A stretch of DNA of 33,623 bases from positions 1 through 33,623 of the IMG/VR virus record IMGVR_UViG_3300034694_000308, one strand, 5' to 3'. A program made the position numbers and the translations under genes. Shown here piece by piece: positions 1 through 33,623 of this stretch. Positions within the stretch are counted from its first letter, which is position 1. Each line of letters starts with the position of its first letter. The stretch is from a virus. A model generated the notes under the pieces. It was given only the letters and a program-made list of their open reading frames with translations, was not told where the DNA came from and did no database searches.

Positions 1-1175
1 TCAAACAAATTAATTTTATTGAACGTCTTCCAGGTATTATCGAAAAGATTAATAAGCTTAAAGAATCACATACTGTTTATTTAAGAGCACATTATTATCC
101 AAACAATGAATCAGTATTTTCGTATATCATGGAAGAATATAATATACCATATGTTATTATGGATAAAGAATGGCATCACATTGTAGACCACTATCCAAAC
201 GAAATAGATCCTAACGCAAAGATATATCACTTCATAAATAAAAAGTTTAATGCATTCTTTAAAGATAAGACTCAAGCAATCTTTTCTATATACATTGATA
301 TCCCTGATCAGGATTTAGATTCTCCGTCTGATTTTAAAGATGATGAAGTATCTAAAAGCAAACGCACAAAAGAAAGATTAGCAGAATATAAAGACCGTTT
401 AGTAAACAATCATAAAGAATATGCTGAATCAATCGATGCCGAATATTTAATGTTTGGTAGAGATAAACAATACGAAGATTTTAAATCTAGGTTTCCTATG
501 TTGTCCGAGTATGATGTTATTAATTTATATAAGATATACTTGTTAGAAAAGTTAGTTAATGAATATGATTTAGTTATGTATATTGATATGGACGTGTACT
601 TTAGACGTAATATTAATGTATTCAATTACGTTCCATGCGAAAGCATTTGGTGTTGTATGTATGAAACTCCGCATCAAGCAGGAGTTCGGTTTAATAACAG
701 CTATTATCTAAAACGGTATAAGCATGACTTTAGAAATCCAGAGTCTAAGTTCTGGAATGCACACGCTCTTTTAACTGAAGAAGATTTGGATACTAGCGGT
801 TTGGTTGTTTTTAATACTGGTGTTATGATGTCGAGTAAAAACGTAATGGATCGAATTGATTACTTTTCTGATATTGATGAAGTTATTAAAACAATGTCTG
901 AAGTAAAAGAATATTCAATGTATACTGATCAAATTAGAGATTCATTCGGATATGATAACGAAACTATTATGTCATATAAAGTATGTAAGAATAATGTGCC
1001 AATATATGATATGCCAACGCGTTGGCACCATAAAAACCATTATTGGAGCTATAACTCTTTTGATTCAACTCACAGAGATTACGAATTAGCAAAACACGAA
1101 TATGTTTCGAAAACAACACAATCAAATTCTGTTATAATACATTTTATATCAAAAAACTTTGGGTTGGTGCTATGA
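1..1175 (+). CDS. GT-A-type glycosyltransferase, 5' end outside the window
   Basis: Probable nucleotide-sugar glycosyltransferase. The first ATG in the window lies at 129, but the same frame is open and protein-like back to base 3, so the gene very likely begins upstream and only its C-terminal ~390 residues are seen. A hydrophobic strand followed by the metal-binding DXD motif (YIDMDVYFRRN, near base 585) and a later NTGVMM segment are typical of GT-A enzymes that copy a sugar from a UDP/GDP donor. No signal peptide or membrane segment is visible, so it should be cytoplasmic. Its stop overlaps the next start (ATGA), implying translational coupling with the glycan cluster that follows. The acceptor and sugar are unknown; family assignment is by motif only. 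Confidence 0.72.
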   Translation, partial: KQINFIERLPGIIEKINKLKESHTVYLRAHYYPNNESVFSYIMEEYNIPYVIMDKEWHHIVDHYPNEIDPNAKIYHFINKKFNAFFKDKTQAIFSIYIDIPDQDLDSPSDFKDDEVSKSKRTKERLAEYKDRLVNNHKEYAESIDAEYLMFGRDKQYEDFKSRFPMLSEYDVINLYKIYLLEKLVNEYDLVMYIDMDVYFRRNINVFNYVPCESIWCCMYETPHQAGVRFNNSYYLKRYKHDFRNPESKFWNAHALLTEEDLDTSGLVVFNTGVMMSSKNVMDRIDYFSDIDEVIKTMSEVKEYSMYTDQIRDSFGYDNETIMSYKVCKNNVPIYDMPTRWHHKNHYWSYNSFDSTHRDYELAKHEYVSKTTQSNSVIIHFISKNFGLVL

Positions 1176-2461
1176 TAACGTTTTGGACAGCGATCCCGAT
1201 TAAATTTGATGATTATAGATTTTATAAAACTTTATTAAGTATGTATGACCCAGATCATCGTACGTTTAAAATTAAAATATTAACAATACATAAGCCAAGC
1301 ACACATGATTTAAACATTTATATGGTTCCCGTTACTAGTAAAAATATTAATCCACTTGGCGGAATTATAAACTTTAATATTGAAAACGACTCTAAAAACA
1401 TCGCATACGCTGTTAACGAAGGTATGGATGTTTATATAGATCATTCTTGGGAAGAATATAATTTAGACACGTTTACTAATGGTCATATCTATAAAGAGCA
1501 TTGGGATTATATTAAGAAAAATAATATTAAACTTCTTTGTAATAACACGAATCATAAACAGCTAACTGATGCGTACGCAAACAGCGCGCCACACCCTATT
1601 CAAGATTATGAGGATTTTGTTGTACCGTTTGATTTATTTCAGTATGATGTAAGAATACGTAATACATTTTATAATCAGCATTGGCAACTTAATACAGCGC
1701 CATCTTTAGATTTAATAGATAAGGAATATTTCTTTAGTATGTTTGTAGGCGAACTGCAAAAATCTAAAAATATAATATTATTATCTGAATTATTTAAAAG
1801 AGGCTTAGATAAAAAGTCGGCGTATTCCGCTTTTAAAGGATCTAATATAAATGACACAATTCGGTATAAAGGTCAACGTGCGCGCTTAATAAACCATCAT
1901 TCTGATAATTCAACAATTAAATATTTCTTAAATAACGAAGATTACATATCTAAAACAAGATTATTTGAACGATATGATAAGGCTGAGTCTAGTGTTAATA
2001 TACCAACGACTAGTCATGAAAGGCGAATGCCGCAGGTTGCATATAATTCTCATTTATACTTAGCAGCAGAAACGCAGGCAAGTTGGAATAATTGTTTTTA
2101 TACCGAAAAAACTTATAAACCAATTGCAGCCGGAATGCCGTTTATTATACTGGGGTCCTATAAACAAAATCAAATATTAAAATCACACTATGGATATGAA
2201 ATATTTGACGATATAATTGATTACAGTTTTGAAAATACTTTAGAAAGAAATTCACCACGTTTTTTCCTAAAATATACTGAAGATTTATTTGATGAAATAG
2301 AGCGTTTAATTAAAGAAGGGCCTAAGATATTCTATCAGCAAAGCGTAAAAGAAAAAATTGAATATAACAAAAATTTGTTTCTTAATAGAACTACGACAGA
2401 TGCTTTCATTAATGACGTGAGAGAAACATTTTTTAAAGTTAAAGATTGGGATGTACTATGA
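1172..2461 (+). CDS. Glycosyltransferase-like protein with TEKTYKP motif
   Basis: A 429-residue protein, probably a glycosyltransferase. The recognisable part is the C-terminal third (about residues 300-405). There, the run YTEKTYKPIAAGMPFIILGS resembles the nucleotide-sugar binding loop of GT-B enzymes of the alpha-1,3-fucosyltransferase (GT10) type, where TEK is followed by a hydrophobic G-x-P-x-I/V-x-G strand. The N-terminal two thirds match nothing I recognise. It overlaps both neighbours by four bases (ATGA), between another glycosyltransferase and a UDP-glucose dehydrogenase, which supports a role in glycan assembly. Donor and acceptor cannot be read from the sequence. It could also be a non-catalytic relative, since only one motif is clear. 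Confidence 0.55.
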   Translation: MITFWTAIPIKFDDYRFYKTLLSMYDPDHRTFKIKILTIHKPSTHDLNIYMVPVTSKNINPLGGIINFNIENDSKNIAYAVNEGMDVYIDHSWEEYNLDTFTNGHIYKEHWDYIKKNNIKLLCNNTNHKQLTDAYANSAPHPIQDYEDFVVPFDLFQYDVRIRNTFYNQHWQLNTAPSLDLIDKEYFFSMFVGELQKSKNIILLSELFKRGLDKKSAYSAFKGSNINDTIRYKGQRARLINHHSDNSTIKYFLNNEDYISKTRLFERYDKAESSVNIPTTSHERRMPQVAYNSHLYLAAETQASWNNCFYTEKTYKPIAAGMPFIILGSYKQNQILKSHYGYEIFDDIIDYSFENTLERNSPRFFLKYTEDLFDEIERLIKEGPKIFYQQSVKEKIEYNKNLFLNRTTTDAFINDVRETFFKVKDWDVL

Positions 2462-3558
2462 TTATTGGATTTATTGGTATTGGAAAGCTTGGTTCACCAG
2501 CAAGCGATTTCTTTGAAGAAGCAGGCCATGTGGTTAAGCGTGCTGATGTTGGCGATAGTATAGAAGACTGTGTAAAGGATTGTGAATTTGTTTTCGTAGC
2601 TGTTCCTACACCACATGATCCATCATACGATGGCAAATATATATGTTCAGATTTAGAACCAAAAGATTTTAGTTATGATATCGTTAAAGATGTTATAATT
2701 AAAGCTAATAGTGTTATGAATAAAGATCAATGTCTTGTTCTGATATCAACAGTTTTGCCGGGCACTATAAGCCGTGAATTAGCTCACCTGGCAGATAATA
2801 CAAATCTACTATATAATCCATACCTAATTGCTATGGGCACTGTAAAGGCTGACATGGCCAACCCAGAAATGATTATGATAGGTGGTGATCCTGAGCTAGC
2901 AACTGCATTACAAATTATGTATATGAATATGCCAGTAAATTGTAACCGATATATTAAAGGTACATACGAGGAAATTGAATCTACTAAAATATTCTATAAC
3001 ACTTTCATCACTATGAAAATAACTATGTGTAATATGATACAGGATGTTGCTATGAAGTTAGGTAATATGAATGTTGATGTTGTTACTCAAGCGCTTGCTG
3101 AAAGCACAGATCGTATTATGTCTCCAAAGTATATGAAAGCTGGTATGGGCGACGGTGGATCTTGCCATCCTCGAGATAATATAGCTTTAAGATGGTTGGC
3201 AGAAGAACTTGATTTGGGATATGATTTGTTTGGATCTATTATACATGCTCGTGAACAACAAGCATCGAACATGGCAAAGTACCTTAAAGAATTATCTAAG
3301 GAACATGATTTACCTATTGTTATATTGGGTAAAGGATTTAAACCTGATTTAGAATACGAAGATGGATCACCATCAATACTCGTATCTCAGTTTTGTGAAT
3401 GCACGTTTGATGATATTTCAAAGCCTGCTGTTTTCTTATTAGCACACTCACGACAAACAACATTTGGTAAAGCTAATAAAGAATATGATTTGCCTGAAGG
3501 CTCTGTCGTAGTTGATCCTTGGCGTGAAAGAAAAGATGCAATAGGATACGGTTCATGA
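2458..3558 (+). CDS. UDP-glucose 6-dehydrogenase family protein
   Basis: Predicted NAD-dependent UDP-sugar 6-dehydrogenase, which oxidises UDP-glucose (or a related nucleotide sugar) to the uronic acid in two steps. The 366-residue protein begins with a Rossmann GFIGIGKLG motif (residues 4-12), then AVPTP (48-52) and STVLPGT (97-103). The substrate helix with Lys177 and Asn181 follows, then the catalytic cysteine loop GDGGSCHPRDN with Cys236; a C-terminal GKGFKPDLEYEDGSP segment closes the active site. An in-frame ATG 12 bases earlier exists, but the ATG at 2458 gives the usual family N-terminus and an ATGA overlap with the previous gene. The next gene is a UDP-glucuronate 4-epimerase, so the pair could make UDP-galacturonate. 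GDP-mannose or UDP-ManNAc dehydrogenase activity is the alternative. Confidence 0.85.
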   Translation: MIIGFIGIGKLGSPASDFFEEAGHVVKRADVGDSIEDCVKDCEFVFVAVPTPHDPSYDGKYICSDLEPKDFSYDIVKDVIIKANSVMNKDQCLVLISTVLPGTISRELAHLADNTNLLYNPYLIAMGTVKADMANPEMIMIGGDPELATALQIMYMNMPVNCNRYIKGTYEEIESTKIFYNTFITMKITMCNMIQDVAMKLGNMNVDVVTQALAESTDRIMSPKYMKAGMGDGGSCHPRDNIALRWLAEELDLGYDLFGSIIHAREQQASNMAKYLKELSKEHDLPIVILGKGFKPDLEYEDGSPSILVSQFCECTFDDISKPAVFLLAHSRQTTFGKANKEYDLPEGSVVVDPWRERKDAIGYGS

Positions 3559-4493
3559 AAGTATTAATAACTGGCATAGCTGGATTCATTGGCTTCCATT
3601 TAGCCCAAGCAATGAAAGATTCTGGTTGGACTGTAATAGGAATAGATAACTACAATAATTTCTTATATAATTCTGATATTAAATACAAAAGAGCAGAAAT
3701 ATTAAATAACTTATCTATAACCGTAATAGCTGCAGATATTCGTAATAAAAATCATCTTAGACATGTTTTTCATAACGACGATTTTGATTTAGTTATTCAC
3801 TTAGCAGCACATGCAGGTGTACGACATTCTTTAGACCATGCATCAGCATATATTGAAACAAATATTGTTGGCACACAAAACGTTATAGATGCGTGTAAAT
3901 CTCATAATATAAACAAAGTAATCTATGCTTCAACATCGTGCACTATGGCTGGAAACGATCTTCCGTGGAAAGAAGATCAACCCACATACGATCAATTAAA
4001 TCCGTATGGATATACTAAGAAAACTAATGAATCCCAGTTTAAATCATCAGGACTATCTACTATAGGACTGCGCTTCTTTACTGTATACGGACCTTGGGGA
4101 AGACCTGATATGGCTTTGTGGCAGTTTACTAAATCAATTCTAAACGATACTCCTATTGATCTTTATAATGCTGGAGATATGGTAAGAGATTTTACGTATG
4201 TATCAGACGTTGTAGAAGGAATACTCATTATATCAAAACGAATAATAAATAATGATGTAAGTGAAATATATAACATTGGATATGGAGAGCAAGTACCATT
4301 GACTGATTTTGTTCATGAAATAGAATATAACCTTTCGAAAAAAGCGATTGTTAACTTAGTTGATAAGCATCCTGCTGATACACAATCTACTTGGGCTGAT
4401 AATACTAAAATAAGAAGCCTTGGATGGATACCTTCTACATCTGTTAAAGATGGAATAAAACAATTTGTAAATTGGTTCAAAGAATATGAGTAA
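3555..4493 (+). CDS. UDP-glucuronate 4-epimerase-like (extended SDR)
   Basis: Extended short-chain dehydrogenase/reductase of 312 residues that most resembles UDP-glucuronate 4-epimerase, interconverting UDP-glucuronate and UDP-galacturonate through a transient 4-keto sugar. It shows the NAD-binding GIAGFIG motif (residues 7-13), a Ser/Thr pair at 127-128, and the catalytic Tyr151-x-x-x-Lys155. The family's signature stretch RFFTVYGPWGRPDMALWQF is followed by RDFTYVSDVVEGI. It overlaps the upstream dehydrogenase gene by four bases and the downstream gene by eight, so it is part of one translational unit. The neighbouring dehydrogenase would supply its substrate. A UDP-glucose 4-epimerase or a UDP-glucuronate decarboxylase is less likely, because the GPWGRPDMA segment is characteristic of the glucuronate epimerases. 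Confidence 0.85.
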   Translation: MKVLITGIAGFIGFHLAQAMKDSGWTVIGIDNYNNFLYNSDIKYKRAEILNNLSITVIAADIRNKNHLRHVFHNDDFDLVIHLAAHAGVRHSLDHASAYIETNIVGTQNVIDACKSHNINKVIYASTSCTMAGNDLPWKEDQPTYDQLNPYGYTKKTNESQFKSSGLSTIGLRFFTVYGPWGRPDMALWQFTKSILNDTPIDLYNAGDMVRDFTYVSDVVEGILIISKRIINNDVSEIYNIGYGEQVPLTDFVHEIEYNLSKKAIVNLVDKHPADTQSTWADNTKIRSLGWIPSTSVKDGIKQFVNWFKEYE

Positions 4494-5505
4494 CTTTACT
4501 GAACTAGATTTCTTACCTCAATATGATTTACAATCTGAATTAGAAAAGTTAGATTTAGACTGGGGTCAAACAAACCAGATTTGTATAACTACGATACCTG
4601 AAGATCCAGACAACTATCAGTTTGGTGCAGGTAGTCTTTATATGAACTGGAAAGAAACCCAAGCTGGCGAAATCACAACTACACTCAAAGAAAATCCTCC
4701 AATAGAATCAGATTTTACAGAAATAGCAAGTGTGTTTAAAGGTACTTTGTTTCATGATGTAATAAAAGAACTGAAAAAATATTACGTAATTGGCAGAGTT
4801 AGAATTATGAAAAGCAATCCTAAGTCATCTTTATCTTGGCATTGGGATGATACAATAAGACTACATTATCCAATGGAAACCCACGAAGGGTGTTTCATGG
4901 TTATTGGTTCTGAAATCAAACACCTTAAACAAAATACTTGGTATGAAACTAACACAATTCCAAAGCACACAGCTTTTAACGGAAGCTTTAAACATAGAAC
5001 GCATCTTGTAGTAAACATCGTAAAAAGAATTATTCCGCGTCATATTGCTATCACGGGCCACACAAGTGGTTTAGGTAAACTGCTATATGATAATTTTGAT
5101 ATGGATGGGTTCAGTAAATCGACAGGTTACGACGTAAATGATATAGATTCTATAATTGATTCAATTAAAGATTATAAAGTATTCATTAATAACGTAAAAA
5201 CAAACCAAGTAGAAATATGCAAACGGTTATGGGAACTATGGAAAGATGATCCTTCTAAAAAGATTATTAATATAGGTAGCCGAGCAAAAGATTTTATTAA
5301 AAGCGAATATGGATTTAATAAGCACGTGTTAAGCGAGTTTACTAAACACGCAAACTTTAATGGTGTATGCAAAGTATCTTGTGTAAACTTTGGTTATATT
5401 AATAAATTGACTGAAAATGAAATATTAGAAACTATTGCCTTTGTAACAAGCAAGGATTGTGTGGTTGAAGAAATAACGGTCTTTGGTAAAGACGATGTTA
5501 GCTAA
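4486..5505 (+). CDS. Two-domain fusion: 2-oxoglutarate/Fe(II) hydroxylase-like + SDR-like oxidoreductase
   Basis: A 339-residue fusion. The N-terminal domain (about residues 1-180) looks like the cupin fold of aspartyl/asparaginyl beta-hydroxylases. It has a His119-x-Asp121 metal pair in SWHWDD, a strand with GCFMVIGSEIKHL, and a distal histidine (His170 or His173) in HRTHLVVNI. The C-terminal domain (about 185-339) starts with a Rossmann-type TGHTSGLGK (190-198) and carries Ser265 and Tyr275-x-x-x-Lys279, the classic SDR catalytic set. Both active sites appear intact. Its start overlaps the epimerase gene and its end overlaps the radical SAM gene. It may hydroxylate and then oxidise or reduce a small molecule or tethered substrate of the cluster; the substrate is unknown. 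Confidence 0.65.
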   Translation: MSNFTELDFLPQYDLQSELEKLDLDWGQTNQICITTIPEDPDNYQFGAGSLYMNWKETQAGEITTTLKENPPIESDFTEIASVFKGTLFHDVIKELKKYYVIGRVRIMKSNPKSSLSWHWDDTIRLHYPMETHEGCFMVIGSEIKHLKQNTWYETNTIPKHTAFNGSFKHRTHLVVNIVKRIIPRHIAITGHTSGLGKLLYDNFDMDGFSKSTGYDVNDIDSIIDSIKDYKVFINNVKTNQVEICKRLWELWKDDPSKKIINIGSRAKDFIKSEYGFNKHVLSEFTKHANFNGVCKVSCVNFGYINKLTENEILETIAFVTSKDCVVEEITVFGKDDVS

Positions 5506-6655
5506 TCATTGTAACTATATAGAAAAAGGTATTCGTTTAAAACTATATAGTCTTAATAACGAGGCGTACATATTTACTAAACCTTGCTGTCATATGACAC
5601 ACGACTTAATACCAACTGAAATAAGCAAATTTACAAAGCTAGACTCTATTGATATTGCAGATATTATGAATATCAAACCTATGCAATACTATAGAAATTA
5701 TTTTGAAAATAATGAAGGCCTGCATCCTGCATGTGTGTCTTGTATTAATTATGAATCAAAAGGATTAGACAGTCCTAGGTTATCTATTAATAGAGTTGAT
5801 AATAAAGATTACGATATTAGTAGGTTAGATGTTGTGCTTGGAAATAGTTGCAATTTAGCATGTCCATTTTGTTCAAGCCATGCTAGTAGTCTTATTGAAA
5901 AGCTAAGTAATAAATTAGATCGTCAAGATAGACCAGCAGGTTGGATACCATTAAAAGAAGTGCATGACTTTGACCAGCCACAAGCAAATCACACATCGAC
6001 TACTATTGCCGAAATTTTAAAACATTATAAAGTGCATACGCTAAAACTTATTGGTGGTGAACCGTTCTTAAAAGAAAATTGGGACGGAATAGCAGATGTG
6101 ATCAATGAAGGTTATTGCAATGATCTTAATTTAGAGATAACAACCAATGGCACAATTATTAATGATGAGATAATCAATAGGCTTGCAAAAGTAAAGAGTG
6201 TTAATATAAGTATAAGTGTAGATAGTGTTGGTAATAATTATGAGTTTATTAGATGGCCGCATAAATGGGAAAAGATGTATAGTAATTTAAATTATTTAAA
6301 CAACAAAGATTTAAAGAATATAAACATTAGAATATTTAATCTCGTTAATATATTTAATTTTGAGTACTTACCGCAAATAGAAAAACTTCATTCCAAACTA
6401 AAATATCCAATTAGTTGGAGCTGCGAAATACAACCTATTACACATTTACAGAATTATCAAAACTTACCTGAGCATATAATTGACTATGTTAAATCGCAAA
6501 TAAAGACCAGCAGTTTACAGAAAGCATTACTGCCTTTAGATCATAATCATTCTAAAGAATCACTTAAAAAGGAATTTGAAGTATTGCTTACACAAAGAAA
6601 CATGAAAGCCAAAGATGTAATTGGACCTATGACTAGAGAGTATTTTAAATTATGA
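5495..6655 (+). CDS. Radical SAM protein (twitch-type)
   Basis: Radical S-adenosylmethionine enzyme of 386 residues. The [4Fe-4S]/SAM motif CNLACPFC (Cys119, Cys123, Cys126) sits unusually deep, after an N-terminal ~115-residue region with its own cysteines (CC at 31-32, and C80-x-x-C83). That region may ligate a second cluster. The TIM-barrel GGEP motif appears as LIGGEPF. The product probably uses a 5'-deoxyadenosyl radical on a peptide or small molecule. An in-frame TTG at 5483 is possible, but the ATG at 5495 overlaps the upstream stop by 11 bases and is preferred. The cluster context suggests a tailoring step; a second radical SAM gene lies at 11703. The substrate cannot be inferred. Confidence 0.8.
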   Translation: MLANHCNYIEKGIRLKLYSLNNEAYIFTKPCCHMTHDLIPTEISKFTKLDSIDIADIMNIKPMQYYRNYFENNEGLHPACVSCINYESKGLDSPRLSINRVDNKDYDISRLDVVLGNSCNLACPFCSSHASSLIEKLSNKLDRQDRPAGWIPLKEVHDFDQPQANHTSTTIAEILKHYKVHTLKLIGGEPFLKENWDGIADVINEGYCNDLNLEITTNGTIINDEIINRLAKVKSVNISISVDSVGNNYEFIRWPHKWEKMYSNLNYLNNKDLKNINIRIFNLVNIFNFEYLPQIEKLHSKLKYPISWSCEIQPITHLQNYQNLPEHIIDYVKSQIKTSSLQKALLPLDHNHSKESLKKEFEVLLTQRNMKAKDVIGPMTREYFKL

Positions 6656-7365
6656 TTAATATCATTACAATTAAATGGGGCACTAAATACGATCATAGAC
6701 ATCCTAATAAAGTATACGAAGACTGCAAAACGAAGTGTAGCTTTGATTTTAAGTTTTATTGCATTACCGATAACGCTGTAGGTTTGCATAGAGATATTAT
6801 TGCTTTGCCAATGCCAACCCATTCTAATTTAAACTATAATGATTATATTGAAGATCATTTAGAACGTAAAACATTGTTATGGGATCGACCTAAACTTTAT
6901 ATGTTTACTGATTTCGACTTTAAAGGTACTAATATATTTTTAGATATTGATGCTGAAGTAAAAGAGGATCTGATTTATCTTACTACACTGCCAAGTGAAA
7001 AACCTTGGTTGATTGATATGTGGTGGAAAACAAACTGGAGAGAAAACTGGGATAAACTGTGGAATGGAAGAGTTAATACCAGCGTTGTAGTTTGGAAAGA
7101 TAACCAATGTGAATTTGTAACAAAGGCCGTATTAGCAAATGCACAAGAAAACTTTGATAAGTACTCCACTATAGATACATTTATTGGATATGAGCTAATT
7201 GATTATGATGACTATAACAAAACTATGTTTAACTTTCTGCCACCATTTGTAGTATGCTTTGGCAAGAGATTTAATCCAACAGATCATGAATATAAAATAG
7301 TGTTATGGAGTAGTAGTCCTGGCGCGTGGCATGGTGGCATACCCGAGGTTCCTGGTGTTAATTGA
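6652..7365 (+). CDS. GT-A-like glycosyltransferase
   Basis: A 237-residue protein that resembles small phage glycosyltransferases. It opens with a beta strand (INIITIKWGTKY), has a KLYMF segment, and then NIFLDIDAEV, a hydrophobic strand ending in the DXD-type Asp-x-Asp that binds the metal and nucleotide sugar. A WLIDMWWK strand and a later GAWHGGIP segment fit the acceptor half of a GT-A fold. It starts inside the stop of the radical SAM gene (ATGA). Cytoplasmic, no membrane segment. The call rests on one motif and on the neighbouring glycan genes, so donor and acceptor remain open. Confidence 0.6.
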   Translation: MINIITIKWGTKYDHRHPNKVYEDCKTKCSFDFKFYCITDNAVGLHRDIIALPMPTHSNLNYNDYIEDHLERKTLLWDRPKLYMFTDFDFKGTNIFLDIDAEVKEDLIYLTTLPSEKPWLIDMWWKTNWRENWDKLWNGRVNTSVVVWKDNQCEFVTKAVLANAQENFDKYSTIDTFIGYELIDYDDYNKTMFNFLPPFVVCFGKRFNPTDHEYKIVLWSSSPGAWHGGIPEVPGVN

Positions 7366-7906
7366 AATCATACAACAAAAGCATTACAATATGCTTAAAC
7401 AATTTTGCAAAGAATGTAAAATATTAGGCTATGAAAATAACTCTAGCTTAGAAAGAATGAATTTACTTTGGTGTAAAGATGTTGGACAGTATTGGTGCGC
7501 AGTGAAAGACGATAAGATAGTTGCCGTGGCTGGTTGCCACCCTTTCCCAGAAGCAGGAGAAAATGCCTGGCGAATAATGTATAGAGGATGCGAACTTCCT
7601 GGCACTGACACATTCAAAGGATTAGGTAAAGGTGATTGGAACAGTATTACACAGAGAGAATTTATTCCATTAATGATAGAGTGGATACCAAGTAAAGAAT
7701 TGTATATAACTACAAACATAGACCACGAGCACTCAAACGGTAAAGCAACACGAAATCATCGTTTAATGGGTTTATTAGCAAAACAAAAAATACTTGACAA
7801 AGCACAAGATATGTGTTATAATGAAGTAGAACAAACTGTATGGAAACTTAATATAGAAATCTATACAAGTAGACGAGAAAGGATTATAGGACGTTATGTT
7901 GATTAA
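7355..7906 (+). CDS. Conserved-looking hypothetical protein, possibly acyltransferase-like
   Basis: Function not recognised. The fragment WCAVKDDKIVAVAGCHPFPE (beta strand, turn, strand), followed by a helix ending in LYITTNIDHEHSNGKATRNH, has the rhythm of a small GNAT acetyltransferase, but no acetyl-CoA loop of the Q/RxxGxG/A type is clear. Three starts are possible: ATG 7331, GTG 7355 and ATG 7391. GTG 7355 is preferred because a GAGG Shine-Dalgarno (7345-7348) precedes it by six bases and the overlap with the previous gene is only 11 bases. From there the protein is 183 residues and begins inside a predicted helix. The basic tail TSRRERIIGR could bind nucleic acid or membrane. Confidence 0.5.
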   Translation: MLIEIIQQKHYNMLKQFCKECKILGYENNSSLERMNLLWCKDVGQYWCAVKDDKIVAVAGCHPFPEAGENAWRIMYRGCELPGTDTFKGLGKGDWNSITQREFIPLMIEWIPSKELYITTNIDHEHSNGKATRNHRLMGLLAKQKILDKAQDMCYNEVEQTVWKLNIEIYTSRRERIIGRYVD

Positions 7907-8153
7907 TTGGAAACACTTAGAACAAGCAAAACGGAAAGCTGGTAAACCTTCTGCTGGTTATTGGTGGCACTTTAAGCTAGCTATTTCTGAATTCTTTTTC
8001 TTATTACTCGTTACACTGGGTAGCCTTATCCATGCCATATTTCCGTGGGTTTTAGACTTCCAACTTTTGCAATGGAGAATTAATAGATTGAAAATGTTAA
8101 AAGATAAACTGCCAGAGGATGAACAATTACAAAAGGTACACTTTGATGAATAG
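7896..8153 (+). CDS. DUF6356-like small membrane protein
   Basis: An 85-residue protein with one clear hydrophobic segment (about residues 28-50, SEFFFLLLVTLGSLIHAIFP) between a basic N-terminus and a charged C-terminal helix. The pattern of Gly/Tyr-x-x-His-Phe, a hydrophobic stretch and then HAIFP resembles the DUF6356 family, which is often annotated near capsule biosynthesis genes. It would sit in the inner membrane. It overlaps its upstream neighbour by 11 bases and its downstream neighbour by 8. Context in a glycan cluster agrees with a helper role, but no activity is known for this family, and the match is from memory of the motif. Confidence 0.55.
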   Translation: MLINWKHLEQAKRKAGKPSAGYWWHFKLAISEFFFLLLVTLGSLIHAIFPWVLDFQLLQWRINRLKMLKDKLPEDEQLQKVHFDE

Positions 8154-8925
8154 TTATTTTAATGGTAAGTACATGCCTCTAGACGATGTAAGAATATCTC
8201 CGTTAGATTTTGGATTTATCCATTGTCACGCAACATATGATGTAATGAGAGGTCTCGTTCATTTCGATAAACATTATAAAAGGTTCGTAGCTAATTGTGA
8301 ATACTATGGGTTTACTCCTCCGGCTAAAGATGAGTTAATGAAAATAATCGTAGAGCTTATTCAAGGCGATATGTTTATTTGGTTAATTATGTGGAAAGGT
8401 ACACCACCTTCAGGATCACCACGTGATATGACAGGACCTGATAACTTTCTAGTATATACTAAACCATATTACCATATTGCTTCTAAACCGATTAAATTAA
8501 AGATGTTTAATGATCTACCAAGGTCTCCTGGTTATCAAACACACAAGAACTTTTCATGGATAGAACTTACACAGGCACAAAGACATGCTGATGAACATGG
8601 ATTTGATACAGCATTAGTACGTAGTGTAGAAGGATATGTTAATGAAGGTCCTGGATTCGGTGTTTGTTTTGTAGAAAATGGAACTGTTTATACACCAAAC
8701 AAAGACGTTTTAAATTCAGTTACGATACAGGTAGTAGAAGAAATGTGTGTAAAATTAAACATACCGTTTGTCCGAGCTGACTTTACAAAAATTGATTTTG
8801 AAGAATGTTTTATATGTAGTACATCAGGTGGATTAACATCTGTAAGTCAGATAGGTGACTATCATTTTAAATCATTTGAATTGACTAAAAGATTGCAAGA
8901 AGAATATGCACGTATTTCGGGATAA
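8146..8925 (+). CDS. Class IV PLP-dependent aminotransferase
   Basis: Fold-type IV pyridoxal-phosphate enzyme of 259 residues, the family of branched-chain and D-amino-acid aminotransferases and aminodeoxychorismate lyase. The N-terminus reads PLDDVRISPLDFGFIHCHATYDVMR, the usual opening. The PLP-binding lysine lies in THKNFSWIELTQAQRHA, followed by GFDTALVRSVEGYVNEGPG, where the Glu contacts the pyridine nitrogen. It probably moves an amino group onto a keto acid or cleaves an amino-enol precursor. The ATG at 8146 is chosen over one at 8119 because an AAGG sequence precedes it and it gives the family N-terminus, overlapping the previous gene by 8 bases. It could feed an amine or amino acid into the cluster product. 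Confidence 0.82.
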   Translation: MNSYFNGKYMPLDDVRISPLDFGFIHCHATYDVMRGLVHFDKHYKRFVANCEYYGFTPPAKDELMKIIVELIQGDMFIWLIMWKGTPPSGSPRDMTGPDNFLVYTKPYYHIASKPIKLKMFNDLPRSPGYQTHKNFSWIELTQAQRHADEHGFDTALVRSVEGYVNEGPGFGVCFVENGTVYTPNKDVLNSVTIQVVEEMCVKLNIPFVRADFTKIDFEECFICSTSGGLTSVSQIGDYHFKSFELTKRLQEEYARISG

Positions 8926-9475
8926 AAATAATCGTAAGGTTTTATTATTACACATCCCAAAATGCGCTGGCACAACTCTAGGTCATATGTTACAAGACTT
9001 ACCAGATCATAAATGGTATAATTTGAAAGATGGTTATTACAATGATCATATACCTATTAAAGTCGCAAAGCACATAATAGACTATGATTATAGCATTTGT
9101 TTTGTGCGAAATCCGTATGATCGATTCCTTAGCAAATATGCTTATCTAGTTGATTATGATTATCATAAAGGATATGGCGGGTTAAGCATAGACTATTTCT
9201 TAGAAAATAAACCTAATCACAAAGATGCAGGATGTTGGACACCAGAAGGTTGGCGATTACAAACTGAATATATAAACAATGAAGTAGATCACGTATTTAA
9301 AATTGAAGATAGAAATCCTATAAATGTTTTAAATGAAATACTCGGTACTAGCATTATACAGAAAAAAGTAAATACAACTCAACACAGTTATAAACTAACT
9401 AATAAACAAAAATTAAAAATACATAATATATACAACCAAGATTTTAAGGAATTAGATTATGATAATTTATATTGA
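8906..9475 (+). CDS. PAPS-dependent sulfotransferase family protein
   Basis: A 189-residue sulfotransferase-like protein. The 5'-phosphosulfate binding loop HIPKCAGTT (residues 16-24) and the 3'-phosphate motif CFVRNPYDRFLSK (65-77, with Arg68 and Ser76) are both well preserved; these bind PAPS, the sulfate donor. Family members sulfate glycans or other hydroxyl/amino acceptors. It is short compared with typical 250-300 residue members but holds both donor sites. It starts 20 bases before the aminotransferase stop and ends 17 bases after the HAD start. Expected to act in the cytoplasm using host PAPS. In this cluster a sugar acceptor is the natural guess; no acceptor motif can be read. Confidence 0.8.
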   Translation: MHVFRDKNNRKVLLLHIPKCAGTTLGHMLQDLPDHKWYNLKDGYYNDHIPIKVAKHIIDYDYSICFVRNPYDRFLSKYAYLVDYDYHKGYGGLSIDYFLENKPNHKDAGCWTPEGWRLQTEYINNEVDHVFKIEDRNPINVLNEILGTSIIQKKVNTTQHSYKLTNKQKLKIHNIYNQDFKELDYDNLY

Positions 9476-9917
9476 TATGGACGGAGTGATTGCAGATTTC
9501 TCAAGCTGGATGAAAAGTCATATTCCGGATATTGATGAAGATATGTGGAGAGGTACAGACAAACCTTGGAATGTAATGAAAGAAAATTATAAAGAAGTTT
9601 ATCTTAATCTAAAACCACTACATTTATTAAGTCATGCTAATTATATGTATAACAACTTAGAGCATGTAAAGTTCCTAACAGCGATTCCTCATTCTTGGTG
9701 GGATACACACGAAGGTGAAATTGCTAAGCTTAACAAAACCACGTGGCTAAACCAACACATAAATAATTTTAAAGATGAAGACGTTATTTTTACCGCAGGT
9801 GCAAAAGATAAAGTCAAATACGCAAATGAAAGCTCTGTGTTATACGATGATCGTGAAGATACAATTCAAGCCTGGAACGCAGCAGGTGGTATCGGAATAC
9901 ATGTAAAAGGAATATAA
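9459..9917 (+). CDS. HAD-superfamily 5'(3')-deoxyribonucleotidase-like phosphatase
   Basis: A 152-residue HAD hydrolase. The nucleophile motif is IDMDGVIADF (Asp6 and Asp8), and motif IV is VLYDDRED near residue 130; a Lys in GAKDKVKYA fits motif III. The compact size and DMDGVIADF opening match the 5'(3')-deoxyribonucleotidase (NT5C) branch found in many phages, which dephosphorylates dNMPs. In this setting it might equally remove a phosphate from a sugar or cofactor intermediate. It overlaps the sulfotransferase gene by 17 bases and ends on TAATG shared with the GMP reductase gene, so the purine-nucleotide link of the next gene may be meaningful. Confidence 0.75.
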   Translation: MIIYIDMDGVIADFSSWMKSHIPDIDEDMWRGTDKPWNVMKENYKEVYLNLKPLHLLSHANYMYNNLEHVKFLTAIPHSWWDTHEGEIAKLNKTTWLNQHINNFKDEDVIFTAGAKDKVKYANESSVLYDDREDTIQAWNAAGGIGIHVKGI

Positions 9918-10921
9918 TGATATATTTAGATTATGACGATGTACTAATCAATCCAAAGCCCAGCTCAAGACCACTAACTAGAGCTGATGTTAATATTGAA
10001 GTTGGTGGGGTTGTTCCTATAGTCATCGCGAATATGCCAAGCACAGGCACGTATAAAATTGCGAAGCTTTTAGCAAAAGAAAAGATCGTTACGTTTATTC
10101 ATAAAGAATATTCTATCGAAGAACACTTACAGCATTTAATGGACCCTGATTTAGATGTTGATTATGTTGGCATCACGAGTGGTGTCCGCCAGAAAGACAT
10201 TGAAAAAACTACAGCGATTTTAAGTAAAATTGAACCTGCATTTATTAATATTGATATTGCAAATGTATATGCTAACATGTCTGGTATGGTTACTGCTATA
10301 GAATACTACAAGAAGCATTTTCCAGATTGTGAAATTGTTGCAGGTAATATAGCAAATACATTAGTTGTAGATGAACTCGTTAAGGCCGGTGCAGACTGGA
10401 TTAAGATTGGAGTTGGTCCAGGAGCTGCTTGTAAAACTCGATCCGAAGTTGGTGTAGGTGTTCCACAGTTAAGCGCTGTTCAAGAAATTAGTAAACGAGC
10501 AAAAGAGCTTGGTGTAAAAACAATTGCTGATGGTGGATGTGTTACTAGTGGTGATGTTTGTAAAGCCATTGCTGCTGGTGCTGATATGGTAATGATTGCT
10601 GGCATGGTTTCAAAGTCAGAAGAGTGTGATAATATTGTAGAAATAGATGGCAAAAAGTATGTTAATTTCTATGGGTTAGGATCTAACAAGCAATATAGCA
10701 AACACGGAATATCTGATAAAGAATATAGACCAAACGAAGGAAGAGACTTATTAATTCCGTGTAAAGGTTCTATTTTAGATGTAACAAACCAAATTAAAGG
10801 AGCTTTGCGAAGCGTATGTACTTATGTCGGAGTTGATGATATTTCAAATCTTTATGAAAATACTGAATTTATTAAAGTAAATCATCAAATGAATAAAAGT
10901 TTAGTAAGATATGAAACATAA
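9917..10921 (+). CDS. guaC: GMP reductase / IMP dehydrogenase family enzyme, GMP-reductase-like
   Basis: A 334-residue TIM-barrel enzyme that probably reduces GMP to IMP with NADPH. The sequence opens with YLDYDDVLINPKPS and carries the phosphate-binding and catalytic loop GVGPGAACKTR with Cys172, followed by GVGVPQLSAV. The second phosphate loop is IADGGCVTSGDVCKAIAAGAD. No CBS domains are present, and the length and the GAACKTR/GVPQLSAV motifs favour GMP reductase over IMP dehydrogenase (usually ~490 residues with a CBS pair). The GLGSNKQYSKHG segment resembles the mobile flap. It is flanked by a nucleotidase and a glycosyltransferase in the same transcription unit. It might adjust the guanine pool or free GDP-sugar precursors; the precise role is inference. 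Confidence 0.85.
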   Translation: MIYLDYDDVLINPKPSSRPLTRADVNIEVGGVVPIVIANMPSTGTYKIAKLLAKEKIVTFIHKEYSIEEHLQHLMDPDLDVDYVGITSGVRQKDIEKTTAILSKIEPAFINIDIANVYANMSGMVTAIEYYKKHFPDCEIVAGNIANTLVVDELVKAGADWIKIGVGPGAACKTRSEVGVGVPQLSAVQEISKRAKELGVKTIADGGCVTSGDVCKAIAAGADMVMIAGMVSKSEECDNIVEIDGKKYVNFYGLGSNKQYSKHGISDKEYRPNEGRDLLIPCKGSILDVTNQIKGALRSVCTYVGVDDISNLYENTEFIKVNHQMNKSLVRYET

Positions 10922-11709
10922 TGGAAAACTTGATTATTCTAATTCCAGTAGCGATTGACAATGAAAAAAGACAGCGCAATCTTGATTTTGTAAAACAATA
11001 TTATGAAAATTACAACGTATCTATATTGCAGCAGGATTGCAGCAATTATTTTCACAAAGCAAAAATATGCAATGACGCTTATAAAAAAAATAAAGATAAA
11101 GTAATTTTTATGTGTGATGTAGATTGCATAGTTTCACATGATAATATTAAAAAAGGATATGAATTAATATTAAATAATAATAATACGTTAGTATATCCAT
11201 TTGATAAAGTTGATTACATAGATCCCGAAGAGTATCATGATAGCATTGATGATTATCGCAACTATCTTGTTCATAGAACAATAGAAAATTTCCCTAAAAA
11301 ACTAACTCTGCATAAAATGCTCGATTATATTATTGGTTACTCAGATGCGGTGACGAACTTAGATTATAATTTTACAGACAACGGGTATTCTAAGCCTCTT
11401 GGTTTTGGATTTATGTTTAAATTTTCTGCATATAACCGTGTAGGATTGGATAATCAACATATGTTAGATTATAATTTTGAAGACTTAGAAAGATACGAAC
11501 GCTGCAAAAAAATGAATTTTAATATAGAGCATATATCAGGAACGGCGTATCATATGGACCACAGCAATGGTATTGACTGGGGTGCTAAAGTTAGATCAAA
11601 CAAAAGCTTTATCAAGCAAAACGTATTTGAATATCTGAAGATTATAAACTTAAATAAAACAGAACTAGAAAGTTATATAAAATCATGGCCGTGGATACAA
11701 AAATGTTAG
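10921..11709 (+). CDS. Glycosyltransferase (GT-A, galactosyltransferase-like C-terminus)
   Basis: A 262-residue predicted glycosyltransferase. An N-terminal beta-alpha-beta unit (LIILIPVAI) leads to VIFMCDVDCIV, a DXD motif at about residues 63-66. The second half has LGFGFMFKFSAYNRVGL, then NFEDLERYERCKKMNF and a YHMDHS histidine motif. This layout (GG/F-x-F strand, then an E-D-x-E acidic helix, then a His) resembles the C-terminal domain of GT7/GT27-type galactosyltransferases. Its start overlaps the GMP reductase stop (TAATG) and its end overlaps the second radical SAM gene. Cytoplasmic, no transmembrane segment. Donor and acceptor unknown. Confidence 0.68.
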   Translation: MENLIILIPVAIDNEKRQRNLDFVKQYYENYNVSILQQDCSNYFHKAKICNDAYKKNKDKVIFMCDVDCIVSHDNIKKGYELILNNNNTLVYPFDKVDYIDPEEYHDSIDDYRNYLVHRTIENFPKKLTLHKMLDYIIGYSDAVTNLDYNFTDNGYSKPLGFGFMFKFSAYNRVGLDNQHMLDYNFEDLERYERCKKMNFNIEHISGTAYHMDHSNGIDWGAKVRSNKSFIKQNVFEYLKIINLNKTELESYIKSWPWIQKC

Positions 11710-12506
11710 CACCGCAACTAATTGAACTTAATATAACAGAGTTATGTAATAGAACTTGCAGCTTTTGCCCACGCGGGCATGATTATCCAAACTTAAATTT
11801 AAATATGAGCATTGATACGGCTATTAAAATCCGAGATCAAAGTAAAGGATTCGTAAACAACATACATCTTGTTGGTAGAGGTGAACCATTATTGCATCCG
11901 AACTTTTTAGAAATAGTTAAAGTATTTGCTACAGACTTTACTGTGCGTATAATGACTAACGGAGATATATTAGATAAACACATAGATGATTTAAATGATG
12001 TGTTAGATTTAAACAGTGGGAAGCATAGAGTTACAGTTAGCTTATATGATGACGAAGAACAATACAACCATTTTAAAGAAGAATATGATTTTTTTAGTGA
12101 TGTAAGTCTTTACAAAACCTACGATATAGATCAGGGAACAGAAGATGAAACATTTAATAAGAAGCATTACATAACAAACAGAGCTGGTGCCTTGTACACT
12201 TCTTCAAGCGTAGACCCGTGCTATATACCATTAAATAGAATGTTTATTGACTGGGACGGTAGTGTAAACTTGTGTTGTCACGATTGGTCTGTGAAGGCGA
12301 CGTACGGAAATATAAATAATACAAATGTACAAAACATATATAAATTTATATGTGATAAATATGCTAAAGAGTTGATAAAAGGAAATCGCTCTTGCACTAA
12401 GCAATGTAGTAAATGCGATGTGTCAAGTGATGATCCTTTAAAATTTGTCTATAAAGACTGGCAAGAACAGCAAAATGCAAGAATAAACCTTTTAGGAGAA
12501 ACATAA
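11703..12506 (+). CDS. Radical SAM/SPASM-domain protein
   Basis: A 267-residue radical SAM protein. The cluster motif CNRTCSFC is right at the N-terminus (Cys15, Cys19, Cys22), and VGRGEPLLHP is the GGEP-type motif. The C-terminal part has scattered cysteines (DPCYIP, VNLCCHD, CTKQCSKCD) in the order of a SPASM auxiliary Fe-S cluster domain, which is typical of enzymes that modify peptides or alcohol/amine substrates. WDGSVNLCCHDW is a hallmark of this group. The ATG at 11703 overlaps the previous gene by 7 bases; an in-frame ATG at 11685 would add six residues. It needs reduced electron donors, which links it conceptually to the ferredoxin gene at 20047. Confidence 0.82.
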   Translation: MLAPQLIELNITELCNRTCSFCPRGHDYPNLNLNMSIDTAIKIRDQSKGFVNNIHLVGRGEPLLHPNFLEIVKVFATDFTVRIMTNGDILDKHIDDLNDVLDLNSGKHRVTVSLYDDEEQYNHFKEEYDFFSDVSLYKTYDIDQGTEDETFNKKHYITNRAGALYTSSSVDPCYIPLNRMFIDWDGSVNLCCHDWSVKATYGNINNTNVQNIYKFICDKYAKELIKGNRSCTKQCSKCDVSSDDPLKFVYKDWQEQQNARINLLGET

Positions 12507-12508
12507 TC

Positions 12509-13045
12509 ATGCCATTAAATTTTGATAGCGATGTAGATTTCGTAGACCAAGACGTACGATACATGGACATCTTATACGCCGAAACCCCGACAGGTTTAGA
12601 TAGGTGGAGAAACTGGTTTCAAAGTAATCTGCCTGCCATTTTAGCTGAAATACCAGCTCCAGAAGGAAAGGTTGTACAAGCTGGAACTTGGAATGGAGAT
12701 TTTTACAACGTCCTTAAAAATCATTATGGCGCTGATAATTGTGTAGGATTTGATATAGCGCAATACATAGAAGATGATAGCATTACGTATGGAGATTTTA
12801 GAATAGTTGGTCCTCAAACGAGTATTCAGTCTGCTGTATTTTACAATGGCATGGGTTCTTGGAAAAATAATGCTACAAGTAAACAAGCCGGTTTAAATTG
12901 GGCAACAGAAAATTTAGTATCAGGTGGTATTTACTTTGATGTTCATCATGGTAAACATGATAGAGAGCAAATTTTAAAAGAACTTCCAGATTTCACGTGG
13001 TATAACACATTCGGACAACAATTGGTAGTACTAATTAAAAATTAA
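12509..13045 (+). CDS. Putative SAM-dependent methyltransferase-like protein
   Basis: A 178-residue protein with the outline of a class I methyltransferase. A strand-loop-helix VVQAGTWNGDFYNVLKNHYG stands where the SAM-binding glycine loop would be, followed by CVGFDI (motif II acidic residue) and SGGIYFDVHHG. The glycine loop is not canonical (AGTWNGD in place of GxGxG), so activity is uncertain. A clear AGGAGA ribosome site lies 8 bases before the ATG. It stands alone in having no overlap with its upstream gene, and 19 bases separate it from the next one. The location suggests a methylation or scaffold step of the cluster product. Confidence 0.5.
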   Translation: MPLNFDSDVDFVDQDVRYMDILYAETPTGLDRWRNWFQSNLPAILAEIPAPEGKVVQAGTWNGDFYNVLKNHYGADNCVGFDIAQYIEDDSITYGDFRIVGPQTSIQSAVFYNGMGSWKNNATSKQAGLNWATENLVSGGIYFDVHHGKHDREQILKELPDFTWYNTFGQQLVVLIKN

Positions 13046-13064
13046 TATAAAGAACTCATATATT

Positions 13065-13766
13065 ATGTGTAAAATAACAGATTTTGATTCAATATTAAAG
13101 AACGGTGTAAAGATTGCGAGCAGTGGCACCACTGGTAAACCAAAAGAAATATTTCGTACACCCGAAAATCTTAAGGCTTCGATAGAAGTAGCAATTGATG
13201 CTCAAAAGCTGACATCCAAAAGTAGAATACTAACTGTAACGCGAATGACTCACGCAGGTGGATTATTAACGCAGAGTTTACCGGCTTACACGCTTGGTGC
13301 TGAATTGTCTATTAAGCAATTTAATCCATACACATTTTTAAAAGACTTTAAAGATTACACTCATACTTTCCTAACACCTGCTCATATGCGAGCTTTGATG
13401 AATACTAAAGGATTTAAAGATTGTAACTTAAGTGGGAAATGGATACTAGGTGGAAGCGATCCTGTTAGCTGGGAAATGATTGAAGCGTTTGTTTATCATG
13501 GCGCAACTGTTCAGCCAAATTGGGGTATGAGCGAAGTAGGCCCGATAGCTATTAATACGGTATTCGATGATCTTTTGAAAGTGTATGAATATCGATACAA
13601 AGCAAAAAACGGCATTTTGCTAGGAGACAATACTTATTGTGATACTAAAGTAGTAGATGGAGAACTCTATGTTAAGGGTCCGACCTGCTATATTGATGAC
13701 TGGCTCCCAACTGGCGATATGGTTGAGCTTCACAACGATCTTTTTTTATACAAAAGACGAAAATAA
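13065..13766 (+). CDS. Minimal AMP-forming adenylation domain (acyl-CoA synthetase-like)
   Basis: A 233-residue member of the ANL superfamily, which activates carboxylic acids as acyl-AMP. The ATP-binding P-loop SSGTTGKPKE (residues 19-28), the A5 motif NWGMSEVGP (152-160) and the A7 TGD (216-218) are intact. Family members are usually around 500 residues; here the N-terminal ~150 residues before the P-loop and the whole C-terminal domain after the hinge are absent, and the protein stops at YKRRK, exactly where the hinge would be. The truncated form looks deliberate, since no leftover coding sequence flanks it. Without the C-terminal lysine it may adenylate poorly or depend on a partner. It is the last gene of the cluster; a promoter follows at once. 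Confidence 0.75.
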   Translation: MCKITDFDSILKNGVKIASSGTTGKPKEIFRTPENLKASIEVAIDAQKLTSKSRILTVTRMTHAGGLLTQSLPAYTLGAELSIKQFNPYTFLKDFKDYTHTFLTPAHMRALMNTKGFKDCNLSGKWILGGSDPVSWEMIEAFVYHGATVQPNWGMSEVGPIAINTVFDDLLKVYEYRYKAKNGILLGDNTYCDTKVVDGELYVKGPTCYIDDWLPTGDMVELHNDLFLYKRRK

Positions 13767-13769
13767 CTG

Positions 13770-13798
13770 TTGACATTCATTTCCAGACTGTGTATATT
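13770..13798 (+). promoter_or_regulatory. Sigma70-type promoter 1
   Basis: TTGACA (13770-13775) and TATATT (13793-13798) are separated by 17 bases. This is the first of seven similar promoters. It lies directly after the adenylation gene and drives the small gene at 13825. It is the most divergent copy, since its spacer lacks the shared CATTCGTTCTTG. Confidence 0.8.
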
Positions 13799-13824
13799 AA
13801 TTATATAAACAGAAAGGATACAAA

Positions 13825-14004
13825 ATGACACTCTTCACACAAGTAATCGCCAACCAAATCCCTCAAGGTCTAGATCGTTACGACCAAATCTTCGCAGCTA
13901 AGGAACTGATCCTCGCAACAGAATATCCTAACCTAGCTACATGCAGAGAGACTCTAGAAGACATCGAAGAAATCATCTTCCAAAGAGAAGGAATTAATTT
14001 GTAA
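13825..14004 (+). CDS. Small hypothetical protein (59 aa)
   Basis: ATG at 13825 follows an AAAGGA ribosome site (13813-13818) and promoter 1. The 59-residue product is acidic and mostly helical (for example ETLEDIEEIIFQ) with no recognised domain. Its stop codon lies inside the conserved stem-loop that precedes promoter 2, as is also seen at 16086 and 17105. Unknown function; the strong promoter and early-region context suggest a host-takeover or accessory early protein. Confidence 0.7.
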   Translation: MTLFTQVIANQIPQGLDRYDQIFAAKELILATEYPNLATCRETLEDIEEIIFQREGINL

Positions 14005-14018
14005 TTAAATGAAATTAA
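13994..14018 (+). repeat. AT-rich stem-loop of promoter cassette (copy A)
   Basis: TTAATTT (13994-14000) and AAATTAA (14012-14018) form a 7-bp inverted repeat around the loop that begins GTAATTAAAT. The element is placed immediately upstream of promoter 2 and overlaps the preceding stop codon. Near-identical elements stand before promoters 4 and 6. Confidence 0.65.
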
Positions 14019-14021
14019 CTG

Positions 14022-14050
14022 TTGACATCAACATTCGTTCTTGTTATAAT
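14022..14050 (+). promoter_or_regulatory. Sigma70-type promoter 2 with extended -10
   Basis: TTGACA (14022-14027), a 17-base spacer containing CATTCGTTCTTG, and TATAAT (14045-14050) preceded by TGT, an extended -10. It drives the genes from 14082. The element and its flanks are repeated almost exactly before 16171 and 17192. Confidence 0.9.
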
Positions 14051-14081
14051 AGATATATCAAATCAAGTTAAGGAAGTTACA

Positions 14082-14456
14082 ATGAAATACGCAATTTACC
14101 AGATCCAATTATCAGACGCTCAAGTTGATCTTATCAACGCAAGAGGTCATTCTGCGGTACCTGCACAAATCGCTAAACTGGATATGACTATGGATTTTAG
14201 TGGTGGCAAAATCGGCGGTTTGGCTTCAGATGCTTGGATCAATGGTTTCTATACTCATGTATCAAACATCGAAGCGGTTGACGTCAACCAAGTCTTTGAG
14301 ATTGGTAATATGGGTCCAGAAGAGAACATCGAACGTTTATCTCGTATGTCCTCAGTTTCAGTTGGTGATGTGATCGTTGATGAAGAAGGTCAATGTATTG
14401 TAGTTGCACCAATTGGTTTCGTAGCGTTTTCTTTCAACCCTAAAATGGCAGCATAA
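14082..14456 (+). CDS. Small conserved phage-type protein, YodL-like
   Basis: A 124-residue protein started at the ATG behind AAGGAA (14070-14075), well downstream of promoter 2; the same frame is open further upstream but that part is promoter DNA. It opens MKYAIYQIQLSD and ends with SVSVGDVIVDEEGQCIVVAPIGF. The middle reads NIEAVDVNQVFEIGNMGPEENIERL. This order of segments resembles the YodL-type domain found in many phage and plasmid small proteins, whose activity is not established. Cytoplasmic, with no catalytic motif visible. The promoter implies early expression. The family call is from motif memory and is tentative. Confidence 0.6.
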   Translation: MKYAIYQIQLSDAQVDLINARGHSAVPAQIAKLDMTMDFSGGKIGGLASDAWINGFYTHVSNIEAVDVNQVFEIGNMGPEENIERLSRMSSVSVGDVIVDEEGQCIVVAPIGFVAFSFNPKMAA

Positions 14457-14459
14457 ATA

Positions 14460-14663
14460 ATGAACGAATATCTTAAAGAAGTTACAGTTTGGGATTCACC
14501 TGTACAGAATCACACGTACATTGTTACACCAGGCGGTTGGTTAGCAGGTTACATCAAACAAGGTACTACAAAAGAAATTATTTTTTCTAAGCCAATGAAA
14601 CAATGGTCTAAAAGCTATCGTAAATTTCAAAAGGTTGCAAAATTTGACGACCAAATGAGTTAA
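14460..14663 (+). CDS. Small hypothetical protein (67 aa)
   Basis: Begins three bases after the previous stop with no good ribosome site, so it is probably translated by coupling. The 67-residue product is basic, with several Trp, Lys and Gln residues, and contains no domain I recognise. It shares the promoter 2 transcript with the following alarmone hydrolase gene. Confidence 0.6.
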   Translation: MNEYLKEVTVWDSPVQNHTYIVTPGGWLAGYIKQGTTKEIIFSKPMKQWSKSYRKFQKVAKFDDQMS

Positions 14664-14675
14664 TAAGAGGGTAAA

Positions 14676-15194
14676 ATGATGGGCGCTATTTGGAGAAGAA
14701 CACAGCCAGCATTAACGTACGCTACTGCGGCTCACGCAGCTGTTGGTCAACGACGCAAGTACACACATGAGCCATACATTGTACATCCTATTAGGGTTGC
14801 CAATACTGTAGACTCATATGGTGGTACTGACGATATGATCTCTGCTGCTTACTTACACGATGTTGTTGAAGATACTAGAATAACTATTGAAGATATCAAT
14901 GATATGTTTGGTAGCGTAGTTGCAGTCATCGTTGACGGTCTTACTGATGTTAGTGTGCCAGAAGATGGCAATCGCGCAGTACGCAAAGCAATGGATAGGC
15001 AGCACAGTGCAGATGCAACTTGGGCCGCACAGTTTGTTAAGTGTGCTGACATTATAGACAACGCTAGTGACATTGGCGACAATGATCCTAGCTTCAATGT
15101 TGTATACCGCAAAGAAATGGTGTCACTACTTGAAGTATTGGACAAAGTTAAAGATGAACCAATTTATGCAGCCGCTGTTAAGGCGGTTGCGTAA
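14676..15194 (+). CDS. Mesh1/SpoT-like HD-domain (p)ppGpp hydrolase
   Basis: A 172-residue single-domain HD hydrolase of the small alarmone hydrolase type. The metal and catalytic residues line up with the RelA/SpoT hydrolase domain: His37 in YIVHPIRVA, His61-Asp62 and Glu65-Asp66 in LHDVVEDT, then Asp125 and Asn129 in KCADIIDN. There is no synthetase, TGS or ACT domain. It should remove the 3'-diphosphate of (p)ppGpp to give GDP or GTP; animal Mesh1 relatives also hydrolyse NADPH phosphate. AGAGGG at 14666-14671 is 4 bases from ATG 14676 and 7 from ATG 14679, so the second start is also possible. Early expression could stop the host stringent response during infection. Confidence 0.85.
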   Translation: MMGAIWRRTQPALTYATAAHAAVGQRRKYTHEPYIVHPIRVANTVDSYGGTDDMISAAYLHDVVEDTRITIEDINDMFGSVVAVIVDGLTDVSVPEDGNRAVRKAMDRQHSADATWAAQFVKCADIIDNASDIGDNDPSFNVVYRKEMVSLLEVLDKVKDEPIYAAAVKAVA

Positions 15195-15244
15195 TGATTG
15201 ATCATGGGTTTGGTGAAAGAAAAGACTAATACAGGAGAGATTGG

Positions 15245-15667
15245 ATGGACATGGACTACTCAGTACTACTATTACCCGCCGCTTTATTTCCGGCAATACC
15301 TTTAATGATGATATCTTTTGGTAATCGTTATACATCTTTGGCTACATTAATTCGTAAGATACATGACGAAATAATGTCTAAGAAGTTAAGTAAAAAGGAT
15401 AAAGCAACAAATAGATACTTAAAACAAATAAAGGTACTACGAAAACGTTTAGGACTTAATAGGGCAACATCAACATTGGCAGCATTTGCATTTATATGCA
15501 ACTTGCTTGCTATGTACTTTGCTTTTATTAATTTATTTTCTATATTCAGTCTATTGTTTACAAGTAGTTTAGTTATGTTTGGATTAGCAATATTGTTATA
15601 TGCAGTTGAATTGCAATTCGCCACTAAAGCATTAGATACGCACTTACAAGATTTAGAGGACTTGTAA
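15245..15667 (+). CDS. DUF2721-family membrane protein
   Basis: A 140-residue inner-membrane protein. The N-terminal segment LLLPAALFPAIPLMMISFGNRY, a charged cytoplasmic loop with many Lys and Arg (about residues 35-77), then two close hydrophobic segments (about 78-125) reproduce the layout of DUF2721 proteins, whose function is unknown. An AGGAGA ribosome site (15233-15238) lies six bases before the ATG. A 50-base gap separates it from the alarmone hydrolase gene; both are on the promoter 2 transcript. It is AT-richer than its neighbours. A role in the host envelope is possible but unsupported. Confidence 0.72.
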   Translation: MDMDYSVLLLPAALFPAIPLMMISFGNRYTSLATLIRKIHDEIMSKKLSKKDKATNRYLKQIKVLRKRLGLNRATSTLAAFAFICNLLAMYFAFINLFSIFSLLFTSSLVMFGLAILLYAVELQFATKALDTHLQDLEDL

Positions 15668-15684
15668 TTAAATCAAAATAAGTG

Positions 15685-15713
15685 TTGACATCGACATTCG
15701 TTCTTGATATAAT
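15685..15713 (+). promoter_or_regulatory. Sigma70-type promoter 3 with extended -10
   Basis: TTGACA (15685-15690), 17 bases, TATAAT (15708-15713) preceded by TGA. Spacer shares CATTCGTTCTTGA with promoter 4. A remnant of the TAATTAAAT loop stands upstream (15665-15673). It drives the gene at 15740. Confidence 0.9.
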
Positions 15714-15739
15714 AGTCATACAAATTAAGGAGAGATACT

Positions 15740-15952
15740 ATGTTAGTTTATTGTGATTATATCGCGGATTCAATTCAAATCATGTTGCGTCGTGAGATCA
15801 ACGATTTTGAAGATACCACTATTCTAGAAACAGTAGAGGGTGTTAAAATGGATTTGCATCCTACAGAAGGTTACTTCGTTAGTACTAAGAAAACTATGAA
15901 AGTGACTGACAAGAACGGTAGAGCTTATCTAGTGACGGTAGAAGAACTATGA
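15740..15952 (+). CDS. Small hypothetical protein (70 aa)
   Basis: Starts after AAGGAGAG, a strong ribosome site, downstream of promoter 3. The 70-residue product looks like a small beta-rich protein (VKMDLHPTEGYFVSTKKTMKV then GRAYLVTVEEL) with an acidic N-terminal helix. No family recognised. Its stop overlaps the next start (ATGATG within TATGATG). Early accessory gene of unknown role. Confidence 0.7.
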   Translation: MLVYCDYIADSIQIMLRREINDFEDTTILETVEGVKMDLHPTEGYFVSTKKTMKVTDKNGRAYLVTVEEL

Positions 15953-16086
15953 TGGAATATACGGTTATCACTAAGGATGGTTCTAAACAGTCATTCTACA
16001 TACGCCAGTACGCCGAGATGTATGCTCGTGTGTATGGTGGACGTGTTGTTGGCAAACCAGTATTAGAGCTAATTAAAGCAGCTTAA
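15949..16086 (+). CDS. Small hypothetical protein (45 aa)
   Basis: A 45-residue open frame starting on ATGATG that overlaps the upstream stop by four bases; either ATG (15949 or 15952) may be used. The product MMEYTVITKDGSKQSFYIRQ continues with a Tyr- and Arg-rich helix ending in LELIKAA. No family recognised. The stop codon forms part of the stem-loop in front of promoter 4. Coupling to the upstream gene and codon use like its neighbours support a real gene. Confidence 0.62.
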   Translation: MMEYTVITKDGSKQSFYIRQYAEMYARVYGGRVVGKPVLELIKAA

Positions 16087-16107
16087 TTTGTAATTAAATC
16101 AAATTAA
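16083..16107 (+). repeat. AT-rich stem-loop of promoter cassette (copy B)
   Basis: A perfect 8-bp inverted repeat TTAATTTG (16083-16090) / CAAATTAA (16100-16107) around the loop TAATTAAAT. It sits just before promoter 4 and contains the stop codon of the upstream gene. It lacks a U-tract, so a transcription terminator role is weak. Confidence 0.75.
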
Positions 16108-16110
16108 CTG

Positions 16111-16139
16111 TTGACATCAACATTCGTTCTTGATATAAT
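16111..16139 (+). promoter_or_regulatory. Sigma70-type promoter 4 with extended -10
   Basis: TTGACA (16111-16116), 17 bases, TATAAT (16134-16139) with a TGA extension. From the upstream stem-loop to the ribosome site this copy is nearly identical to promoter 2, including ATCAAATCAAGTTAAGGA downstream. It drives the gene at 16171. Confidence 0.9.
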
Positions 16140-16170
16140 AGTCTTATCAAATCAAGTTAAGGAACACGTT

Positions 16171-16392
16171 ATGAACAACCTATTTACTTTTGTAGAATCA
16201 ACCGATCCACAGTTAGAAGATAACATGTGGACATGTAATGCTAATCCTGCTGTTTACATTCAAGACTGTCGTGACTACGGCGGAGGTTACTTTGCTAATG
16301 CTGAGGTAGATGCTGGATTTCTTGAGTTGGGTGAATTTAAGACTCTTAAGTCTGCAATGGCTAACGTTATCGCTTATGTTCAAAATAAGTGA
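16171..16392 (+). CDS. Small hypothetical protein (73 aa)
   Basis: ATG follows AAGGAAC, 32 bases downstream of the -10 of promoter 4; the frame is open upstream, but that part is promoter sequence. The 73-residue acidic product includes DCRDYGGGYFANAEVDAGF and a C-terminal helix. No recognised family. Cytoplasmic. Its own strong promoter and another directly after it make it a monocistronic early gene. Confidence 0.7.
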   Translation: MNNLFTFVESTDPQLEDNMWTCNANPAVYIQDCRDYGGGYFANAEVDAGFLELGEFKTLKSAMANVIAYVQNK

Positions 16393-16401
16393 AAATAACT
16401 G

Positions 16402-16430
16402 TTGACATCAACAACTCACTATGTTATAAT
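16402..16430 (+). promoter_or_regulatory. Sigma70-type promoter 5
   Basis: TTGACA (16402-16407), 17 bases, TATAAT (16425-16430) with a TGT extension. The spacer ends in ACTCACTATGT instead of CATTCGTTCTTG, so this copy belongs to a second variant together with promoter 7 (ATAACTATGT). It drives 16466-17105. Confidence 0.88.
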
Positions 16431-16465
16431 AGTCTTATCAAATCGTAATAAACAGGAATACTAAT

Positions 16466-16723
16466 ATGTCTCAATATGATCTAACTAAAAATCAACTTAT
16501 CGTATCTAACATTGGTCGCAAGCTAATGGATATTTCTGTTAACACTCCTATGAAAGGTCTTGATGCCGAAGGCATTGCTCGTACGAATCGTATGTCTACT
16601 TTTGGTGATACACTTACTCGGTTTGGAGCTCCTTGGGGTCCTAGGAATCTTTCTGAAGTTTTAAAGACTTCTGGAATTGGTGAAAAAGAAGCTGCAGAAT
16701 TTATGCAACTTGGCAACTCTTAA
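16466..16723 (+). CDS. Small hypothetical protein (85 aa)
   Basis: AGGAA ribosome site, then an 85-residue product. The middle contains KGLDAEGIARTNRMSTFGD and the end contains SEVLKTSGIGEKEAAEFMQL, which resembles a helix-hairpin-helix-like GIGxxxA turn, though too weakly to claim DNA binding. First gene of the promoter 5 transcript. Unknown function. Confidence 0.65.
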   Translation: MSQYDLTKNQLIVSNIGRKLMDISVNTPMKGLDAEGIARTNRMSTFGDTLTRFGAPWGPRNLSEVLKTSGIGEKEAAEFMQLGNS

Positions 16724-16759
16724 TTAATCTTATTTTACTCTCTCTAAGGAATATTGCAC

Positions 16760-16954
16760 ATGGCTATGATGTCTGAATTAGTATTGGAAATTCGTGAAAT
16801 GCTTGAAGAAGGTTACCCAGCATTAGCGATCGCGGCTACACTTGATGTTCCATCGGAACTTGTATGGGATGTTAAAGATGAAAATGAATCGTTCTTTAAT
16901 GGTTCTGTTTTAGATGTAGGAGGACCAGTCTTCGAAACAATCTATGCAAATTAA
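16760..16954 (+). CDS. Small hypothetical protein (64 aa)
   Basis: The ATG at 16760 is preferred to an in-frame TTG at 16754 because AAGGAA (16746-16751) lies 8 bases before it. The 64-residue acidic product has two helices with an AIAATLDVPSELVWDV segment that looks like a helix-turn-helix core (A-x-x-L-x-V-P), as in small phage regulators. The remainder is unassigned. Expressed from promoter 5. Confidence 0.62.
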   Translation: MAMMSELVLEIREMLEEGYPALAIAATLDVPSELVWDVKDENESFFNGSVLDVGGPVFETIYAN

Positions 16955-16970
16955 AAGGAGTTGTAATCCA

Positions 16971-17105
16971 ATGGACAAACTAATTGAACAAGAACACGAC
17001 GGCATGGCAGTAGATAATTGGTCTGTGCCAATGCTTGATTTTGACTATTCAAACGAGCAGCCTGATATAGAAGCAACGTATAGTGAGTATGAAATTGCAA
17101 ATTAA
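16971..17105 (+). CDS. Small acidic hypothetical protein (44 aa)
   Basis: A 44-residue frame with AAGGAG (16953-16958) upstream. The product is strikingly acidic (DFDYSNEQPDIEATYSEYE) with few basic residues, a composition often seen in phage proteins that mimic DNA or bind host factors, although this is only a compositional remark. The stop codon overlaps the stem-loop before promoter 6, repeating the arrangement at 14004 and 16086. Confidence 0.58.
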   Translation: MDKLIEQEHDGMAVDNWSVPMLDFDYSNEQPDIEATYSEYEIAN

Positions 17106-17126
17106 TTTGTAATTAAAGTGAATTAA
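17102..17126 (+). repeat. AT-rich stem-loop of promoter cassette (copy C)
   Basis: TTAATT (17102-17107) and AATTAA (17121-17126) flank TGTAATTAAAGTG. The inverted repeat is shorter than in copy B but occupies the same place, overlapping the upstream stop codon and ending three bases before the -35 of promoter 6. Confidence 0.6.
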
Positions 17127-17129
17127 CCG

Positions 17130-17158
17130 TTGACATCAGCATTCGTTCTTGTTATAAT
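17130..17158 (+). promoter_or_regulatory. Sigma70-type promoter 6 with extended -10
   Basis: TTGACA (17130-17135), 17 bases with CATTCGTTCTTG, TATAAT (17153-17158) preceded by TGT. Drives the long run of genes from 17192; no other promoter of this type is seen until 26060. Confidence 0.9.
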
Positions 17159-17191
17159 AGCTGTATAAAGTAAATCAAAGGAAACTATATC

Positions 17192-17476
17192 ATGAAAATT
17201 ACCTCTCGCACAACTGCTTATTACGCAACAGTCAGAATGGTTAACGGTAAAGTAGATTACCGCGATCAACCTATCTTAGACGGCATCAAAATCGTCGTAA
17301 AAATGAACAATGAAGCTTTCGATACTAGCAATAACAAGTACGTGAAACTTCAAGGTCGCGGTCCTCGTGCTGTTCATTCAGAAGCTCGCTATGGCAAAGG
17401 CCGTCGTCGTGGTTTTGATCAATCGCTTCCTCTTGGCCTTGCTACACATGCAGATGTTTATGTTTACAACCGCTAG
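17192..17476 (+). CDS. Small basic hypothetical protein (94 aa)
   Basis: AAAGGA precedes the ATG. The 94-residue product is basic, with RGPRAVHSEARYGKGRRRGF near residues 57-75, which suggests nucleic-acid or ribosome contact. The N-terminal half looks like beta strands. No family recognised. First gene after promoter 6 and therefore probably highly expressed early in infection. Confidence 0.68.
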   Translation: MKITSRTTAYYATVRMVNGKVDYRDQPILDGIKIVVKMNNEAFDTSNNKYVKLQGRGPRAVHSEARYGKGRRRGFDQSLPLGLATHADVYVYNR

Positions 17477-17498
17477 GTTATTCAAAGGAATCAATACA

Positions 17499-17645
17499 AT
17501 GCCTAATACTAAACCTATTGATAAAGAAAAACGTGACGCAACTATAGCAAAGCTTAGAAAAGCTCTTAAAGATTGCGATATTGAGTATTACATTAAAAGC
17601 GTAGATGGTAATCTAGCCATCGTTAACATTTGGGTTGGTCAATAA
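17499..17645 (+). CDS. Small hypothetical protein (48 aa)
   Basis: The frame is open from further upstream, inside the previous gene, but the ATG at 17499 follows AAAGGAA (17484-17490) and is the likely start. The 48-residue product has a Lys-rich helix (KRDATIAKLRKALKDCDIEY) followed by a beta strand pair. No recognised domain. Confidence 0.62.
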   Translation: MPNTKPIDKEKRDATIAKLRKALKDCDIEYYIKSVDGNLAIVNIWVGQ

Positions 17646-17647
17646 TA

Positions 17648-17887
17648 ATGAATATGGATGTACTTAACAAGCTACACACGATGCACGTAGTCACTTCTAA
17701 GGACGCTGCAGTAAAGCTGATTGATACTACTAAGACGAAGAAAATTGTTCTTAATCGTCTTCTTTATGATATCTCTGTTGCGCCTAGTGCAGCTGAAGTG
17801 TCTCGTATCATGTGGCAAGTTTACATGTCTGGTTCTGGATTCGGTACGATTGGATCAACTTGGAAGAAACATTACGCTTCTGCATAA
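17648..17887 (+). CDS. Small hypothetical protein (79 aa)
   Basis: Starts two bases after the upstream stop; the ATG at 17648 is better than readings that run back into the previous gene. The 79-residue product is basic and helical with a Gly/Ser-rich turn (SGSGFGTIGSTWKKHY). No recognised family. Translated by coupling on the promoter 6 transcript. Confidence 0.6.
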   Translation: MNMDVLNKLHTMHVVTSKDAAVKLIDTTKTKKIVLNRLLYDISVAPSAAEVSRIMWQVYMSGSGFGTIGSTWKKHYASA

Positions 17888-17898
17888 GGATTAATAAA

Positions 17899-18444
17899 AT
17901 GATTAAAGTCCCTCAAAACATAACATACTCTATGACTGACGAAGAAATAGAGTATCTTAGCAAACAAGCTCTTGAAATTTCTCAATGTCCTGTAAGAAGC
18001 AGAGGTCGCGAATACGACGAATGCTTTAGGGCTACGCGTGCTGGTGCTATTTTGGAATTTGCTTTGGTACATCAAGGCGCAATTAAAAATCCAAAAGAAT
18101 TTAATGTTTATGATCGAGACTCATACGCTTGGGATGTTATGTGGGATGCTGGTCAAACAGAAGTAAAGCGTAAAAACTTTCTATCAAATGATAACACAAA
18201 ATGGTATTCGTACAATGATCCAGTTTATGTTAAGACTTTTCTTAAGAACTTAGACATTGTAGACAACTTTATTGTTGGTGATTACAAAGTATTAGAACCT
18301 AACGTGTTTGCTGTAGAATGGATGCTTATAACTAAGGTCGGAAAATATTTTAAAAACTATATGCAAGAAAGCCTTTACAATCGTGGGCAAATGTATTATA
18401 ATCATTACAGAGACGTAAACTGTCAATACTTGAGGCAAGGATAA
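17899..18444 (+). CDS. Hypothetical protein, candidate PD-(D/E)XK nuclease fold
   Basis: A 181-residue protein from the ATG after AAGGA (17887-17891). Residues about 45-100 contain RAGAILEFAL (a helix with an acidic residue), then AWDVMWDAGQTEVKRKNF. Such a spacing of Glu, then Asp, then Glu-x-Lys is the signature of restriction-endonuclease-like folds: the Asp in WDVMWD and E-V-K would be the metal site. The C-terminal half is aromatic and Tyr/Asn-rich. If correct, the protein could be a phage DNA nuclease acting early on host DNA. The motif is short and could be coincidental, so the call is tentative. Confidence 0.45.
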   Translation: MIKVPQNITYSMTDEEIEYLSKQALEISQCPVRSRGREYDECFRATRAGAILEFALVHQGAIKNPKEFNVYDRDSYAWDVMWDAGQTEVKRKNFLSNDNTKWYSYNDPVYVKTFLKNLDIVDNFIVGDYKVLEPNVFAVEWMLITKVGKYFKNYMQESLYNRGQMYYNHYRDVNCQYLRQG

Positions 18445-18448
18445 CAAT

Positions 18449-18769
18449 ATGAAATTCGATACAGGCAAACCGCCAATTAACTTAGTACCTTCAGAAGCTA
18501 TCATTGATGCTGCTAATGTGTTTGCTTTTGGTGCACAAAAATACGGCGAAAACAACTGGCGTACGGATATTAATAAGTTTCCGTTATCACGCCACTACGC
18601 TTCTATTCAACGTCATATGTTGGCTTGGAATTCTGGCGAAGATCTTGATCCAGAAAGTGGCTTACCTCATTTGCATCACGCGATGACTCAGCTAATGATC
18701 TTGACTACGTGTGTACGCGAAGGCGTTGATGTTGACGATCGTTTTAAGCAGGCAACTAATGAAGATTAA
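18449..18769 (+). CDS. dATP/dGTP diphosphohydrolase (DUF5664, MazZ-like)
   Basis: A 106-residue protein that matches the DUF5664 / dATP-dGTP diphosphohydrolase family: KFDTGKPPINLVPSEAI, then VFAFGAQKYGENNWR, and RHMLAWNSGEDLDPESGLPHLHHA. The Glu/Asp and His residues of the last segment form the metal and nucleotide site in all-alpha NTP pyrophosphatases. Members hydrolyse dATP and dGTP to the monophosphates; in phages with 2-aminoadenine genomes a related enzyme (MazZ) supports that base. No PurZ is seen here, so the window gives no evidence for a Z genome. It stands just before dCMP hydroxymethylase, with the nucleotide genes. Confidence 0.82.
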   Translation: MKFDTGKPPINLVPSEAIIDAANVFAFGAQKYGENNWRTDINKFPLSRHYASIQRHMLAWNSGEDLDPESGLPHLHHAMTQLMILTTCVREGVDVDDRFKQATNED

Positions 18770-18881
18770 ATTTGAAGTAGAAATCGATACTGAAAACCAA
18801 GCAGATTGTGATAAAATGCAAGAGCTTATACGAATTTTTGAAGATCTAGACAAGGAACACGATGATTATGATGAACGTTAA
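18759..18881 (+). CDS. Small acidic hypothetical protein (40 aa)
   Basis: A 40-residue frame that overlaps the previous gene by 11 bases and the next by 20. The product is MKIKFEVEIDTEN followed by a strongly charged helix ending in a DDYDER tail. An overlap with both neighbours and neighbour-like codons favour a real gene; no family recognised. Confidence 0.5.
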   Translation: MKIKFEVEIDTENQADCDKMQELIRIFEDLDKEHDDYDER

Positions 18882-19539
18882 TGATATCCGCAATTACTTT
18901 AAAAGCGAATTAGCTGCTGAGCGCTTTACTACTGACAAGACTGGTGCTAAAACAATTGAGATGCTCGGTGCATCTTTTATTGCTAACGAACCTTCTATCT
19001 TTGGTACACCAGTTAAATCTTATATTGATGCAGAGCTAGCTTGGTATGAAAGCGGTTCTACTAATATTAATGATATTCATGGTGCAGACAAAGCTCCGCC
19101 TGCCGCTTGGATGTACGCAGCCGATAAGCATGGTAATATCAATTCTAATTACGGCCATCTTGTAGATTCGCCAAAGTTTTATAATCAATATTATAATGCG
19201 ATTGACGAGTTGATTGCTAATCCAGATAGCCGTCGTGCTCAAATGATTTACAATCGTCCATCTATTTGGGCTGAGTACAACGAAAATGGTAAATCTGATT
19301 TTATCTGTACTAACGCTCAAACGTTTTATATTCGTGATAATAAGTTGCATATGGTATCGCAAATGCGTTCAAATGATGTAGTCTTTGGTTATAAGAACGA
19401 TTATGCGTGGGCTCAGCATCTTATGGATCGTGCTATTGATAATCTAAATGAAGAAGCATATAATCTTACAAAAGGTGATTTGATCTGGCAAGTAATGAAT
19501 TTGCATGTGTATAGCCGCCACTTTGACTTGGTAGTATAG
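18862..19539 (+). CDS. 42: dCMP hydroxymethylase (T4 gp42-like)
   Basis: Thymidylate-synthase-fold enzyme that converts dCMP to 5-hydroxymethyl-dCMP with methylenetetrahydrofolate. The 225-residue sequence follows T4 gp42 closely, with KTIEMLGASFIANEPSIFG, NINSNYG, PDSRRAQMIYNRPS, then SDFICTNAQ with catalytic Cys149. MRSNDVVFGYKNDYAW (168-183) and HVYSRHF follow. Asp180 occupies the position where thymidylate synthases have the Asn that selects dUMP; Asp there is the dCMP hydroxymethylase hallmark. It is ~20 residues shorter than T4 gp42 at the C-terminus. AAGGAA precedes ATG 18862; ATG 18868 is a possible alternative. It implies that the phage DNA contains hydroxymethylcytosine. Confidence 0.93.
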   Translation: MIMMNVNDIRNYFKSELAAERFTTDKTGAKTIEMLGASFIANEPSIFGTPVKSYIDAELAWYESGSTNINDIHGADKAPPAAWMYAADKHGNINSNYGHLVDSPKFYNQYYNAIDELIANPDSRRAQMIYNRPSIWAEYNENGKSDFICTNAQTFYIRDNKLHMVSQMRSNDVVFGYKNDYAWAQHLMDRAIDNLNEEAYNLTKGDLIWQVMNLHVYSRHFDLVV

Positions 19540-19541
19540 CT

Positions 19542-20045
19542 ATGGATGATATTCAAGAAACATACGACCAATTTATTAGCCGTAGCTATAAAGAAGCAGA
19601 TCAAAAGTGGCATCGTCGTTTTATGGATATGGCTCAGATGGTTTCTACGTGGAGCAAAGATCCTTCAAGCCAAATTGGTGCTGTTGCTATTAACGACGAA
19701 CGTCGAATTCTTGCTACTGGCTATAACGGCTTTCCGAAAGGTATCGCTGATACTGAAGAACGGCTAAACGATAAGGATCAAAAGTATCCTCGAATTATCC
19801 ATGCTGAAATGAATGCTCTTATGAACGCTTTGTATTCTGGTGTAAGTCTTAAAGACTCAACACTATATGTTTATGGTCTACCTGTTTGTCCTTCTTGTAC
19901 TAAATGCATTATTCAGGCTGGTGTTAAACACGTAGTAATTCCAGCAACAAAAACAGACAAAGGTAATTGGCAACAAGTTTGGGAAGAACAAAGTTTGCCA
20001 ATGTTTAAAGAAAGTGATGTACAAGTTACGCTATTGGTGATATAA
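19542..20045 (+). CDS. cd: dCMP deaminase
   Basis: Zinc-dependent deoxycytidylate deaminase of 167 residues, converting dCMP to dUMP for thymidylate synthesis. The zinc ligands and proton shuttle are clear: HAEMNAL with His87 and Glu89, then VCPSCTKC with Cys116 and Cys119. [12 protein letters not shown] and [11 protein letters not shown] complete the family fold. It follows dCMP hydroxymethylase after two bases, so the two dCMP-consuming enzymes are made together and compete for one pool. T4 encodes the same enzyme as gene cd. Regulation by dCTP is known for the family but not readable here. Confidence 0.92.
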
Positions 20046-20046
20046 T

Positions 20047-20379
20047 ATGACTTATCTGGTAACAGACAATTGTGTTAAATGTAAGCACACTGACTGCGTT
20101 GCGGTTTGTCCAGTTGATTGTTTTTATGAAGGTGAAAACTTTTTAGTAATTAATCCAGACGAATGTATTGATTGTGGTGTTTGTGTTCCTGAATGTCCTG
20201 TAGGTGCTATTGTGGCAGATGTAGATTTGCCTGAACCTGAGCTAACTCTGTGGCAGGAAAGGAATGCTAAATATAGCTTGATATGGCCAGTAATTACTGA
20301 ACAGATTGCGCCAATGGAAGACGCGGAAATCTGGGACGGTGTTCCTGGGAAATTTGAAGAATTTGTAGAAAAAAGCTAG
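20047..20379 (+). CDS. 7Fe ferredoxin (FdxA-like)
   Basis: A 110-residue ferredoxin with one [3Fe-4S] and one [4Fe-4S] site. Cysteines at 9, 12, 17, 21 and 25, then 40, 43, 46 and 50 follow the spacing of Azotobacter-type ferredoxin I ([18 protein letters not shown] and [12 protein letters not shown]), and the C-terminal tail of about 55 residues is typical of FdxA. It is a soluble low-potential electron carrier. The start is one base after the dCMP deaminase stop, so expression is coupled to nucleotide genes. Possible partners in this phage are the two radical SAM enzymes or a reductase outside the window; no partner is fixed by the sequence. Confidence 0.9.
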
Positions 20380-20389
20380 GAGTTATATT

Positions 20390-21823
20390 ATGAAGGTTGC
20401 GTTTATTTTTGGTAAGGGCATTGAAGGTTGTGGCGTTACTAAAGGTGCTAATGTATTTGAGGAATGGATTGTTAAGCAAGGACACGAATCAGTAGTTGTT
20501 GATTTTGATAACGGTCAGAGCTTTAGCAGATCAAAAGATACATCTTGGCTAGGTACCATGCTAAGACTTAGGGCAGAAGATACAGCTGAAACTGTTCCAG
20601 ACATTGTTGCTCAAGTTAACAGTTGTGATATTGTTATTATCCACTCAATGCCTACGCGTAAGCAAGGAAAATACATTGATCGTTTCCGCGAATTTGTTGC
20701 TACGATTAAAGATCCTATTATTGTTACTCACGATCACGGCATTACTAAACACAATATTAATATGATTCCACAAGCAGCTGAGATCTTCGCGATGTCAGAT
20801 ATTGGTGTTGTTCAATCGTTTGAAGGTTATGGTCGTAAAGGATATACCGCAATCGATCCAACTATGGATGACCGTATTATTGAAAATCCAATCTGGGTTC
20901 AAACAGATGAATATGATCAATATCGTAAATCGTTTGAAGATCGTCGTAAGCATTTCTTGTATATTGGTCGTATGTCCTCTATTAAAGATCCTGCGCTAAT
21001 TCCACGTATTGAACCACACATGAATATGGATGAATGGGATTTGTCTCTAATTGGTTGCGAAAAATCAATTGCTTCAGTTTCAATGTTAACTAGTGATCTT
21101 GCTACAAACCCAGCTCCATATACAGACGGATTTAAACAGCGAATTCTTATTAAGAATCTTCTCGTAAGCGGTGAATACTCAATTCCTCCTGCTGAGCTGA
21201 AAAAACCTAACGCGCCTAATCTACCAATGAATGCTTACGATCGTTATAGGTATTCTTGGGGTATGACACAGCTTGGTGAGTCTATGGCTTCATGGTGTGG
21301 TTATCGTCTAAAGGATCCAACTGAGTATGGTCATCGTATGGAATACACGGTTATTGAATCATTCCTATTGACTGTACCAGTTATTAGTCGGCACTTTGCA
21401 GAAAACGCTCGATCACCTGAAGGTAAACTGTGGGGTGAATACTATGGACCTCTTGTTTCTGAAGCTCGATGTGAAGCAGAACTTGCTGTAGAGCTAGAGC
21501 GCATTGCTAATGATAAAGAAGAATGGGAAGCGCGCTCTAAAGCTTGTCGTGAACTTATCTACAAGTTTAATGATATTGATGTAATTGGTAAAAAGTTTCT
21601 TGATTATGTATTGACAAAAGGCAAAAGAAGTGATAAGATAGATTTTGTAGAGACTATTTCGGATTACTTTCCGTCTGCACGTGAACGTCGTGATAATGGT
21701 GAAGTACTTATCACATCAGCTAAAACTGTAATTGACAAGCTAGCGTTTACATTGATTGACGGAAAGCAATTCCCTATTGAGTCTCCCAACAATGTTGGTT
21801 CAACACTTGAAGGATTTTTTTAA
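20390..21823 (+). CDS. DNA alpha-glucosyltransferase-like protein (T4 AGT homologue)
   Basis: GT-B glycosyltransferase of 477 residues that resembles T4 alpha-glucosyltransferase, which moves glucose from UDP-glucose to hydroxymethylcytosine in DNA. Shared landmarks are IEGCGVTKG near the N-terminus (Gly13-Lys18), SFSRS, IIHSMP, THDHGI, YIGRMSSIKD for the start of the C-terminal domain, and MEYTVIESFLLTVPVISRHF for the nucleotide-sugar site. T4 AGT is ~400 residues, so ~75 are extra, mostly at the C-terminus and in the central LLVSGEYSIPPAELKKPNAP part. It lies in one operon with gp42, which supports DNA as the substrate. An AGGAG site precedes it. The sugar need not be glucose. Confidence 0.85.
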   Translation: MKVAFIFGKGIEGCGVTKGANVFEEWIVKQGHESVVVDFDNGQSFSRSKDTSWLGTMLRLRAEDTAETVPDIVAQVNSCDIVIIHSMPTRKQGKYIDRFREFVATIKDPIIVTHDHGITKHNINMIPQAAEIFAMSDIGVVQSFEGYGRKGYTAIDPTMDDRIIENPIWVQTDEYDQYRKSFEDRRKHFLYIGRMSSIKDPALIPRIEPHMNMDEWDLSLIGCEKSIASVSMLTSDLATNPAPYTDGFKQRILIKNLLVSGEYSIPPAELKKPNAPNLPMNAYDRYRYSWGMTQLGESMASWCGYRLKDPTEYGHRMEYTVIESFLLTVPVISRHFAENARSPEGKLWGEYYGPLVSEARCEAELAVELERIANDKEEWEARSKACRELIYKFNDIDVIGKKFLDYVLTKGKRSDKIDFVETISDYFPSARERRDNGEVLITSAKTVIDKLAFTLIDGKQFPIESPNNVGSTLEGFF

Positions 21824-22860
21824 TGTATCACAAACGAATAGTTGTAGATTTTGACGACACACTAGCGTTCCACCAAAACCGCAACTTTGATGATGCTCTT
21901 CCTAACGTACCCTTGATTAATAAGCTTAATAACTTATATGATCAAGGATGGCAGATTGATATTTTCACCGCGCGTGGATCTATCTCTTGCGCAAGTAGGG
22001 AAGAAGCATTCGACAAGTATTACGAAAGCATGTGGAAATGGCTTGATAATAATAATGTTAAGTACAATGAGCTATCATTTGAAAAGCCATTAGCGGCTTA
22101 CTACATAGATGATAAAGGTATTCTGCCAGAAGACTTTCTTAAAGTAAACATACGCGATCTTGAGGGTGGTTTGTCTGGTGGAGAAATCTACACAGATGGT
22201 AAACTAGTACACAAACAAGATACTAATGCACATGCAACCGGTGATTGGTTTTCTAAAGCAAAGGGTATTGCCACACCAAATGTGCATAGGATCGTTGGTG
22301 AAACTATTACTATGGATTATGTTGAGCACGACGAAGGTTACTTTGATGATAACTTTCATATGGGTCTTGCGCTTATTCAGAATAAACTTGAGGCCATGAA
22401 AGTACTCAAACCACTAGACAATCTAACTTACGAATCATATATAGATCGTATAGAAGTTCATGCTAATAATTCAGGTCAAGAAGTACTTATTGATAACGTG
22501 CGTGATATGCGACTTCTTAATGAAGTAAGAACATATGATAGAACGTTTGCACACGGTGACTTTGGTATCAAGAATATGTTATTCGATGGCAAAGAAGATA
22601 ATATGACACTAATTGATCCTATCACTGGTGTATTTGGCTGTACTGAAATTGACTGTGCTAAACTTATTGCAAGCTTAGTCATTAATGACTATGCTGCTAA
22701 TGTTTATAAAGCAACGTTTGAATATCTGGCTTTGTTTAATGAGATAAATAAAGATATACTTCTGGTGTTAGTTATCGCTGAGATTACTAGGGTTTACAAG
22801 TATCATCCCGACAAAAATTATATTATGGAGTGCGTGAAAAATGTTTGTGGACATTTCTAA
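21823..22860 (+). CDS. Fusion of HAD-like phosphatase domain and APH-type small-molecule kinase
   Basis: A 345-residue fusion. Residues 1-105 are HAD-like: VVDFDDT with Asp9 and Asp11, TARG at 49-52, and YYIDDKG at 94-99, the style of capsule/sugar HADs. Residues about 110-345 are an aminoglycoside/choline-kinase-like domain: a Gly-rich LSGGEIY loop, Lys131 for ATP, then HGDFGIKNMLFD (His244, Asp246, Asn251) and LIDP (Asp265). Both active sites look complete. Its start is shared with the end of the glucosyltransferase gene (TAATG). With the cytidylyltransferase that follows, it could phosphorylate and then activate a small alcohol or sugar. Confidence 0.75.
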   Translation: MYHKRIVVDFDDTLAFHQNRNFDDALPNVPLINKLNNLYDQGWQIDIFTARGSISCASREEAFDKYYESMWKWLDNNNVKYNELSFEKPLAAYYIDDKGILPEDFLKVNIRDLEGGLSGGEIYTDGKLVHKQDTNAHATGDWFSKAKGIATPNVHRIVGETITMDYVEHDEGYFDDNFHMGLALIQNKLEAMKVLKPLDNLTYESYIDRIEVHANNSGQEVLIDNVRDMRLLNEVRTYDRTFAHGDFGIKNMLFDGKEDNMTLIDPITGVFGCTEIDCAKLIASLVINDYAANVYKATFEYLALFNEINKDILLVLVIAEITRVYKYHPDKNYIMECVKNVCGHF

Positions 22861-23347
22861 AATAGCGGATGGGTTAAACATAGATCCATCTGAAGTACGA
22901 ATTGGCTTTACTTGTTCAACGTTTGATCTGTTACACGCAGGTCATATTGTTATGCTTCAAGAAGCTAAATCTTTGTGTGATTACCTTATTTGCGGATTGC
23001 TAACTGACCCAACGTTAGAACGCCCAGGCACCAAAAACAAACCAATCCAAACTCCTTTCGAAAGATACGTCCAGCTTGCTGGTTGCAAGTATGTTGACGA
23101 AGTAATTCCTTTTTCTACTGAACAAGAAATTATTGATATGATTCTGGCTATTCAGCCTGATATCAGAATCGTAGGAGAAGAATACGAACATACAGATCAT
23201 ACAGGTAAAGGTCTTTGCCCAATTCATTACAACAAGCGTAAGCACTCTTTTTCATCGTCTGATTTGAGACAACGCGTTCTTCAAGCTGAAGAAAACTCTA
23301 AACCTAAACAAGCTGAAGAAAACTCTAAACCTAAAGGTGCTAAATGA
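22841..23347 (+). CDS. Cytidylyltransferase-like nucleotidyltransferase
   Basis: A 168-residue nucleotidyltransferase of the TagD/RfaE type that joins CTP (or ATP) to a phosphorylated alcohol or sugar. The signature HAGH (His32-His35) in TFDLLHAGHIVMLQEAK and the distal KRKHSFSSSDLRQRV (132-146, with the SSSDLR equivalent of the STTxLR motif) are both present. GGAG about 10 bases upstream is the ribosome site, and the gene overlaps the kinase gene by 20 bases, as expected for consecutive steps. The last 20 residues are not part of the fold and consist of a duplicated nine-residue charged unit. Confidence 0.82.
   Translation: MFVDISKIADGLNIDPSEVRIGFTCSTFDLLHAGHIVMLQEAKSLCDYLICGLLTDPTLERPGTKNKPIQTPFERYVQLAGCKYVDEVIPFSTEQEIIDMILAIQPDIRIVGEEYEHTDHTGKGLCPIHYNKRKHSFSSSDLRQRVLQAEENSKPKQAEENSKPKGAK
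23282..23335 (+). repeat. Exact 27-bp tandem duplication in a gene end
   Basis: Bases 23282-23308 and 23309-23335 are identical, encoding QAEENSKPK twice near the C-terminus of the cytidylyltransferase. The lack of any difference points to a recent duplication. Confidence 0.95.
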
Positions 23348-24549
23348 ATATTACACACGCAGCTATCGTTCCTCTAATCGGCGGTAATGCTATTGGTTCA
23401 CATCAAGCTTTTGGTGTGCCTCCAATGCACTTTATGTCTTACGACGGATTTCAAGGAAACGATAGTCATATTCTAAACTATTATGAAAACAAAATTCCAT
23501 ATTACATACTAGATCAAGATCAAGCTCCTCCAGTAAATGAAAGAGCTGATGTTGTTTCTACGGTTTGTCCTTGTGCAGGTCTATCAATGATGTCTCAAGG
23601 ATACGGTGATCAAAACGAAAACAACCAATGGCTATCTAAAACTGCAGAATACATCTTAGGCGAATATAAGCCAAAAGTATTTTGGGGCGAGAATGCTCCA
23701 GCCTTTGCAGGCAAGGTTGGTAAAACTGTACGTGAAAACTTAAAGAGAATTGGTAAAGAAAACGGATACACAATGTCTGTTTATAGAACAAAGTCTTTAT
23801 TGCACGGTGGTTCGCAGGTTCGTGAGCGCTCTTTTTACTTCTTTTGGCAAGGTACTAAAACACCGTTGATTGGTTATTTCAATAGACCTCATACGCCTAT
23901 TGAAGAACTTATAATGAATGTAAAATCTAATTCTCAAATGGAACCAATCAATAAGAAAAAGCCTACTGACAATCCATATTACAGATTTATTCTTGAACAC
24001 ATCCATGGTGGTAGAACTCACGCTGAACATTGTGCAGCAGTAGAGCCTACGTCAGCCCGTGGCGCATGTGTATTTTCTTATATTGAAGATCATGGCTATA
24101 ACTATTTACAAGTTGGTGAATGGATGGCTGCTAACGGATTTGAAAATGAAGTTGAGAAGTGTGAATACAAATACGAAAAGTTAAAATCTGGTGGAAACAT
24201 TATGCGCCGCGGTGTTACTGTTCCTAAAGATCGTATTGGTGCTTTTGTTGGTCATTATCCAACTATGTTAACACACCCTGTAGAAGATCGGTTTATCACG
24301 TATAGAGAAGCTATGTCTATTATGGGTTTGCCAGAAGACTTTGAATTAGTTGACGCAAGTAAGAAAAACGCTAATCACATTTGCCAAAACGTCCCAGTAC
24401 AAACTGCAAAGGACATGGCTAATGAAGTTAAAAAATATTTACATAATGAGCTAGAAATGGTTGACACGGACTACATTTTGCAGTATAATCATAAACAGAG
24501 AGCAGATTATATTTCTAAACAAAACACAATTGAGGCGTACTTTTCATGA
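23344..24549 (+). CDS. C5-cytosine DNA methyltransferase-like protein
   Basis: A 401-residue protein with the conserved motifs of DNA cytosine-5 methyltransferases. Motif IV is CPCAGLS with catalytic Cys77, motif VI is GENAP (Glu116-Asn117), motif VIII is QVRER (Gln158, Arg160, Arg162), and motif IX is REAMSIMGLPEDF. Motif X is QNVPVQTAKDMANEV. Motif I is weak (no clear FxGxGG; the N-terminus reads IVPLIGGNAIGSH), but SAM binding is still plausible. The stretch between motifs VIII and IX, where the target recognition domain lies, is unusual in content. It starts four bases before the cytidylyltransferase stop. How it works in a hydroxymethylcytosine phage is unclear. Confidence 0.8.
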   Translation: MNITHAAIVPLIGGNAIGSHQAFGVPPMHFMSYDGFQGNDSHILNYYENKIPYYILDQDQAPPVNERADVVSTVCPCAGLSMMSQGYGDQNENNQWLSKTAEYILGEYKPKVFWGENAPAFAGKVGKTVRENLKRIGKENGYTMSVYRTKSLLHGGSQVRERSFYFFWQGTKTPLIGYFNRPHTPIEELIMNVKSNSQMEPINKKKPTDNPYYRFILEHIHGGRTHAEHCAAVEPTSARGACVFSYIEDHGYNYLQVGEWMAANGFENEVEKCEYKYEKLKSGGNIMRRGVTVPKDRIGAFVGHYPTMLTHPVEDRFITYREAMSIMGLPEDFELVDASKKNANHICQNVPVQTAKDMANEVKKYLHNELEMVDTDYILQYNHKQRADYISKQNTIEAYFS

Positions 24550-25193
24550 CCCAACACTTTATTATTGACTTTGAAACTATTGGTCAGAACTCTCGAGAGG
24601 TACCAGCAATTGATTGTTCGTACACTGTTTTCGATTGGGACCGATTTACAAGTGATAATCCATACTCATTTAGAGAATTAGTCTTAGGTATGGAACAGGC
24701 TAAGTTTGATATTAAAGATCAAATGGTTAATCACGGATGTAAATATAATGAACATGATTTACAATGGTGGATGGATCAACCAAAAGAACTCCGCCGTAAT
24801 TTAAAGCCATCAGTTGATGATCTTACAGCAGCTCAATTTACAGAAAATCTAATTGATTATCTTCGTAGTAGTGGTAAGGTTGATTACTGGTGGTCTCGAT
24901 CAAATTCGTTTGATCCTGTTATCTTAGATCGTATTGCACAGAACGCAAACAAAGGTCCCTTGCTTAGTAGCTTTTTAAAGTATTGGGCGGTACGAGACAC
25001 GCGTACTTTTATCGATGCAAAATTTGATTTTAACGTGCCGGGTGGTAAGAACGCATTTGTTCCCGTATCAGATATTGCTAAATGGGAATACAATTTTAAA
25101 TTACACGATAGTAAACATGATGTTGCTGCAGATATTCTAAGACTGCAAGCTATCGTTAGAGCAGAAAATGATTTGGAGCAGGTAGAAATATGA
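24546..25193 (+). CDS. dexA: DexA-like 3'-5' exonuclease
   Basis: A DnaQ-fold (DEDDh) 3'-5' exonuclease of 215 residues, close in plan to T4 DexA. The metal ligands are Asp8 and Glu10 in IIDFETIG, an Asp in WWSRSNSFDPVILD, and the His-x-x-x-x-Asp pair in LHDSKHDVAADI. T4 DexA degrades DNA and also handles RNA caps in recent descriptions; here it probably takes part in host DNA recycling or repair. It overlaps the methyltransferase gene (ATGA) and the downstream glycosyltransferase gene. No membrane segment. Confidence 0.85.
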   Translation: MTQHFIIDFETIGQNSREVPAIDCSYTVFDWDRFTSDNPYSFRELVLGMEQAKFDIKDQMVNHGCKYNEHDLQWWMDQPKELRRNLKPSVDDLTAAQFTENLIDYLRSSGKVDYWWSRSNSFDPVILDRIAQNANKGPLLSSFLKYWAVRDTRTFIDAKFDFNVPGGKNAFVPVSDIAKWEYNFKLHDSKHDVAADILRLQAIVRAENDLEQVEI

Positions 25194-26056
25194 GTAAAAT
25201 TGAAATTGGCATTGAAGAACTAAAGAAGCATAAGATCTTTGTAGGTACTCCTATGTATGGTGCACAGTGCGCTGGTACGTACACTAAGGCATCTACAGAC
25301 TTAGCTATGATGTGTGCAGCTAACGGAATTCCTATTCAGTTCTATTATTTGTTTAATGAAAGCTTGATTCAGCGAGCTCGTAATTATATTGCAGATGAAT
25401 TCTTGCGTTCTGATTGTACACACTTATTGTTTATTGATGCAGACATTGGCTTTAACCCTCGCGATGTTCTTGGACTATTAGCAGTTAACCTTGCTAATCC
25501 AGAAACTAACGATATTGTCACTGGTCTATATCCTAAGAAAACAATCGCTTGGGAAAAAGTACAGAAGGCAGCTGCCGCAGGCAAAGGCGATGAAAATCCT
25601 TTTGAACTAGAGCATTATACTGCTGATTATGTATTTAACCCAGTAAACAAAGCAACGACGATTAACCTCGGTGAACCGTTAGAAGTTGCTGAAGCTGGTA
25701 CTGGTTTTATGCTAATTCCTCGTGCAACGTTTGAGAAATTTAAAGTAGCATATCCGGAATTGAGCTATAAGCCAGATCATGCACGTACTGAGAACTTTGA
25801 CGGTGATCGTGAGATTCACGCATTCTTCGACTGTATTATTGATCCAGAAACTAAGCGTTATTTGTCTGAAGATTATTTCTTCTGCAAGAAATCACGTGAT
25901 GCTGGAATGCACGTAGTTGCTTGTCCTTGGATGCAATTACAACATATCGGCTCTTATATCTTTAAAGGGTCGCTAGGTCATATTGGACAGCTTGGTATGT
26001 CAGCAACTGCAGACAAATCAAGTAGAAAGAAATCTTATAACAAAAAGAACAAATAA
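25190..26056 (+). CDS. GT2-like (GT-A) glycosyltransferase
   Basis: A 288-residue glycosyltransferase. It has a first strand IFVGTPMYG, a long helix, HLLFIDADIGF with the DXD motif, a Gly-rich AGTGFMLIP, and a C-terminal EDYFFCKKSRDAG that resembles the E-D-x-x-F acceptor helix of GT2 enzymes, then WMQLQHIGSY with a metal-binding His. It overlaps DexA by four bases and is the last gene before promoter 7, after the DNA modification genes. A Lys/Ser-rich tail (KSSRKKSYNKKNK) may contact DNA. It may act on the glucosylated hydroxymethylcytosine, but acceptor and donor are not known. Confidence 0.75.
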   Translation: MSKIEIGIEELKKHKIFVGTPMYGAQCAGTYTKASTDLAMMCAANGIPIQFYYLFNESLIQRARNYIADEFLRSDCTHLLFIDADIGFNPRDVLGLLAVNLANPETNDIVTGLYPKKTIAWEKVQKAAAAGKGDENPFELEHYTADYVFNPVNKATTINLGEPLEVAEAGTGFMLIPRATFEKFKVAYPELSYKPDHARTENFDGDREIHAFFDCIIDPETKRYLSEDYFFCKKSRDAGMHVVACPWMQLQHIGSYIFKGSLGHIGQLGMSATADKSSRKKSYNKKNK

Positions 26057-26059
26057 CTG

Positions 26060-26088
26060 TTGACACCAGTGAATAACTATGTTATTAT
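26060..26088 (+). promoter_or_regulatory. Sigma70-type promoter 7
   Basis: TTGACA (26060-26065), 17 bases, TATTAT (26083-26088). Its spacer and downstream GTATAACAAATCAA resemble promoter 5. It is the promoter for the replication cluster led by the sliding clamp gene. Confidence 0.82.
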
Positions 26089-26126
26089 TAGTATAACAAA
26101 TCAAACAAGCAATGGAGCTTTATATA

Positions 26127-26789
26127 ATGAAATTCAGTGAACGTACTATCACCATCCTTAAAAGTTTTGCGAGCATTAACAAGTCTATCTTAATGAAACC
26201 TGGTAATGTACTCAAAACTGTAACACCGGAAAAAACTTTGGTTGCACAAGCTACTATTCCAGATCAGATCCCGTCTCAAGCGTGTATCTACGATCTGTCT
26301 CGTTTCTTGTCAATTCTAAGTCTCTACAACGATCCAGATGTAGAATTCCATGATAAACATTTTACAATCACCGCTGGCAAGCAACGTACTAAATACGTGT
26401 ATGCAGATATTTCTATGATTCACGCTGCACCAGAAAATGACATTAAATTGCCATCTGATGATGTTGTAGTCGATGTATCGTGGAATGATCTACAGTCTGT
26501 TATTAAAGCAGCTGGTGTTTTACAATTTCAGGAAGTTGCATTCGTTGGCCAAGAAGGTAAAATCTACCTTAAAGCTATCGACGGCAATAACGCAAATTCA
26601 GATGACTATGGCGTTGAAATCGGAACTACATCTGATGAATTTAAGATCATTATCAAAACTGATAATCTTAAACTTTTACCTCAGGATTATAAAGTTACTC
26701 TTTGCGCGAAGGGTATCTCTGAGTTTAAAACAGAAGGTGTCACATACCATGTGGCAATTGATACTAAGTCGACTTATAAAAAAGGATAA
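26127..26789 (+). CDS. 45: Sliding clamp, DNA polymerase accessory protein gp45
   Basis: DNA polymerase processivity clamp, a trimer that rings DNA and, in T4, also activates late transcription. The 220-residue protein opens MKFSERTITILKSFASINKS and continues with LSRFLSILSLYNDPDVEF and TKYVYAD, the layout of T4 gp45. The ATG at 26127 with GGAG (26114-26117) is chosen over an ATG at 26112 because the leader from 26112 would place the ribosome site inside the coding part. Promoter 7 ends 39 bases upstream. It is followed by the clamp loader genes, as in T4-like phages. Confidence 0.92.
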   Translation: MKFSERTITILKSFASINKSILMKPGNVLKTVTPEKTLVAQATIPDQIPSQACIYDLSRFLSILSLYNDPDVEFHDKHFTITAGKQRTKYVYADISMIHAAPENDIKLPSDDVVVDVSWNDLQSVIKAAGVLQFQEVAFVGQEGKIYLKAIDGNNANSDDYGVEIGTTSDEFKIIIKTDNLKLLPQDYKVTLCAKGISEFKTEGVTYHVAIDTKSTYKKG

Positions 26790-27077
26790 ATGAAAATGAC
26801 CGAACAAACACAAGCACCAACCCAAGAGCAACAAGAACAAGCTGAAGTACAAATCTCTTTGCAAGATATTGCAACAGTTGTACAGATGATTGATGTTGTT
26901 TCACGACGTGGAGCATATGAAGGTAACGAAATGGCTGGCGTAGGTATGCTACGTAATAAGCTAGAAGCGTTCCTTCGTCAAAATGCACCTGAAGGCGAAA
27001 ACCCTGAAGGTCAAATGCCTGCTGAAGCACCAGCCAATGTACCATCTGGCCCAATGTCTGGTAAAGTAGCAAACTAA
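26790..27077 (+). CDS. Conserved small protein between clamp and clamp loader genes
   Basis: A 95-residue protein starting right after the gp45 stop with AAAAAGGA as ribosome site. An acidic, Gln-rich N-terminus (TEQTQAPTQEQQEQAEVQ) leads to a helix IATVVQMIDVVSRRGAYEG, then GVGMLRNKLEAFLRQ, and a Pro/Gly-rich tail. Marine T4-like phages carry a small protein of this kind, with the S-R-R-G-A and VGxLRxKLExFL marks, in the same place. No biochemical role is known to me; a link to the replisome is inferred from position. Confidence 0.7.
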   Translation: MKMTEQTQAPTQEQQEQAEVQISLQDIATVVQMIDVVSRRGAYEGNEMAGVGMLRNKLEAFLRQNAPEGENPEGQMPAEAPANVPSGPMSGKVAN

Positions 27078-27100
27078 CTAAGACTCGCTACCTTAGAACG

Positions 27101-27134
27101 AACGAGGCGGGCTCTCGTTGCTAAATAAACCCGC
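27101..27134 (+). other. Alternative RNA hairpins in the gp44 leader
   Basis: AACGAG (27101-27106) pairs with CTCGTT (27114-27119) in a 6-bp hairpin with a 7-base loop. The loop GCGGG (27107-27111) can instead pair with CCCGC (27130-27134). The two pairings exclude each other. No U-tract follows, so this is not a plain terminator. Confidence 0.4.
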
Positions 27135-27165
27135 ACTTATTCTTATATTATGATTGGTGATGATG

Positions 27166-28119
27166 ATGGCTATTGAAGCAAAAACAAATGAAGTATTGTG
27201 GGTAGAAAAATACCGCCCACAGACTATTAATGATACAATCCTCCCAGAAAAAACTAAAGCAGCTTTTAAAAAGTTTGTTGAAGACAAAAGTATTCCTAAC
27301 CTACTGCTTACTGGCGGTCCAGGTGTAGGTAAGACCACAATCGCAAAAGCTATGCTTGAAGAGCTAGGATGCGATTACATTGTTAAGAATGGTTCACTTA
27401 ACGTTAATATCGATACACTTCGGTATGAAATCTCTACGTACGCTTCCTCCATGTCTTTATCTGGTGGTCGTAAGTATGTTATCTTTGATGAAGCAGATTA
27501 TCTAAATGCTACATCAGTTCAACCTGCCTTGCGCAACTTTATTGAAGAATATTCTTCTAACTGTGGCTTCATCTTTACGTGTAACTTTAAAAACCGTATC
27601 ATCGAACCACTACGTTCTCGTTTGTCTGAAGTAGACTTTACTATTGAAACATCACAACGTCCAAAGATGGCAATGCAATTCTTTAAACGTGTATGCGGTG
27701 TTCTTGATAATGAAAGTGTTCCATACGAAAAGCCAGTTCTTGCTAAAGTAATTGAACGTCACTTCCCAGACTTCCGCCGTGTTCTTACTGAACTTCAAAC
27801 ATATTCTGCATCCGGTAACATCGATGAAGGTATCTTTGTTAACCTAAAGCAAGAGTCTATGGATGAAGTATTCAAGCAGCTTAAAACTAAGAACTTTACC
27901 GGAATGCGTAAATGGGTTGCTTCTAACAGCGATCAGGATATGAATGAAATGTTCCGCCGCATTTATGACATGGCAACTGATAAAGTTGAAATGAAATCTA
28001 TGCCGGGTTTCGTAGTTACTCTTGCTGATTATATGTACAAAGCAAACTTCGTAGCTGATAGTGAAGTTAATATGGTTGCTTTCCTTACAGAAGTAATGAT
28101 GGAGGCTGAATACAAATGA
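27166..28119 (+). CDS. 44: Clamp loader large subunit gp44
   Basis: AAA+ ATPase of the sliding clamp loader (with gp62). From the ATG at 27166 it has 317 residues, close to 319 for T4 gp44. Walker A is GGPGVGKTT, Walker B VIFDEADYL, sensor 1 FIFTCNFKNRI, followed by PLRSRLSEVDF with the arginine of the SRC-like motif. VEKYRPQTIND is the usual opening. Alternative starts are TTG 27154, ATG 27160 and ATG 27163, all in the same frame; GGTGA at 27156-27160 favours 27166. In T4 the partner gene 62 follows at once, but here three small genes intervene. Confidence 0.92.
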   Translation: MAIEAKTNEVLWVEKYRPQTINDTILPEKTKAAFKKFVEDKSIPNLLLTGGPGVGKTTIAKAMLEELGCDYIVKNGSLNVNIDTLRYEISTYASSMSLSGGRKYVIFDEADYLNATSVQPALRNFIEEYSSNCGFIFTCNFKNRIIEPLRSRLSEVDFTIETSQRPKMAMQFFKRVCGVLDNESVPYEKPVLAKVIERHFPDFRRVLTELQTYSASGNIDEGIFVNLKQESMDEVFKQLKTKNFTGMRKWVASNSDQDMNEMFRRIYDMATDKVEMKSMPGFVVTLADYMYKANFVADSEVNMVAFLTEVMMEAEYK

Positions 28120-28277
28120 TTACCGATATATTAACATTCGCGCTTGGTTGTTTCATTGGTGGCATTGGTTGGCACGCGATAGTAGTATCTTCTGAGATCA
28201 TAGAGGAAAAGAAAGCTCGTTATCGCGCAGGTACTCATGACTATTACGGCAATAGAATAGATAAGGATGATGTATAA
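28116..28277 (+). CDS. Small membrane protein (53 aa)
   Basis: Overlaps the gp44 stop (ATGA). The 53-residue product has one N-terminal hydrophobic segment, ITDILTFALGCFIGGIGWHA, and a charged cytoplasmic tail (EIIEEKKARYRAG then DKDDV). Single-pass inner-membrane peptide, no family recognised. The stop is shared with the next start (TAATG), which strongly supports it as a gene. Confidence 0.65.
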   Translation: MITDILTFALGCFIGGIGWHAIVVSSEIIEEKKARYRAGTHDYYGNRIDKDDV

Positions 28278-28483
28278 TGGGTCAGTGGATAGATAGACTT
28301 ATTAACAAATCAACCGTTGCTTGCGCTTTTTGTGGAAAAAAGGTTGACAAAAAGACATGTTTCAGTGTAAAATTAAATACAGCAGAAGGCCTTCATACAA
28401 TCAAGGCTTGCAAAGACTGCGGTGATGATGTTAACGAAGTACTCAAAGCTATCGAGGAGGTCAAGAATGACTCTCCCGTATGA
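28277..28483 (+). CDS. Small zinc-ribbon-like protein
   Basis: A 68-residue protein with two CxxC pairs: CAFCGKKVDKKTC (Cys16 and Cys19) and ACKDCGDD (about Cys45 and Cys48). This is the spacing of a zinc ribbon, with the beta hairpin between them, so it probably binds zinc and may contact DNA, RNA or a protein. It starts on TAATG and its end overlaps the next gene by 17 bases. Partner unknown. Confidence 0.65.
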   Translation: MGQWIDRLINKSTVACAFCGKKVDKKTCFSVKLNTAEGLHTIKACKDCGDDVNEVLKAIEEVKNDSPV

Positions 28484-28673
28484 ACGCAGATGGGCAGTAA
28501 ATAATACTCGTCAGTTTCTAGTGGATCTAATGGATCCTAAGAAAACGCCAAGGGTACCATCGGCTGTACGTAAAGAAGCTTATCGTTGTATTAAACATTA
28601 TCCAGGCGATTATTACATGGAACAGGCTGCTGAACAAGCGCCAGACGTATTTGGAGATTGGAAAAATGAGTAA
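28467..28673 (+). CDS. BPSL0761-family-like small protein
   Basis: The ATG at 28467 has a strong GAGGAGG ribosome site (28454-28460); the frame is also open to the left, inside the zinc-ribbon gene. The 68-residue product MTLPYERRWAVNNTRQFLVD then PKKTPRVPSAVRKEAYRCIKHYP resembles the BPSL0761 family of small bacterial and phage proteins (P-Y-E-R start, R-V-P-x-x-V-R-x-x-A, H-Y-P end). Function of the family is not known. It overlaps gp62 by eight bases. Confidence 0.65.
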   Translation: MTLPYERRWAVNNTRQFLVDLMDPKKTPRVPSAVRKEAYRCIKHYPGDYYMEQAAEQAPDVFGDWKNE

Positions 28674-29070
28674 AGCATATAGTCCGTTTGATTACATGAA
28701 CGCAGTTTCTTTCACGAAGGAAGATCTTATTGGTAATAGTGATCAGCCAGATATTGCTGAGAAAGACTATAGTCCTTATATGGTTAACCGTGGATTTGCT
28801 AACTTTGAAGATACTATTCTCCATGCTAATGAATTAAACCAAAGACATCATCTCTTTCATGGTGCACAGTTTGATTATTATCGTGGCGCATTACGCAAAC
28901 GTAAGCGTTTTTCTAAATGGCCAAAGGCTGATAAAAGCGATGATCTTGATGCGATTCAGCAAGTGTATTCGTGTAACCGTACAGTAGCAAAACTATATTT
29001 CAAAGCCCTTACAAAAGATGATCTTACGGTAATTCATAACAAGATGAATATCGGCGGAGTTTCTAAATAG
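28666..29070 (+). CDS. 62: Clamp loader small subunit gp62
   Basis: A 134-residue protein that resembles gp62 of T4-like marine phages, which joins gp44 in the 4:1 clamp loader. Landmarks are SPFDYMNAVSFTKEDLI, then YSPYMVNRGFANFEDTILHANEL, and the basic KRKRFSKW followed by KSDDLDAIQQVYSCN. It is shorter than T4 gp62 (187 residues). The ATG at 28666 with GGAG (28652-28655) is used in preference to ATG 28651. It overlaps the upstream gene by eight bases. Confidence 0.8.
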   Translation: MSKAYSPFDYMNAVSFTKEDLIGNSDQPDIAEKDYSPYMVNRGFANFEDTILHANELNQRHHLFHGAQFDYYRGALRKRKRFSKWPKADKSDDLDAIQQVYSCNRTVAKLYFKALTKDDLTVIHNKMNIGGVSK

Positions 29071-29142
29071 GATAAATATATTGGATGGTCATGGTGAGCA
29101 TCGTGATAATAATAAACAATATAAAATAAGGTGCTGTATGTT

Positions 29143-29547
29143 ATGGAAAATGAAGACATTTTCAGAGGCGTCGGTATAGAAATTTCGCTCCCTACTCCCG
29201 ATAGTTTTTTGAAAGTCAAAGAAACTCTCACTAGAATTGGCATATCTTCTCGCAAAGAAAAGAAATTATATCAAACATGTCATATTCTACACAAGCAAGG
29301 ACGATACACAATTCTGCATTTCAAGGAATTGTTTATACTAGACGGTAAGAAAAACACATTTACAGAAGAAGACTTAGCAAGACGTAATACGATTGTTAAT
29401 TTGTTAGAAGAATGGGAATTGATCTCTATAGTTAATCCGATGTCGGATGAAGCTGTATCTGCTCCTATAAATCAAATTAAGATTTTATCTCATAAAGAAA
29501 AATCTAATTGGACCCTTGAGGCCAAGTATAATATTGGGAAAAAGTGA
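29143..29547 (+). CDS. regA: RegA translational repressor
   Basis: RNA-binding repressor of early genes, 134 residues. The match with T4 RegA is direct: VKETLTRIGISSRKEKKLYQ, TCHILHKQGRYTILHFKELF, TEEDLARRNTIVNLLEEWEL, and a C-terminal KYNIGKK. It has an acidic N-terminal extension of about ten residues. The ATG at 29143, with AAGG at 29129-29132, is the start; a GTG at 29131 is in frame but would overlap the ribosome site. RegA binds AU-rich initiation regions of many early mRNAs, including those of the clamp and loader in T4, and represses its own synthesis in T4. Confidence 0.93.
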   Translation: MENEDIFRGVGIEISLPTPDSFLKVKETLTRIGISSRKEKKLYQTCHILHKQGRYTILHFKELFILDGKKNTFTEEDLARRNTIVNLLEEWELISIVNPMSDEAVSAPINQIKILSHKEKSNWTLEAKYNIGKK

Positions 29548-29548
29548 T

Positions 29549-30058
29549 ATGAATGTATATAAAGTGAATGAATTAGCAGAGCTGCCAGAATACGCAACAG
29601 ATGGTTCAGCCTGCTTCGATATTAAAGCATGTATTAAGAATGGACAACGTTTAAGATCTTTTAACTCTTTTAATAAAGAAATGTCAGTAATGGTAAAGGG
29701 AGTCGGCGGAGTTAAAGACGCTTTCCAATTGCCACCAAGCATTAGGTGTTTAGTACCAACAGGTCTTATCTTTGATATTCCTGCAAAACACGTAATGAAA
29801 ATGTACATCCGTTCATCAGCTGCTTTGAAAAAAGGGCTGACCTTGGCGAATGGCGTTGGTATAATTGATTCGGACTATGTCGAAGAATCTTTTATCATGC
29901 TGGAGAATATTTCTGATAGTATGGCAACAATTGAAAACGGTGAAAGGTTAGCTCAATGTTTAATTGAGAAGACTCTTAGCATGAAGATTGTTGAAGTATC
30001 AGAAAGACCAGGACAAAAGACTGACCGTGATGGTGGGTTTGGAAGTACTGGTGAATAA
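29549..30058 (+). CDS. dut: dUTPase (trimeric type)
   Basis: Deoxyuridine triphosphatase of 169 residues that splits dUTP to dUMP and diphosphate. The five motifs appear in order: DGSACFDIKA, RSSAALKKG, NGVGIIDSDYVEE, RLAQCLIEK, and the C-terminal DRDGGFGSTG arm. An insertion of about 20 residues (NGQRLRSFNSFNKEMSVMV) follows motif 1. The frame is open to 29516, but the ATG at 29549, one base after the regA stop, is the better start. It supplies dUMP together with the dCMP deaminase. T4 uses gp56 (dCTPase/dUTPase) for this; no gp56 is seen here. Confidence 0.92.
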   Translation: MNVYKVNELAELPEYATDGSACFDIKACIKNGQRLRSFNSFNKEMSVMVKGVGGVKDAFQLPPSIRCLVPTGLIFDIPAKHVMKMYIRSSAALKKGLTLANGVGIIDSDYVEESFIMLENISDSMATIENGERLAQCLIEKTLSMKIVEVSERPGQKTDRDGGFGSTGE

Positions 30059-30109
30059 CACATATTACTAAATGTAATAACCTTTTTTAAGTTTATACAC
30101 ATTTAGCAG

Positions 30110-30117
30110 TATAAATA
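30110..30117 (+). promoter_or_regulatory. T4-type late promoter TATAAATA
   Basis: TATAAATA exactly matches the T4 late -10 consensus, in the 150-base gap between dUTPase and hsp20. No -35 is needed with the gp55/gp33/gp45 system, and the phage encodes gp45. It points towards hsp20. Expected transcripts start just before or at the hairpin at 30122. Confidence 0.8.
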
Positions 30118-30121
30118 AAGA

Positions 30122-30150
30122 TGTAGGAATGCCGTAATAGGGTTCCTACA
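30122..30150 (+). other. 5' leader hairpin of the late hsp20 transcript
   Basis: TGTAGGAA (30122-30129) and TTCCTACA (30143-30150) form a perfect 8-bp stem with a 13-base loop. It starts five bases after the late promoter element, so it would be at the extreme 5' end of the mRNA. No U-tract follows. A role in mRNA stability or translation is the simplest reading. The remaining ~60 bases before hsp20 hold a ribosome site and the short inverted repeat AACC/GGTT (about 30155-30165). Confidence 0.6.
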
Positions 30151-30209
30151 CTTTAAACCGTCGGTTAATACGACACATAAAATAATCTTGCTTAACAGGA
30201 GATAGCAAA

Positions 30210-30665
30210 ATGACACAACACAACCCGAGAACCAATGCACAGTTCACTACAGATTTACTTAATGATCCATACTTTATTGGATTTGAAAATCTTGTGAATA
30301 AAATGACGTTGCCAATGCAAGGCAAACAGAATTATCCCCCATATAATATCATTAGAAAAAGTGACAATTCTTATGAATTGCAACTCGCTGTCGCAGGCTT
30401 TTCTTTTGAGCAACTTGATATTGAAGTTAAAGATGGGATTTTGTCTATTTTAGGCGAAAAGAATATAGATCAAGAAGATAGTAATGAGTACCTTCACAAA
30501 GGAATCTCTGCGCGATCTTTTACTCGAACGTTTACTCTATCAGATACTATTGTTGTAAACAATGCTGATTTGAATAACGGCATTTTGAGTATTGATCTTG
30601 AAAATGTTATACCAGATGAAAAGAAACCTCGTAAGATTAATATCACGAGACCAACGGAAAAATAA
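30210..30665 (+). CDS. Small heat-shock protein, Hsp20/IbpA-like
   Basis: Alpha-crystallin-domain chaperone of 151 residues. The N-terminal TDLLNDPYFIGFENLVNKM precedes the domain, which starts at YPPYNIIRKSDNSYELQLAVAGF and carries EYLHKGISARSFTRTF and a C-terminal I-x-I-like KINITR. The order and wording are those of bacterial IbpA/IbpB. It binds unfolding proteins as an oligomer without ATP. Late promoter and hairpin stand upstream, with an AGGAGA ribosome site. Hsp20 genes are common in T4-like cyanophages, often near tail and structural genes. Confidence 0.93.
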   Translation: MTQHNPRTNAQFTTDLLNDPYFIGFENLVNKMTLPMQGKQNYPPYNIIRKSDNSYELQLAVAGFSFEQLDIEVKDGILSILGEKNIDQEDSNEYLHKGISARSFTRTFTLSDTIVVNNADLNNGILSIDLENVIPDEKKPRKINITRPTEK

Positions 30666-30691
30666 CTTATCGCCCTCAGGAGGGGCAACTA

Positions 30692-30814
30692 ATGAAAAAG
30701 GCTATTTCTTGGATTAAGGAATGTGACGGACACTTTTGTAATACTATATCTGAATTTACGCTATTAGTTACTATGATGCTTACAATATATCATTGTATTG
30801 CATTAATATCATAA
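30692..30814 (+). CDS. Small hydrophobic peptide (40 aa)
   Basis: A strong AGGAGG (30678-30683) stands 8 bases upstream, inside a GCCC/GGGC hairpin (30672-30686). The 40-residue product has a short charged N-terminal part (MKKAISWIKECDGHF) and a hydrophobic helix (FTLLVTMMLTIYHCIALIS), so it is probably a single-pass membrane peptide. A terminator follows at once. It is unassigned; holin-like or membrane-stress roles are possible but unsupported. Confidence 0.55.
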   Translation: MKKAISWIKECDGHFCNTISEFTLLVTMMLTIYHCIALIS

Positions 30815-30822
30815 GTTTATAG

Positions 30823-30849
30823 AAAGGGAGCTTAATTGCTCCCTTTTTT
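30823..30849. terminator. Rho-independent terminator between convergent operons
   Basis: AAAGGGAGC (30823-30831) pairs with GCTCCCTTT (30838-30846) around the loop TTAATT, followed by a T-run to 30849 on the + strand. It closes the rightward operon. On the - strand the arm is followed by only TTTCTAT, so it is a weaker stop for the tail genes that arrive from the other side. Confidence 0.92.
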
Positions 30850-30850
30850 A

Positions 30851-32740
30851 TTACGCGATTAAACCGCTAGTTATTCCGTATGGCAGAAGTGTTTTAGCAC
30901 CCATTCCACCACCGCCACTAAAACTTACTTGCGATACTTGATGTCCGCCGTTAGTTATATATGTTGGTGAAGGCGCAATAGTAGTAGCTCCACCTATAAT
31001 AACGTTTCCGCCAGCACCACCAGCTGACATTGTAAGCAAATCAGCTTCTAAAGCTCTATTAGAAGAATTGTTTCTTTGTTGGAGAATCTGTTCATAATAC
31101 GCTTCAAATTCTGCTCTTTCTCCGTTTGATTCGTTAATAAAACCACGACCACCCAGCATCTTAGGTTTGCCGTCTGCTGTATGTGTAGCGCCGTAGTTAG
31201 TATCCCAGTCGTTTCTTGCATAGTCGCCCACAACACCTGATTCTATTGGACGCCGTGGTACGGGTGGATTCGCAGCATTCATAGCAGCTTGACCAGCCTC
31301 TAACGCGGCTTTACCTCCCGTTACACTATCTACTTCAGCCCTTGCAACAGCGTCAGGATCTTGGCCAAACGCCCATTCAACAATATATTGCCCAAGTTTG
31401 TTTCCGCCAAACGCTCCTAAAATACCACCGCCAATGCCTCCGATTAATGCACCCCAAGGACCGCCCATAGCTCCTATAGTAGCACCTAGCAATGCACCTC
31501 CAACACCAGCAACTATCTCACCTACTATAGGTCCAAGAGCAATCATTTTTTGCTCTTGGCTCATAACGCTATCAGGCTGGCTTAATATATTTGTTATTCT
31601 TATAAGCTCTATTGCTACCATTGCTGGCTTAGCTATTTTCAGCACCCCAGTCAACAACCCGTATATTCTTTTGTATTTAGGTTCTAGAGCAGCTTCAGCG
31701 GCCTTTAGAATATCTGCGTCACTCATTATTTTGCCAGCGGCGCCAGATGGACCAGGAGCAGCATGAACACGATTCGTTGTTGTTTTAAATTCAACGCCTG
31801 CCCTTATACCCGCAGGACTAGCAGCATATGCTCTCCGCATTTCCAATCGTGAAGCCACTGTACTGCCAGCTCCTGGGCTATTACCACGACCGCGATTAGC
31901 GGGGTTACCGTCTTGTGTTGGTGTTGCCGTTGGTGCTTTAACTTCTGGTGCACCGAACATTCTTTGGAACCAAGATTTGCCACCTTTTGGTTTCATGCCA
32001 TCATTGAGTTGGCGATTCATCCGGTTAAAAGTATATCTTACTATTGATAATGCCGCACCAGCACCTTTGTACGCTAAAATCAGTCCAGCCGCAATATCAT
32101 ACCAACTAATATTCATAATTTTGTCAAAATTAGTTGCAATCGTCTGTATATTATTATTTAGAGTGTCGAGTGATCCTGGAATGCCTGAAATAGAAGTACT
32201 CATAGCTTCAAATTGGGTTTTAATTGCTTCTATGTCTATATTTCCGATTTCACTTAACTTAGGACCGAGTGCACCAATACCGGTTTCCATATCGGTAAAT
32301 GCACCGCCATACTTTTCATCAATAAATCCTTTTAGTGCATTGTAGCCTACGAAAGCACCACCTGCTGCCATAGCAATATTCTTTAATGATAAAGCACTTG
32401 CTATAGAGTCACCAATTTTGTTTATTTTTGCATCTGTTTCGTCTTCTGAGCGAGGAGTTTTTCCAGGTTTAGTATCTGGGGTAACTGATTCTGGCGGCTC
32501 AATTTCTTTGAATTGTTCACTAGTCTTTTGAGCTTCAAGAGCGTCTGTAGCTAATCCAAGCTGCATTTTCATTAACGCGGTTTGCTCAATAACGTTAGCA
32601 CTAATCGCATCAAAAACTGGTTTGAATTGATCTAGTTTTAGATTGACAGAACGTACTGAGTTAGTTCCATTACGTATTAGCGCGCCTTCGGCTTTTAACC
32701 TGTCTAATATTGCAAGTGTGTCTGCGGATAGTTCTGCCAT
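30851..32740 (-). CDS. Large Gly/Ala-rich tail protein, tape-measure-like
   Basis: A 629-residue virion protein candidate. The N-terminal ~110 residues are helical and charged (LKAEGALIRN, then TALMKMQLGLATDALEAQKT). Two hydrophobic segments follow (IAMAAGGAFVGYNAL and DIAAGLILAYKGAGAALSIV). A central Pro/Ala/Gly-rich low-complexity region follows, then a long glycine-zipper membrane-like segment around residues 410-450 (LGATIGAMGGPWGALIGGIG). The C-terminus is Gly-rich with GGGGMGAKTLLPYG. Long helical and hydrophobic membrane-active stretches, and a position directly after gp26/gp51-type genes, fit a tape measure or hub protein. An AGGT site precedes the ATG. It lacks a recognised family. 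Confidence 0.55.
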   Translation of the reverse strand: MAELSADTLAILDRLKAEGALIRNGTNSVRSVNLKLDQFKPVFDAISANVIEQTALMKMQLGLATDALEAQKTSEQFKEIEPPESVTPDTKPGKTPRSEDETDAKINKIGDSIASALSLKNIAMAAGGAFVGYNALKGFIDEKYGGAFTDMETGIGALGPKLSEIGNIDIEAIKTQFEAMSTSISGIPGSLDTLNNNIQTIATNFDKIMNISWYDIAAGLILAYKGAGAALSIVRYTFNRMNRQLNDGMKPKGGKSWFQRMFGAPEVKAPTATPTQDGNPANRGRGNSPGAGSTVASRLEMRRAYAASPAGIRAGVEFKTTTNRVHAAPGPSGAAGKIMSDADILKAAEAALEPKYKRIYGLLTGVLKIAKPAMVAIELIRITNILSQPDSVMSQEQKMIALGPIVGEIVAGVGGALLGATIGAMGGPWGALIGGIGGGILGAFGGNKLGQYIVEWAFGQDPDAVARAEVDSVTGGKAALEAGQAAMNAANPPVPRRPIESGVVGDYARNDWDTNYGATHTADGKPKMLGGRGFINESNGERAEFEAYYEQILQQRNNSSNRALEADLLTMSAGGAGGNVIIGGATTIAPSPTYITNGGHQVSQVSFSGGGGMGAKTLLPYGITSGLIA

Positions 32741-32750
32741 TTGTTTTTAC

Positions 32751-32915
32751 CTATGTGTTTTCGTTCTGTTTCGCTATAAAGTCGACGATCATCCCAAAGT
32801 ATAAATCACGCTCGTATGGCAACATATTTTCTATTTCAGTTATCGAGTATTTATGGTGCTGTGCCATCGCAAATACCATTTTATAATAGTCATGTAACGA
32901 CGTATGGCACAGCAT
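32751..32915 (-). CDS. 51: Short gp51-like protein, possibly -1 frameshift extension of gp26-like protein
   Basis: A 54-residue frame missed by length cut-offs. It begins on the ATG of TAATG at the upstream stop and ends ten bases before the large tail gene. The C-terminal part NMLPYERDLYFGMIVDFIAK is the segment seen in gp51-type proteins (baseplate hub assembly catalyst) of marine T4-like phages. T4 gp51 is far longer (249 residues), so this gene may hold only the conserved core. It may be translated by coupling, or as the tail of a -1 frameshift product of the gp26-like gene, since the frames join at the T-run. Confidence 0.72.
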   Translation of the reverse strand: MLCHTSLHDYYKMVFAMAQHHKYSITEIENMLPYERDLYFGMIVDFIAKQNENT

Positions 32916-33616
32916 TAGGAAAAAAAAGTTTTCATTCCTTCAATAACAAATGTCTTATCATCGCCTTTTTCGTTTGTGTACTTTATTTCATGTCTAAGCT
33001 TTGGTACAGTTTCAAAGAATAACGAAATTCCTTTAACAACTTGTCCAGCAAAGTTTTCAACAAAAGCATCAACTTCTTCCGTTTTGTACTCAGCAAAGTT
33101 ATGTACTTCATCTTCTGAAGCAATCTTATCCATACAAGAAACCATCATGTAGTAATTTGCCAATGGATCGCTTGGATCTAAATCTGCCATTTTAACGTAT
33201 TCATCTATGGTTGGATACTTCAAATACAACACCCATTCTTCGTTAAGTCTGATTTCGTTAGAATGCTCTGGATATCTTGTTACTTGTACCTTTTCAACAT
33301 CTAAATTTAATTTTACCGTTTCATCAGTATCTGGATCTTTAATAGTAAACTCGATATTGTTATCAACAGAGCGAGATCTCAAAACAAGCATTACATATTC
33401 TAGATCAAACATTGCTAGTGTTCCAATGTCTATATCAATCAAGCAGTTGTTAACGATCTGTCTAACCGCTAAAACTTCTTGTGCTACTTCTTCTGCTTCT
33501 TGTGCCACTAACAAAATCTTTTCTTCTTTAACTGTGAACGGTCTGTATTTAACCTTTTCACCGGTAGACGGTAGTTCTAATTCAAAGATAGGTAAGTCAA
33601 TCTTAGGTAAAGCCAT
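32915..33616 (-). CDS. 26: gp26-like baseplate hub/tail assembly protein
   Basis: A 233-residue protein of the T4 gp26 family (T4_baseplate). It opens with LPKIDLPIFELELPSTGEKVKYRPF, typical of this group, and has the EEKILLVAQEAEE helix and DLEYVMLVLRSRSVDN. In T4, gp26 and gp51 are needed for hub assembly but are not found in the mature baseplate structure, so they act as assembly factors. Its stop TAA shares bases with the ATG of the gp51-like gene and is preceded by an 8-T run. Only seven bases upstream of the start are in the window (ATAAATA). Confidence 0.85.
   Translation of the reverse strand: MALPKIDLPIFELELPSTGEKVKYRPFTVKEEKILLVAQEAEEVAQEVLAVRQIVNNCLIDIDIGTLAMFDLEYVMLVLRSRSVDNNIEFTIKDPDTDETVKLNLDVEKVQVTRYPEHSNEIRLNEEWVLYLKYPTIDEYVKMADLDPSDPLANYYMMVSCMDKIASEDEVHNFAEYKTEEVDAFVENFAGQVVKGISLFFETVPKLRHEIKYTNEKGDDKTFVIEGMKTFFS
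32920..32928 (-). other. Slippery T-run, candidate -1 ribosomal frameshift site
   Basis: On the - strand the codons are ACT TTT TTT TCC TAA, giving a run of eight T and the perfect slippery heptamer T TTT TTT. A -1 slip reads TTC CTA ATG and enters the gp51-like frame, bypassing the stop two codons downstream. Confidence 0.6.
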
Positions 33617-33623
33617 TATTTAT

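Follow-up and report, generated by a model that had tools for sequence, protein, structure and literature searches.

What a phage makes with a long run of overlapping genes for sugar, radical SAM, amination, sulfation and adenylation chemistry is the question raised by a viral DNA fragment of 33,623 bases, the complete IMG/VR record IMGVR_UViG_3300034694_000308, which we refer to as the window. A first-pass annotation had described positions 1–13766 as a biosynthetic cluster whose enzymes far exceed those needed for a simple sugar, perhaps an undescribed pathway that decorates DNA, the virion or the host surface. The description of a phage biosynthetic island with such an excess of enzymes holds.

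A biosynthetic island in a predicted marine T4-like phage

The right part of the window carries T4-type replication genes (gp45 and gp44) and a baseplate hub gene, identified with PHROGs, as well as a block encoding a gp42-like hydroxymethylase, dCMP deaminase, AGT, a cytidylyltransferase-like protein and a C5-methylase (hydroxymethylase, AGT, cytidylyltransferase-like and C5-methylase genes at 18862–24549). These genes therefore mark a T4-like phage, and we assign the window, on gene content, to a fragment of a marine T4-like myovirus. Its gp44 is 50–55% identical to those of Methylophilales phage Melnitz, Stenotrophomonas phage DLP_6, pelagiphage Mosig and cyanophages, and no DNA-level match to the window was found among 50,697 phage records. 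The G+C content is 30–35% in the 13.8 kb of the island, versus 35–40% to its right. The right flank of the island consists of small early-type genes; the left edge is cut by the end of the window, within which no tail-fibre genes were seen beside the island.

Seventeen intact plus-strand ORFs, nearly all overlapping, fill positions 3–13766 (Table 1), in agreement with the first-pass annotation. W01 is open at the left edge, so the operon begins outside the window. Every island gene compared with the closest relative, L025, has a dN/dS of 0.06–0.30 and is free of internal stops, and all of these genes are under purifying selection. The stops counted for W10 and W15 precede start codons further along, at 8143 and about 11703, respectively.

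Table 1 Genes of the island, with positions in the window and predicted products
Gene	Position	Strand	Group	Prediction and evidence
W01	3..1175	+	Variable	Glycosyltransferase-like by eye (YIDMDVYF); no convincing Pfam, PHROG or NCBIfam match; L025 homologue 50% identical
W02	1172..2461	+	Non-core	Glycosyltransferase-like by eye only
W03	2446..3558	+	Non-core	UDP-glucose dehydrogenase family (Pfam 7e-17); PDB matches are UDP-glucose 6-dehydrogenases; absent from L025
W04	3555..4493	+	Non-core	NAD-epimerase (Pfam); NDP-sugar epimerase near 6zl6 and MoeE5 epimerases
W05	4486..5505	+	Non-core	2OG Asp/Asn hydroxylase-like N-domain (Asp_Arg_Hydrox 4e-6) fused to SDR-like C-domain (GHTSGLG motif by eye)
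W06	5483..6655	+	Non-core	Radical SAM (Pfam 1.7e-16)
W07	6652..7365	+	Non-core	Glycosyltransferase-like by eye only (FLDIDA)
W08	7331..7906	+	Core	Predicted GNAT acyltransferase
W09	7896..8153	+	Core	DUF6356-like membrane protein, 85 aa, one hydrophobic helix
W10	8143..8925	+	Core	Class IV (fold IV) PLP transaminase, BCAT/(R)-amine type (Pfam 1.7e-26)
W11	8906..9475	+	Variable	PAPS sulfotransferase-like (Pfam Sulfotransfer_2 4e-10)
W12	9459..9917	+	Variable	NT5C-like nucleotidase/HAD (Pfam 1.8e-5)
W13	9917..10921	+	Usual core member	Predicted GMP reductase
W14	10921..11709	+	Variable	GT2-like, weak (Pfam E 0.001; PHROG galactosyl transferase 2.7e-10)
W15	11703..12506	+	Variable	Radical SAM with SPASM (Pfam)
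W16	12509..13045	+	Variable	Methyltransferase-like by eye only
W17	13065..13766	+	Core	Truncated ANL (adenylate-forming) protein, P-loop to A8 only (Pfam AMP-binding 7e-18)

We annotated the island by Pfam, NCBIfam, PHROGs and PDB profile searches. Pfam supports W03, W04, the N-terminal domain of W05, W06, W10, W11, W15 and W17, which bears out the earlier calls of a UDP-glucose dehydrogenase, a sugar epimerase, two radical SAM enzymes, a class IV aminotransferase, a sulfotransferase and an AMP-forming domain. W04 is probably a UDP-glucuronate 4-epimerase, the activity of both 6zl6 and MoeE5. The proposed hydroxylase/SDR fusion in W05 is upheld for its hydroxylase half, the SDR-like half being recognized from its motif by eye; in L006 each half has an ORF of its own. 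Four glycosyltransferase-like proteins had been proposed, among which W14 gains weak profile support, but W01, W02 and W07 find none in Pfam, NCBIfam or PHROGs, and the DxD-like motifs of W01 and W07 were spotted by eye only. The methyltransferase call for W16 is likewise unsupported in these three collections and among PDB profiles, where neither W07 nor W16 has a significant match. No relatives of W02 were found in viral contigs. The products of W08, W09, W12 and W13 had been overlooked. Pfam scans of W01–W17 detected no flippase, polymerase or initiating transferase, which argues against assigning the island to a known O-antigen cluster, the alternative that had been named at the outset.

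A core operon of fixed order in a mosaic island

Within the island lies a core with a fixed gene order: GNAT (W08), DUF6356-like protein (W09), class IV transaminase (W10), a set of variable genes, usually GMP reductase (W13), and truncated ANL protein (W17). Besides the window, 53 distinct contigs (50 viral and 3 binned in MAGs) carry this core, or as much of it as they hold, in the same order and on the same strand. The module is thus shared by diverse uncultured marine phages. Three scans supplied these loci before merging: W17 as the seed brought 23 viral loci and the W09 family 44 loci, and a scan of bacterial genomes added 3 MAG contigs. The gene set recovered was the same whichever seed was used. 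Both ends of the core, from GNAT to ANL, are present in 38 of the 53 contigs, 26 with and 12 without the GMP reductase, which is dispensable within the core. The order is never broken, any other missing member coincides with a contig end, and W08 occurs in all untruncated core loci. W08 and W09, and W09 and W10, overlap by 8–38 bases at almost all loci. The DUF6356 gene of L071, the sole apparent exception, had been skipped by ORF picking and was recovered by profile.

Across 27 non-redundant cores, mean protein identities are 60–78% and the distance matrices of the core proteins are correlated (Mantel r 0.30–0.73, p 0.001–0.022). The core-bearing phages are related, so this correlation alone is no proof of functional coupling, and conservation of the core could partly stem from that relatedness. 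A stronger argument for coupling is that the order stays the same in at least four genomic settings: with neighbours named by eye, the operon is found next to a tail-fibre-like gene, ribonucleotide reductase genes or a MoxR-like gene, or before the gp42/AGT region. In many relatives its end adjoins a large tail-fibre-like gene (F005). At three loci (L044, L048 and L055) perfect TTGACA-N17-TATAAT sigma70 promoters lie 35 bases ahead of the operon start, which suggests early expression by the host polymerase and thus hints at modification of the host rather than of the virion. The T4 late promoter TATAAATA occurs less often than expected by chance.

The island is a mosaic, in which tailoring genes between and around the members of the fixed core module are swapped. 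L025 lacks W02, W03 and W14, and other relatives retain only W08–W09–W10–(W13)–W17. The W10-to-W17 interval, which in the window holds, besides W13, the sulfotransferase, NT5C-like, GT2-like and radical SAM genes and W16, elsewhere contains 2OG-oxygenase-like genes (F011 and F019, recognized by eye and unmatched in Pfam) or genes for a methyltransferase (F018), a radical SAM protein with (F020) or without (F025) B12 binding, or a member of the Trp-halogenase family (F037). Upstream of the core, radical SAM genes occur in runs; six large records have 4 to as many as 12 matches each. Some short-form loci include a TctA carboxylate transporter, and five a second, fuller ANL protein. The idea of an undescribed pathway therefore survives for the core operon inside the island, but not for the island as one pathway inherited as a block.

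Searches with tblastn of 50,697 annotated phage records returned no match to W08, W09 or W10 and a single match to W17 (27% identity), and the cultured pelagiphages and cyanophages covered by the search lacked the fixed core operon; absence here means absence from those collections at that search sensitivity. Cyanophage origin was rejected on the lack of psbA in 17 records. Bacterial origin of the core was also discarded: its GNAT profile is absent from 795 sampled genomes (399 Pseudomonadota and 396 Bacteroidota), two MAG contigs aside. The Bacteroidota MAG contig L069 carries tail-fibre-like genes and is therefore taken to be phage. DUF6356 occurs in 43 of 399 bacterial genomes, where its neighbours reveal no common pathway. 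A literature search on the core gene combination or on DUF6356 returned nothing relevant. Within the reach of these searches the fixed operon is undescribed. The greater part of the island belongs to a known kind.

Predicted activities of the core proteins

The AF2 model of W08 (pLDDT 80) has GNATs as its PDB structure matches (probability 1.00) and its profile matches the GNAT 3t9y; no Pfam match was significant. The model thus points to a GNAT fold. W09 matches DUF6356 in Pfam at 1.6e-4, below the family cut-off, and has a hydropathy peak at positions 35–53. W10 matches PDB transaminases down to 1e-45 and has an invariant lysine in its KNxxW motif. W13, a predicted GMP reductase, matches the NCBIfam GMP reductase at 2e-83, below the equivalog cut-off, and human GMPR is its best PDB match.

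W17 aligns to positions 170–378 of the AMP-binding profile and to positions 170–398 of MenE in the PDB, with a predicted MenE/McbA fold. Its P-loop (A3, SSGTTG), A5 motif (NWGMSE), A7 aspartate (D218) and A8 arginine (R232) are invariant across 14 aligned rows. It lacks the N-terminal approximately 160 residues and the C-terminal domain with the catalytic lysine, and all members of the family end at about A8. These losses at both ends make catalysis by W17 uncertain. The protein could bind an acyl-adenylate or act together with a partner and, missing the lysine domain, might not adenylate.

Possible functions of the core and the island

The host recognition cluster (HRC) of pelagimyophages, which is rich in glycan and radical SAM genes, has been proposed to modify the host O-chain (PMC7029224). 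HRC-type gene content is present in the island, with one supported glycosyltransferase, and the sugar part appears to fit this known, glycan-gene-rich cluster of marine T4-like phages rather than a new DNA-sugar pathway. W03, W04, W11 and W14, together with the HRCs known in marine T4-like phages (PMC7029224), make a glycan link plausible for this phage. Three of six large core-bearing records, however, lack UDP-glucose dehydrogenase and none of the six has a Pfam GT2, so that attachment of the core product to a sugar made by the phage is not required.

We lean, tentatively and short of calling it probable, towards a pathway that decorates the host surface (less likely the virion), with the core making and activating an amino/acyl group. 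Going by enzyme family, the transaminase W10 would aminate a keto compound, W17 as a truncated ANL protein would bind and adenylate a carboxylate, and the GNAT W08 would move an acyl group onto the amine, a step that the small membrane protein W09 could anchor at the inner membrane. Swappable 2OG oxygenases, radical SAM enzymes, methyltransferases, halogenase or sulfotransferase would diversify the product, and GMP reductase would probably be accessory, supplying purines or ammonia. UDP-glucuronate/galacturonate could come, in this phage, from UDP-glucose dehydrogenase and the epimerase, and the glycosyltransferase-like proteins might build a glycan, to be decorated with the core group and sulfate. 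The likely target would be the surface glycan of the infected host, whose modification would block superinfecting phages. The TctA transporter and the fuller ANL protein at some short-form loci speak for such decoration; the cores without UDP-glucose dehydrogenase or GT2, the lack of O-antigen assembly genes, the missing lysine domain of W17 and the lack of tail-fibre genes seen beside the island in the window speak against it. That the fixed operon is a new type of phage-specific pathway, making a modular decoration (small molecule or glycan) that swappable genes diversify and that marine phages use against competitors or hosts, we regard as possible but somewhat unlikely.

The persistence of the core without sugar-nucleotide genes would also be expected if it made a free small molecule for the infected cell (an amino-acid-like amide, or a cofactor-like or nucleotide-linked compound) and the sugar genes were chance neighbours in a hypervariable island. 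The tailoring set of 2OG, radical SAM, methyltransferase and halogenase genes resembles that of natural-product clusters, the GMP reductase and NT5C-like genes suggest a link to nucleotides, and some loci carry the TctA transporter; however, a simple motif search found no carrier protein near the core, and the ever-present membrane protein fits surface chemistry, leaving this a real but rather doubtful possibility. SPASM radical SAM enzymes and Asp/Asn hydroxylases frequently act on peptides, which, together with the adjacency of the operon to F005 in many relatives, would suit modification of structural proteins of the phage, the tail fibre for example. We consider this unlikely, as other loci adjoin ribonucleotide reductase or gp42/AGT genes and the promoters at three loci are of early type, whereas structural genes are late.

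The gp42-like/AGT block in the window had suggested a linked DNA-base modification pathway. A profile that recovers the AGT of the window at 2.7e-34 and matches nothing in bacterial controls found no AGT in 18 core-bearing records, including those of 146–169 kb, so the linkage expected in related phages is not general. A thymidylate synthase (TS)-family gene is present in 2 of the 18, and the one examined is an ordinary thymidylate synthase (PFNIA motif), so that none of the 18 has a recognizable gp42; many of the 18 are fragments, and four exceed 145 kb and have neither gene or a TS fragment only at one end. In-frame TGA codons in the TS gene of G008 lie only at match edges and that gene is ordinary. 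We therefore reject DNA modification as a general explanation and regard a pathway tied to gp42/AGT as very improbable here. An anti-phage defence system was discarded as well: PADLOC gave only generic radical SAM (viperin) matches to W06 and W15 and none to core proteins. Remote, too, is a gathering of unrelated auxiliary genes in a plastic region; the variable genes do behave in this way, but the fixed order of the core and its presence in every untruncated contig largely refute it for the core.

Gene groupings within the hypervariable islands of marine T4-like phages were formerly unclear, and the fixed operon sets a core pathway apart from tailoring genes that can be swapped. Its five defined proteins are now available as targets to express and assay; their product, if found, would tell what marine phages chemically alter in infected cells.

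Comparison with known systems

The island resembles the HRC of pelagimyophages and cyanomyophages (PMC7029224) as a hypervariable marine T4-like island with glycosyltransferases, UDP-glucose dehydrogenase and radical SAM cassettes. It differs in its aminotransferase and sulfotransferase, on which that paper is silent, and in the fixed core operon. Literature searches on pelagimyophage clusters and phage halogenases led to PMC7029224 and PMC10452541. The halogenase and 2OG-oxygenase genes of cyanophages and pelagiphages (HTVC008M and S-RIM44) belong to the same families as the exchangeable middle genes, the halogenase being about 30% identical; in HTVC008M, however, they are sited among structural genes and the core is absent. 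Among single enzymes, W17 matches the ATP-binding middle part of MenE/McbA-type ANL enzymes in sequence and predicted fold, but is shortened at both ends. W13, although it scores below equivalog cut-offs and sits within the core operon, is similar to GuaC/GMPR over its full length and shares with these enzymes the active-site Cys and GMPR-type EGR motif, both of which are invariant.

Perfect promoters in and around the island

Each of the five copies of an intergenic repeat of about 82 nt (70–94% identical to the reference) carries a perfect sigma70 promoter, TTGACA-N17-TATAAT, and small genes lie downstream of the copies. Two further perfect sites occur outside the repeats, against a chance expectation of 0.017 per window. 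One falls within the GNAT gene W08, and the closest relative, L025, has it at the matching position. The lowest dS values of the island (0.11–0.15) are those of W08 and the DUF6356-like gene W09, which may reflect recombination or an overlapping signal.

Features and their coordinates
Feature	Record	Position
Perfect sigma70 site within W08	window	7794
Intergenic repeats, five copies	window	13994-17183
Consecutive genes: gp42-like, dCMP deaminase, ferredoxin-like, AGT, HAD-like, cytidylyltransferase-like, C5-methylase	window	18862-24549
Perfect sigma70 site	window	24461
Hsp20 (small heat-shock protein)-like gene, by eye, close to dut	window	30210-30665
12 radical SAM matches grouped near the core	G001 (phage, source of L016)	120456-145297
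12 radical SAM matches grouped near the core	G007 (phage, source of L032)	55180-70268

Surroundings of the core in other loci

In L031–L034, L048 and L057 the phage carries a gene for a TctA-type tricarboxylate transporter beside the island core, which runs from W08 to W17, together with a binding-protein-like neighbour that has a signal peptide. Carbamoyltransferase and DegT-like aminotransferase genes (DegT by eye) lie 5′ of the core in L045, L049 and L050. Two core-bearing contigs were binned into MAGs, L069 into one named Muricauda and L071 into one named Gammaproteobacteria. In L069 tail-fibre-like genes adjoin the core, so this contig probably belongs to a phage.

Candidate DNA modification genes

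The gp42/AGT row suggests glucosylated hmC DNA; its cytidylyltransferase-like member is unexplained.
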